Shown in pieces: positions 1 through 42,098 of a stretch of DNA of 42,098 nucleotides. Position 1 is the first letter of the stretch. The number at the start of each line of letters is the position of its first letter. The position numbers and the translations under genes were made by a program. The DNA is from a virus: IMG/VR virus record IMGVR_UViG_3300017770_000036, positions 1 to 42,098 of that record; one strand, written 5' to 3'. Under the pieces are notes generated by a model that saw only the letters and a list, made by a program, of their open reading frames with translations, ran no database searches and was not told the DNA's origin.

Positions 1-503
1 AAAAAGCTTAGAGTCTGTTCACCACTAATTGTTTTTCTCTCACCTCTACGCTCAATAGCTTCTAAGAGAACAGTTCTTGTTCCTAGCAGCTTCTCTATAC
101 CAATCATAACCTTCTGCAACTCTTCTGCAGTCTCCTGATCCAAGTGCCAATTATTAATTAATGTAGTATACTGGTCTATCTTTTTATTAAAGGCCTCTAA
201 CTGATCGTCAAGAGGATCTCTCTGTAGTGCTCTATACTTATCTATACCTGCCTGCACCAATGGATGCTTAATGTCAGCCCATTTGGGCTTCCCAAAGATG
301 TCAGATATAATCTGCCGATAACGGTCTTTCTCATTTAGATACCTATAAGGTGAATCGTAGTCCTGACTCAAAGCTATAAATTTCATAGCCTTTTGACCTA
401 ACTTTTTTTCCTTTAATATCTTTTGGAACTCTGGAACGGCTAATACACCGTTATCCTCATCCTCTATGTTCTCTCCTTTCTTACTTATCTTTAATAGATA
501 CAT
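1..503 (-). CDS. Partial gene running off left edge, unknown phage protein
   Basis: An open frame begins with ATG at 503 and runs left without a stop to position 1, giving at least 167 residues (begins MYLLKISKKGENIEDEDNG). The ATG directly follows the stop of the upstream gene at 504, so the pair is probably co-translated. The protein is soluble, charged and rich in Lys, Glu and Leu, with helical stretches around residues 95-150. I do not recognise the family. Its place at the head of a minus-strand transcript pointing away from the early region suggests the start of the missing packaging/head module. That role is inferred from position only. Confidence 0.75.
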   Translation of the reverse strand, partial: MYLLKISKKGENIEDEDNGVLAVPEFQKILKEKKLGQKAMKFIALSQDYDSPYRYLNEKDRYRQIISDIFGKPKWADIKHPLVQAGIDKYRALQRDPLDDQLEAFNKKIDQYTTLINNWHLDQETAEELQKVMIGIEKLLGTRTVLLEAIERRGERKTISGEQTLSF

Positions 504-848
504 TTATGCTCTTTCTAATTTATACATAAGCATAAAACTTCCTACGTCCATGCTATTAGAATAACCAACAGGCACCTCTACCTCTTCGTAATCATTCGTC
601 TTCTCATTATAATATATATAGTTTAAGGTCTCCACTATAGGGTCATTAAAATATATACCTCTTTCTAATATCTTCCAGTCATGATCTATCAACCACACAT
701 CTATCTCATTGTCGATAGCTATACTCGGTGCGAAATCAGAAAAATCATCTGTTATATATACTAGTTCTAAGTCTCCCTGCTCGTTTCTTTCTATATCCCC
801 AAACGGAGTCTCTATAAAACTTTTCACGATGTCTTTTAGTTTTGGCAT
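504..848 (-). CDS. Hypothetical small acidic phage protein
   Basis: This is a 114-residue acidic protein (begins MPKLKDIVKSFIET). Its ATG overlaps the stop of the preceding microgene as TAATG, and its own stop abuts the ATG of the next gene at 503. The composition suggests a compact beta-rich domain with several aromatic and acidic residues; no catalytic motif or membrane segment is visible. No family recognised. It is the third gene of a four-gene coupled minus-strand series that starts at 987. Confidence 0.75.
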   Translation of the reverse strand: MPKLKDIVKSFIETPFGDIERNEQGDLELVYITDDFSDFAPSIAIDNEIDVWLIDHDWKILERGIYFNDPIVETLNYIYYNEKTNDYEEVEVPVGYSNSMDVGSFMLMYKLERA

Positions 849-913
849 TAGTACTTTGGTTTTCTTGGCTTAGGCTTAGTCTTAGTCTTTGTCTTTGTTT
901 TTGAATACCCCAT
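848..913 (-). CDS. Lys/Thr-repeat microprotein, 21 aa
   Basis: A 21-residue frame starts at ATG 913 and ends with TAA at 850-848. It reads MGYSKTKTKTKTKPKPRKPK plus a final Tyr. Both ends overlap neighbouring genes as TAATG: the upstream microgene stop shares A913, and the next gene's ATG shares position 848. That double coupling is the main evidence that it is translated. The KT and KP repeats make it very basic, so RNA, DNA or envelope binding is possible, but no function can be assigned. Confidence 0.5.
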   Translation of the reverse strand: MGYSKTKTKTKTKPKPRKPKY

Positions 914-987
914 TAGTATGTGAATTTAGGATTAGACTTACGGGCTTTGCACTTTTTACACTTGCAACCCTTTTTGCATTTCTTCAT
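913..987 (-). CDS. Cys/Lys-rich microprotein, 24 aa
   Basis: A 24-residue frame starts at ATG 987 and ends in TAA overlapping the next ATG (TAATG). It has four cysteines among lysines near the N-terminus (C4, C8, C10, C13; spacing Cx3CxCx2C), followed by a short polar tail. This could be a tiny metal site. It is the first gene after the minus-strand promoter candidate at 1004-1011, about 16 bases away. The evidence is position, coupling and the unusual composition; no function is known. Confidence 0.5.
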   Translation of the reverse strand: MKKCKKGCKCKKCKARKSNPKFTY

Positions 988-1141
988 AATAGTATTGTTT
1001 TAGCAAATATAAAAAAATTTTTTTAGTTGTGAATGTGTGATGCCCTCTGCTGTACACCCCGTGTACTTCCCAAACTTTTGGCTACCGCCATCTATTTATT
1101 CAAAAATCAATTCATTTTCTAACCCCTAAAACTAAGAAAAC
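988..1141. promoter_or_regulatory. Divergent early/late intergenic region
   Basis: These 154 noncoding bases separate the minus-strand genes (ending upstream at 987) from the long plus-strand early block starting at 1142. The left part holds the minus-strand -7 element TATATTTG (1011-1004) next to an A/T run. The right part ends in an A-rich leader before ATG 1142 (CCCCTAAAACTAAGAAAAC), with no Shine-Dalgarno. A plus-strand promoter must lie here for the early genes, but I see no good match to the -33/-7 pair on that strand. Confidence 0.55.
1004..1011 (-). promoter_or_regulatory. Bacteroidetes-type -7 element TATATTTG
   Basis: On the minus strand the sequence reads TATATTTG, an exact match to the Bacteroidetes -7 consensus TAnnTTTG. 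It is about 16 bases upstream of ATG 987. A convincing -33 TTG is not seen upstream, so the call rests on the -7 match and its intergenic position. The same octamer occurs in other gaps at 16390, 18577, 26516 and 38280. Confidence 0.45.
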
Positions 1142-1411
1142 ATGGGACTATTTAACAGAGTAAAAGATTCAGCATCAAACTATGTAAAGTGGCAAAAGAT
1201 TAGCTACAAAGAAGCAAACAAATGTGGAGAGAAACTTGCTAACAACCACTACAAAGATGCAGTGGAGTTCGTTGCAGACATCAACCACAACGTAAACAAG
1301 AAGATGCAAGCAGCAGGAATAACGCCAGAGAAGTTCAAAGATGTAAGAAAATTTGGTAATGCGCTAACTGCAGCTTGTGTTGCTACCATTGGATGCGTTA
1401 TTATAGACTAA
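1142..1411 (+). CDS. Hypothetical early protein with hydrophobic C-terminus
   Basis: This 89-residue protein (MGLFNRVKDSASNYVKWQKI) is the first gene of the plus-strand block. Most of it is basic and probably helical; the last 18 residues (ALTAACVATIGCVIID) are hydrophobic with two cysteines and could be a tail anchor. The gene at 1856 has the same layout (charged helical body, short hydrophobic end), but the sequences are not clearly related. It stands alone with gaps on both sides. Function unknown. Confidence 0.7.
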   Translation: MGLFNRVKDSASNYVKWQKISYKEANKCGEKLANNHYKDAVEFVADINHNVNKKMQAAGITPEKFKDVRKFGNALTAACVATIGCVIID

Positions 1412-1415
1412 ATGC

Positions 1416-1438
1416 GAGTGTAAACGAGTGATACACTC
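1416..1438 (+). promoter_or_regulatory. Hairpin after the first early gene
   Basis: GAGTGTA (1416-1422) pairs perfectly with TACACTC (1432-1438) around a 9-base loop, starting five bases after the stop of the 1142 gene. No T-run follows, so it is not a standard terminator. The rest of the gap to 1591 holds no gene that I can support, only short inverted repeats such as GAGAT/ATCTC near 1525-1537. Confidence 0.4.
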
Positions 1439-1591
1439 TCAACACCCCAAATATCACTCAAAAACCTATTATTTAATCACACAACTACTATCTACACTCA
1501 CTGACTAGAGTACGGTGCGGAAAAGAGATGTATCTCATTCTACCCGTTGTAAACAGTGCTATGTATTTAGTAGTTCTTTAAACTATTCATT

Positions 1592-1774
1592 ATGGATTTT
1601 ACATTACAAGAGCTTTTAGCTCAAAACGATCTTATTGGAAAACTCCTTAAAAAGGGTGAATCAATAAATTATGTTCAACACAAGGTGTATGAACTACGTA
1701 TTCTACAAAGCAAGCTTAAATCTGGTCATTGGAATAATGACGAGTTATTAGCAGCTTTTAACGAAACGCTCTAA
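1592..1774 (+). CDS. Hypothetical 60-aa early protein
   Basis: A 60-residue protein (MDFTLQELLAQNDLIGKLLK) that appears almost wholly alpha-helical, with regularly spaced leucines; no membrane segment, cysteine or catalytic motif. It is isolated by a 180-base gap upstream and a hairpin-bearing gap downstream. The ATG follows an AT-rich leader without a Shine-Dalgarno. It could be a small regulator or host-takeover protein, but nothing in the sequence decides this. Confidence 0.6.
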   Translation: MDFTLQELLAQNDLIGKLLKKGESINYVQHKVYELRILQSKLKSGHWNNDELLAAFNETL

Positions 1775-1826
1775 CGAGTGTCGTATGACATTGGTAGTCA
1801 TGCCTGACGAGTTACCAGACGATAAC

Positions 1827-1858
1827 TTATTAATTAAATTATGGAGGACATTATCATG
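1827..1858 (+). repeat. Leader repeat copy 1 with strong Shine-Dalgarno
   Basis: This 32-base segment ends in ATGGAGGACATTATCATG and matches 2109-2140 at 31 of 32 positions. It holds GGAGG eight bases before the second ATG (1856), an ideal Shine-Dalgarno placement that is rare for Bacteroidetes genes. The repeat stops exactly at the start codon of two unrelated proteins, so it appears to be a reused translation-initiation cassette. Confidence 0.75.
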
Positions 1859-2041
1859 CCTAACAAAGAAAACAAATCAATCAAAGAAGAGTTAAACTCA
1901 ATCTTAAACAATGCAAAGAATAAAGTAAATGAACAAGTTTACGATTATTCAAAACAAGAAATGATAAAAGACATAAAGAAAACAGCTACTGTTACTGCAA
2001 CTGCGTTTGTAACTGCTGTTACATGTTTATGGATTTCATAA
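1856..2041 (+). CDS. Hypothetical small protein with C-terminal hydrophobic tail
   Basis: A 61-residue product if translation starts at ATG 1856, as the GGAGG at 1843-1847 suggests; an in-frame ATG at 1841 would add MEDII. The first 40 residues are charged and helical (MPNKENKSIKEELNSILNN). The last 18 (TATVTATAFVTAVTCLWIS) form a hydrophobic segment that could anchor in a membrane. The layout resembles the 1142 gene product. Function unknown. It is flanked by structured gaps. Confidence 0.65.
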   Translation: MPNKENKSIKEELNSILNNAKNKVNEQVYDYSKQEMIKDIKKTATVTATAFVTAVTCLWIS

Positions 2042-2049
2042 TCATTCAT

Positions 2050-2093
2050 CCCTTGGAACAAGTGTTCGTTACACTCAGCGATGAGTGCAAGGG
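2050..2093 (+). promoter_or_regulatory. Two-step hairpin with 5' bulge
   Basis: CCCTTG (2050-2055) pairs with CAAGGG (2088-2093), and inside it CACTC (2072-2076) pairs with GAGTG (2083-2087). The two 3' arms are directly adjacent, while the 5' arms are separated by 16 bases. No T-run follows, so it is not a normal terminator. It sits between a small gene and the second leader repeat. A similar design occurs at 3556-3600 and, with a shorter bulge, at 2760-2796. Confidence 0.45.
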
Positions 2094-2108
2094 AACTATT
2101 CAAATCAA

Positions 2109-2140
2109 TTATTAACTAAATTATGGAGGACATTATCATG
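2109..2140 (+). repeat. Leader repeat copy 2 with strong Shine-Dalgarno
   Basis: This near-exact second copy of 1827-1858 has one C/T difference in 32 bases and again ends at a start codon (2138), with GGAGG eight bases upstream. The genes that follow the two copies show no similarity after the ATG, which argues against simple gene duplication. Confidence 0.75.
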
Positions 2141-2530
2141 ACTCACGAACAATTTACTGAAGAATTATACAAGCAATACAGAAGCCCTGAAGAGGCTGCT
2201 ATTGCGTTAACTGCATCACTGAAACATTATGAGTTTCAAAAAGAAAAGCTAGACCAAACATTGGTTGATGCTATTATTACTGGTGGTGAAAAAAGAAAAG
2301 AGTGGGAACGTCAAAATGAGCGTTACATTACTCTTATTGAAGAAACTGACCGTAAACTGGAAGAACTGAAAGCATATATTGCTGTTGGTTATCCACAGTG
2401 TATGCATACTAATGCATCGTCTGTATTAGATGTGTACAAAGAAAAAATAATGGAGTATAAAATTAAGAACGGCTTAACAAATGCTGAAGAAAGAAGAAAT
2501 TTAGATTTCGACTGGAAGAGTACGATGTAG
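2138..2530 (+). CDS. Hypothetical coiled-coil early protein
   Basis: A 130-residue protein from ATG 2138 (MTHEQFTEELYKQYRSPEEA); starting at 2123 would add MEDII. I prefer 2138 because of the GGAGG Shine-Dalgarno. It is almost entirely charged helix (about residues 1-75 and 95-130), suggesting a coiled coil; Cys and His occur in a short linker (QCMHT). No known family is recognised. Its stop codon lies inside the left arm of a possible long-range RNA structure (2530-2615). Confidence 0.65.
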   Translation: MTHEQFTEELYKQYRSPEEAAIALTASLKHYEFQKEKLDQTLVDAIITGGEKRKEWERQNERYITLIEETDRKLEELKAYIAVGYPQCMHTNASSVLDVYKEKIMEYKIKNGLTNAEERRNLDFDWKSTM

Positions 2531-2812
2531 GCTGCCATCCACAACTTTAAATTCTGCTTGCTCACTGTGAACTAGTCACTACGATTAGTATACAGCTGGG
2601 CAGCCAGAAAGTTGTAAAGACAACTGTGCTATCTCGTATGGAGCAAAGTATCTGATCCAAATACATTCCTGCATAAGTCGTCAACTATTTCCGTTGGGAA
2701 GACAAATGTATAAAAATATTTAACAGTTCGCAAAGAATTTGCGGCTGAACTTTTAATATGTGTTTAGGGAACAAGCCACCAAAGGAGTGGCAACACTAAA
2801 AGCCCTTTCGTT
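2531..2812 (+). other. 282-base noncoding, structure-rich region
   Basis: No gene is supported here, but there are many pairing possibilities. GGCTGCC (2530-2536) matches GGCAGCC (2599-2605), and ACAACTTT (2541-2548) matches AAAGTTGT (2608-2615). The order is a-b-a'-b', as in a pseudoknot. AGTTGT (2610-2615) can instead pair locally with ACAACT (2620-2625). Farther on, AGTTC-GCAAA pairs with TTTGC and GAACT (2724-2750), and 2760-2796 is another hairpin. It could be a small RNA, a long regulatory leader for the 2813 gene, or an origin-type element. Confidence 0.4.
2760..2796 (+). promoter_or_regulatory. Two-step hairpin upstream of the 2813 gene
   Basis: GTGTT (2760-2764) pairs with AACAC (2792-2796), enclosing GCCAC (2775-2779) paired with GTGGC (2787-2791). 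As at 2050 and 3556, the 3' arms are contiguous and the 5' arms are separated, here by 10 bases. It ends 16 bases before ATG 2813, close enough to affect translation start. No T-run follows. Confidence 0.4.
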
Positions 2813-3070
2813 ATGATTAAATATAATGAATTTATCGATGGAGAGCTTGCTCGTGTAATTGTTGTTAGTAAAGAAGCCTTTATACAACGAATGTCAATCG
2901 AGTTAGAGCAACCTTATATTACATTTGTTGAGTTAGATGTTTTAAATGGAACTCTTCAAATAGTAATGAACTGCGAAGAAGAAGATGGTGTTAGTAGAAC
3001 TTTAGTTTGCGAAGCTATTACAACTGATATTGAAAATGAAGTTATAAACCTTATAAATAAAAAGCTATGA
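2813..3070 (+). CDS. Hypothetical 85-aa protein
   Basis: An acidic 85-residue protein (MIKYNEFIDGELARVIVVSK) with alternating hydrophobic strands and no membrane segment or catalytic motif. It starts the overlapping series 2813-3562, in which every junction is an ATGA overlap, so its translation may drive the next three genes. The ATG follows the hairpin-rich region directly. No family recognised. Confidence 0.7.
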   Translation: MIKYNEFIDGELARVIVVSKEAFIQRMSIELEQPYITFVELDVLNGTLQIVMNCEEEDGVSRTLVCEAITTDIENEVINLINKKL

Positions 3071-3225
3071 AAAAGCTAATCGATTTATTTAAGTTCATTG
3101 GTATACTATCAATCAACTTACTATTACTGTTTATGTTCGCATTAACAGGTTCACTGAGTATGCTATTCTTATTACCATTCGGTATATTTTGTATGGCATT
3201 AATCCTAAATGATTCATCGTTATGA
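3067..3225 (+). CDS. Two-pass membrane microprotein, 52 aa
   Basis: A 52-residue frame (MKKLIDLFKFIGILSINLLL) whose ATG overlaps the stop of the 2813 gene (ATGA) and whose own TGA overlaps the ATG of the next. After a basic start, two hydrophobic stretches (about residues 9-27 and 30-47) would cross the inner membrane as a hairpin, ending in a polar NDSSL tail. Early phage membrane microproteins often modify host functions or exclude other phages, but nothing here specifies the role. Confidence 0.6.
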   Translation: MKKLIDLFKFIGILSINLLLLFMFALTGSLSMLFLLPFGIFCMALILNDSSL

Positions 3226-3344
3226 TACACATTATCATCACACACGCGTTAGCCTTTGGCTTTGGTGCATGTATTGGCGGATACATAATAACAAGCATCA
3301 TAGAAAATAAAGTTATGAACACATTAAAAGAGTTAGACAAATGA
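3222..3344 (+). CDS. Single-pass membrane microprotein, 40 aa
   Basis: A 40-residue frame (MIHIIITHALAFGFGACIGG) linked by ATGA overlaps to both neighbours. The first 26 residues are hydrophobic with a small-residue face (GFGACIGG) that could mediate helix packing; the remainder is a short charged helix ending ELDK. It is probably a small inner-membrane protein working with the adjacent 52-residue protein. Function unknown. Confidence 0.55.
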   Translation: MIHIIITHALAFGFGACIGGYIITSIIENKVMNTLKELDK

Positions 3345-3562
3345 AAAAGCGAAAAAGAATGCCTGTAGCATCTAGCAATGCTAAGACTAAGCGCGTTGTA
3401 GAAACTAAATCAGAACGCCAAATAAGAGAATGGAAATCTGAAGTACACAAATTTGGAAAATCCTTAAAGAAAGGACTATCTAAATTTGATCTGAAAGCAA
3501 AGCAGATTAAAGAAGATGTGAATAGAGTTATTGCTTTAGGCATAGAAAACCCTAACCTGTAG
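3341..3562 (+). CDS. Basic hypothetical protein, 73 aa
   Basis: A strongly basic 73-residue protein (MKKRKRMPVASSNAKTKRVV) with a disordered N-terminus and a helical second half rich in Lys and Glu. Its ATG overlaps the previous stop. The charge suggests nucleic-acid binding, but there is no recognisable fold. The stop codon falls inside the 5' region of a hairpin (3556-3600). Confidence 0.65.
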   Translation: MKKRKRMPVASSNAKTKRVVETKSERQIREWKSEVHKFGKSLKKGLSKFDLKAKQIKEDVNRVIALGIENPNL

Positions 3563-3600
3563 GCTTTGAGGCTGTGAGGTGACTCGTTGTCACCTACAGG
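3556..3600 (+). promoter_or_regulatory. Two-step hairpin with 16-base 5' bulge
   Basis: CCTGT (3556-3560) pairs with ACAGG (3596-3600), enclosing AGGTGAC (3577-3583) paired with GTCACCT (3589-3595) around a TCGTT loop. The 5' arms are separated by 16 bases, exactly as at 2050-2093, and the 3' arms are contiguous. There is no T-run, so a processing site, mRNA stabiliser or protein-binding site fits better than a terminator. Confidence 0.45.
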
Positions 3601-3663
3601 TACTATTATTAACTAAACTAATGTCTTACAGGTTAAAACAAAAGACGTAAACTAATCCTGAGA

Positions 3664-3981
3664 ATGCGTATGAAAAAAGTAGTAAAAATTGTAAATGTCT
3701 ATGGCAAAGAACAATTATTGTTCAATAACGGATCTGGTAAAATTCAATCTGTTAAATTAAACAAATACACAAAAGTACCTAAAGTTATTCTTGCAAATAG
3801 AAATCCATTCAAGGCATTTAAGTCTTGGGTTGAAAACCAAGCAGGTAAAATACTTTGGATGAAAAGTGAAAATGCTGAATATGTAAACTATTCATTAGTA
3901 AGTATATCATTTTACAAGGATTATATAAATGGAGACTTAGCTAAACACTATTTTCTTAAAAACAAAAACAATAAACAATAG
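3664..3981 (+). CDS. Hypothetical basic protein, 105 aa
   Basis: A 105-residue basic protein (MRMKKVVKIVNVYGKEQLLF). The second ATG at 3670 is an equally good start. The N-terminal half looks like short beta strands, the C-terminal half contains a Trp-bearing helix (KAFKSWVENQAGKILW) and a poly-Asn/Lys end. No motif or family recognised. It is followed after five bases by the next gene. Confidence 0.65.
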   Translation: MRMKKVVKIVNVYGKEQLLFNNGSGKIQSVKLNKYTKVPKVILANRNPFKAFKSWVENQAGKILWMKSENAEYVNYSLVSISFYKDYINGDLAKHYFLKNKNNKQ

Positions 3982-3986
3982 AAATT

Positions 3987-4190
3987 ATGGGAAAAATTAC
4001 ATTTAGTAAAGAGCAGTTAAAAAAGCTTAATAACAAAGAGCAAAAAGAAAAAGAAAGAGAACAAGCTGTTGTTTCTCTTAAAAAGAAAACTGCAAAGAAA
4101 AATAAAGAAAAAGCTGTAAGGCTTAAATTTCTTAATGATTTAAATGGACTTAAAAATCTTATTAACACAGTAGAAATAGCACTATCATGA
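3987..4190 (+). CDS. Lys/Glu-rich coiled-coil protein, 67 aa
   Basis: A 67-residue protein made almost wholly of Lys, Glu, Gln and Leu (MGKITFSKEQLKKLNNKEQK), predicted by eye to be one long helix or coiled coil. Its stop overlaps the ATG of the membrane protein at 4187 (ATGA), suggesting that the two act together. No family recognised. Confidence 0.65.
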   Translation: MGKITFSKEQLKKLNNKEQKEKEREQAVVSLKKKTAKKNKEKAVRLKFLNDLNGLKNLINTVEIALS

Positions 4191-4372
4191 ACCAAAAGAA
4201 AAACTTAATAGACAAGGCGTTTAACCTGTGTATCACGGGTTTCGCCATTGCATTAGGTACCTTGCTCTTCGCCTCAGTTGTAGGCGTTGTAGCATCGTTT
4301 CTAATCGGGCTTGCACCTGTAGTAGCTGGTGCGATAGTAATAGGATTAATATATTATAGATTTAAAGAATAG
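4187..4372 (+). CDS. Two-pass membrane protein, 61 aa
   Basis: A 61-residue protein with a short charged start (MNQKKNLIDKAFNL) and two hydrophobic segments, about residues 15-38 and 40-57, rich in Gly, Ala and Val, ending in YYRFKE. It is translationally coupled to the coiled-coil protein upstream. It is far from the lysis block and in the early region, so a host-membrane effector is more likely than a holin, though this is inference. Confidence 0.65.
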   Translation: MNQKKNLIDKAFNLCITGFAIALGTLLFASVVGVVASFLIGLAPVVAGAIVIGLIYYRFKE

Positions 4373-4419
4373 TCAATAAACTTGACTTTTCATTTAGTTA
4401 ATTTGTAAAAACAATAGTT

Positions 4420-5004
4420 ATGAAAAACATGGAAGAATATTTGTTCTGGGATAATGACAATTCATTCAATGAATATATGCATGCAGATGAAGAGAAAAAA
4501 CGACAAAAAGAAGAAAAAGAAAAAGAAAAACTAAGAAAACTATCAAACGATCCAGAAAAACGTTTTGCAACAAGAATGCTTTTAAATTTTAAAGAAGAGG
4601 TAAATAATTTATTTGATGAGTTCCAAGAAGAACTTATAGAACAATCTAATTACATTATAAAAAAGAATAGTGGTTTGATTAGATATAGAGCAGGCTGCAG
4701 AAGAGGCTCATTTGATGGCATTATAAAGGGCATTCAATACGACACTCTTCGTTGTCCAATAAATATGACTTACGATCAAGCAATAAAGTTTTACAAAAAA
4801 TACAGTCACATTGAAGGCTTGTATATTTGGCCAACAAATGACGATGGATTCGAAGGTGCTTTATATCAAGATAGAAAAGAAGTTGGTGGAACATATGTAA
4901 ATAGAATAGATAAAACTAAAAAAATAGTTTATCCACCACATTACCCTGAAGAATTTATAAAACAATACGAAAAAGTATCAAAAAAATATAAAGAGAATTG
5001 GTAA
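4420..5004 (+). CDS. Hypothetical 194-aa early protein
   Basis: A 194-residue protein. Residues 1-45 include a highly charged coil (EEKKRQKEEKEKEKLRK); the rest is a mixed domain with two cysteines, a conserved-looking 'GLYIWPTNDDGFEGALYQD' segment and a C-terminal helix rich in Lys and Tyr. No catalytic motif recognised. The 47-base gap before it has an A/T-rich leader and nothing else obvious. The next gene starts immediately after its stop. Confidence 0.7.
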   Translation: MKNMEEYLFWDNDNSFNEYMHADEEKKRQKEEKEKEKLRKLSNDPEKRFATRMLLNFKEEVNNLFDEFQEELIEQSNYIIKKNSGLIRYRAGCRRGSFDGIIKGIQYDTLRCPINMTYDQAIKFYKKYSHIEGLYIWPTNDDGFEGALYQDRKEVGGTYVNRIDKTKKIVYPPHYPEEFIKQYEKVSKKYKENW

Positions 5005-5232
5005 ATGACAAAAGACAAAATGTTAAGTGAAATAACAAGAGTAGAAGCAGGATCCTACAGAAATGTAGGCTGCAATATGCTTGGTTATTACACAAAAGAA
5101 CCGATAGGTTATCGAGAAAACTTAGAAGCTATATATAGTAAACTAAGCATTGAAGACTTAAATACTCTATACAATATAAAAGTAATAGAGTTTAAAAACT
5201 TATTAAAACTTAAACTAAAAAGTAAATTATGA
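5005..5232 (+). CDS. Hypothetical 75-aa protein
   Basis: A 75-residue protein (MTKDKMLSEITRVEAGSYRN) whose ATG directly abuts the previous stop and whose own stop overlaps the next ATG. A polar N-terminal half containing two Cys/Tyr-rich turns is followed by a helix and a Lys/Leu-rich end. The order of genes and tight spacing mark it as a real operon member. Function unknown. Confidence 0.65.
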   Translation: MTKDKMLSEITRVEAGSYRNVGCNMLGYYTKEPIGYRENLEAIYSKLSIEDLNTLYNIKVIEFKNLLKLKLKSKL

Positions 5233-5543
5233 AAACATACCTTTTGATTAAAAAAGACAGTGCGTTTATGGAAACTTTTAAATCCTTTGATGATGTATTA
5301 AAGGAAATAGAAATTATAAACAAAGAACATTATGATGGAAGTCACTGGTCTATTTTCGGAAGAGGCTCACATGATGAGCCTTATAATATTGATAGTGCAG
5401 TTCTGCAAAAAGAAAGAAATTGGGAATGCGAATATACTACCTTCTTTATAAGGTGTATTGATGGAGATACTGGAGAAATAACAGATTTAGATACAGAAGA
5501 AATTATTAACTGGGGTCTTGGACCAAAACCACAAAACAATTAA
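5229..5543 (+). CDS. Hypothetical acidic protein, 104 aa
   Basis: A 104-residue acidic protein (MKTYLLIKKDSAFMETFKSF) coupled by ATGA to the gene before it. It looks like a small alpha/beta domain with several Trp and Asp residues and an acidic stretch (DGDTGEITDLDTEE). No family recognised. Phages often carry many such short acidic host-takeover proteins in their early region. Confidence 0.65.
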   Translation: MKTYLLIKKDSAFMETFKSFDDVLKEIEIINKEHYDGSHWSIFGRGSHDEPYNIDSAVLQKERNWECEYTTFFIRCIDGDTGEITDLDTEEIINWGLGPKPQNN

Positions 5544-5546
5544 ACT

Positions 5547-6056
5547 ATGAAACAACCAACTGAAAATCAACTAAAGAAGTTTGAAAACGTACCATTAGTA
5601 TCAATGTGGATACCACATGGTTACATGAGAGATTTAATGGATTATGAAAGAAGTGCATTTTTTATAAAAGATGGACATATTGATTATAGATTTATATTCT
5701 TTCAACCTCCTACTGAACATTTACAAACTTGGGTAAGACGCAATTATGTACCGCCTTCATCTCATGCCTCATTAGATTCAGTAAGATTCCATGTATCTTC
5801 TCTTATAGAAGTTAAACTACCTTGGAAACATTATGAAATAATAAGAGACGCTTGTTTCGGTACAGTATTAATCAATGAAGATAACCTCGAAACAAAAGAA
5901 GAAAAACTTAAAGCTAGAATGAGCTTGCTTACAAATAAAGATGGAGTAGCATTAATGTTTAAATATGAACCAGAAATAATAGACATTCACAAAGAATTAA
6001 TGAAAATAATAGAAGAAAAAAATAGAAGTTATAACCCTTGTAAACCAATTACATAA
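5547..6056 (+). CDS. Hypothetical 169-aa protein
   Basis: A 169-residue soluble protein beginning MKQPTENQLKKFENVPLVSM. It contains aromatic-rich strands (FFIKDGHIDYRFIFFQPP) and a C-terminal Lys/Glu helix. No known motif is seen. The stop overlaps the next ATG as TAATG at 6056. It is within the run of unidentified genes that precedes the radical SAM gene. Confidence 0.65.
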   Translation: MKQPTENQLKKFENVPLVSMWIPHGYMRDLMDYERSAFFIKDGHIDYRFIFFQPPTEHLQTWVRRNYVPPSSHASLDSVRFHVSSLIEVKLPWKHYEIIRDACFGTVLINEDNLETKEEKLKARMSLLTNKDGVALMFKYEPEIIDIHKELMKIIEEKNRSYNPCKPIT

Positions 6057-6274
6057 TGAGCACACAAGAACATTTACCAGAATTAGTTATAGCTCTTCAA
6101 AACAAAGTTATAGAACTTGATACAGAGCTTAAACTAGAAAACGAAAATAAACGAAGTCACGTTGTAGGCTTACAATTACAGATTGAAAACTTACAAGAAG
6201 ACAACAACAAGTTAGTAGAAGTAATCAAGGGGCTTGACCCTACAAATCCAATTTTACAACATCTTACACTATGA
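6056..6274 (+). CDS. Small coiled-coil protein, 72 aa
   Basis: A 72-residue protein (MSTQEHLPELVIALQNKVIE) that is almost continuous amphipathic helix with heptad-like Leu/Ile spacing, ending in a short Pro-containing tail. It overlaps both neighbours (TAATG upstream, ATGA downstream). Probably forms a coiled-coil dimer or oligomer. Function unknown. Confidence 0.65.
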   Translation: MSTQEHLPELVIALQNKVIELDTELKLENENKRSHVVGLQLQIENLQEDNNKLVEVIKGLDPTNPILQHLTL

Positions 6275-6405
6275 CAGATCCAACAGAAATTAAAGACGTG
6301 CCCTGCAGTTGCTGTGGCACATTTGTATCGGAAGACGATTTACAAAATACAGACCACGACTGGGGTGTGTGTTACGAATGCGAAAAAGAACTAGAGAAAT
6401 TATGA
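6271..6405 (+). CDS. Zinc-ribbon-like microprotein, 44 aa
   Basis: A 44-residue frame (MTDPTEIKDVPCSCCGTFVS) linked by ATGA to both neighbours. Cysteines C12, C14 and C15 are separated by about 18 residues from C34 and C37 (CYEC), the layout of a small zinc ribbon. The rest is acidic. Small zinc ribbons often bind nucleic acid or protein partners; the exact role cannot be read from the sequence. Confidence 0.6.
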   Translation: MTDPTEIKDVPCSCCGTFVSEDDLQNTDHDWGVCYECEKELEKL

Positions 6406-6575
6406 CAATTAAGGAATACGACAATTTTATCAAGCAGATGAACGAGCTGCGTAGAGAACTAGTATCTATTGTAGATATGTATCAACAAATCACAGGAGAA
6501 TATGTCAACCCTGATGACGTATGTTTATTAGATATGATAGATGAATTAAAAACTAAATTTAAAAAGATAGCGTAA
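6402..6575 (+). CDS. Hypothetical helical protein, 57 aa
   Basis: I start this gene at ATG 6402, which overlaps the previous stop, rather than at in-frame starts farther upstream that would run through the zinc-ribbon gene. The 57-residue product (MTIKEYDNFIKQMNELRREL) is mainly helical and acidic. Its stop overlaps the next ATG as TAATG. No family recognised. Confidence 0.6.
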   Translation: MTIKEYDNFIKQMNELRRELVSIVDMYQQITGEYVNPDDVCLLDMIDELKTKFKKIA

Positions 6576-6676
6576 TGGAAGGAATAGACATTGGAATTAT
6601 GATAGCATCAGTGCTAACAATTTTATTTGTAAGCTGGGTTCATAAAGACAGACCAGAAGATAACTATGATAATTAG
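6575..6676 (+). CDS. Single-pass membrane microprotein, 33 aa
   Basis: A 33-residue frame (MEGIDIGIMIASVLTILFVS) with one hydrophobic helix at about residues 5-21 and a charged tail WVHKDRPEDNYDN. Its ATG overlaps the preceding stop (TAATG), and it overlaps the radical SAM gene by 11 bases. Coupling to both sides supports translation. No function is known. Confidence 0.5.
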   Translation: MEGIDIGIMIASVLTILFVSWVHKDRPEDNYDN

Positions 6677-7523
6677 AAACGTTAAAAGAAAATCCATGGT
6701 CATTCGACCAAGTGGTAGGTCAACAGACTATATCACTCCGTCATTTGGCCATGGTTGTTTATATAACTGTTCATACTGTTATATGAAGCGTAATAAAGTA
6801 AAAGGCTTAGACATAGCAAATAACCATCGTGAAATACTTGAACATGTGTTAATACATAGTAGGTTTGCAGACGCAGAAAAGCCAAATCAAACACATCCTG
6901 TGTACACTACATATGATATTAGTTGCAACGAAGACTTTGCTCTTCACGCAAAATATCATCAGTGGCAAGATATATTTAAATTCTTTGTAGACCAACCAGG
7001 CCTTATGGGCTCGTTTGCTACAAAGTATGTAAACCCTAAACTACTTGACTTTAATCCTAAAGGTAAAATCAGAATAAGGTTTAGTCTAATGCCACAAAGA
7101 TTAGCAAACATACACGAACCAGGAACATCTAAAATACTTGATCGTATAAAAGCTATTAATCCTTTTATAGAAGCAGGGTATGATGTTCATGTAAACTTTA
7201 GCCCAGTAATATTATATAGAAATTGGGAAAAAGATTACTCAGAATTGTTTGATATGCTTAATGATTATGTAGACTACAAAAATCAAGTGTATGCAGAAGT
7301 TATATTTCTGACACATAACGAAGGTAGGCACGAACATAATCTTAAAGACAATCCTAAAGCAGAGCAACAGCTTTGGGTTCCACATCTGCAAGAAACAAAA
7401 ACATCACAATATGGTGGTAAAAACTTAAGGTATGAAAGAAAATTAAAAGCAAAATACATTAAACGATTTAAAGAGATACATGGCTCTATAATTCCATGGA
7501 ACAAGATAAGATATATCTTTTAA
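6666..7523 (+). CDS. splB: Spore photoproduct lyase-family radical SAM enzyme
   Basis: A 285-residue radical SAM protein. The [4Fe-4S] site is C31-x3-C35-x2-C38 in GCLYNCSYCYMKR, with tyrosines at 37 and 39 as in spore photoproduct lyases. From memory of the family, C87 in DISCNEDFALH lines up with the lyase cysteine that donates hydrogen. Further matches are RIRFSLMPQR followed by EPGTS, and the GYDVHVNFSPVILY block. Known enzymes split 5-thyminyl-5,6-dihydrothymine in UV-damaged spore DNA. Marine Bacteroidetes do not make spores, so here it probably repairs phage or host thymine lesions; that use is inference. It lacks the N-terminal extension of the roughly 340-residue bacterial enzymes. 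Confidence 0.88.
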   Translation: MIIRNVKRKSMVIRPSGRSTDYITPSFGHGCLYNCSYCYMKRNKVKGLDIANNHREILEHVLIHSRFADAEKPNQTHPVYTTYDISCNEDFALHAKYHQWQDIFKFFVDQPGLMGSFATKYVNPKLLDFNPKGKIRIRFSLMPQRLANIHEPGTSKILDRIKAINPFIEAGYDVHVNFSPVILYRNWEKDYSELFDMLNDYVDYKNQVYAEVIFLTHNEGRHEHNLKDNPKAEQQLWVPHLQETKTSQYGGKNLRYERKLKAKYIKRFKEIHGSIIPWNKIRYIF

Positions 7524-7705
7524 ATCCGTCACAAATGACAGTAACAGTTTGGTTAAGGGAAGAAATTGTGCTAAATTGGGCACATTACAAAAACGACCTG
7601 CAAAGAATATTTCACATGACTACAAGAGAGCCAGGCGATCTTGATATGGTCCAAGTAAATATAACATTAGAAGAGTATAAACAAATTAAATCACACTTAT
7701 TATGA
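7496..7705 (+). CDS. Hypothetical 69-aa protein
   Basis: A 69-residue protein (MEQDKIYLLNPSQMTVTVWL) starting 28 bases before the end of the lyase gene and overlapping the next ATG by ATGA. It has two Trp residues and a helix at the C-terminus. The overlap with the lyase gene suggests co-translation and perhaps a linked role, but no motif is visible. Confidence 0.6.
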   Translation: MEQDKIYLLNPSQMTVTVWLREEIVLNWAHYKNDLQRIFHMTTREPGDLDMVQVNITLEEYKQIKSHLL

Positions 7706-7989
7706 AAAAAGGGTATCACGATTATGTTCCACACATAGAGGTTGAAAAAAAAGCACCTAAAAAATACAAGAGCGGATCAAGCTCGTTAACAATTCTTAGT
7801 ACAATACCTAAAAAACCTGTAGGCTATTTAATGCATATGGGTAGTATTGTGCAGACAACAGACGAAAAAGGCAATATTAATGTTGACAGTTTTGTCTTAC
7901 AGTTTGGAACACAGGCACCAAAGCCTGGGCCAAATAAAGTACATATTAATCCTGCAACAGCTCACGCATCAAGATTACTTGATAAGTGA
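7702..7989 (+). CDS. Hypothetical 95-aa protein
   Basis: A 95-residue basic protein (MKKGYHDYVPHIEVEKKAPK) with a low-complexity Lys/Ser N-terminus and a beta-rich C-terminal half ending HASRLLDK. It overlaps both neighbours by four bases. No recognisable domain. Confidence 0.6.
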   Translation: MKKGYHDYVPHIEVEKKAPKKYKSGSSSLTILSTIPKKPVGYLMHMGSIVQTTDEKGNINVDSFVLQFGTQAPKPGPNKVHINPATAHASRLLDK

Positions 7990-8273
7990 AAGAACGCAAA
8001 ACTCTATGGTGGTGTAAATATAAAATAAGGGTTTGGAAAGAAGTTTACTCTAATAAAACTAAATCCACTAAACTTTCACATTTACATAGAGATTATAACG
8101 TAGAGGGATTTTTAAAAGGTAATTGTCCTAACGACCTTACCGACACAAAAATAAACTCTAGAGCTATGAGTAAACACATAGAAAAATATAAAGGAAAGTA
8201 TTCCTGCAAAGTAGAAATTGTAGGAGAAATAGAACGGCTTTCATCTCATGGCCGAACAACTTATGAGATATAA
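7986..8273 (+). CDS. Hypothetical basic protein with GTG start
   Basis: A 95-residue protein beginning with GTG at 7986, overlapping the previous TGA (GTGA). No ATG is available at a comparable position, and the arrangement copies the ATGA junctions around it. The N-terminus is rich in Trp, Lys and Arg (KERKTLWWCKYKIRVWKEVY); the rest is basic and polar. Possibly nucleic-acid binding, but unproven. Confidence 0.6.
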   Translation: MKERKTLWWCKYKIRVWKEVYSNKTKSTKLSHLHRDYNVEGFLKGNCPNDLTDTKINSRAMSKHIEKYKGKYSCKVEIVGEIERLSSHGRTTYEI

Positions 8274-8296
8274 CCAAATCAATTAATAACACGCGT

Positions 8297-9223
8297 ATGA
8301 AAAACTCACAGTTAAAAGAAATCGGATTAGATTTCACAGTATCAAAAAGACCATTGTACAGAATAGACGAAAGTTTAGTTGTTGATGGTCACGGAGGACT
8401 AGAAGTAGAAAAGGAGTTTAAAGAAACTCAATGGTTCTCTACGGTAAACGACTCAACCCTAGAAGATCTAGGTGTTGTAGGTAAGCAGTATACCGTTACA
8501 CAAAACGAACAGATTATGGAAACATTACAAGAGATAGCCAAAGAAAATGGCTACACTATCAGCCACTCAGGGCCACTTAACGGAGGCAAACAGTGCTTTG
8601 CACAGCTTAGGCTTAACGAATCTAAAATCGTTGGGCCAGACGAGCTTATAAAGTATGTAGTTGCAACGTGGGGTCACGATGGCAAACACGGAGTTAGAAT
8701 AGGATATGGTAACAGAGTAGTTAGTTGCTCTAATCAATTCTATCAATTCCACAATAAAGCTCAATACAAGCTTAGACACAACTCAACTATTGAGGAGTCT
8801 TTAAGAGCTATACCATTAATCATGAACGAATACAAAGATTTCGAAGATGATATGTATAGAAAGTTTGAAGAGTGGACTAAAGTACCTATCTGGACTGACA
8901 GAAAGATTATGGACTTTAGAAACGGTTTATGGAAAGACTTGTTAGACATAGACAAGAAGCTATCTATAGAAGAAGCTAGAGAGAAATACTCTACACGCAA
9001 ATGGAATGCTGCAATGGATTTACAGCAGTCTATTAACACAGAAATGCAAGTCCATGGTGATACACTTTGGGGTTTATTTAACGGTGTTACACACTTTGTA
9101 AACCACAAGAAATCTGTACCTAACAGACCTTTTGGTAGAGATGAATCACTTATTGTAGGTGGAGGTGCAAGAATTGCAAACAAAGCCTATAAGATGATAG
9201 ACGCATTTGCTGAAACACTTTAA
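8297..9223 (+). CDS. DUF932 / phage-plasmid-like protein
   Basis: A 308-residue protein matching the DUF932 family of phage and plasmid proteins by length and pattern: the N-terminal ETQWFSTVNDSTLEDLGVVG region, the central WGHDGKHGVRIGYGNRVV block with a following VSCSNQF, and the C-terminal VTHFVNHKK segment. Members are common in phages, and their biochemical role is not settled. It is the last gene before a strong intrinsic terminator at 9230-9252, so it closes the first plus-strand unit. Confidence 0.8.
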   Translation: MKNSQLKEIGLDFTVSKRPLYRIDESLVVDGHGGLEVEKEFKETQWFSTVNDSTLEDLGVVGKQYTVTQNEQIMETLQEIAKENGYTISHSGPLNGGKQCFAQLRLNESKIVGPDELIKYVVATWGHDGKHGVRIGYGNRVVSCSNQFYQFHNKAQYKLRHNSTIEESLRAIPLIMNEYKDFEDDMYRKFEEWTKVPIWTDRKIMDFRNGLWKDLLDIDKKLSIEEAREKYSTRKWNAAMDLQQSINTEMQVHGDTLWGLFNGVTHFVNHKKSVPNRPFGRDESLIVGGGARIANKAYKMIDAFAETL

Positions 9224-9229
9224 TTAACA

Positions 9230-9252
9230 GGGGGGCTTCGGCCTCCCTTTTT
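9230..9252 (+). terminator. Intrinsic terminator with UUCG loop
   Basis: GGGGGGC (9230-9236) pairs with GCCTCCC (9241-9247) around a TTCG tetraloop, followed by TTTTT (9248-9252). One of the seven pairs is G-U. It lies just after the DUF932 stop codon and 24 bases before ATG 9276. Confidence 0.9.
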
Positions 9253-9275
9253 AACCTTTAACTAAAACTAATACT

Positions 9276-9494
9276 ATGGGAAACATGAGTTACTGCAGGT
9301 TTGAAAATACATTAGCTGACTTGCAAGATTGCCACAGTGCATTAAATCGTATTTATGATGAAGTAAATGAAATGTCTAAATACGAAAAGAATGCAGTAGT
9401 AGATCTTGTTGATTTATGTAAAATAATATCACACGAGTGGGCTGTAGATGAAATCGAAGAAATAATTAAAGACACAGAAAATAATGGAGAATAA
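9276..9494 (+). CDS. Conserved small phage protein (GNMSYCRFENT type)
   Basis: A 72-residue acidic protein opening MGNMSYCRFENTLADLQDC. I recognise this start as one shared by many small uncharacterised proteins in phages of different hosts, so it is a real conserved gene, but I know no function. The remainder is helical and acidic (DEIEEIIKDTENNGE). It is the first gene after the terminator at 9230-9252, and it overlaps the next by 11 bases. Confidence 0.75.
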   Translation: MGNMSYCRFENTLADLQDCHSALNRIYDEVNEMSKYEKNAVVDLVDLCKIISHEWAVDEIEEIIKDTENNGE

Positions 9495-9669
9495 AATAAC
9501 GTACTTAAAAGAACAGCCTTTTGCTCAACAAACTGTGGAGCGATTAGACTGGCACGATGGCGGAGACGGCATTGAATATGAAGAGTGGATAGATCCACAA
9601 ACAAAACAAATATGGATAGTACCAATAGAAATTAAAAGAGACTTTGATGGAGCATACAAAAAAGACTAA
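9484..9669 (+). CDS. Hypothetical acidic protein, 61 aa
   Basis: A 61-residue acidic protein (MENKITYLKEQPFAQQTVER) with several Trp and Gly-Asp turns (LDWHDGGDGIEYEEWIDP). It overlaps the GNMSYCRF-type gene by 11 bases and is followed one base later by the next start. No family recognised. Confidence 0.6.
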   Translation: MENKITYLKEQPFAQQTVERLDWHDGGDGIEYEEWIDPQTKQIWIVPIEIKRDFDGAYKKD

Positions 9670-9670
9670 T

Positions 9671-10174
9671 ATGAGCAACGTAATAACAGAAAGAATAGCA
9701 GAGTACGACTATAGCGAGTTTGTACAACTTGAAGCTAAACATTATTTAAAAAATCCTGATGATTTTATAGATAGATATGAGTTTTATAAACTTAGAGGAG
9801 AAAAAGTCAATAGAGTTGGCGACTTAAAGGAGTCAGAAGTTACAGAAGAAATAATAGATGATGTAATTTGGCGTGACGAACATTTGTCTGGCGATGCCTG
9901 GGAGCAATTTGAGGATCACATGACTTACTTTGATAAATACTCAGGGGAAACATTTTCTGTTATTGGAACTAACTTAGGTTGGCGAAACAGAACACATCAA
10001 ATGGATGTTGAGGTAACAGACGGTATGGACTTATTTAAAGCCATAGAAGTTAACACTGATTTTAATGTAAGATTCTGGAGAGACTCTAATGACAAACCTG
10101 GCGTTTACCACGCAAGCATGTCACATCACGACTCACCTATGGGAGAGCATTATGAATTTTCACTAAAACAATAA
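9671..10174 (+). CDS. Hypothetical acidic protein, 167 aa
   Basis: I start this gene at ATG 9671, one base after the previous stop, instead of the in-frame ATG at 9644 that would overlap the previous gene by 26 bases. The 167-residue product (MSNVITERIAEYDYSEFVQL) is very acidic with several Trp and His residues, including the C-terminal HASMSHHDSPMGEHYEF. No known domain recognised. Confidence 0.65.
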   Translation: MSNVITERIAEYDYSEFVQLEAKHYLKNPDDFIDRYEFYKLRGEKVNRVGDLKESEVTEEIIDDVIWRDEHLSGDAWEQFEDHMTYFDKYSGETFSVIGTNLGWRNRTHQMDVEVTDGMDLFKAIEVNTDFNVRFWRDSNDKPGVYHASMSHHDSPMGEHYEFSLKQ

Positions 10175-10176
10175 CT

Positions 10177-10356
10177 ATGAACAAACAAACTGTAGACGAT
10201 GCTATAGGCTATCTTTCATTTAGAATGGAAGAACTAAAGCAAGACGACCAATTTTATCTTGATATAGTTTTACAATATATAGATAATATTGAACATAAAA
10301 ATAAAGAGTTAGAAGACCAAGTTTATTATTTAAGTACTAAATCCTTAAAAGTATGA
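10177..10356 (+). CDS. Hypothetical helical protein, 59 aa
   Basis: A 59-residue frame (MNKQTVDDAIGYLSFRMEEL) that begins three bases after the previous gene, and its stop overlaps the next ATG (ATGA). The sequence is nearly all amphipathic helix (HKNKELEDQVYYLSTKS), consistent with a small coiled coil. No function is known. Confidence 0.55.
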   Translation: MNKQTVDDAIGYLSFRMEELKQDDQFYLDIVLQYIDNIEHKNKELEDQVYYLSTKSLKV

Positions 10357-10514
10357 AAAACTACAAATTGATTTACATTCCACACGGACATGAAAATGCA
10401 GAAGATCCATCTGATTATCAGCAATGGATAGACATAAAAGCAGAGTGCATAGATGAAGCTATAGAAGATGCTGAAAGATATGGACAAATGGTTAATTTAT
10501 TTGAAGACAATTAA
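10353..10514 (+). CDS. Hypothetical acidic protein, 53 aa
   Basis: A 53-residue frame (MKNYKLIYIPHGHENAEDPS) coupled by ATGA to the previous gene. A beta strand with a His-rich turn is followed by an acidic helix (AECIDEAIEDAERYGQMV). No family recognised; support comes from spacing, coupling and plausible protein-like composition. Confidence 0.55.
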   Translation: MKNYKLIYIPHGHENAEDPSDYQQWIDIKAECIDEAIEDAERYGQMVNLFEDN

Positions 10515-10515
10515 T

Positions 10516-10752
10516 ATGATAGGAAAAATGTTTAAACCAAAAGATAAGATTGTAATACTTGACAGTGAAACATCAAGTGTTGTAATATTAGAAAACATTC
10601 CTAAACAGGAAGCTATAAATAATCATTACGATGGCGATTGGGAGCTTTGGCTTTATGATCTATCTAAAGATAGAGATGATATGCCAAACATACTAAATTG
10701 TAATTGGCAGTGGATTACAGGTAAAAACGCAATAGAAACAATTAAACTTTAA
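10516..10752 (+). CDS. Hypothetical 78-aa protein
   Basis: I choose ATG 10516, one base after the previous stop, over an in-frame start at 10468 that lies within the preceding gene. The 78-residue product (MIGKMFKPKDKIVILDSETS) looks like a small beta barrel, with three Trp residues in the second half. No motif recognised. Confidence 0.6.
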   Translation: MIGKMFKPKDKIVILDSETSSVVILENIPKQEAINNHYDGDWELWLYDLSKDRDDMPNILNCNWQWITGKNAIETIKL

Positions 10753-10755
10753 ACT

Positions 10756-11097
10756 ATGGGAGCAGAATCTTTTGAAATTCTATCAGTAGGTAGATTTAAA
10801 ACAGCAGGCGAGGCTTATTCGCATGAATGCGCAGAAGCAGAGTATGAATGTGGACACGACCCTTACAATGGTACAATTAGTACGACAGACGGGTGTTATA
10901 GAAGAACAGGTTTTCCAAGATACGGAACCAGAAAATTTGATGGTTGGATTGGAAAAGAAATAGATGAAATGGACAAACGAGATTGTCGATTTATAGAGCT
11001 CGAAGGAGCTGCATTAAAAAAAGCAAAAGAAAGGTACGGATATAAAGGTAAGAAAGGTATTAAAGCTTTCTACTTTTATGGATGGGCTGCATGTTAA
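10756..11097 (+). CDS. Conserved hypothetical phage protein, 113 aa
   Basis: A 113-residue protein (MGAESFEILSVGRFKTAGEA). The pattern of an Ala/Glu-rich N-terminal helix, YECGHDPYNGTISTTDG and a C-terminal Lys-Gly end with FYFYGWA resembles conserved uncharacterised proteins that I recall from other phages. Cysteines at several sites could bind metal, but no established motif is present. A 19-base AT-rich leader separates it from the next gene. Confidence 0.65.
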   Translation: MGAESFEILSVGRFKTAGEAYSHECAEAEYECGHDPYNGTISTTDGCYRRTGFPRYGTRKFDGWIGKEIDEMDKRDCRFIELEGAALKKAKERYGYKGKKGIKAFYFYGWAAC

Positions 11098-11116
11098 ATT
11101 AAATAAATAAATAATT

Positions 11117-11575
11117 ATGGAAAAAGAGAAAAACGATTTACCAATCCAATGGACTTTTGGAGAGGGTAAAGACACCACGTCAAGAAGTAAAGAACATCAA
11201 GAGTTTTTGATTGAACAGTACAATCGAAACAGACCCGTTGATCAACAAGTTAGAGATATGGGTGAGCTTAATAGAGCTTTACTAAATACAGAAATAAAAT
11301 ATATTGGTAGAACTGTAACGCTTAGTGAAAGACGTGTATATCATAAGTATGGTGAAATTGTAATTAGCATACCTAAAGATATACCGCAAGATGATGTTCA
11401 TCAATGGCTTTTAGATAACGAGGCTACATGGGAAAAAGATCTTGATAAAGCATTAGCAAAAGCTGATTATGAATTTGGTTTTGGTCTTGACGAACATAGA
11501 TATATGTGCGAAGATGACCAACCAACAGAGTCAAGATATGATATTAACGGAGAAAAATATGGAGGGCACTTATAA
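11117..11575 (+). CDS. Hypothetical acidic protein, 152 aa
   Basis: A 152-residue acidic protein (MEKEKNDLPIQWTFGEGKDT). Residues 50-80 include a probable beta hairpin (KYIGRTVTLSERRVYHKYG), followed by a helix with DDVHQWLLDNEATWEKDL and an acidic end. No family recognised. The stop overlaps the next start as TAATG. Confidence 0.65.
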   Translation: MEKEKNDLPIQWTFGEGKDTTSRSKEHQEFLIEQYNRNRPVDQQVRDMGELNRALLNTEIKYIGRTVTLSERRVYHKYGEIVISIPKDIPQDDVHQWLLDNEATWEKDLDKALAKADYEFGFGLDEHRYMCEDDQPTESRYDINGEKYGGHL

Positions 11576-11787
11576 TGACTAAAGAAGAAATGTTAGAAAA
11601 GCAAAATGTTATTTATACAATTGCATTAGATAAAATCTGGGACCATCTTACTGCCGAAGAGCAAGATGACAAAGAGTGGATATGGATTGAGATGGAACAT
11701 GAACTAAACAGATTGCAAAATGAAAACACAGGAAGAGTACTTAAACGGTTATTCGATCAGTGGGGAGACGATAATAGGAAAGATTAA
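11575..11787 (+). CDS. Hypothetical acidic protein, 70 aa
   Basis: A 70-residue acidic helical protein (MTKEEMLEKQNVIYTIALDK) with several Trp residues in the middle. It is coupled to the gene before it (TAATG). The next gene has an in-frame ATG inside this one, but I place that start at 11798, after this stop. Function unknown. Confidence 0.6.
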   Translation: MTKEEMLEKQNVIYTIALDKIWDHLTAEEQDDKEWIWIEMEHELNRLQNENTGRVLKRLFDQWGDDNRKD

Positions 11788-11797
11788 TACTGACAAA

Positions 11798-12220
11798 ATG
11801 AACAAGGTCTATAGTGATGCTGTAGACTTTGTTTCTAACCTTGTCGGTGTAGATCCTATTGAAATGATGAAAAAGAATAGGCGTAGAGATTTAGCTACAG
11901 GCCGTCACGCATTAGCATACTATATGAGAAAGCATACGCATTTAGGCTTTCAACGTATAGGCGACTTAATGGGTGGTAGACATCATGCAACTATATTACA
12001 TAGCTGCAAGCTAATAGAAGAGTCTGCGCCTTACAATGCTTACATAAGAACTGTAAAAGAATCTATAGACGCTTTATGTATAGCACAGAATAGAACTCTT
12101 CGTCAAGAAATATTGCGATGCCTTAAAGTGTACACTTCGGATAACACTAGAGCAGAGGCAATAATAAGAATTATTAACCAATATGTTAAACCAAATCAAT
12201 TAGAAAATGAGAGACACTAG
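11798..12220 (+). CDS. DnaA domain IV-like DNA-binding protein
   Basis: A 140-residue protein from ATG 11798, ten bases after the previous stop; an earlier in-frame ATG at 11720 would overlap that gene by 68 bases. Residues about 28-75 resemble the DNA-binding domain IV of DnaA: a helix with YYMRKHTHLGFQRIG, then LMGGRHHATILHSCKLIEE, which matches the DnaA signature around G-R-D-H-[ST]-T-V-x-H. The Asp of that signature is His here. It lacks the AAA+ part, so it cannot act as a full initiator. It may bind DnaA boxes in host or phage DNA; that is inference. Confidence 0.7.
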   Translation: MNKVYSDAVDFVSNLVGVDPIEMMKKNRRRDLATGRHALAYYMRKHTHLGFQRIGDLMGGRHHATILHSCKLIEESAPYNAYIRTVKESIDALCIAQNRTLRQEILRCLKVYTSDNTRAEAIIRIINQYVKPNQLENERH

Positions 12221-12494
12221 TTTAATGGCTTTTGTAGAGCTTATGGAAAGCGGAAAGCTACAGAAAATGGAGAAATTAGTATTACAAGCTTTTGCAGACT
12301 TAGGAGGCAAGGCTACTAATTATCAAATATCAGAACATTTAAAGCTACCTATAAACCAAATCACAGGTAGAACAAATTCTTTAGTAAAAAAGAATACAAT
12401 TTACGCTTACGATAGGGTAAAGAATAAAGCAACTGGTAAGCTTAACTGGGAGTTTAGAATTTACCCTGATTTATTTAATTCAATTAATAACTAA
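12207..12494 (+). CDS. Winged-helix DNA-binding protein
   Basis: A 95-residue protein with a winged-helix layout: a helix at MEKLVLQAFADLGG, a helix-turn-helix at TNYQISEHLKLPINQITGRT, the recognition-helix continuation NSLVKKNTIYAY, and a wing ending WEFRIYP. Such proteins usually bind DNA as transcription regulators. It overlaps the DnaA-like gene by 14 bases, so the two DNA-binding proteins are likely made together. It could control the early-to-middle switch; the target is unknown. Confidence 0.7.
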   Translation: MRDTSLMAFVELMESGKLQKMEKLVLQAFADLGGKATNYQISEHLKLPINQITGRTNSLVKKNTIYAYDRVKNKATGKLNWEFRIYPDLFNSINN

Positions 12495-12505
12495 AACTAA
12501 AAACT

Positions 12506-13228
12506 ATGCCAAATCATTGTAGTAATTACCTGACAGTATCAGGTAAAAAAGAAGACATGAAAAAGTTTTACGACAGCCTATCAGTGATGCCTGAGAAGGA
12601 CGCTTCTGATAGTTATGACGAAGAAGGTAGAGTCTTTGACTTTAACGACTTTATCTTTAGACCTAAGAGCTTAGATATAACATCTGGCTCTGGCGTAAAA
12701 AGAGGTTTAGAAGTCTTAGAAGGTAAAGCCAATATGGGTCCTGGAGGAGACTATCCTAATCTTACAGAAAAAGATCTTGAAGAAGCTAAAATCTACAAAA
12801 GCAATGTAGAAAAATATGGCTTTGGAGATTGGTATGAATGGTCTTATCATTATTGGGGAACTAAGTGGAATGCTTATGACGGTTATATAAGTAATGTAGA
12901 ACCTGAATCATTTCAAGTTAGCTTTACTACAGCTTGGTCACCACCAACACCTGTAATAATGGCAATGTGCGAAAAGTTTCCTGAGCTATACATAGAAATG
13001 GAATACCAAGAAGAAGGTATGGGCTTCGCAGGAACTATGGGTTCTGATCCTGACAGCGAGTTTTATGACCACGAAGGTGAGCTAATATACTTAAGCGAAT
13101 GCTGTAACGAAGATGTAAACAGCGACAGTCACGAAGAGTGGTGTGAAGAAAACGATAAAGAAACCTGGGAAACCTGCCCCAAATGTAAGCAGGAATGTGA
13201 ATCAATAACTGAAATTAAATACAACTAA
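12506..13228 (+). CDS. YubB/DUF1281-type protein with C-terminal zinc ribbon
   Basis: A 240-residue protein. It begins MPNHCSNYLTVSG and contains YEWSYHYWGTKWNAYD and the TTAWSPP segment, both typical of the YubB (DUF1281, Api92-like) family, which adopts a ferredoxin-like fold and is found in plasmids and phages without a known biochemical role. The C-terminal 40 residues add CC, C, and CPKCKQEC cysteine pairs consistent with a small zinc-binding tail. The region between is acidic. Confidence 0.8.
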   Translation: MPNHCSNYLTVSGKKEDMKKFYDSLSVMPEKDASDSYDEEGRVFDFNDFIFRPKSLDITSGSGVKRGLEVLEGKANMGPGGDYPNLTEKDLEEAKIYKSNVEKYGFGDWYEWSYHYWGTKWNAYDGYISNVEPESFQVSFTTAWSPPTPVIMAMCEKFPELYIEMEYQEEGMGFAGTMGSDPDSEFYDHEGELIYLSECCNEDVNSDSHEEWCEENDKETWETCPKCKQECESITEIKYN

Positions 13229-13229
13229 T

Positions 13230-13451
13230 ATGAAGCAGTTTAATTTAAACAGACTTATGATGTCTTGTTGTGTAGATATAGACAACGAGTATTATGAAGA
13301 ACTTATGGATTATCTACTTGAAACAGATGTAGATTTAAACACATTAAATATAGATGATCTTGTAGTTAATGGTATTCAATTTCTTGACAAAGAAGATGCT
13401 GAAGATTATTACATATTAAAAGAAACCGAAGACGGATGCTGGTGCATCTAA
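13230..13451 (+). CDS. Very acidic hypothetical protein, 73 aa
   Basis: A 73-residue protein (MKQFNLNRLMMSCCVDIDNE) starting two bases after the previous stop. It is extremely rich in Asp and Glu, with vicinal Cys at positions 13-14 and a Cys-Trp-Cys end. The composition recalls DNA mimics and small phage inhibitors, but that is speculation. No family recognised. Confidence 0.6.
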   Translation: MKQFNLNRLMMSCCVDIDNEYYEELMDYLLETDVDLNTLNIDDLVVNGIQFLDKEDAEDYYILKETEDGCWCI

Positions 13452-13475
13452 TTATTAATTAAAAACCAAAATCAA

Positions 13476-13859
13476 ATGAACAAACAAATCAAATTTGCAA
13501 AAGGAATTGTTAATCCTATAATGGATAAAAACAATAACGCTGGCATTGACATATTGTTAACACCAGAAGACATAAAAAACTTTTCTACACCGAAAGGTTA
13601 TGTGCCTGTATCTATAAGAATAGACGAGAAAGGTAAATACTATGCGTATAGATCAAACCATAGAATTGCACCACTTGCAACTGACTTAGTAGATGATGTA
13701 TATGACCTTGCTCGTATTGCAGTAGAAGAAGTACCGCATCAAGATTTAGATGCTGTATCTGAAGCCTTGCATATGGAAGAGTATAAACAAGGTAAAAAAG
13801 AAACCGTACATATTAATGAAGTAATAAATAAAGTAAACGAAGAATGGAAATCACGATAA
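13476..13859 (+). CDS. Hypothetical 127-aa protein
   Basis: A 127-residue protein (MNKQIKFAKGIVNPIMDKNN) with a mixed N-terminal half and an acidic helical C-terminal half. A 24-base AT-rich leader precedes it. It overlaps the next gene by 16 bases. No catalytic motif or family recognised. Confidence 0.65.
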   Translation: MNKQIKFAKGIVNPIMDKNNNAGIDILLTPEDIKNFSTPKGYVPVSIRIDEKGKYYAYRSNHRIAPLATDLVDDVYDLARIAVEEVPHQDLDAVSEALHMEEYKQGKKETVHINEVINKVNEEWKSR

Positions 13860-14044
13860 ACGCAATTTTTTGTTTAGTATTGGCTCTTGCTATATACCAA
13901 ACAATGATGTTTCTAGTAGACGTATCTAACGCTACAATAGACGGAATAAACGATGGCGAAGGTTACATAGATAACAGGCATTTTATATTAAGCTGGAGTC
14001 TTGTAATAGTAGCTTATTTTATTAAATCAACACTTTTATTATGA
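13844..14044 (+). CDS. Two-pass membrane protein, 66 aa
   Basis: A 66-residue protein (MEITINAIFCLVLALAIYQT) with two hydrophobic segments at about residues 5-27 and 48-64, separated by a polar acidic loop (DVSNATIDGINDGEGYIDN). It begins inside the previous gene and its stop overlaps the next ATG. Probably an inner-membrane protein of unknown role. Confidence 0.65.
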   Translation: MEITINAIFCLVLALAIYQTMMFLVDVSNATIDGINDGEGYIDNRHFILSWSLVIVAYFIKSTLLL

Positions 14045-14259
14045 AAATAGGAACAAAATTAGTAGATGTCAGAAACATGACACAAAAGGAAATAGACAAC
14101 GAAGGTTGGGATTATTATTCTCAGTCAGACAACATTAAAGCTTTAGTGTTTGATGACGGGAGTGTATTATATCCATCTATGGATTGCGAAGGTAATGGTC
14201 CTGGAGCTATATTTGGCTATAAAAATGTTAAGGGTAAACCTGAACACTTTGCCTTTTGA
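14041..14259 (+). CDS. Conserved hypothetical phage protein, 72 aa
   Basis: A 72-residue protein (MKIGTKLVDVRNMTQKEIDN) containing the block ALVFDDGSVLYPSMDCEGN followed by GPGAIFG, which I recall from small uncharacterised proteins in other phages. No catalytic residue is evident. ATGA overlap upstream and TGATG overlap downstream place it in a tightly coupled run. Confidence 0.7.
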   Translation: MKIGTKLVDVRNMTQKEIDNEGWDYYSQSDNIKALVFDDGSVLYPSMDCEGNGPGAIFGYKNVKGKPEHFAF

Positions 14260-14606
14260 TGATAGAAGCTATTGCTTTGACATATGAAGCAGCGTTACGC
14301 CAAGCAGAAATAGAAAGCGTATTGATATACGACTCTAAAATCCCTGCGAAGTGTAACTCTGACATATGGATAAAGCGTCTAGAACGCATAAACAAGAATA
14401 CGGGTATGACTCCTAGGTTGCAAGGTTTACACGGAGAAGTTAAAAAACGATACGGTAAACTATTGCTCCAGGATGCAATACACGCTAAACACGGTTATGT
14501 AGTTATAGAATTAAAAGGTGCTGAACTGAAGTGGCACAAAGAGTTTAACGGTATGAAATGGACTCGAAACAAAGTCTTCAGATTTTTAACATTTAATAAC
14601 TTATAG
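14259..14606 (+). CDS. Hypothetical basic protein, 115 aa
   Basis: I start at ATG 14259, which overlaps the previous TGA (TGATG); a TTG one codon earlier is less likely. The 115-residue product (MIEAIALTYEAALRQAEIES) is basic with a helical N-terminus and a C-terminal part rich in Trp, Lys and Phe. No family recognised. The next gene follows after one base. Confidence 0.65.
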   Translation: MIEAIALTYEAALRQAEIESVLIYDSKIPAKCNSDIWIKRLERINKNTGMTPRLQGLHGEVKKRYGKLLLQDAIHAKHGYVVIELKGAELKWHKEFNGMKWTRNKVFRFLTFNNL

Positions 14607-14607
14607 T

Positions 14608-14796
14608 ATGTTTAAAAAAATCATGTCAAACCCTGTATCAAAACTATTGTTTCAAGCAGGTGTAATTTACGCAGGTTTAGCTTTTATGAGTCAAATGATT
14701 ATGGTAATTACAGCTATGTATGCGCCCTATGTTATAGGTGCTTTATTAGTAATAATTTCCATACTAAATGTGAAGCTAAAAGACTTGTCTAACTAA
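14608..14796 (+). CDS. Two-pass membrane protein, 62 aa
   Basis: A 62-residue protein (MFKKIMSNPVSKLLFQAGVI) with two hydrophobic segments at about residues 14-34 and 38-55 and short charged ends. It is the last gene before a promoter candidate at 14785-14814. Small inner-membrane protein, function unknown. Confidence 0.65.
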   Translation: MFKKIMSNPVSKLLFQAGVIYAGLAFMSQMIMVITAMYAPYVIGALLVIISILNVKLKDLSN

Positions 14797-14814
14797 CTAT
14801 AAATTAGTATCTTC
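14785..14814 (+). promoter_or_regulatory. Bacteroidetes-type promoter for the replication genes
   Basis: TTG at 14785-14787 and TATCTTC at 14808-14814 are separated by 20 bases, in the range expected for Bacteroidetes -33 TTG and -7 TAnnTTTG elements, with one mismatch in the -7. The start codon of the HU-like gene (14817) lies only two bases after the -7, so that transcript would be nearly leaderless or would start at ATG 14823. Confidence 0.4.
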
Positions 14815-14816
14815 AC

Positions 14817-15098
14817 ATGCCGATGAAAAAATCAAAGTTTGAACAAATTTGCGAAGAAGTCGCGTATGATTTAGGGCTTGATAAAAAGTTCGTAAAAAAC
14901 GTAATGAAAGAAGTTTTTTTAGAAGTTGTATCAACTCTAATTTTGAAGAAAAAGCATTTGCTTTTGCGTGGATTTGCAAAAATAGTAATTAGTGGAATAG
15001 CAAAAGCTAAGTATAAATCTTTTAATCCTATGAAGTACGAAACTCGTGCTGAAGAGGAATGGAAAAAAACTGAAACAGATGAGCAAAGAAAAGCATGA
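14817..15098 (+). CDS. HU/IHF-like DNA-binding protein (tentative)
   Basis: A 93-residue basic protein. Residues 7-65 follow the HU/IHF layout: two helices (KFEQICEEVAYDLGLDKKFV, then a second helix), followed by LLLRGFAKIVIS in place of the HU core 'IxGFGxF'. The usual beta-arm with R-N-P is shortened to KSFNP. This suggests a DNA-bending protein for replication or nucleoid packing, but the arm is poor, so it may be a distant relative. It heads the replication/recombination block. Confidence 0.5.
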   Translation: MPMKKSKFEQICEEVAYDLGLDKKFVKNVMKEVFLEVVSTLILKKKHLLLRGFAKIVISGIAKAKYKSFNPMKYETRAEEEWKKTETDEQRKA

Positions 15099-15240
15099 AG
15101 CTTGGAGAGAAATGTTAAAAAGAGCTGATGAATCAAGAGATAATACTTTTGATTCTTGGATTGTTGACTTAACAGACAAAGAAGATCAACCTGAATCGTG
15201 TGGAATTGACGATGACGATTGTGAAGCGTGTGGCTCGTAA
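15079..15240 (+). CDS. Hypothetical 53-aa protein with acidic Cys tail
   Basis: I place the start at ATG 15079, which overlaps the end of the HU-like gene by 20 bases; an in-frame ATG at 15046 is also possible. The product (MSKEKHEAWREMLKRADESR) is helical at first, then ends SCGIDDDDCEACGS with three cysteines near the end. Function unknown. Confidence 0.5.
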   Translation: MSKEKHEAWREMLKRADESRDNTFDSWIVDLTDKEDQPESCGIDDDDCEACGS

Positions 15241-15297
15241 AGTGCTACCGCACAACTATTTATTTAACCATTTATTAACCTTCCTAAAAACCAAATT

Positions 15298-15834
15298 ATG
15301 GGAAAAACCAAAGCCGAGGTCTTAAACGACCTATTCAAAAAGTGTAACCTCACTACAGAGGATGTACACAAACACAAGTTCTATACTATTATAACTCGAT
15401 CTGGAATTGAAAAAGTTCAGGCGGCTTATAATATAGATGTAAACTACGATATAGTTAATCTTTCAGACGACCACAAACATTGCTTAATTAAAGCAATTGG
15501 TAGGATGGGAGAGGCCTATACAGAAACATTTGGAGAATGTTCTCCTGGGAACAATAGCAATGCTTATCCTGTCGCTATGGCAGAAAAGCGTGCATTGTCT
15601 CGCATTGTTCTAAAGCTTGCAGGTCTATATTCTCAAGGAGTATTTGGCGAAGATGAGGCACCGTCCTTTTCTGCGTCACAGAATCCTAAGAAAAAACTAG
15701 ACCCTGCAACCTATAAGTCTATGATGGATATTGTTAAGTCAGATCCTGAAAGAGTTTTAGATGCATTGCCTAAATACCAACTAACACCTCAACAAGAAGA
15801 GGATTTAGTAAGTGCGGCTAACGCTGCGATATAG
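15298..15834 (+). CDS. Probable recombination/annealing protein (tentative)
   Basis: A 178-residue protein. The segment GEAYTETFGECSPGNNSNA, then YPVAMAEKRALSRIVLKLAG, resembles the conserved 'YPxAMAEKRAxxRxVLKL' block found in phage proteins often grouped with Erf- or Rad52-like single-strand annealing proteins. That family assignment is from memory of the pattern and is not certain. The position directly upstream of the SSB, RusA-like and RecE-like genes supports a recombination role. It ends at a strong terminator. Confidence 0.5.
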   Translation: MGKTKAEVLNDLFKKCNLTTEDVHKHKFYTIITRSGIEKVQAAYNIDVNYDIVNLSDDHKHCLIKAIGRMGEAYTETFGECSPGNNSNAYPVAMAEKRALSRIVLKLAGLYSQGVFGEDEAPSFSASQNPKKKLDPATYKSMMDIVKSDPERVLDALPKYQLTPQQEEDLVSAANAAI

Positions 15835-15880
15835 TAGATTTCGAGAGTACCAAGCGTGAGTTGGGCAATTTCTTTTACTG

Positions 15881-15941
15881 TAATAGGAGGGGACCTTTAT
15901 ATTCTTGGTCGTTTATGCAGTCCTCTCCTGTTATTTTTTTT
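15881..15941 (+). terminator. Long-stem intrinsic terminator
   Basis: TAATAGGAGGGGAC (15881-15894) pairs with GTCCTCTCCTGTTA (15920-15933) over 14 positions, 12 Watson-Crick and 2 G-U, with a 25-base loop, followed by eight T's (15934-15941). It lies 47 bases after the stop of the 15298 gene, before the SSB start. The SSB gene therefore needs its own promoter, which I could not identify clearly. Confidence 0.88.
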
Positions 15942-15980
15942 AACCGAGTCGAATATAACAGACTCAAAAATCAATTAATT

Positions 15981-16337
15981 ATGAGTAATTTACAAATCAC
16001 AGGAACAATTAAAGTTATTACAGAAGTACAATCAGGAGTTTCTAAGTCCTCTGGAAAAGAGTGGAAGAAACTAACATTTGTTATTGGTACAGGTGGTGAA
16101 TATCCAAAGGATGTTTCATTCACGGTATTTGGTAACGAAAAAGTAGACAACTTTGTTAAATATAATAAAGTAGGTCAAACGGTTGATGTAAGCTTTGAAC
16201 CAGAATCAAGAGAGTATAAAGGTAAGTATTATACAGACCTTAACGCTTGGAAAGTCTTTACTAATAAAGATGGTGCTACAGCCTCTACGGAGCCTGCTAC
16301 TACCACAACAGAAGACGCTGGTAACTTACCATTCTAG
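15981..16337 (+). CDS. DUF3127-type single-stranded DNA-binding protein
   Basis: A 118-residue protein starting at ATG 15981 after the terminator; the longer in-frame start at 15861 would read through the terminator hairpin and is rejected. It has the DUF3127 pattern seen in Bacteroidetes and their phages: GTIKVITEVQSG, EWKKLTFVIGTGGEYPKDVS and GQTVDVSFEPESREYKGKYY, an OB-fold. The Thr-rich linker and the acidic end EDAGNLPF match the protein-binding tail of bacterial SSB. It likely coats phage single strands and recruits partners. Confidence 0.85.
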   Translation: MSNLQITGTIKVITEVQSGVSKSSGKEWKKLTFVIGTGGEYPKDVSFTVFGNEKVDNFVKYNKVGQTVDVSFEPESREYKGKYYTDLNAWKVFTNKDGATASTEPATTTTEDAGNLPF

Positions 16338-16345
16338 ATAATAAT

Positions 16346-16388
16346 GCATCCCTGAAAAGCTCGCTAAGTAGGGGATGCTTTTATTTTC
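16346..16388 (+). terminator. Intrinsic terminator after the SSB gene
   Basis: GCATCCC (16346-16352) pairs with GGGATGC (16372-16378), with a further T-G pair, then TTTTATTTT. It follows the SSB stop codon by eight bases. The next promoter element begins two bases after it, so a new unit starts here. Confidence 0.85.
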
Positions 16389-16389
16389 C

Positions 16390-16397
16390 TATATTTG
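16390..16397 (+). promoter_or_regulatory. Bacteroidetes-type -7 element TATATTTG
   Basis: TATATTTG lies directly behind the SSB terminator and 15 bases before ATG 16413. It is an exact match to TAnnTTTG. A matching -33 TTG is not obvious. The short leader (GCAAACGCAAATAG) is typical of Bacteroidetes transcripts. Confidence 0.5.
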
Positions 16398-16412
16398 TGC
16401 AAACGCAAATAG

Positions 16413-16847
16413 ATGGAAAAGAGAACATTTTTTATTCCATTCAGTACGCCATCATCTAAAAATGGTAAACGCTGGACTGGAAAACATATGATCCACTCTA
16501 AGACAGTTATGAATTACATAAAGAATACCAAGCCTTATTGGCAAGAGTATGCTGAGGAATTTAGGTCTGTTATAGATGGGTTGCAAAAACCTGTAAACAT
16601 ATCGTTTAAATTTATACGAGGAACAAGACATAAGTTTGATTACGTTAATCCACTACAAACCGTGCAAGACCAAATGGTAATACATGGGTGGATTGAAGAT
16701 GATAACTGCGATGAGATTATTCCTAAGTTTAAAAAGTATGAATACGATAAAGAAAAGGCAGGATGCTTTATAACCATTGATAAAAACAATAAACCAAATA
16801 ACAATGGATCGGGAGTTGATAATGAAAACGTTAGGGAAAATACTTAA
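16413..16847 (+). CDS. rusA: RusA-like Holliday junction resolvase
   Basis: A 144-residue protein. FDYVNPLQTVQDQMVIHGW followed by IEDDNCDEI resembles the RusA family core, in which Asp residues bind Mg2+: here D76, D86, D96 and D97. RusA enzymes cut four-way DNA junctions made during recombination and replication, and in phages help resolve branched DNA before packaging. The ordering differs somewhat from E. coli RusA, so the family call is sure but the details are not. It begins a new transcription unit with a -7 promoter and overlaps the next gene. Confidence 0.75.
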   Translation: MEKRTFFIPFSTPSSKNGKRWTGKHMIHSKTVMNYIKNTKPYWQEYAEEFRSVIDGLQKPVNISFKFIRGTRHKFDYVNPLQTVQDQMVIHGWIEDDNCDEIIPKFKKYEYDKEKAGCFITIDKNNKPNNNGSGVDNENVRENT

Positions 16848-17208
16848 AGATGTTGAATTTTTAATGGATGCTGTAGTTAACGACTATCAGCCAAAAGAAA
16901 AGAAAACATCTGAGTACACACCTGATTTTATGGCTTTCTATAAATTATATGGTATTAATAAAACTAAGCACAATGCTTTTACTAAATGGAAAAAATTAAA
17001 TAATCAACAAAAAGATACGATTATGCAATTAGTCCCTTTATATCATAAAGCTTTTGAGGTTAGGTACAGAAAATACCCAAATAACTTTCTCGCAAATAAT
17101 TGCTGGGAAGATTACTTGTATTTATTAGAAAGTAATGCGCAAGCAGAAGATAGAGCTAAAAAAGTAGCTCAAGCTCAGAAAGATCGATTAGACTCTTATA
17201 ACTTTTAA
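16804..17208 (+). CDS. Helicase-loader-like replication protein
   Basis: A protein of 134 residues from ATG 16804; a Shine-Dalgarno-like GGGAG six bases before ATG 16822 would give 128. The core DFMAFYKLYGINKTKHNAFT, then KWKKL and FLANNCWEDYLY, resembles the C-terminal segment of phage replication-organiser and helicase-loader proteins ('F..FW..YP.K..K..A...W..L... P..WL....WED'). Its position immediately before the helicase supports the role of loading helicase on the origin. The assignment is by pattern and position. Confidence 0.5.
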   Translation: MDRELIMKTLGKILKDVEFLMDAVVNDYQPKEKKTSEYTPDFMAFYKLYGINKTKHNAFTKWKKLNNQQKDTIMQLVPLYHKAFEVRYRKYPNNFLANNCWEDYLYLLESNAQAEDRAKKVAQAQKDRLDSYNF

Positions 17209-17210
17209 TT

Positions 17211-18185
17211 ATGGATTATAAGATAAATTCTAAGAAAGAAATTTCAGAGTATGTAAATCACGTCTATAATAATGGATACAACAAAGGTTTATCTACTGGT
17301 ATACCTTGGCTTGATAAACATTATACATATAGAAAAGGTGAGTTAGATGTAATAACAGGATTTGCCAATATTGGTAAAACTACCGCTATATTCTACTTGA
17401 TGATGCTTGCATCTGTTAAGTATAAGTGGAAGTGGTTATGTTATTGCCCAGAGAATGAACCCGTAGGTGAAATGGTTATAGACCTTGCAGAGATGTTTAT
17501 AGGAATGACTGCCGACAAAACAAAATCCGAAAGGATGGACAGGTCAGTATTTGATGCTGCCTGTGAATGGGTAATGAAACACTTTAAGGTGGTATCATTT
17601 CCTAACACTCCAACTATTTATGATGTAATGGATGTATTCCAGGACGAATTAGATAATGGAGAATTTGACGGATGTTATGTTGACCCTATGAATGACCTTG
17701 CTATTAATAGGTCTATGAGTAAATATGACTACTACTATCAGGTCTTATCTGATATTCGTAGGTTTAAGCAGAAGAACTTTGTAAAGTTTATTTTAGTAAC
17801 ACACGCTGTAACTAAAGCTGCGAGAGAAAAAAGCGATGACGGTACTGTGCCCGCTCCATCACACTATGATGTAGAAATGGGCGGCATGTTCGCGAATAGA
17901 ACGGACAACTTTATAGTTGTACACAGGAATCCTAACTCTGAAGATTGGAGTGACACACAATTGCATGTAAGGAAGATAAAATTCCAAAAGCTTGTAGGTA
18001 TTCCAACTCAAGATAATGAGCCTGTGATTCTTAGATTTGAGCCTAGATTATGTAGGTTTAAATCTTTAAATAAACAAAAAATGGTATGGGAAGATGTTCT
18101 ACAACAGAATACCATGGATTTTATTGACTCTCATAAAGCTAATATTACTCCAGAAATCTTCGATTCTAACAATTTACCTTTTTAA
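17211..18185 (+). CDS. DnaB-type replicative helicase ATPase
   Basis: A 324-residue RecA-fold ATPase. Walker A is G50-FANI-G55-K56-T57-T58, Walker B is in EFDGCYVDPMND around D158, and ILVTHAV (about 194-200) matches the sensor strand of SF4 helicases. It has no N-terminal primase-binding domain or TOPRIM, so it is shorter than host DnaB (about 450). It probably unwinds phage DNA, with the upstream gene as loader. The last residues FDSNNLPF resemble the SSB tail (EDAGNLPF). Length and Walker spacing also fit phage RadA/KaiC-like ATPases. Confidence 0.75.
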   Translation: MDYKINSKKEISEYVNHVYNNGYNKGLSTGIPWLDKHYTYRKGELDVITGFANIGKTTAIFYLMMLASVKYKWKWLCYCPENEPVGEMVIDLAEMFIGMTADKTKSERMDRSVFDAACEWVMKHFKVVSFPNTPTIYDVMDVFQDELDNGEFDGCYVDPMNDLAINRSMSKYDYYYQVLSDIRRFKQKNFVKFILVTHAVTKAAREKSDDGTVPAPSHYDVEMGGMFANRTDNFIVVHRNPNSEDWSDTQLHVRKIKFQKLVGIPTQDNEPVILRFEPRLCRFKSLNKQKMVWEDVLQQNTMDFIDSHKANITPEIFDSNNLPF

Positions 18186-18188
18186 ACA

Positions 18189-18560
18189 ATGGAAAAAGTA
18201 AAAGAAATTTCTCAAGACGAGAAACAAATGGAAGCTGAAAAAGCTTTTAGAGAAACACCTTTAGGTCAAAACATCACACAGCTTGAAGGGCATGTAGAAA
18301 ATCATTTAGTTAACATGTTAAGCTCTGTTGGTATTAATGTAACCGATGAGCAACGAACTGACATGATGACTAATTTCATTGCTGCATCTCACGCTGCTGG
18401 TACAATTCAAAGATTAGTTTGGCAACAAATGGATTTTGAAGCAAAGCAACGTGAAGCAATGGAAACTACTAAAGCTGAAAAAACCGTAAAGAAAGCAGCT
18501 AAAAAAGAAGCCACTAAGAAAAATCGTTCTCGTGGAAAAACTTCTATGAAAAAAGCGTAG
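18189..18560 (+). CDS. Hypothetical protein with basic histone-like tail
   Basis: A 123-residue protein: a charged helical body (EKVKEISQDEKQMEAEKAF) and a C-terminal tail rich in Lys, Ala and Arg (KKAAKKEATKKNRSRGKTS). The tail resembles basic nucleic-acid-binding tails in bacterial histone-like proteins. It begins three bases after the helicase gene. No recognisable domain; DNA binding is inference from charge. Confidence 0.6.
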   Translation: MEKVKEISQDEKQMEAEKAFRETPLGQNITQLEGHVENHLVNMLSSVGINVTDEQRTDMMTNFIAASHAAGTIQRLVWQQMDFEAKQREAMETTKAEKTVKKAAKKEATKKNRSRGKTSMKKA

Positions 18561-18576
18561 ATTAAAATAAAACCAT

Positions 18577-18584
18577 TATATTTG
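18577..18584 (+). promoter_or_regulatory. Bacteroidetes-type -7 element TATATTTG
   Basis: TATATTTG lies 17 bases after the stop of the preceding gene and about 100 bases before ATG 18682. It is an exact TAnnTTTG match. A hairpin at 18638-18663 lies between this element and the exonuclease gene, so the transcript may be attenuated or may be a small RNA. Confidence 0.45.
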
Positions 18585-18637
18585 CAACGATTTGGTTAAC
18601 ATTGTTCATACGATGGTTTAGTTATTAGTTGGTTAAA

Positions 18638-18663
18638 AAGATAGAGGCTTCGGCCTCTTTCTT
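18638..18663 (+). terminator. Hairpin with UUCG loop before the exonuclease gene
   Basis: AAGATAGAGGC (18638-18648) pairs with GCCTCTTTCTT (18653-18663) around a TTCG loop, with one mismatch. The 3' side is T-rich rather than a pure T-run. It sits 18 bases before ATG 18682, downstream of the -7 element at 18577. It can work as a terminator or attenuator. Confidence 0.6.
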
Positions 18664-18681
18664 AATTTAAAAACAATTTTT

Positions 18682-19485
18682 ATGACAAAATTACTAGAAT
18701 CATTCCGTGACGATAAAATATATTATGCAGACTCATCGCATGTTACATGCTCAATGCTTAAGTATTTATTAAAGTCACCCGCACACCTAAGATCTTATTT
18801 AGAGGATAGGCAAAAGTCTACACCAGCTATGGTGTTTGGTAGTGCATTTCACTGTATGGCTTTGGAGCCAGAAAACTTTAACGAAAGGTTTTACATATTT
18901 GACACAAACCTTAGACCTGAAAAGGAAAAAGGTATGACATCTAAAATAAACAAAGCTTGGAAACAAGAAGAGTTAAAGCTTGCAGAGTTAGAAGATAAAC
19001 AGCTTATTACTGCAGATGACTTAGATAAAATAGATAGAATGTGTAATTCTTTATTTAATCACAGCAAGGTTAGAGATATAGTTAACACGTCAAAAAGAGA
19101 GCAGCCTTTTATATGGTATATAAACAGAATGCACTGTAAGGATATTATAAACGCTAAAGGTAAAATAGACTTGCAATCTTTTGATTTTATAGCTGACATT
19201 AAAACCACAGCTGAGTTTGGTGGTATAGATAAGTTTAAGTATGATTGCAAGAAATATCACTATGATATGCAAGCAGCATTTTATTGTGATGCTCTTGGAT
19301 TAGATCAATTTAAGTTTATTGTAATCGGAAAAGAAAATCCTCATAGCGTTGGTATTTATGATGTTTCACCTGAGTTTCTGGAGTCTGGAAGACGTAAGTA
19401 CCACTACGCCTTAGACTTATATGAAAAATATTTCTTATCTTGCGATGAAAATATAGATTCCTATATAGAGGAAGGTATACTATAA
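18682..19485 (+). CDS. RecE-like PDDEXK exonuclease
   Basis: A 267-residue protein of the phage RecE/exodeoxyribonuclease VIII (PDDEXK) type. GSAFHCMALEP contains the H57 of the first motif; D163 (KGKIDLQ) and D172-I-K174 (ADIKTT) fit the metal-binding D...DxK core; YHYDMQAAFYCDAL has the following Q of the YxxQ motif. Such enzymes resect double-stranded DNA ends to produce 3' overhangs, working with an annealing protein. It is shorter than E. coli RecE but normal for the phage domain. The probable partner is the 15298 gene product. Confidence 0.85.
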   Translation: MTKLLESFRDDKIYYADSSHVTCSMLKYLLKSPAHLRSYLEDRQKSTPAMVFGSAFHCMALEPENFNERFYIFDTNLRPEKEKGMTSKINKAWKQEELKLAELEDKQLITADDLDKIDRMCNSLFNHSKVRDIVNTSKREQPFIWYINRMHCKDIINAKGKIDLQSFDFIADIKTTAEFGGIDKFKYDCKKYHYDMQAAFYCDALGLDQFKFIVIGKENPHSVGIYDVSPEFLESGRRKYHYALDLYEKYFLSCDENIDSYIEEGIL

Positions 19486-19495
19486 GCAAGAGAAA

Positions 19496-20611
19496 ATGAC
19501 CAAAAAATCTATGCGCCTTACTCCTCAAGAAATGGACATCGTTCTAGAGAGGAGAGCCGAAGAGGTAGCCCTAAACACAAACGACAACGATCAATTATCA
19601 TCAGTATATTTAGATTATCTTAAAGAAAGAGGTATACAACCAGAAGAGGTTGTTTCCTGCAAGCATTGGCAATCTGCTAATGGTGAGCCTAGATTTTCTA
19701 TTGTAACAAAGAATGATAACTCTATTATGACTACTTACGATAGAGAAGTTCTTTTAAATGATATAGCTGATGTTGTTGCAAACCATAAAATCTCATACCC
19801 CCGTACCTCAAAAGAACTACTTGGAAACCACTTATTAGTTGTTAATCCTGCTGATATTCATATTGGTAAATTGGCTTTAGCCAAAGAAACTGGTGAAGAA
19901 TATAACACGGAGATTGCAAGATTAAGGGTCCTCCAAGGAGTTCAGGGTATAATAGATAGAGCTCAAGGATATGATGTAGAAAGAGTTTTATTCTGTATCG
20001 GTAATGACGTTCTACATGTGGACAATGTTTTTAACACTACAACTAAAGGAACGCCACAAGATCAAGATGATAAATGGTGGAAATCATTTGGTGTAGCGTT
20101 AGAGGTTTATGTAGCTTGTGTTGATATGCTTATGCAGGTAGGGCCTGTAGATTGCGTTCACTCAATGAGTAATCACGACTATCAGTCTGGGTATCATTTA
20201 GCTCATTGCTTGAAGGCTTGGTATAAAGGAAATAAAAAAGTAACCGTAGACGAAGGTCCTGCTTATCGTAAGTATTATAAGTATTACAATAATATGATAG
20301 GGTTAGAGCATGGTGACGGTGCTAAGATGCAAGATATACCACTACTTATGGCTCAAGAAGAACCTAAGATGTGGGCAAGCTGCAAATACCGAACCATGTT
20401 TCTACATCATGTACATCATAAAATAAAAACCAAATTTCAATCTGCTAAAGACTATATAGGTGTAACTGTAGAATACATGCGTAGCCCGTCTGGAGCTGAC
20501 TCTTGGCATGCTCGCAAAGGTTATAAAGGAGCACCTAAAGCTGTGGAAGGATTTTTATTTCATAGGGATAACGGTAGAGTAGCAAGTTTAGTGCACAACT
20601 TTGAAGATTAA
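19496..20611 (+). CDS. Calcineurin-like metallophosphoesterase
   Basis: A 371-residue protein with the metal-binding motifs of calcineurin-type phosphoesterases in order: D120-x-H122 (NPADIHIG), G169-N170-D171 (CIGND), N226-H227-D228 (MSNHD), H272-G273-D274 (EHGDG) and the H304-H308 cluster (HHVHH). The family includes SbcD/Mre11 nucleases. Its position after a RecE-like exonuclease suggests a DNA-processing role, but other phosphoesterase substrates cannot be excluded. The N-terminal 110 residues are helical and unrecognised. Confidence 0.8.
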   Translation: MTKKSMRLTPQEMDIVLERRAEEVALNTNDNDQLSSVYLDYLKERGIQPEEVVSCKHWQSANGEPRFSIVTKNDNSIMTTYDREVLLNDIADVVANHKISYPRTSKELLGNHLLVVNPADIHIGKLALAKETGEEYNTEIARLRVLQGVQGIIDRAQGYDVERVLFCIGNDVLHVDNVFNTTTKGTPQDQDDKWWKSFGVALEVYVACVDMLMQVGPVDCVHSMSNHDYQSGYHLAHCLKAWYKGNKKVTVDEGPAYRKYYKYYNNMIGLEHGDGAKMQDIPLLMAQEEPKMWASCKYRTMFLHHVHHKIKTKFQSAKDYIGVTVEYMRSPSGADSWHARKGYKGAPKAVEGFLFHRDNGRVASLVHNFED

Positions 20612-20613
20612 AA

Positions 20614-20760
20614 ATGAAAGGACTAATAGCTTTAGTTGTTGGAAGAGCAATTAAAAATAGAAAATCATTACATGTCGTTAAGCGATTTCTTAAAATGAAA
20701 TACAACATAGAAATATCTGTAAACGCATTAAAAAGAAGATTTTATTATGGAAATAACTAA
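20614..20760 (+). CDS. Small basic helix-turn-helix-like protein, 48 aa
   Basis: A 48-residue frame starting three bases after the phosphoesterase. It is very basic (MKGLIALVVGRAIKNRKSLH), and KRFLKMKYNIEISVNALKRR has the spacing of a helix-turn-helix like those of small resolvase-type proteins. It overlaps the next gene by 14 bases. DNA binding is inferred only from this similarity. Confidence 0.5.
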   Translation: MKGLIALVVGRAIKNRKSLHVVKRFLKMKYNIEISVNALKRRFYYGNN

Positions 20761-21067
20761 AAAAGCCTTAGAATTAATAAAAGAACAAAATACCACTATT
20801 GAAGAAAATAAATGCATGCAAGACTATTGTGATGCTTTAGTAGAAATAGAAGGTATGAAAAAAGAATTGTCTCAATTTAAAGGACAAATGACTAAATCAT
20901 ATAAATTAAAAAAGAAGAGAACTGAGATATTAGATAAAGCAGTTCATAGTTTTTACGACTCTTATTTTAACATGGCTAAGTACAAGCAAATGTGGAGTCA
21001 AGAAAAACAACAAAATATAGAAAAAGAGATAGCATTTATAAGCGCTATAGCAAAAGCTTCCAGGTAA
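20747..21067 (+). CDS. Hypothetical coiled-coil protein, 106 aa
   Basis: A 106-residue helical protein (MEITKKALELIKEQNTTIEE) with long charged coiled-coil stretches and a C-terminal IAFISAIAKASR. It is the last plus-strand gene. The convergent minus-strand block ends at the next base, and no terminator is visible between them. Function unknown. Confidence 0.6.
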   Translation: MEITKKALELIKEQNTTIEENKCMQDYCDALVEIEGMKKELSQFKGQMTKSYKLKKKRTEILDKAVHSFYDSYFNMAKYKQMWSQEKQQNIEKEIAFISAIAKASR

Positions 21068-21454
21068 TTACTTCTTCTTGATCTTTTCTATAGATCTTCC
21101 TGCGAAATAAGCTCCGTAAACAGTAATAAGTAAAGTTTGATAGATTGGTACATAAGCTGGGGCTATATTAAAGCCTCCAGCATTACCATCGAATATAGAA
21201 ATAACAACAAACATTGCTGTCAAGAATATACAAATTAAAGGTCGTATATTTTTAGATAGCCAATTATCAGACTTCATGTCTGCCTCCCACCTTCTAGATA
21301 CTTGTTCTTGTGCGTTAGACTCTGCCTGCATTAGAACTTCCTTTATCTTTTGTTGAGCAGCTAACTTTTCTTCTTTAGTAGTAGTAAGGTTATCAAGCAC
21401 ATCACCGACCTGCTTAACAACCCCTCCACCTAAAAAATCTAATAATTTACCCAT
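21068..21454 (-). CDS. Holin of the GTA 3TM type
   Basis: A 128-residue protein with the arrangement of GTA-type/3TM holins: MGKLLDFLGGGVVKQVGDVL, then the TTTKEEKLAAQQKIKEVL helix, RRWEADMKSDNWLSKNIRPL, and two hydrophobic segments (about residues 71-90 and 100-120) ending GRSIEKIKKK. Holins make inner-membrane holes that let the endolysin reach peptidoglycan. It is the last gene of the late transcript. Its ATG overlaps the stop of the peptidase gene (TAATG), so holin and endolysin are coupled. Confidence 0.8.
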   Translation of the reverse strand: MGKLLDFLGGGVVKQVGDVLDNLTTTKEEKLAAQQKIKEVLMQAESNAQEQVSRRWEADMKSDNWLSKNIRPLICIFLTAMFVVISIFDGNAGGFNIAPAYVPIYQTLLITVYGAYFAGRSIEKIKKK

Positions 21455-21921
21455 TATAATATTATTATATCATCAGCATATTTATAAGCGGTATCTCCAT
21501 CGTTATTCTTATAAGCCTCTAATACCTCTTTTCTATTACCCTTCTTTTTAAGCGATAAGTGAATCCATGCAAAATCAAATTCATTAATCATTTGGTCAAA
21601 CTCTAAATGAGAATTTATAATCCAATCATATATTTTCTTATTATTCATTTGTCCATTTTCCCAAAACTGCAAATCCAAAGCTTGAGCCTTGCAATGTTGG
21701 CTACGAGTACTTCCGCCAATAGCACGATTAAGTTCTTTGGAACGATAACCACTAGTGATCCGAATAGGACCCAGCTCGTCACGCATAGGCTGTACGAGAT
21801 TAGATATAAGCCTTTGCATATTTTCCAAATGTTCTTTTGTCGGCTCATTACTTATGCCTAATCTTGTTGCTGTATTACTTCGAGTTATTTCTGATAATAC
21901 AAAATTTTTACTTAGTCTCAT
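21454..21921 (-). CDS. M15A-type peptidase endolysin
   Basis: A 155-residue protein of the peptidase M15A family. RITSGYRSKELNRAIGGST is followed by SQH76, then ALD83 and the FAWIH121 site, giving the H-D-H zinc triad. Enzymes of this type cleave D-Ala-containing bonds in peptidoglycan peptides. No signal peptide is visible, so the holin must release it. It sits between the secreted thioredoxin-like gene and the holin, to which it is coupled. Confidence 0.88.
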   Translation of the reverse strand: MRLSKNFVLSEITRSNTATRLGISNEPTKEHLENMQRLISNLVQPMRDELGPIRITSGYRSKELNRAIGGSTRSQHCKAQALDLQFWENGQMNNKKIYDWIINSHLEFDQMINEFDFAWIHLSLKKKGNRKEVLEAYKNNDGDTAYKYADDIIIL

Positions 21922-21929
21922 AATTTAAT

Positions 21930-22265
21930 TTAAAATGCTTCCATTACAATTTCATCTATAGAGTTTTGTACTTCGCCTTTAGTGGCCTCCATAGTCATCA
22001 TAATATTAGCTTGAAATCTTTTTACTTCTTCGTTGTTGTTAAATATAACAATAGTAGGAACAACCACTATCTTATATTCTTTAGACCATCTTGAATCTGC
22101 GGCTATATCAACTCTTTGAGTTTCGCAGTCTGATAGCTTTGATAGCCAAGCCACCTCGTTAGATTTATTAAAACTAGCATTAAACTCAACAGCAACCATC
22201 CCGCTAGGAAAATCTTGAGCTATACTTGTAAGTGGAATTAATAATAAAAATAATAATTTTTTCAT
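21930..22265 (-). CDS. Secreted thioredoxin-fold protein without CxxC
   Basis: A 111-residue protein with a clean signal peptide (MKKLLFLLLIPLTSIAQ). The rest follows a thioredoxin pattern: MVAVEFNASFNKSNEVAWLS, then CETQRVDIAADSRWSKEYKI and VVVPTIVIFNN, including the cis-Pro strand. At the usual CxxC site (after FNA) the residues are SFNKSN, so it lacks the redox pair; a single Cys (C47) remains. It would sit in the periplasm. A structural or chaperone role is more likely than disulfide exchange; this is inference. Confidence 0.7.
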   Translation of the reverse strand: MKKLLFLLLIPLTSIAQDFPSGMVAVEFNASFNKSNEVAWLSKLSDCETQRVDIAADSRWSKEYKIVVVPTIVIFNNNEEVKRFQANIMMTMEATKGEVQNSIDEIVMEAF

Positions 22266-22269
22266 AAGA

Positions 22270-22554
22270 TTATTTTAGTTTATCAATCTTATCCTCCATC
22301 CTCAGCATTTGTGTTTTTATTTCTGTTACATCTTCTTGTGTAGACATAATAGTTTGTCTAATAAGTTGATCCTTCATGTCATATTCCATGCGTGTAATTT
22401 CAGGATCTGCAGGTAGTGGTAATTTTTTAGCCTCTGCTATATCTGCTTGTAACACAAACCATCCACTAATTATAGCCGCCATTGCAAAAGCTATTCCAGC
22501 TAAAGTTTTTATGCTTATTTGTACAGCTGTATCTTCATTTAATTCTTTTGCCAT
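22270..22554 (-). CDS. Membrane-anchored coiled-coil protein, spanin-like
   Basis: A 94-residue protein with a short N-terminus, one hydrophobic segment at about residues 16-36 (TLAGIAFAMAAIISGWFVLQ), and a periplasmic coiled coil (RMEYDMKDQLIRQTIMSTQE to the end). This is the layout of inner-membrane spanins, which connect to the outer membrane for the last step of lysis. No lipoprotein partner with a lipobox was found next to it, so it may be a one-component disruptor or have another role. Confidence 0.55.
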   Translation of the reverse strand: MAKELNEDTAVQISIKTLAGIAFAMAAIISGWFVLQADIAEAKKLPLPADPEITRMEYDMKDQLIRQTIMSTQEDVTEIKTQMLRMEDKIDKLK

Positions 22555-22556
22555 TT

Positions 22557-23657
22557 TTAGAATATTACATAATTAAGGCCAACGCTAAAGTTGTGCCATT
22601 TTCTGTTCCAATATTTATTATACTTGCCTTCTACAAATATACCTAAACTTTTGTTAAATCTATAACCGTAGATTAATCCAACAGAATAATCCATCCATTG
22701 CTTGTTATTGTTATATTTGTGGTAAGAATATTCGTTATCTGTATCTAGATGATAAGGCATTAAATTACCCCAAGTATGAAACCAAAAGTCTTTTGTAAAG
22801 TGATAATAGTCAAATCCTGCGACTATTGAATACTCAACTATATTACCTATTAGCGATCTTTGTTTTGAAACATAATCATTTATTACTTCAGGTATCACGA
22901 CTTCTTCCCATACTTCTTGACTAGTTGCTACTACGTCTCCATTGGGTGCTGAGTATTGTCCATCTAATGTTATATTGTATCCCTCCTGAAGAGCCAAATA
23001 TGTATAGTGTAATGTCCCATTGTCCAGCACCCAATCTGCCAGGGGGTCAAAACCGTATGGCTCTGCAAGTCTTTGAACGGCTCCCACGTTAAAAGATAAT
23101 TTACCTTCTTTAATTTGTAGTCTAAATCTTTCTGATGCCTCAAAGTATTTTATATCTGCAAATCCGTCTGCTAAATATTCTACCTTACTAACCCATTTAT
23201 CTGCAACGTATCTTACAAAGTGATGTTGGTTAGTATAGTTTATACCTAATCGTCTTACAAAATCAGCTTCGAACAAATACTCAAAACCATCAACTCTACC
23301 GATTGTCGCGGCATCAGAATAAGAATTTTCCGTACCATTATAAAAAGTGTTGGCTCTGTTCTCATATCCAAATCTTTTAATCTTTCTAATACCAATAGAT
23401 ATATTATAATCAAATGGAGTTTTAATAGTTTCTTCTTCTAGAGATCCAGATGTTACAGACCATATTTGATTGTCACCTAATGATGTACCACCATTAACCG
23501 CTGAATAAAATGTAGAATATTTAAATATTTTATGTAGTCCCTGAGCGTTGCATGAGGGAACCAATAAACCAAAAAACACAACATAGAATAAAACTAGTAT
23601 TAACCAAAAAGACAAATATCCAACATCAGGTGTAAAAAATTCTTTTAATCTCTTCAT
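22557..23657 (-). CDS. Probable outer-membrane beta-barrel protein
   Basis: A 366-residue protein. A long basic N-terminus (MKRLKEFFTPDVGYLSF) leads into a hydrophobic stretch and SCNAQG, a plausible signal peptide. The rest alternates polar and hydrophobic residues with many aromatic girdle residues and ends in NFSVGLNYVIF with a terminal Phe, as in outer-membrane barrel proteins. Its ATG overlaps the stop of the T9SS cargo gene (ATGA). No PorP/SprF signature was recognised. A virion component or an envelope-modifying protein are alternatives. Confidence 0.6.
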   Translation of the reverse strand: MKRLKEFFTPDVGYLSFWLILVLFYVVFFGLLVPSCNAQGLHKIFKYSTFYSAVNGGTSLGDNQIWSVTSGSLEEETIKTPFDYNISIGIRKIKRFGYENRANTFYNGTENSYSDAATIGRVDGFEYLFEADFVRRLGINYTNQHHFVRYVADKWVSKVEYLADGFADIKYFEASERFRLQIKEGKLSFNVGAVQRLAEPYGFDPLADWVLDNGTLHYTYLALQEGYNITLDGQYSAPNGDVVATSQEVWEEVVIPEVINDYVSKQRSLIGNIVEYSIVAGFDYYHFTKDFWFHTWGNLMPYHLDTDNEYSYHKYNNNKQWMDYSVGLIYGYRFNKSLGIFVEGKYNKYWNRKWHNFSVGLNYVIF

Positions 23658-26131
23658 TTCTTTAATACTTTTGTAGTGCTAATATTACCATTATATGTTA
23701 CGCTAAAATTATATATACCTGCAGGCAATAAACTTACATCTAATTGATTTAAGCCTTTTGTAGTATATTTCTCTTTAACTTGTATTATAAGCTTACCAGA
23801 TATATCATATACTTTTATGGCTACAGGACCGTTTGTTAATATATTTAATACATCACCCATAGGATTAGGATACATAACTATGTCGTGTCCTCTAAGTAAA
23901 TCTCTTGTGTCTAATGGACTATCCCAAGAACAGCTCCAATATATTTGCTCACATTTATTATCCCACTCATTACTACAGCAATAAGGGTCTACCATAATAA
24001 CCCAAGCATAGCATGTATCGTTTAACCAGTATGGAACACCAGGACCTCCTATACAACCTGCATCGTACAAACAACTTCCATCGTCTGTGTTATACACTGC
24101 ATCATAATTATATCCAAGCGGATCCATACAACCCTCTAAAACATCTATGCAATTACCGTTGTCTGTATTAGCTAAAATATCGTAATTAAAAGCGTTTACG
24201 TCTGTACAACCATATATTACATTTATACAAGAGAAGTCCTCTGTATTAGCTTCTAAACTGTAATTAAAGGCATTTGGGTCTGTACATCCAGGAGTTACTG
24301 GAATACACGATCCATTATCGGTGTTAGCAACAGCATCATAATTAAATGCAGTAGAATCACTGCACCCAAATATAAAAGGGATACAATTATCGCTTGCCGT
24401 GTTTGCCTCTTCATTATAATTATACATTGTAGGATCCATGCACCCTATTATAACGGGGATGCAACTACCGTCATTAACATTAGCATCTATTTCAAAGTTA
24501 AATGCAAGAGGATCCGTACACCCTAAAACGGGGTATATACAATTATCATTATTTACGTTTGCTGTACTATCGTAGTTAAGAGCTAAATTATCCGTACAGC
24601 CAAAGTATAAACAAGACTCGTCTGCTGTATTTGCTTCAGGATTATAATTCCATGCTTCATTATCCATACAACCAACTACTACAGCTACACAACTCTCATC
24701 GTCTACATTAGCAAAAGAATCATAATTAAATGCAAAGGGTGAGGTACAACCTTCTACGATTTCTATACAACTAGCATCATCTGTGTTAGCCAGTAAATCG
24801 TAATTAAGAGCTTGTTCATCCAAACACCCGTAGACTGTAGGAACACAGTAATCTCCGCAAAAAGGGAAACCGTTGTATACATGCCAAAAAGGAGGGGCAT
24901 ATGCTTTTAAAGCTCCAGCACCATTATCTGCAAATGGATACATACCTCCCTGTAAAGATACGTCACCTGATGAGTTAATAAGTCTAAATGAGTTATGCAT
25001 AGTCTGAAAAGCGACTTCTGCAGCGGGAGTTTGTGGACTAGCTATTTGAAAATAATATACTTTAACAGGTTTATCTGTCTCTAATGTTATACCAAACTCT
25101 TGTGAGTAAGGTCCAGGCCCCATAGTATATGTACCAAGAATACTATCTTCTTGTACTACCCCTATGTAACAATCACCCCAACCGTCACCACCATCGTCTT
25201 CTATAATAAGAGTGTAGTTACATGTAGGTATAATTTCGTTTAATGTAGCTTCAGGGTTATAGTTAAAAGAATTAGGATTAATACAGCCTAAAGTGTGTAG
25301 TGTTTCACAGCTACCATCATCAAGATTAGCTTGTGGATTAAATTCTAGATATGTGTTATTTGTACAACCTTCTATTGCAGGTATATCGCACTGATCTAAC
25401 CATATAGGACCAGAGTATGCTGCATTACCAAAACCTGCGGTATCTAACACCCATAGCGTGTCTAAACTACCACAAGGCTCTGCGTCACCAAGTATTACAA
25501 AATTACCGTCTGTACCACCAAATAAAGAACCTTCTAAGCCGTCACCATATATATCACTAAGTATAAGTTCTACGCCTGTTTCAGGTACACATAAATCATA
25601 TATAATAGTTTGATTAGCTTGTTCGTAAGAGTATTCACCAGCTGTAACGCTTTCTACAGCTTGTCCATTAGATAGGTCGGTAAGAATCCAACCTGTTTCA
25701 CCAGGGTATTGGTCTAATTTAATTTCAAAAATCATTTTAACTTCACCGTCAGAGCAGCTTACGCCAACACAACTATTGTCGTCTGCTTCAGCCCAAGGGT
25801 TAAAATTAGGCGCTTCTGGGTTAGTGCATCCAAATACAGGATACTCACATGATCCGTCATTGTAATTAGCTTCAGGTACAAAATTTAAAGCTAACATATC
25901 TGTACATCCCTGAACTGTATCTATTGGTATAGGGCAATCACCCTCATCGTAATTAAACTCCTCACAATTGAAATCTATAATGTTTCCATTCCAAGAATAT
26001 TGACTATTGTCACAATACCCGTCTCCTAACCAATTTATTGGTGCTTCTGTGCCATAGCAGTCTACAAATACGCTGTCTTGCGAATAACATGCTAAACTAC
26101 TAAATAATAGGGCGAATAGAATTTTCCTCAT
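23654..26131 (-). CDS. Secreted GCTD-repeat protein with T9SS sorting domain
   Basis: An 825-residue protein. It has a signal peptide (MRKILFALLFSSLACYSQ) and a Cys-rich segment (residues 25-66) resembling a Lin12/Notch-type repeat. Repeats of about 26 residues follow, of the form GCTDxxAxNYxxxANxDDGSC: two at 75-126, two at 255-304, ten in tandem at 435-690. Two unrelated domains lie between (about 127-254 and 305-434). The C-terminus (about 749-825: MYPNPMGDVLNI, VYDISGKLI, LPAGIYNFSV) matches the type A T9SS sorting domain used by Bacteroidetes to export proteins to the cell surface. I infer a phage-encoded cell-surface protein carried by the host T9SS. Confidence 0.85.
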   Translation of the reverse strand: MRKILFALLFSSLACYSQDSVFVDCYGTEAPINWLGDGYCDNSQYSWNGNIIDFNCEEFNYDEGDCPIPIDTVQGCTDMLALNFVPEANYNDGSCEYPVFGCTNPEAPNFNPWAEADDNSCVGVSCSDGEVKMIFEIKLDQYPGETGWILTDLSNGQAVESVTAGEYSYEQANQTIIYDLCVPETGVELILSDIYGDGLEGSLFGGTDGNFVILGDAEPCGSLDTLWVLDTAGFGNAAYSGPIWLDQCDIPAIEGCTNNTYLEFNPQANLDDGSCETLHTLGCINPNSFNYNPEATLNEIIPTCNYTLIIEDDGGDGWGDCYIGVVQEDSILGTYTMGPGPYSQEFGITLETDKPVKVYYFQIASPQTPAAEVAFQTMHNSFRLINSSGDVSLQGGMYPFADNGAGALKAYAPPFWHVYNGFPFCGDYCVPTVYGCLDEQALNYDLLANTDDASCIEIVEGCTSPFAFNYDSFANVDDESCVAVVVGCMDNEAWNYNPEANTADESCLYFGCTDNLALNYDSTANVNNDNCIYPVLGCTDPLAFNFEIDANVNDGSCIPVIIGCMDPTMYNYNEEANTASDNCIPFIFGCSDSTAFNYDAVANTDNGSCIPVTPGCTDPNAFNYSLEANTEDFSCINVIYGCTDVNAFNYDILANTDNGNCIDVLEGCMDPLGYNYDAVYNTDDGSCLYDAGCIGGPGVPYWLNDTCYAWVIMVDPYCCSNEWDNKCEQIYWSCSWDSPLDTRDLLRGHDIVMYPNPMGDVLNILTNGPVAIKVYDISGKLIIQVKEKYTTKGLNQLDVSLLPAGIYNFSVTYNGNISTTKVLKK
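24059..24829 (-). repeat. Ten tandem repeats of about 26 codons (GCTD repeats)
   Basis: This part of the T9SS cargo gene holds ten consecutive 72-78-base units coding for the form GC(T/M)DxxAxNYxxxANxxDxxC. Each unit has a conserved Cys at both ends and an Asn-Tyr in the middle; the DNA has diverged between units. Two further pairs lie earlier in the protein (residues 75-126 and 255-304). Related repeats are widespread in secreted proteins of marine Bacteroidetes. Confidence 0.85.
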
Positions 26132-26340
26132 TGCTTTGCAAATTTTTCAACCCCTGATATACCAAAACAGCCAAGTACAACCCAAACAAAAGAATCGTAG
26201 ACAAACTCGTTAATAACTAAGTCTGTGCCTACCCATCCAGTAACAAGATCTGCTACCATGATCATACACATAATTGCAAAAGCTATAAATCCTACTACAG
26301 CTTTTTCATTCCAGGAATTGTCGTTCTTAAATATTTCCAT
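26128..26340 (-). CDS. Two-pass membrane protein, holin-like
   Basis: A 70-residue protein with two hydrophobic helices at about residues 15-35 and 45-62 (AVVGFIAFAIMCMIMVADLV and FVWVVLGCFGISGVEKFAK). It resembles small membrane proteins in lysis regions of other Bacteroidetes phages as I recall them. Its stop overlaps the T9SS cargo start (ATGA). It may be a second holin or antiholin, or an envelope helper for the secreted cargo. Confidence 0.6.
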   Translation of the reverse strand: MEIFKNDNSWNEKAVVGFIAFAIMCMIMVADLVTGWVGTDLVINEFVYDSFVWVVLGCFGISGVEKFAKQ

Positions 26341-26509
26341 TTTTCTTTTTGTGGTTAATAAATCTTTTCTCTTTATCCCACATTTCCTGTATTATTCTGT
26401 TACCAAGATCTACTTCATCTTTTAAGTCTATCTTGTTACATGTACATTTATTTTTAGAGCAACACCATGCGTGGTTTAATCTTTTTAATTGCCCTACTAA
26501 ATCTTTCAC
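26327..26509 (-). CDS. Small Cys-containing hypothetical protein, GTG start
   Basis: A 60-residue frame starting with GTG at 26509 (begins KDLVGQLKRLNHAWCCSKNK after the start residue). It contains CC, C and C within 10 residues, then a charged helix. The GTG directly follows a TATATTTG -7 element, so the transcript would start too late to include it if that element is used; the start or the promoter call may be wrong. Overlaps the next gene by 14 bases. Confidence 0.45.
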   Translation of the reverse strand: MKDLVGQLKRLNHAWCCSKNKCTCNKIDLKDEVDLGNRIIQEMWDKEKRFINHKKKNGNI

Positions 26510-26516
26510 AAATATA
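26509..26516 (-). promoter_or_regulatory. TATATTTG element ahead of the lysis block
   Basis: On the minus strand TATATTTG occupies the 12-base gap between the baseplate-type gene ending at 26522 and the Cys-rich small protein, overlapping the GTG of the latter. It may provide a separate late promoter for the envelope/lysis genes. No -33 TTG is visible. Confidence 0.3.
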
Positions 26517-26521
26517 AGTAT

Positions 26522-26911
26522 TTAATCGTTGTTAATTTTAAATTTTCCGTACATCCAAGTTTTAGTTTCAGTATTTGTGGATACATTATTTAATACTACA
26601 TTTTTTACAAAAACTAATTTGTGTTTATATGTTTTTGGTAGTATACCTGTGTCTGCAACAGATAGCTTAATAGTTATTTTACCGTCTGAACTTGGAGATC
26701 CACCTGTTAAGGTAGATGAGATGCCATCAGATTGTGTTTTTGTTATATGAACACCTGTGTCGTCATAAACTGTAAAAGTTATAGTACTATATTGTGATAG
26801 ATCAAAAGCAGATCCAGAACTGTCTGCTATAACTAAATTAATTGTAGACGTATTATTTTCTCTAATTATAATATCTATCTTCTGCGCTATGTCTGTACTT
26901 ATTGTTGCCAT
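26522..26911 (-). CDS. Virion module C, BppU-like N-terminal domain
   Basis: A 129-residue beta-rich protein: MATISTDIAQKIDIIIRENN at the start and KTWMYGKFKIN at the end. It is a paralogue of the genes at 29802-30197 and 37734-38258, which share the MAxxIxxDIAxxVxIxxRxNDS start and a Y-x-Y-x-L and W/M-x-YGKF end. The pattern resembles N-terminal immunoglobulin-like domains of baseplate upper proteins (BppU) that attach receptor-binding fibres. It follows the collagen-like gene after one base. Confidence 0.6.
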   Translation of the reverse strand: MATISTDIAQKIDIIIRENNTSTINLVIADSSGSAFDLSQYSTITFTVYDDTGVHITKTQSDGISSTLTGGSPSSDGKITIKLSVADTGILPKTYKHKLVFVKNVVLNNVSTNTETKTWMYGKFKINND

Positions 26912-26912
26912 A

Positions 26913-27365
26913 TTATGATACGTTTACTACTCCTCTATTATTCCAAAGTTTATTTTTTGTTTTTGGTTTACTTGTAGGTAATGTACTAGCATCTAACTTT
27001 GATGCGTCTGTTGTACCTGCGGCACCGTCTGCACCGTCTGCACCTGCAGCACCTGCAGCACCTGTTGCTCCAGTATCACCTTTATCTCCTTTAGCACCTG
27101 CAGAACCAGTAGCTCCTTTAGGGCCTGTTGCTCCTGTGTCCCCTTTAGCTCCATCGCCTACATCATTAACTAAATGTCTTCTTATCTCATTAAACTCTTC
27201 TTGCATTAAACCTATTTGATATACCAATGCAGCTAACGCAGGTTCTTTATCAGGAATATCTGCTATTTTACTTAAGTATCCAGCATCAAACTCATCTTTA
27301 AGTTTGTCTTTATCACTACCTGTTTTATCGTGAACGTCATCAAATTTTTTATCTGCTAATGCCAT
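26913..27365 (-). CDS. Collagen-like virion-associated protein
   Basis: A 150-residue protein. After an acidic helical N-terminal half (MALADKKFDDVHDKTGSDKD to about residue 66) it has about 16 Gly-x-y triplets (residues 70-117: GDTGATGPKGATGSAGAKGD), a collagen-like triple-helix stalk. Such stalks are common in phage fibres. It starts one base after the next stop and is flanked by fibre genes, so it is probably a tail-fibre or baseplate part. The short C-terminus (DASKLDASTLPTSKP onward) may attach to the virion. Confidence 0.7.
   Translation of the reverse strand: MALADKKFDDVHDKTGSDKDKLKDEFDAGYLSKIADIPDKEPALAALVYQIGLMQEEFNEIRRHLVNDVGDGAKGDTGATGPKGATGSAGAKGDKGDTGATGAAGAAGADGADGAAGTTDASKLDASTLPTSKPKTKNKLWNNRGVVNVS
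27015..27158 (-). repeat. Collagen-like Gly-x-y triplet run
   Basis: This codes for about 16 consecutive Gly-x-y triplets within the 150-residue protein, dominated by Ala, Asp, Thr and Lys, without the hydroxylated proline of animal collagen. The DNA is GC-richer than its surroundings because of Gly, Ala and Pro codons. Confidence 0.75.
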
Positions 27366-27366
27366 G

Positions 27367-29802
27367 CTATGTAGTTAAATCAAATATTAATTCTATTGTT
27401 ATGTTTTGACCACCGTCAGGGTCTTCCGTTGGGTCAACCTTTATAGCCATTGTGTCTCCTTTGCTGTATGCGTTACTTACTGAAGTAAAATCAAATTCAA
27501 CTGCAGCACTTGCGCCTACGGTAGCATCAACATCACCTAAGACTGTGGTTACAGTAGCACCACTCGCTCCTTTATATAGTTTTAAGTTAGTGCTGCCCAT
27601 ATCAGTTTCACTCCTAAGAATCATTTTCTTTACATACCCATCGTAAGGAAAAGTAAAGTTTACATATTCAGGAGATGATGTAGCAGTGTTTTGCTCATTT
27701 AAACTACCATTTAATGGTATATACCTTGCGTAAGGATAGCTCATAAACCAACCAGCATGTATAAAATGATGATGCGTGTTTACAAGAGCTAAAGTACCAC
27801 TAGCGTCTGGAACATCTAAAGTTCTGTTCGTTGTAGTTGCAGAGTTTCTAAATCTAGTTTTACTTCCACCAGTAGATTTAACAACAAATAATTGTTCACT
27901 GATTTCAAGACTACCAGCTAGCACTTCATTAGCATCATTTTTAATGTAATTATCTGCTGCCGATACTGCACTAACTGCATTTGCATCTGTATATGCTGCA
28001 GGTATAGTGGGCTTATTAAGTATTTGTGCGTCACCACTTGTAGCATTCCAATCACTTTGTACATTAACTTCTGCACCCGATGCTATACCATCAAGTTTAT
28101 CGTGATGCGCGGTAGACATAAGACCATCAGCTGAACTTGTAGCTTCAGAAAGATTGTTTGTAATAGAAGAAGCCCCTAAGTCTAAAGCTATTTTACCACT
28201 TTCTATAACAAGACCACCATTAGCTTTAAGGTCTACAGAAATAGCATTAAAAGACAGAGCTATGCCGTCCATTCCTAAATATATATATGGTGTTACAAAT
28301 GTACCATCTTTTCTTAAAAACTTATTACTATGTACACTAGAACCAGCAGGGACTAAACCAGCAGCATAACTATTGCCACTACCCATTGCATCGTATGTGG
28401 TATTTGTATCTGTATAGTTACTAGCGTGTACTGTTCCAGCATTTTCAACAGTAAGGTCAACCTTAGCTGTGTTCGCAGTAATTGCGTCAGCTTGGCTGGT
28501 AGTAATACCAACCTTAGCTGTATTGGCTGTAATAGCCGATGCTTGTGAACCGCTAATCGTAGTTGTATCTCCTGCTAAAGCAGTTGTAGAGGTTGTTCCA
28601 AGACCAGGAAAAGAAACTTTAGAATTGTTAGTTGTAATGTCAGAGGCTTGCTGTGTAGTAATGCCAACTTTTGCAGTGTTAGCTGTAATAGCATTTGATT
28701 GCGCAGTAGATATTGTAGTAGTGTCACCAGCTAATGCCGTAGTACTTGTAGTTCCTAATTGCAGTAAAGTTGGTTTGTTTAATATTTCTGAATCACCACT
28801 AGTAGAGTTCCAATCTGCATTTACATTTACCTCAGCTCCTGTGGAAACCCCATCTAGTTTGTTAAACATGTCATTAGTCATAACTCCCCAGCTTGACGTA
28901 GTAGAGGCAGGTAAGTCAACGCCCTCTCCGTCACTAGAATTTACTCTTAACTTAGATCCATTAGCTTCGTGTGATAAGTTTGTTGTTACATTAGTTTCTT
29001 TAGCGGTGTTTGCAACTATAGCATTTGATTGGCTTGTAGTTATACTAGTCTTAGCTGTGTTAGCAGCAACATCCACACCTACATCTATACCATCTACGGT
29101 TCCAGTTATAGTTAGATTACCATTTTGATCTAAAGACGCAATTGTAGTGTTAGATGTATTTTTAAAATCAATTGTAGTATTAGATTTTATTTCTAGAGAA
29201 TCAGATGTAGGTCCTGTAATTCTTGCAGGGCTTTGCCCTAATAAATCTAAATTAGTTACAGTAACAGTCCCGTTTAAGGTAACATCATCCTCTATTTCAT
29301 TTGTACCTACAGCGTTGCCTTGTATTAGCTCTCTTACAACATTATTGTTTGCAATTTGTGCTGCAAAAATAGTCCCATCCTCTATTTGAACACCAGTAAC
29401 AATATCTGCAGATAACAAATCTCTATTGATAGTTCCGTTTGATATTTTATCAGCAGTAATAGTCCCGTCTTGTATTTTACTACCAGTAATGGCGCTATCA
29501 ACTATCATGTCATTACTTATAGAGCTGTTTAATATTACATCTCCATAAACTGATCCTGATTGTAGATGAGTATTGTTAATTGAATCTGCTGCAATTTTTT
29601 GTGAGGTTACAGCATTATCCTCAACTATTGATTGACCATTAGGCCCTCTAGATCCTGTAGGCCCAGACTCACCTGTAGCTATAAACTTTATAGTTCCAAC
29701 AGAATCACCTGAACCAGAAACACTGCCACCATTTTCTATTGTTATATTTACAGTTGGGTCTGTTTTACTTTTTAATGATATGTTTACAATATTGTTAGAC
29801 AT
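27367..29802 (-). CDS. Long tail fibre with repeat-rich shaft
   Basis: An 811-residue protein. It starts with a short attachment region (MSNNIVNISLKSKTDPTVNI) and a short collagen-like stretch (GESGPTGSRGPNGQ). A long shaft of Asn/Thr/Ala/Ile-rich repeats follows, such as the TSQADAITANTAKV family, and two copies of KLDGVSTGAEVNVNADWN with SGDSEILNKPT, a repeat known from many phage fibres. The C-terminal 120 residues form an unrelated domain (HHHFIHAGWFMSYPYARYIP), probably the receptor-binding head. The stop and the next gene's ATG are one base apart. Confidence 0.85.
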   Translation of the reverse strand: MSNNIVNISLKSKTDPTVNITIENGGSVSGSGDSVGTIKFIATGESGPTGSRGPNGQSIVEDNAVTSQKIAADSINNTHLQSGSVYGDVILNSSISNDMIVDSAITGSKIQDGTITADKISNGTINRDLLSADIVTGVQIEDGTIFAAQIANNNVVRELIQGNAVGTNEIEDDVTLNGTVTVTNLDLLGQSPARITGPTSDSLEIKSNTTIDFKNTSNTTIASLDQNGNLTITGTVDGIDVGVDVAANTAKTSITTSQSNAIVANTAKETNVTTNLSHEANGSKLRVNSSDGEGVDLPASTTSSWGVMTNDMFNKLDGVSTGAEVNVNADWNSTSGDSEILNKPTLLQLGTTSTTALAGDTTTISTAQSNAITANTAKVGITTQQASDITTNNSKVSFPGLGTTSTTALAGDTTTISGSQASAITANTAKVGITTSQADAITANTAKVDLTVENAGTVHASNYTDTNTTYDAMGSGNSYAAGLVPAGSSVHSNKFLRKDGTFVTPYIYLGMDGIALSFNAISVDLKANGGLVIESGKIALDLGASSITNNLSEATSSADGLMSTAHHDKLDGIASGAEVNVQSDWNATSGDAQILNKPTIPAAYTDANAVSAVSAADNYIKNDANEVLAGSLEISEQLFVVKSTGGSKTRFRNSATTTNRTLDVPDASGTLALVNTHHHFIHAGWFMSYPYARYIPLNGSLNEQNTATSSPEYVNFTFPYDGYVKKMILRSETDMGSTNLKLYKGASGATVTTVLGDVDATVGASAAVEFDFTSVSNAYSKGDTMAIKVDPTEDPDGGQNITIELIFDLTT

Positions 29803-30197
29803 TATATATCTACTACTTTAAATTTACCAACCATAACTGTGTTAGTAATATTATCAGCTGTAGTTTTTACATAAAATTTATATTTATATGTATTACTTCT
29901 TAGTGTCATATGTGTGGCTGGTGAATTTATAACTAAAGTTGCTGTACTTCCTGTAACTGTAACTGTTTGGTTTTTTAATTCAGCGGCACTGTCACTATCA
30001 GAAATAAAGCCTAATATTCTAACATCATTAGCATCATATATTTCAAAACGAGCTATGTACTCTGCTTCATTGGTGTCTATAATGTCATATATAGTTCCGT
30101 CTGTATTTTTTAATTCTGTTTTTAAATAAAAAGAATCGTTTCTTCTAACTGTTATATCTACTACGGAAGCTACGTCTGCTGAAATTTTTGTTGCCAT
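29802..30197 (-). CDS. Virion module B, BppU-like N-terminal domain
   Basis: A 131-residue protein (MATKISADVASVVDITVRRN), paralogous to modules A (37734) and C (26522): the shared start MATKISADVASVVDI, then TVRRNDSFYLKTEL and the end YKYKFYVKTTADN, VGKFKVVD. It directly precedes the long fibre gene on the transcript, so it may connect that fibre to the baseplate. Note TAATG coupling to the fibre gene. Confidence 0.65.
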   Translation of the reverse strand: MATKISADVASVVDITVRRNDSFYLKTELKNTDGTIYDIIDTNEAEYIARFEIYDANDVRILGFISDSDSAAELKNQTVTVTGSTATLVINSPATHMTLRSNTYKYKFYVKTTADNITNTVMVGKFKVVDI

Positions 30198-30226
30198 TTT
30201 AGTTTATTTTTTGTAAAGGTAGTAAA

Positions 30227-31204
30227 TTATAATATGTTTTTAAACTTGATTTGATACCCTTCTCCAGGAACTATGTTTCCTATACCATTAAAGTCGTATT
30301 CAGGCAAAACAACTGCCGCTAAAGAGTTTTTCATTATAACTATTTTATCTTGATCAATATAATCTTGAATGTATTCAATAGCAGAGACATTTGTACTTAT
30401 AGATTTAAATCCAATAAAATACCACCCATTATTATATGTTTGATTTGTAAGAGTTAAATTGTTTATGCTACTTGATAATATAGATTTCATTTTAAAATGC
30501 AAAATGCCGTATTGATTTAAAGTATTATTATATGGTGTCATTGATTTTATTTGATACCCCTCGTATTGACTTATATTACCTATACCATTAAAATTCCACT
30601 CAGGTTTATAAACTGCACCAGCGGTATTTTTAATTGCAAAAACAACTTCAATGTATAGTGATAGATTCATATAAAATAATGGAATACTACTATCATTTAA
30701 ATAAAAATGATTTTTTATAAACTCATCAATACCAAGTTGCGTAAAGTCAACAACGTCTCCTATACTTTTTCCTTCCATATAATTATGAGTCATAACAACC
30801 TGTGTTAAGTCTAATGGAACAGAAAAAAACGACCAACCTCTTGGGAAAGCATAACTAAATGTTTGTGTTTCTGTAATTACCTCTTCTACTTCTTCTACTT
30901 CTTCCTCATCATCATCTATAACAACATCTATAATTGTTACTTCCTCCTCTTGGTACGGAACAAATGGATTTGAATCACTAACAAAAGAAGCAATTGTATT
31001 TAGCTCCGTTGTTTCTAGTAAAGTTTCTAAGTATGTTTCTAATATAAAAGGAAAATTAACTGCTGTTGATTTTTTGGATAGTAACTCTACACCAAGATTA
31101 TATTTGCTTACTAAATCTTGATTTATTTTTTTGTAAGTATTTAAATCTAGTTGTATATTCTTAAAAGAATTTTTTACTACTATTTTATTTGATTCTACTA
31201 TCAT
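30227..31204 (-). CDS. Virion protein with flavobacterial surface-type repeats
   Basis: A 325-residue protein with an acidic Glu/Val stretch (EEVTIIDVVIDDDEEEVEEV) before two copies of a module that ends PEWNFNGIGNISQYEGYQIK and PEYDFNGIGNIVPGEGYQIK. Each copy includes a 'W-x-F-x-x-x-P/K' strand near its start (RGWSFFSVPLD, NGWYFIGFKS). Two more copies are in the protein at 31992-32834. The module is one that I know from surface and T9SS proteins of Bacteroidetes. Probably fibre or baseplate decoration. Confidence 0.6.
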   Translation of the reverse strand: MIVESNKIVVKNSFKNIQLDLNTYKKINQDLVSKYNLGVELLSKKSTAVNFPFILETYLETLLETTELNTIASFVSDSNPFVPYQEEEVTIIDVVIDDDEEEVEEVEEVITETQTFSYAFPRGWSFFSVPLDLTQVVMTHNYMEGKSIGDVVDFTQLGIDEFIKNHFYLNDSSIPLFYMNLSLYIEVVFAIKNTAGAVYKPEWNFNGIGNISQYEGYQIKSMTPYNNTLNQYGILHFKMKSILSSSINNLTLTNQTYNNGWYFIGFKSISTNVSAIEYIQDYIDQDKIVIMKNSLAAVVLPEYDFNGIGNIVPGEGYQIKFKNIL

Positions 31205-31992
31205 ATGTTATTCTCCAAGAGTTTTATTTCAGGATTATATACATTGTAAAATTTTTGATCTATATCTATTAATGTTATTATAATTTCTTTTTTATCTGCA
31301 GCTGTTAAAGCCTGATTTGCAGTTATATTTAATGGTATTTCTATATTAGAATTTATACTTTTTAAGTAAAAGTACATGGTTTCTCCACCAGTAAACCCAT
31401 CCTTGTTAGATGTATTGCCATCATCTATAGGACATTTTATAATCGAGATAAAGTTTTCGTTAACAATAGCTCTATTAAGCTCTAGCGTTGTAGTAAAAAC
31501 ATTTTCGTTAGAATCTTTAACATTTATAATTACGTTTTGTTTTATACTTAAAATATTTTCTTCTAAAGCCTTAGAAAAATAGAACATGTCTTGATGGATT
31601 TGATTGTATCCTCCAAGAAGTAATTTATCTATAAATTCTCTTATTTTAAATTTTGCAAGCTCTTCCTTAACAAAAGGACTTAAAGTATGATTGCTTAAAA
31701 GTTCTTGTATAAAGTTTAATTTAACTTTTGTTACAAGTATTTCTTCAGGTAGTTTATTTTCTAAAAAATCATAAAAAGATTTTTCTAGTATTATATTACA
31801 AGACCCGTCAGTGTTAGATGTTGTGTTTTGGTCTACAACTAAAACGCTGTTGTCTACAGAAACCTCTTTCAGTTTGCTGTTTTTTCTGTACATAACTTTA
31901 GCTGTGCTTTTACTTCTTTCAGTATGTACTTTAGAGAATTTATTTTTTAAACTTTCTTGTGTGTGTCCACCTCTGCCTTTTTGCCTTTTCAT
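31201..31992 (-). CDS. Hypothetical virion-region protein, 263 aa
   Basis: A 263-residue protein (MKRQKGRGGHTQESLKNKFS), with a basic disordered start, then a mixed middle rich in Asn, Lys and Leu, and a C-terminal beta-rich domain (IIKCPIDDGNTSNKDGFTGG). It is encoded between two proteins that share repeats and overlaps both, so it is likely a fibre/baseplate or assembly protein. No family recognised. Confidence 0.6.
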   Translation of the reverse strand: MKRQKGRGGHTQESLKNKFSKVHTERSKSTAKVMYRKNSKLKEVSVDNSVLVVDQNTTSNTDGSCNIILEKSFYDFLENKLPEEILVTKVKLNFIQELLSNHTLSPFVKEELAKFKIREFIDKLLLGGYNQIHQDMFYFSKALEENILSIKQNVIINVKDSNENVFTTTLELNRAIVNENFISIIKCPIDDGNTSNKDGFTGGETMYFYLKSINSNIEIPLNITANQALTAADKKEIIITLIDIDQKFYNVYNPEIKLLENNI

Positions 31993-32834
31993 TACTCATT
32001 TTCTATAAAATCTACAACATGATAATTGTTATTTTTTATTTTTACTTGTAAACCTTGATTTCTTACTGTATCACCAACACCATTAAAATTCCATTCTGGT
32101 AAATATGCAGCTCCTAAATAATTTTTGCATATAATTAAATCTTCTAAAAAGGGCTCAAAAATTTCTTCTAAAGGCATTCCACCATATTTTAACGGAGGAG
32201 CCACTAAAGTCCATCCTTCACCAAAAACAGTTGTTCCACCATATTGGATTTGATTGTTAACAATTCTATGATGTCTTTTAGCTGTTACAGTTAGTATAAT
32301 TTGCTCTGTAGTTTTAATTTGCATAGACTCATAATTGTGCCAATTACCAACGCCATTAAAATTATATTCAGGAAGAAATGCTGAACCTAAATAATCTTTT
32401 ACAATAATTATTTTATTATCCTGTATTGGGCCTGCAAAAATATCATCTAAGGATATGCTATCATGTTCATTTATTAAATCATACCCTGATGGCGCTGCCT
32501 CACTTGAGTCTTTAATTTTAGTGTAGCCGCTAGTAGGGTGCCCATAAAACTTTATTCCAGTCATAGTAGGATTTATAACCTCATGTAAAGTTCCATCATC
32601 TTTTTCATATCTTATTTTGGTAACAGTACTTATGTCAAAATTAAAAGCAACGTATGACCAACCATTTACTATTATTATCTCAAAATCTTCTAGCTCTACT
32701 CCTGTAGGATCTACAGCTTGTAATTGAGGTATATTTACAAATGATTTATAAGTAGTCTGTTGTGTTTCAGGGTTACTAGTACCAATTTCAAACAACTCAT
32801 CACCTTCTATGTCTGATAATTTTATGTCTGGCAT
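31992..32834 (-). CDS. Virion protein with two surface-type modules
   Basis: A 280-residue protein (MPDIKLSDIEGDELFEIGTS). It has two copies of the module also found in 30227-31204: IIVKDYLGSAFLPEYNFNGV followed by GNWHNYESMQIK, and IICKNYLGAAYLPEWNFNGV followed by GDTVRNQGLQVK. The modules lie about 100 residues apart, each preceded by a VNGWSYVAFNFD- or EGWTLVAPPLK-type strand. Coupled by TAATG to the next and preceding genes. Likely virion surface. Confidence 0.6.
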   Translation of the reverse strand: MPDIKLSDIEGDELFEIGTSNPETQQTTYKSFVNIPQLQAVDPTGVELEDFEIIIVNGWSYVAFNFDISTVTKIRYEKDDGTLHEVINPTMTGIKFYGHPTSGYTKIKDSSEAAPSGYDLINEHDSISLDDIFAGPIQDNKIIIVKDYLGSAFLPEYNFNGVGNWHNYESMQIKTTEQIILTVTAKRHHRIVNNQIQYGGTTVFGEGWTLVAPPLKYGGMPLEEIFEPFLEDLIICKNYLGAAYLPEWNFNGVGDTVRNQGLQVKIKNNNYHVVDFIENE

Positions 32835-33541
32835 TATTGTGCTAATAAAATATTTCCTGAAGAAATACCGTTTACAGTTAATACTTGTGTATTTAAAACT
32901 TTACCATCTATAGAGTTTACTTCAGAAATAACGTCAGCCCTTACTTTGTGCACTTTTTCGTAGACAAAATCTTCTCCGTGTTTTGTGTAATTCAAAACCA
33001 AATCAGCCCTATAAAAATCTATCTTACGAATTTTAGGTGTAAACCTTAATCTAAAATGAAACATTTCTCCAGGTTCTAAATCAAACTCAAAAGGTAATTT
33101 GTATGAGAAAGGAAAATTAATAATATTACCACCAACACCATTTAAATAATTATACTCTACGTTTCCAGGTTGTATTTCATAATAAGACGGATAGGGTATG
33201 TTATAATCTGTAGGTGTAAAAACATGATGCAAAGGAATAGATCCTACCTCACCAAAAATACCTTCAACGTTTGGGTTGTTTGTATATTGGTTTAGATTAG
33301 CAAATTCATTATTTTCACCGTGTTGCAGATACTCCCTATCAAAATGTATGATAAAGTTTTCATGGTTATTAACTTCTTGTGGGTTACTAATAACGTTTTT
33401 TATATAAAACTTTTTAATTGTATAGGTTGAATTACTACCATAATTTGCATCATCATTCTCAATAGCAAGATGCATAGAGTGGAAAAAATTCCAACCCCAA
33501 ATACTTGTCTGACCTGAGTCTATAGTTGGATCAAAAACCAT
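32834..33541 (-). CDS. Virion protein with Hydin/ASH-like domain (tentative)
   Basis: A 235-residue protein (MVFDPTIDSGQTSIWGWNFF). The part PFEFDLEPGEMFHFRLRFTP followed by GFYRAD-like strands (KIRKIDFYRADLVLNYTKHG) resembles ASH/Hydin-type beta-sandwich domains, also called choice-of-anchor D, found in the 1154-residue fibre upstream. It is coupled to its neighbours by TAATG. Probably a structural fibre component. The family match is tentative. Confidence 0.5.
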   Translation of the reverse strand: MVFDPTIDSGQTSIWGWNFFHSMHLAIENDDANYGSNSTYTIKKFYIKNVISNPQEVNNHENFIIHFDREYLQHGENNEFANLNQYTNNPNVEGIFGEVGSIPLHHVFTPTDYNIPYPSYYEIQPGNVEYNYLNGVGGNIINFPFSYKLPFEFDLEPGEMFHFRLRFTPKIRKIDFYRADLVLNYTKHGEDFVYEKVHKVRADVISEVNSIDGKVLNTQVLTVNGISSGNILLAQ

Positions 33542-33545
33542 AACA

Positions 33546-36500
33546 TTATCCTATAGATATGTTTGGTAAATTAACTACTTGTGGCGCTTCATCACCTTCA
33601 GTATCTGTTATTTCTATGTTACCAACAGACTGAACTTTACACCTTACAAGGTACCTGCCAACATGTAATTTTGTTTGATCATTGTACGCAAAACCTAAAC
33701 TAAGATTATCTACAGCTCCAGAGTAATCAGTAGTAAAATCTTGACTTCCATCATTATTAGTTCTTACTTTCTTTCTGTTTTCGTAATTATCAATATAATA
33801 GCTATATGTTATAACAGCGTAATAATCTCCTTGATCTAATGCTGAATCTTGTTTTGGTGTAAGCTTAAAACTAACATTTATATGGTTTGACCTATTATCT
33901 GCTGCGTAGCATTGGTTATCGTCTAAGTTAACACCTTTTTGTATTGCTGGAATAAACATCTGTTTTGAGCCCTGAGGGTCATAGTAATAATGAGTTTGGT
34001 CACCATAATGACTTGTTGGATTAATGCTGTTGTTACCAGTTGAAGTGTGGTCGTTAGCAATTTGCAATTTATGTCTATGACCTACTTTATCTGCTTCTTG
34101 TATGTTTATACTTTCACCAACATTATGTATTCCAGAAGTTGCTTGATCAAAATATATATTATTTGTTCTACTTACTTTCCATTCTGGTATGTTAGAAGAG
34201 GTTGCATTATCACCATCTCCTACTACAGCTGGATGTACATTTATATTTGGGTGAGGGAGTAAAGTATACGCTCCATAACCATAATTTTTATCACCAACTA
34301 AATAACCATTACTTCTGTCGCCAACTGCAACACCAATACTAACTTGTTGTACATATACTGGGTGATCTCCAGTGTTATGAAAAAATAATCTACCTGCAGA
34401 TCTGTAAACCTGATCAGTTGAATCGTATGTAGCATCTTCAATTTTAAAATAAAAATCTACTCCTGGGTTGTATTCTTTATGGTATGTAGTACTACTACTT
34501 TTTACATAAAGACTTTCAGGTGCGTGTTTTAACCTAAAACCATTAGCTCCAACATCACTATAAAGTGTAAAAACCTGAGATGCACTACTCTGATCCCAAC
34601 AAGGCGGCTTGTATACCGCTAAACCTCCTGCTCCATACCACTCACCATTACCCTGTGTAATAATAGCACCTAAACTATCGTCACTATAAGCTCTGTCAGC
34701 TACATTAGATGATTTTGCTGTAGAGTTACCTTCTCTATACCACATATCATTAGTATTATCATAAAGCGCTTCTGTTGGTAAAGACACCTTGTTCGTGGAA
34801 TTCCCAGTCAAAGCAATTTTATAATCAACAGCAGTACCATCTGTGTGTATTGTATCTGTTGATGATACTAAGATTAACTTTGAAGGTGTTGGGTGATAAG
34901 CAAGCCTGTATTTAATTAAGGGATCATAAATTGGACTACCAGCATTCCACGCGCCTAGTCCTTTACTGTATATCGTATTAAAATATTGATTTGCAACTTC
35001 TATTTCTAAGGCAAATATACCATACCTTAACTCTCCTTCCCCGCCTTCATGCATTGATTTTTTATTGACTGGGTTATTTCCTGCATTTCCATCAGCGAGA
35101 TTGTATGCAGAGCCACCATATGGATTATACAAATCATCAGCGTCAATATTACTAAGTGCTACATTATACTTTAATGCAAGTATTTTACCGTCATTTGTTG
35201 TGTCATTAAAGTCCGTGTAAAGTACGTTATCAGCGCTTGTGTCAACACCAGTACCAAAAATACCATATGTATCAAAATCATTTGCTGAAGATTCATATTT
35301 ACTTGGAGACATGCTACCCGTTATGCCCCTCCATGAAGAAAGAGCTATACCGTTTGTCCCAGCTGTAGAAAGATTAAATTCTGGCAACTTATATGCATCA
35401 TTAGTTTCTGAGCCAAAATAATTATATCTTAAGCAAACACATAAACTAACTATGCTATGTCTGTACATACCCCCACTATTAGAGGCTAAATACCCAGGCT
35501 CATTAACAGTTAGATCTGGATCTTCTGTCATATTAAAAAAGCATGATGCAAAATCTGCTGTGTTAGTCTGATCATTAACGCTTTTTGCTGCGTTTTCGTG
35601 AAAAGTTATTTGATTTTGATGCATACTAAGAAGGTTGTAAAAACCTGATTTAACACCATAAATAAAATACTCATTATCAGTACCAGCAGCAGTTTGAGCT
35701 GGGTAATCTGTATTTATTATTTTACCTATTCTATGAAACGCTTTAAACTCAATATCAGACACAGAAACATGTTGATAATCACTGTAGTCTTGAGTTGTAC
35801 TTTCTGTTGTGTTGTAGTGTGTAGATCTATAATTTATATGATTTCCAGTACCGTGAATCTCGCCAACTGGTAGGTAGGCCCAGTTTTTATATATAGTTTG
35901 CCCAATATTAGGAGTTGATGACAACTCATTAAACATTGCAGATTGACTCTGCGTGCTACTTGTTGCGCATTCACTTAGCAATCTTACAGAGTTAGCTTCA
36001 TGAGTTGTGCTATTCATAAATCTATCTGAAATTCCAGTTCCTGCAAAAATTGGTTCATATTGAATGCCGTCTGTAGTAGAAGGACCCGACACATATAATC
36101 TAGACGTAAGCCCTTGAGCTCCAAATGTATGTTGATATGTGTAGTTTCCTGGACTAGAACTAAGATCTCCTAATTCAATTGTTTTATTTGTTGTACTTGG
36201 AACGTAGCCTACAGGGTAGTACCCTAAGTTAATTGTGTTCCCATCAGAAAGTGTTTCTGCAGACGCAGAAAAACTATCGGCTGAAGATCCGTTATCATTT
36301 GCAGTCCCTATTCTACCTTGATAAGATAAAATATTAACTGAATTTCCATTAAATTCTATTATTTTTGTTTCAGCACTATTGCTTATTGTAATCTGAGGAG
36401 TAATGTCGTTTTCGTTAAATTGTGATGTTGGTCTAAACCTAACTACAAAACTACAATAGCTATTTATAGGTATTACATTACCTGCAATTGTGTCTGTGTG

Positions 36501-37010
36501 ATATATTGGTCGACAATTCCCAGATCCTGATGCGTTTAATTCAGATGCATGATCATTGTCTGCATAATTACTATTATCATCTGTATCGCTTATTGTAGAA
36601 CCTATACCCAAAAATCCTATAGCACCAGAAGCACATGCTGAGGCTTGCGCGTTTGTTGCGCTATTTGTAGCTGCTGCAGTTGATTTAATTTTATTATCAC
36701 CATCTGGGCCTAAATGAGGCACAAAAGAAGTTCCTGTTCCGTCTTCAGAGTAATTTAAATAAAAACCATTATTATTAAAATCAGCGTTTCCAGTAATACT
36801 ATATATGGTTAAATCAGCATTAGATGTAGTAGCTGTATTTTTTAAAGTAAAAACCATGTATGCAGTTTGCTGACCTGCGGTACCTGAAGCTTCTGGATCT
36901 TCAAAAACATAAATATCAAAATCATTATCTGTGTATGTATCAAAATCAAATTTACTACTTCCGTTACTAGTGCTTGAATTTCCTGAAAGTTTAGGATAAA
37001 ATGTTGCCAT
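33546..37010 (-). CDS. Large beta-rich virion protein (1154 aa)
   Basis: An 1154-residue protein (MATFYPKLSGNSSTSNGSSK) rich in Ser, Thr, Asn and Tyr, with few Lys, as in extended phage fibres. At the N-terminus a segment like NSYCSFVVRFRPTSQFNEND followed by ITISNSAETKIIEFNG resembles a Hydin/ASH (choice-of-anchor D) beta-sandwich; the central thousand residues show no obvious repeats, only frequent Gly/Asn turns. C-terminal section ends VVNLPNISIG. It is between module A and the smaller structural genes. No receptor-binding domain can be identified. Confidence 0.6.
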   Translation of the reverse strand: MATFYPKLSGNSSTSNGSSKFDFDTYTDNDFDIYVFEDPEASGTAGQQTAYMVFTLKNTATTSNADLTIYSITGNADFNNNGFYLNYSEDGTGTSFVPHLGPDGDNKIKSTAAATNSATNAQASACASGAIGFLGIGSTISDTDDNSNYADNDHASELNASGSGNCRPIYHTDTIAGNVIPINSYCSFVVRFRPTSQFNENDITPQITISNSAETKIIEFNGNSVNILSYQGRIGTANDNGSSADSFSASAETLSDGNTINLGYYPVGYVPSTTNKTIELGDLSSSPGNYTYQHTFGAQGLTSRLYVSGPSTTDGIQYEPIFAGTGISDRFMNSTTHEANSVRLLSECATSSTQSQSAMFNELSSTPNIGQTIYKNWAYLPVGEIHGTGNHINYRSTHYNTTESTTQDYSDYQHVSVSDIEFKAFHRIGKIINTDYPAQTAAGTDNEYFIYGVKSGFYNLLSMHQNQITFHENAAKSVNDQTNTADFASCFFNMTEDPDLTVNEPGYLASNSGGMYRHSIVSLCVCLRYNYFGSETNDAYKLPEFNLSTAGTNGIALSSWRGITGSMSPSKYESSANDFDTYGIFGTGVDTSADNVLYTDFNDTTNDGKILALKYNVALSNIDADDLYNPYGGSAYNLADGNAGNNPVNKKSMHEGGEGELRYGIFALEIEVANQYFNTIYSKGLGAWNAGSPIYDPLIKYRLAYHPTPSKLILVSSTDTIHTDGTAVDYKIALTGNSTNKVSLPTEALYDNTNDMWYREGNSTAKSSNVADRAYSDDSLGAIITQGNGEWYGAGGLAVYKPPCWDQSSASQVFTLYSDVGANGFRLKHAPESLYVKSSSTTYHKEYNPGVDFYFKIEDATYDSTDQVYRSAGRLFFHNTGDHPVYVQQVSIGVAVGDRSNGYLVGDKNYGYGAYTLLPHPNINVHPAVVGDGDNATSSNIPEWKVSRTNNIYFDQATSGIHNVGESINIQEADKVGHRHKLQIANDHTSTGNNSINPTSHYGDQTHYYYDPQGSKQMFIPAIQKGVNLDDNQCYAADNRSNHINVSFKLTPKQDSALDQGDYYAVITYSYYIDNYENRKKVRTNNDGSQDFTTDYSGAVDNLSLGFAYNDQTKLHVGRYLVRCKVQSVGNIEITDTEGDEAPQVVNLPNISIG

Positions 37011-37011
37011 G

Positions 37012-37734
37012 TTAATTTATTTTTATGTATGTGCTATCTGGTTCAAACCAAATTCTTTTTTTTGAATCTTTATTAGGCAAACAGTAACCAAGAGATCTAA
37101 CCCAGTTTTCTGATTCACCTGTTGGTGTTATGTCTAATATGTGGTTTTCATTTAAATACAAGGCTCTACCTGCAGTCCATTGAGATATATTTTCGTTATC
37201 TAAATCAAAAAAACCTTTATGCATTAAAATTAAAGTATTATCTATGTGGCTTATAAATATAAACAAAGTATTAAAAGCTCCATAGTCTACATTGTTTACA
37301 AAAGCTTTTTTACATTTTGCGCCCCAGTCATTAGCGTTTTCGCTTAAATCAGACTCTAAATAAACAACGTCTCCAAATTTTAACGATGCATCCCATCCAT
37401 CTCCACCCCAAGCATATGCTATTCCTGGATCTACGAAATCATCAAATTGATATGTAAAAGAATCTAACTGATCTTGAAAAGGGCTTTCTACTAAGGTTCC
37501 TAATGTAATGTTAAGTTGCGAACCAACATTTATAACGCTAACACTGTTGTCTGCGTATGTATTAGAACTAACAACGTTTACATGGTGTCCTATTACACTA
37601 ACTGAATTAGATGGTTCAGCTAAAACGAAAGGCGTAGTTTTGTGGGATGGATTAAAAACTAGTCCATCTGGATAAGTAGATATATTTATATCTTCTTTTG
37701 CGTGAGTTATATTTACATTTATTTCATGCGCCAT
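37012..37734 (-). CDS. Virion structural protein, 240 aa
   Basis: A 240-residue protein (MAHEINVNITHAKEDINIST). Its start resembles the first 15 residues of the 811-residue fibre (MSNNIVNISLKSKTDPTVNI), suggesting a shared attachment motif. The C-terminus WTAGRALYLNENHILDITPT followed by RSLGYCLPN and IWFEPDSTYIKI is like a domain found at the ends of phage fibre-associated proteins. It follows module A with a TAATG junction. Probably part of the baseplate/fibre complex. Confidence 0.6.
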   Translation of the reverse strand: MAHEINVNITHAKEDINISTYPDGLVFNPSHKTTPFVLAEPSNSVSVIGHHVNVVSSNTYADNSVSVINVGSQLNITLGTLVESPFQDQLDSFTYQFDDFVDPGIAYAWGGDGWDASLKFGDVVYLESDLSENANDWGAKCKKAFVNNVDYGAFNTLFIFISHIDNTLILMHKGFFDLDNENISQWTAGRALYLNENHILDITPTGESENWVRSLGYCLPNKDSKKRIWFEPDSTYIKIN

Positions 37735-38258
37735 TACACCTGAGTTATGTCTGCACTCAATATAAATTTACCATACAACCAAGTTGTGTATTCTGCATAA
37801 TCATCATTACCGCTAGTCCCAGTTGTTTGCTTTCTTATTTGTAAATCGTATTTATATTCTCCTGACTGAAAACCCATATGCGCATGTGGTATTTGTATTT
37901 TAGCTTGTGTTCCCGATCCAGTTTGAGACGCTAAATCAATTCCTTGATTAGTGCTTCCACCGCTATAGTGGCTTTCTGAACTGCTATTGCCAACAACATC
38001 ATCTGGGTGTGTGTCGCTACCGTTAGTAGGAATTATATCTTTCCAATAATAACTATACACACTTAAAACTCTTTCTCCAGTAGAATTTATAATTGTCATT
38101 TTTCCTTGATAATCTGGAAGACCACCACCACGAGTTGAATCATTTAAATCCATAACACCGTTAGCGTCTTGAATTTCAAGATTTATATGAAATGAATCAT
38201 TTCTTCTTGCGGTAATATTTACTTCTTTCGCTATGTCAGCTTTAAGTGTATCAGCCAT
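37734..38258 (-). CDS. Virion module A, BppU-like N-terminal domain
   Basis: A 174-residue protein (MADTLKADIAKEVNITARRN). It shares MAxxxxADIAKxVNITxRRNDS and a final YDLQIRK, WLYGKFILS with modules B and C; a longer Gly/Ser-rich middle (TPTNGSDTHPDD-type) makes it the largest. The first gene after the promoter candidate at 38273-38280, it probably begins the tail-fibre operon. Role in attaching fibres inferred from family pattern. Confidence 0.65.
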   Translation of the reverse strand: MADTLKADIAKEVNITARRNDSFHINLEIQDANGVMDLNDSTRGGGLPDYQGKMTIINSTGERVLSVYSYYWKDIIPTNGSDTHPDDVVGNSSSESHYSGGSTNQGIDLASQTGSGTQAKIQIPHAHMGFQSGEYKYDLQIRKQTTGTSGNDDYAEYTTWLYGKFILSADITQV

Positions 38259-38272
38259 TTTATTATTTTTTA

Positions 38273-38280
38273 CAAATATA
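38273..38280 (-). promoter_or_regulatory. TATATTTG element ahead of the fibre operon
   Basis: On the minus strand TATATTTG lies 15 bases upstream of the ATG of module A (38258), in the 25-base gap after the large ejection-type gene. An exact -7 match with a short AT leader. It would give the fibre genes their own transcript. Confidence 0.5.
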
Positions 38281-38283
38281 CAT

Positions 38284-41200
38284 TTATTTTTCTAAACCTT
38301 CTACTGCGGTTTCGCTAGTATCAAGCACTTGTGACGCTGTCCAGCTTACCCCCGCAAGGCCTCCTTTAAATCTGCTTTTATCCATGGTTGCAATACCAAC
38401 AGCCATTGTAGCTCCTGACTCCACAAGACTCCAAGACGCAGGCTCTGCCATATATTTTAATCTTCTAGGGTCTGTTAAGAACATTATATCGTCTACAGTG
38501 TCGTCTGCAAACATTGCTAATCCTCTTAAATCTTCATCGTCAGAATCTCCAAACAACATTGATATAGCAGTTAATGCACTTACAACTTGCATACCTCTAA
38601 AGAATGTTCTAACAGCTTCCTGTTTATGCTCAGGTAGCTTTTTAAATTTCTTTCTAAAGTCAGACATTTTTTCTTCTCCAGAAATAATACCTCTAGCAAA
38701 GTCAGCACCAAATGCAAATGCAGTAGCATTACTACCTGCTCTCATTTGACCAAATCTGTCAACAGTTTCTTTTTGGAATCTTTCTGACACAGCAGTAGGA
38801 ACCCATTTCTTAAATTGCATTATTGCTTTACCCCAAGAGTAAGTAGCAATACCAATCTGATCAGCTTTAGAGTAACCATAACCTTGCTGTCTTGTTACGT
38901 TATCTAAATACAAGTCTACCTTGTCTTTCATGTCTGCAGGTATTTCACCTTCTTCACTTATCCTATTCCATTCAGCATCCGTAAATTGACCTACAAAACC
39001 AGCGCCCTGTATATAATGTTCTGAACCTATATACGGTGACATCATTATAGAATCAAATCCACTACTATCATTTCCTTGTATTAAATCATAAGCAAACTTT
39101 TCAGGATCCATTTGCTTTTTAATTAAAGCCCATGCTTTTTTACGTTGACCCCAGTATCTAGATTCTCCAGTAATAAACTTTTTACCACCTTTAGATCTAA
39201 ATTCATTATACTTACCAACCATAAGGTTTCCTACACCACCACTAAATCCTAAAGACAAATACCTTATACGAGTAAGCTTTACTAGCTTGTGTATAGCGTT
39301 GTCTGCCAATCTACCTAAGCCTGTTTGACTATCTTGGAAAGTATAGAACCCACGCTTCCAAACATTTTCTAAATATGTTACAGCGTTTTTATTACCTTTA
39401 GTTTTATTGTATGCAATAACACCATCAAGTAAAGGAGTCATAGATTTAAAACCTTTAAAGTTTTCATTACCATAAGTAAACAATGTTGTGTTTACATATT
39501 GTGATAATGCTCTACCTAAATCTTGTGAGCCAAACATTGCAGAAGAAACACCTCTTGATCTTGTAAATCTTGACATAAGGTTTGTACCCATCATTCCGTG
39601 TATTTCTTGTTCTGTTCTAGAAATAGGTTTACCGTCTTCGTGTTTACCAGACTTAGCAAGCTTTTCTGCACGTTTTCTAATTATATCTAAACTAGCTACA
39701 GCTTTAAATTGATTAGACTTACTTTCTGTTTTTACACCTTTTTTTGTGTAGTATAAATATTTCCACTCATGAAACGGTAACACTTCTGACTTACCAGTAA
39801 TAGGGTTAACACCTTTAACTCTAACAGCATCTATATCACCTGTGCCTTGCAGCATATAATCATACAAACCAAACAAACCTCTTTGTTTCATAGATCCAAC
39901 TAAGCCTGTTTTCATGTGTGGTATATATCCTTCTTTATATCTTTCACCTAAAGCAGATTTTGTAATCTTACCATACTTAGCTGTTGTGTTTTTAAAAAAC
40001 TCATAAAACTCTCTTTCAGCTTTACTAGGATTTGTTTTTGCAAAATCTCTTGGTGATTTAAGTTTAAGCTCTTGTACTTCTTTACCATTAATAAGCGTAG
40101 TAACTTTATCGTACATATTACCATAAACTTGACTGTTTTGAGTTTCGTTTAACCCACCAGTAAACCATTTTGTAAAATTCCAAACTTTACCTGCCATAGG
40201 TAATCCATCTGCAAGCCTATCTCTAATAAGATTTTTAGTAAGACGATCAAGTTCTTTTTGGAATTTAATATTTTCATCCATAAAGTTGTCGTATTCTTTT
40301 TCCATCTCACGAACAAGCTTTTGAATTTCTGGTCTGTTACCAGCAATGTTGTTAGAACCAAACCAAGCATGCAACCAAGATATGTCACCCTTGTCCGTCC
40401 ATTCTATACCGTTACGAGCTGCTTTCTGAGCTTCTCCTGCACGTTTAGCTAATTCTATTACAACAGCTTGGTGAACTCCAGATATTGCACTAGGATCAAG
40501 CTTTTGAAATAGCAATGCGTAATCAGTTAATCTTCCTTCTGAGATGTTTGATAACTTCCCAGTTTGAACGATGTTCTGGTCGAACTCCTGGGCTAAATTA
40601 AAATTTGCTTGATACTGCCTATAGAGTTTTTCTAAAGAATCTTTGAGTGACTCGTTCCTGTTTACTTCTTGGACGGTATAACCTTTATCAGATATATACT
40701 CATTAAAATTAAACATTTCATATTCACCACCATAGCCCTGATCTATACTAGACTTTGAGCTATCCATTCTTTTCTTTAGTAATTTTTCAGAAGGGCTTTT
40801 AGCTATAAGGGCAGATTTAAATGCTTGTCTGTCTTGCGCCTGTCTTTCAGCGTTTTTTATATTACTAACATTCTTAGGGGCACCTTTTCTAGTTTTAGAA
40901 ACAAGAACATACTTACCGTGCTTCTTAGATGTTTGCTCCCACTTCTTAGAGTCAAACTTATTTGTAGGAGCTGGTTGCCATTTATAAATAGCATGCTCAT
41001 TTCCGTTTATAGTTTTAACATAGTGCTCTTTGTTAGCTCTTAGCGCTTGTTTCTGTATGTCAGTTTTTGCTTTTAACAAATTTAATTGTGCAGCACCAAA
41101 CTCACCAGTAACAAAATTTGTTACGTTACTTAAAACTTGTGGATTGTTTTTAATTATTTGCTCACCAAAAATTTCTTTCTCAGATATAGCTCCAGGTATT

Positions 41201-42066
41201 CTAGATAAAACTTGCTGATGCTTTTTGTCTATAGATGCACTTATAGATCTTAGTGTAGGGTTGTCAAACAATAAAGAAACAGATGAGTTTTTAAGACCAC
41301 CAGAATTAAGAACAAAGTCTGCAGCAATTAACATATCTTGAATATCCTTGTCTAGTTTTGCAAAATCATTTTTAATTGCTTCAATTTCAAAATCTCTTGT
41401 ATGTTCATTTATATAATCTCTATCTAAACTAATACTCCAACTAGATGGCGCACCTTGGAATCCTTGATGCTCTCTAATTCTGATAGCATTCATAAACTCA
41501 TTATTCTCATCAGACGCTATTATATTTTTTTGTTCACGGCTAAGTTTTTCCATTAAAACTGTTGTAGTTATGCTACCATCTTTTGCTGTAGCATGTTTAC
41601 CAACAGAGTTTGAAACTCTATCAGCAAAACTTAGAACAAAATTAAACATATAATCTTCTACTAATTCAGATTGTTTTCCGTTATATGTATTAAACAATTT
41701 ATCCCCGCCAACCATTGACTTAATAAAGTCAAAAGTTTGTAAGGCATGATCTGTACCAGTAATTTGATTTTTCTTATATAACTCTAATGTTTTATTTAAT
41801 CTATTGTTAAAAGATTTAAACACAGGATTGTTAGCAAGATTATTTAATGCTGTCTTTCCATTGATAGCAGAATTATTTTCCATAACCTTTTTTACTTCTG
41901 CCACCATTTCTGCTGCTTCTTGAGCATTAGAAGGTACAGTTTTGTGTTGGCCAAGTAAACTATTTACAGTGTAAACATCTTGTCCTACCGCTTCTAGTCT
42001 ATGTAATAATTCTATAATTGATCTTTCAGTTGCTTTATCAGAATTAGAGAGCATCAAGGATTCCAA
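38284..42066 (-). CDS. Very large virion/ejection-type protein, N-terminus missing
   Basis: An open frame of 1260 codons, whose first 11 residues (to about position 42036) come from an inverted repeat and are not genuine; the real protein runs off the right edge. It is helical and basic with many Lys/Asn/Ser, resembling large internal or ejection proteins of phages. The part KAIMQFKKWVPTAVSERF, a two-stretch hydrophobic VVSALTAISMLFGD segment and Met/Ala-rich ends are seen near the C-terminus. No enzyme motif found; a DNA-ejection or tail role is inferred from size and place. Confidence 0.55.
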   Translation of the reverse strand: MESLMLSNSDKATERSIIELLHRLEAVGQDVYTVNSLLGQHKTVPSNAQEAAEMVAEVKKVMENNSAINGKTALNNLANNPVFKSFNNRLNKTLELYKKNQITGTDHALQTFDFIKSMVGGDKLFNTYNGKQSELVEDYMFNFVLSFADRVSNSVGKHATAKDGSITTTVLMEKLSREQKNIIASDENNEFMNAIRIREHQGFQGAPSSWSISLDRDYINEHTRDFEIEAIKNDFAKLDKDIQDMLIAADFVLNSGGLKNSSVSLLFDNPTLRSISASIDKKHQQVLSRIPGAISEKEIFGEQIIKNNPQVLSNVTNFVTGEFGAAQLNLLKAKTDIQKQALRANKEHYVKTINGNEHAIYKWQPAPTNKFDSKKWEQTSKKHGKYVLVSKTRKGAPKNVSNIKNAERQAQDRQAFKSALIAKSPSEKLLKKRMDSSKSSIDQGYGGEYEMFNFNEYISDKGYTVQEVNRNESLKDSLEKLYRQYQANFNLAQEFDQNIVQTGKLSNISEGRLTDYALLFQKLDPSAISGVHQAVVIELAKRAGEAQKAARNGIEWTDKGDISWLHAWFGSNNIAGNRPEIQKLVREMEKEYDNFMDENIKFQKELDRLTKNLIRDRLADGLPMAGKVWNFTKWFTGGLNETQNSQVYGNMYDKVTTLINGKEVQELKLKSPRDFAKTNPSKAEREFYEFFKNTTAKYGKITKSALGERYKEGYIPHMKTGLVGSMKQRGLFGLYDYMLQGTGDIDAVRVKGVNPITGKSEVLPFHEWKYLYYTKKGVKTESKSNQFKAVASLDIIRKRAEKLAKSGKHEDGKPISRTEQEIHGMMGTNLMSRFTRSRGVSSAMFGSQDLGRALSQYVNTTLFTYGNENFKGFKSMTPLLDGVIAYNKTKGNKNAVTYLENVWKRGFYTFQDSQTGLGRLADNAIHKLVKLTRIRYLSLGFSGGVGNLMVGKYNEFRSKGGKKFITGESRYWGQRKKAWALIKKQMDPEKFAYDLIQGNDSSGFDSIMMSPYIGSEHYIQGAGFVGQFTDAEWNRISEEGEIPADMKDKVDLYLDNVTRQQGYGYSKADQIGIATYSWGKAIMQFKKWVPTAVSERFQKETVDRFGQMRAGSNATAFAFGADFARGIISGEEKMSDFRKKFKKLPEHKQEAVRTFFRGMQVVSALTAISMLFGDSDDEDLRGLAMFADDTVDDIMFLTDPRRLKYMAEPASWSLVESGATMAVGIATMDKSRFKGGLAGVSWTASQVLDTSETAVEGLEK
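41423..41485 (+). repeat. Inverted repeat, internal copy (63 bp)
   Basis: These 63 bases, inside the large ejection-type gene, are the exact reverse complement of 42036-42098, the last bases of the window. The two arms are 550 bases apart. Here the minus-strand reading frame codes normally (REHQGFQGAPSSWSISLD), so this is the native copy. Confidence 0.95.
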
Positions 42067-42098
42067 GGTGCGCCATCTAGTTGGAGTATTAGTTTAGA
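42036..42098 (-). repeat. Inverted repeat, terminal copy (63 bp, probable artefact)
   Basis: Exact reverse complement of 41423-41485, reaching the last base. Read on the minus strand it supplies the start of the 1260-codon frame out of context (TTG at 42066 or the ATG at 42054), with an in-frame stop just upstream. On the plus strand it re-encodes the same gene fragment in inverted orientation. A fold-back join (chimeric read or assembly end) explains it best. Confidence 0.9.

What the first reader, a model, noticed from the sequence alone, without database searches (positions are those of the whole stretch)
23654..26131. Phage-encoded protein apparently built for type IX secretion
The sequence shows a signal peptide, fourteen Cys-bounded GCTD repeats and a C-terminal segment with the hallmarks of a type A T9SS sorting domain (MYPNPMGDVLNI, VYDISGKLI, LPAGIYNFSV). 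T9SS is known only as a Bacteroidetes host system for gliding adhesins and secreted enzymes. A lytic-type phage carrying such a cargo in its lysis block suggests that infected cells display a phage protein, for example to block superinfection, mask receptors, aggregate cells or modify matrix. Host capture is likely, but the gene is expressed with late phage genes.
Basis: partly seen in the sequence, partly recalled or inferred. Interest (0 to 1): 0.88.

Follow-up and report, generated by a model that had tools for sequence, protein, structure and literature searches.

The report
Phage surface-protein cassette using host secretion
Many uncultured, mostly marine phages that appear to infect Bacteroidota carry a four-gene set in which one protein bears the address tag of the host's own type IX secretion machine, so infected cells probably push a phage protein onto their surface late in infection, aided by a phage outer-membrane protein made right beside it.

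Summary
ORF 23654-26131 (-) encodes an 825-aa protein with a Sec signal peptide, fourteen ~26-aa Cys repeats and a C-terminal type A T9SS sorting domain (TIGR04183 43 bits, cut-off 23; PF18962 44.5, cut-off 27). The modelled domain has seven strands; its best PDB matches are mostly solved T9SS sorting domains, including substrates bound in the T9SS translocon. It is no assembly chimera: relatives lie in 47 viral loci.

The larger finding: the gene belongs to a fixed four-gene cassette of cargo, a ~12-strand outer-membrane barrel, a one-TM coiled-coil protein, and an exported thioredoxin-like protein without CXXC. All four occur in 35/35, 47/47 and 37/38 loci with enough flank, only in three gene orders that are rotations of one circle, usually beside lysis genes, while other flanking genes differ. 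The barrel is in at least 590 viral contigs, but in genome contigs of 84,980 species only at four places (two clearly phage). All exported members follow the Bacteroidota Q-rule.

Most likely, infected cells export the cargo through the host T9SS, with the phage barrel as dedicated surface partner. Purpose (superinfection block, adhesion, outer-membrane disruption) is undecided. Phage T9SS cargo was reported before (2019, 2020); I found no report of this cassette.

The parts
23654..26131 (-). T9SS cargo: signal peptide (1-17), LNR-like segment (about 22-66), 14 GCTD repeats in three blocks (75-126, 255-304, 435-687), two non-repeat regions, C-x-WD-x-C segment (693-734), type A sorting domain (751-825)
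   Evidence: TIGR04183/PF18962 above curated cut-offs; repeats; model and PDB matches; homologues
23666..23875 (-). PF18962 match: C-terminal sorting domain of the cargo
   Evidence: E 2.2e-14 in a six-frame search of this record
22557..23657 (-). 366-aa outer-membrane beta-barrel (about 12 strands, C-terminal Phe, signal peptide); its start overlaps the cargo's stop by 4 bp (ATGA)
   Evidence: model, PDB matches (12-strand barrels, Z up to 15.5); 4-bp overlap in 64 of 77 loci of this gene order; no Pfam/NCBIfam family
22270..22554 (-). 94-aa protein: short N-terminus, one TM helix, periplasmic coiled coil predicted by eye
   Evidence: alignment A3: 53-96% identical to homologues; sequence pattern only, no topology experiment
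21930..22265 (-). 111-aa exported thioredoxin-like protein without the CXXC active site, cis-Pro motif VVVPT kept
   Evidence: PF00085/TIGR01068 weak hits; diverged homologue L203 hits thioredoxins at 5e-7 in PDB; alignments
21454..21921 (-). Endolysin, peptidase M15
   Evidence: PF08291 6e-18, phrog_894 1e-34
21068..21454 (-). Holin, 3 TM
   Evidence: PF11351 3e-7, phrog_3427 3e-27
26128..26340 (-). 70-aa protein with two TM segments by eye, often within about 2 kb upstream of the cargo; overlaps the cargo's start by 4 bp here
   Evidence: looser member of the neighbourhood

Best explanation
The gene is the cargo of a phage surface-display cassette that uses the host's type IX secretion system. 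Late in infection the phage makes four linked proteins. The cargo crosses the inner membrane by Sec (signal peptide, exposed Gln), is recognised through its type A sorting domain by the host T9SS and is passed through the outer membrane. The phage's own outer-membrane barrel, whose gene start overlaps the cargo's stop codon, receives or anchors it at the surface, in the way SprF/PorP-like barrels encoded just downstream serve type B cargo in Flavobacterium. The inner-membrane coiled-coil protein and the periplasmic thioredoxin-like protein probably support this from the periplasm. The Cys-rich, acidic repeats would then form a stiff surface layer or adhesin on the doomed cell; the most likely use is to alter adsorption (exclude further phages or keep progeny from sticking to spent cells). 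Shown here: sorting domain, cassette linkage, virus restriction, purifying selection, Q-rule signal peptides. Inferred: actual export, barrel-cargo contact, roles of the two small proteins, late expression. The purpose is a guess with about 0.3 confidence; the confidence figure given is for T9SS export plus the barrel as partner.
For: Sorting domain by sequence (TIGR04183 in 30 of 34 family members) and fold. Purifying selection: median omega 0.24 for the CTD, 0.14 cargo, 0.09 barrel, 0.21 TM protein, 0.42 thioredoxin-like. Linkage: all four genes in 35/35, 47/47 and 37/38 loci with enough flank, anchored on cargo, barrel and TM protein in turn (the sets overlap in part and lean towards close relatives); only three gene orders, all rotations of one cycle, 77/10/9 of 96 distinct barrels; 4-bp cargo-barrel overlap in 64 of 77. 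Flanking genes differ between carriers. Barrel in at least 590 viral contigs, at 4 places in the genome collection, two on clear phage contigs, in 1 of 395 Bacteroidia genomes, again that contig. Gln after the signal peptide in 35/35 barrels, 34/34 cargos, 18/18 thioredoxin-like proteins, the Bacteroidota Q-rule (PMC5837995). Two carrier contigs binned in Sphingobacteriales/Flavobacteriales MAGs that encode SprA, PorV and many PF18962 proteins. Precedent for a dedicated barrel directly downstream of a T9SS cargo: PMC12618676, PMC9143113.
Against: No experiment; no cultured phage carries the barrel. Type A cargo normally uses PorV, not a dedicated barrel (PMC12618676), and the phage barrel matches neither PorV nor PorP/SprF profiles (one search is a weak test, since PorP and PorV do not find each other either). 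The barrel region 96-123 is modelled at low confidence, so the strand number is uncertain. One lineage (L203) keeps barrel, TM and thioredoxin-like genes with no cargo, so these three may have a job of their own. Four related cargos end in a short domain that TIGR04183/PF18962 do not recognise. Host assignment rests on Q-rule, the sorting domain and binning.
Confidence: 0.62

Rival explanations
1. The cassette is part of lysis: the TM coiled-coil protein acts like an inner-membrane spanin, the barrel is its outer-membrane partner, and the exported cargo weakens or remodels the outer membrane or surface layer so that the envelope opens.
For: Endolysin and holin follow directly in the window and most close relatives; by reading the ORFs, an amidase-like gene follows the cassette in the unrelated phage L050 and a small lysin-like gene follows it in L049; the TM protein has spanin-like layout; L203 keeps barrel, TM and thioredoxin-like genes with the same endolysin and holin but no cargo.
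Against: Spanins do not need a T9SS-exported partner, and the cargo is nearly always present; no known spanin family was found; late genes are often neighbours without shared function.
Confidence: 0.25
2. The protein is a virion part (fibre or decoration) and the C-terminal beta-sandwich only resembles a sorting domain.
For: It lies beside collagen-like and tail-fibre genes in the window; a cyanophage S-CAM3 protein annotated as virion structural has a short GCTD stretch, and cyanobacteria are not T9SS hosts.
Against: Cleavable signal peptide with invariant Gln; curated T9SS profile above cut-off; T9SS CTDs dominate the fold matches; linkage is to exported proteins and not to the window's tail genes, which are absent at most other loci.
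Confidence: 0.06
3. A host surface adhesin carried as an accessory gene, with no role specific to phage infection.
For: Repeats and type A CTDs occur in Bacteroidia genomes (75 of 395 at 1e-10).
Against: The cassette partners are virus-restricted and the four genes stay together through rearrangement and deep divergence (cargo identity down to about 40%).
Confidence: 0.05

Closest known systems
Type A T9SS cargo (TIGR04183 / PF18962), e.g. RgpB, NucA, RemA
   Same: Sec signal peptide plus C-terminal seven-strand sandwich above curated cut-offs; PNP, G-K and C-terminal Lys motifs
   Different: Encoded by phages, with its own barrel gene downstream; body of Cys repeats; export untested
SprB-SprF / PorP-like cargo-barrel pairs of Flavobacterium and Porphyromonas (PMC12618676, PMC9143113)
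   Same: Cargo gene directly followed by an outer-membrane barrel gene; proposed stoichiometric partner
   Different: SprB has a type B domain and SprF is a FadL-type barrel; here the domain is type A and the barrel matches no known family
Cryophage T9SS type A cargo genes (PMC7468147)
   Same: Phage-encoded proteins with type A sorting domains
   Different: Those are variable genes (endoglucanase, GH39, PA14) in one phage; here a conserved repeat protein in a fixed four-gene cassette across many phages
T9SS domain ORFs near BACON proteins in crAss-like phages (PMC6949934)
   Same: T9SS sorting domains in phage contigs
   Different: Found near head genes in gut phages; no cassette with barrel, TM and thioredoxin-like genes in the passages read
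Phage spanins
   Same: Inner-membrane coiled-coil protein near holin and endolysin
   Different: The outer-membrane partner here is a barrel, not a lipoprotein, and a T9SS cargo is attached

Membership tests
T9SS type A cargo | C-terminal domain matching TIGR04183/PF18962 above curated cut-off | tested here: met
   43 bits vs 23 and 44.5 vs 27
T9SS type A cargo | Seven-strand Ig-like sandwich like solved CTDs | tested here: met
   7 strands in 751-824; 8glk_D target TM 0.79, rmsd 2.4
T9SS type A cargo | N-terminal Sec signal peptide | tested here: met
   By sequence pattern with Gln after the cleavage site in 34/34 relatives; no dedicated predictor was available
T9SS type A cargo | T9SS-dependent, PorV-dependent export | not testable with these tools
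   Needs experiment
T9SS type A cargo | Host encodes a T9SS | tested here: inconclusive
   Host of the window unknown; MAGs holding two diverged carriers have SprA and PorV
PorP/SprF-like or PorV shuttle (barrel 22557-23657) | Match to PF11751 or NF033710 | tested here: not met
   No hit at E<=1 for any of 35 members
PorP/SprF-like or PorV shuttle (barrel 22557-23657) | 14-strand FadL-type fold | tested here: inconclusive
   About 12 strands, 96-123 low confidence; FadL among Foldseek hits, Tsx/KdgM best by Z; profile comparison had no power
Active thioredoxin (21930-22265) | CXXC active site | tested here: not met
   Absent in every aligned member
Spanin pair | Inner-membrane coiled coil plus outer-membrane lipoprotein near endolysin | tested here: inconclusive
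   TM protein fits the layout by eye; the partner is a barrel, with a lipobox-like signal in only some lineages

The most novel reading that the evidence does not exclude
A dedicated, virus-evolved trans-envelope apparatus: an inner-membrane coiled coil, a periplasmic redox-dead thioredoxin fold, an outer-membrane barrel of a new family and a surface protein delivered by the host's T9SS, spread as a unit among unrelated Bacteroidota phages to rebuild the infected cell's surface before lysis.
Probability: 0.4. Interest if true: 0.9.

Novelty: new variant of a known kind. Interest (0 to 1): 0.8.

Why it matters
Single phage genes with T9SS tags had been noted in passing; here the tag is part of a fixed cassette in hundreds of mostly marine viral contigs, with a barrel family that has no annotation. 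It makes testable the idea that phages of Bacteroidota use the host's outer-membrane secretion machine to remodel infected cells, offers a Bacteroidota host marker for unassigned phages, and gives a possible dedicated partner for type A cargo, an arrangement so far known for type B only.

Tried and rejected
Assembly chimera around 21-26 kb: rejected, same gene block in 47 viral loci. Bacteroidetes-type promoter enrichment (TTTG-N16-22-TANNTTTG): 5 found against 3.2 expected, not enriched. Sequence-family identity of the barrel: none in Pfam, NCBIfam or PHROGs; profile comparison with PorP and PorV lacked power, and PorV/PorP were not among the 50 rows shown by structure, which proves nothing. 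Anti-phage defence: no PADLOC hit. Cultured-phage relatives: barrel and TM protein none; thioredoxin-like protein only weak hits to actinophage thioredoxins; cargo only repeat matches. Idea that the large barrel loop 199-272 is specially constrained in cargo carriers: not supported, it is less conserved than the strands (0.53 against 0.63) and L203 is diverged everywhere. Repeats as a T9SS marker: rejected, a cyanophage virion protein has them too. A phylum-wide search centred on L050 first failed for a wrong handle.

Full report
Observation. The C-terminal 73 residues match the curated type A T9SS sorting domain over its whole length, well above cut-off in two libraries. A model built from 34 phage homologues places seven strands there, the number reported for solved sorting domains (PMC11285876, PMC12618676), and the PDB matches to this part are led by T9SS sorting domains, several solved while bound in the Flavobacterium translocon. 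The model as a whole is of moderate confidence (mean pLDDT 64.6); the CTD blocks are at about 66-86.

Repeats. Fourteen copies of a ~26-residue unit, GCTDxxAxNYxxxANxDDGSC, lie in three blocks of 2, 2 and 10; shuffles give at most two. Copy number varies among homologues (about 5 to 26 by the same pattern). Such repeats also occur in Bacteroidia genomes and, briefly, in a cyanophage protein annotated as virion structural, so they are not diagnostic by themselves.

Cassette. Searching viral contigs with the cargo returned 47 loci. In nearly all with enough sequence, the same genes follow: a barrel, a 94-aa TM protein and a thioredoxin-like protein, then usually endolysin and holin. Anchoring instead on the barrel or the TM protein and counting only loci with enough flank, the four genes occur together in 47/47 and 37/38; from the cargo side 35/35. 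The three sets overlap in part and are biased to close relatives, since each scan keeps its best 80. Among 96 distinct barrels linked to a cargo, gene order is cargo-barrel-TM-Trx (77), barrel-TM-Trx-cargo (10) or TM-Trx-cargo-barrel (9): three rotations of one circular order. The cargo stop and barrel start overlap by 4 bp in 64 of the 77.

Virus restriction and mobility. Two of those four lie on contigs that are phage by content, judged from the ORFs: L050 with UvsX-like, helicase and ribonucleotide reductase genes and L049 with tail-fibre-like genes. L051 is a 3.8-kb contig with the same cassette; L052 is a 42-residue match not followed up. In 395 Bacteroidia genomes the barrel appeared once, on the L050 contig. 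Outside the cassette and lysis genes the window's neighbours are mostly missing from other carriers, and carrier contigs range up to 155 kb. The cassette therefore appears to move between phages as a unit; this is inference from synteny, not a tree.

Host. Every aligned exported member has Gln right after the signal peptide: 35/35 barrels, 34/34 cargos, 18/18 thioredoxin-like proteins, the pattern called the Bacteroidetes Q-rule (PMC5837995: average 71% of signal-peptide proteins per species). Two carriers sit in MAGs named as Sphingobacteriales and Flavobacteriales that encode SprA, PorV, PorP/SprF and many type A cargos. Binning of phage contigs can be wrong, so the host of the window itself is inferred. 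I could not confirm 'lytic-type'; no integrase was seen among the proteins scanned, but the record is a linear fragment and not all ORFs were scanned.

Selection. Pairwise median omega is 0.09 (barrel), 0.21 (TM), 0.42 (thioredoxin-like), 0.14 (cargo) and 0.24 (CTD); dS is near 0.8-1, so these are approximate. The CTD is being maintained across phages.

Partners. The barrel model (pLDDT 71) is an outer-membrane barrel of about 12 strands whose best matches are unrelated 12-strand channels and autotransporter domains; a shared barrel fold says nothing of function. The thioredoxin-like protein is a true thioredoxin relative that lost the CXXC motif in every member, so it is unlikely to be a redox enzyme despite the cargo's 46 cysteines; a binding role is more likely. 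In L203 barrel, TM and thioredoxin-like genes persist with no cargo (no repeat ORF in L203 or its relatives).

Alternative tag. In L043-L046 the type A domain is replaced by a short end (xITDLLGR...LLFFIYSDGTVEKKI) that recurs in 18 of 295 Bacteroidia genomes, 13 times in one; it may be another sorting signal but this was not tested.

Mechanism. In bacteria, type A cargo is handled by PorV, whereas each type B cargo tends to have its own SprF/PorP-like barrel encoded directly downstream, needed in matching amount (PMC12618676), which anchors it (PMC9143113). The phage pair copies that gene arrangement with a type A tag and an unrelated barrel. I therefore read the barrel as a dedicated receiver or anchor, and the cassette as a late-expressed surface-display device. 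Late expression is inferred from position among lysis and structural genes. What it is for is open: altering adsorption is my first choice, lysis of the outer membrane the main rival.

Novelty. Phage-encoded T9SS cargo has been reported (PMC7468147; PMC6949934). I found no report of this cassette in the open-access library searched, which does not cover subscription papers or preprints.

Noticed in passing
L043-L046 C-termini, e.g. L046:10308-10451: A short C-terminal domain (x-TDLLGR...LLFFIYSDGTVEKKI) replaces the type A sorting domain and recurs in 18 of 295 Bacteroidia genomes, up to 13 copies per genome; possible undescribed sorting signal.
   Followed up: partly
L203:4923-8608 (also L214, L216): A lineage with a diverged barrel (30% identity), TM and thioredoxin-like genes plus the same endolysin and holin, but no repeat cargo; its thioredoxin-like protein reads FWAEWNSNNEV where active thioredoxins have WCGPC.
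   Followed up: partly
96 cassette loci: Only three gene orders occur and all are rotations of one circular order, with no known reason.
   Followed up: no
L218 (Synechococcus phage S-CAM3, NC_031906 36382-37932): A cyanophage protein annotated as virion structural contains a short GCTD-type stretch, outside the T9SS phyla.
   Followed up: no
window 26913-27365 and 27367-29802: Collagen-like protein and fibre-like protein next to the cassette; neither is conserved at most other carrier loci.
   Followed up: no
window 30227-42066: Large late-strand proteins (1154 and 1260 aa and others) with no Pfam match and almost no PHROG match.
   Followed up: no
IMGVR_UViG_3300030116_004105 (L053 and L069): One 96-kb contig carries barrel and PF18962 matches at both ends; either two cassettes or an assembly repeat.
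   Followed up: no
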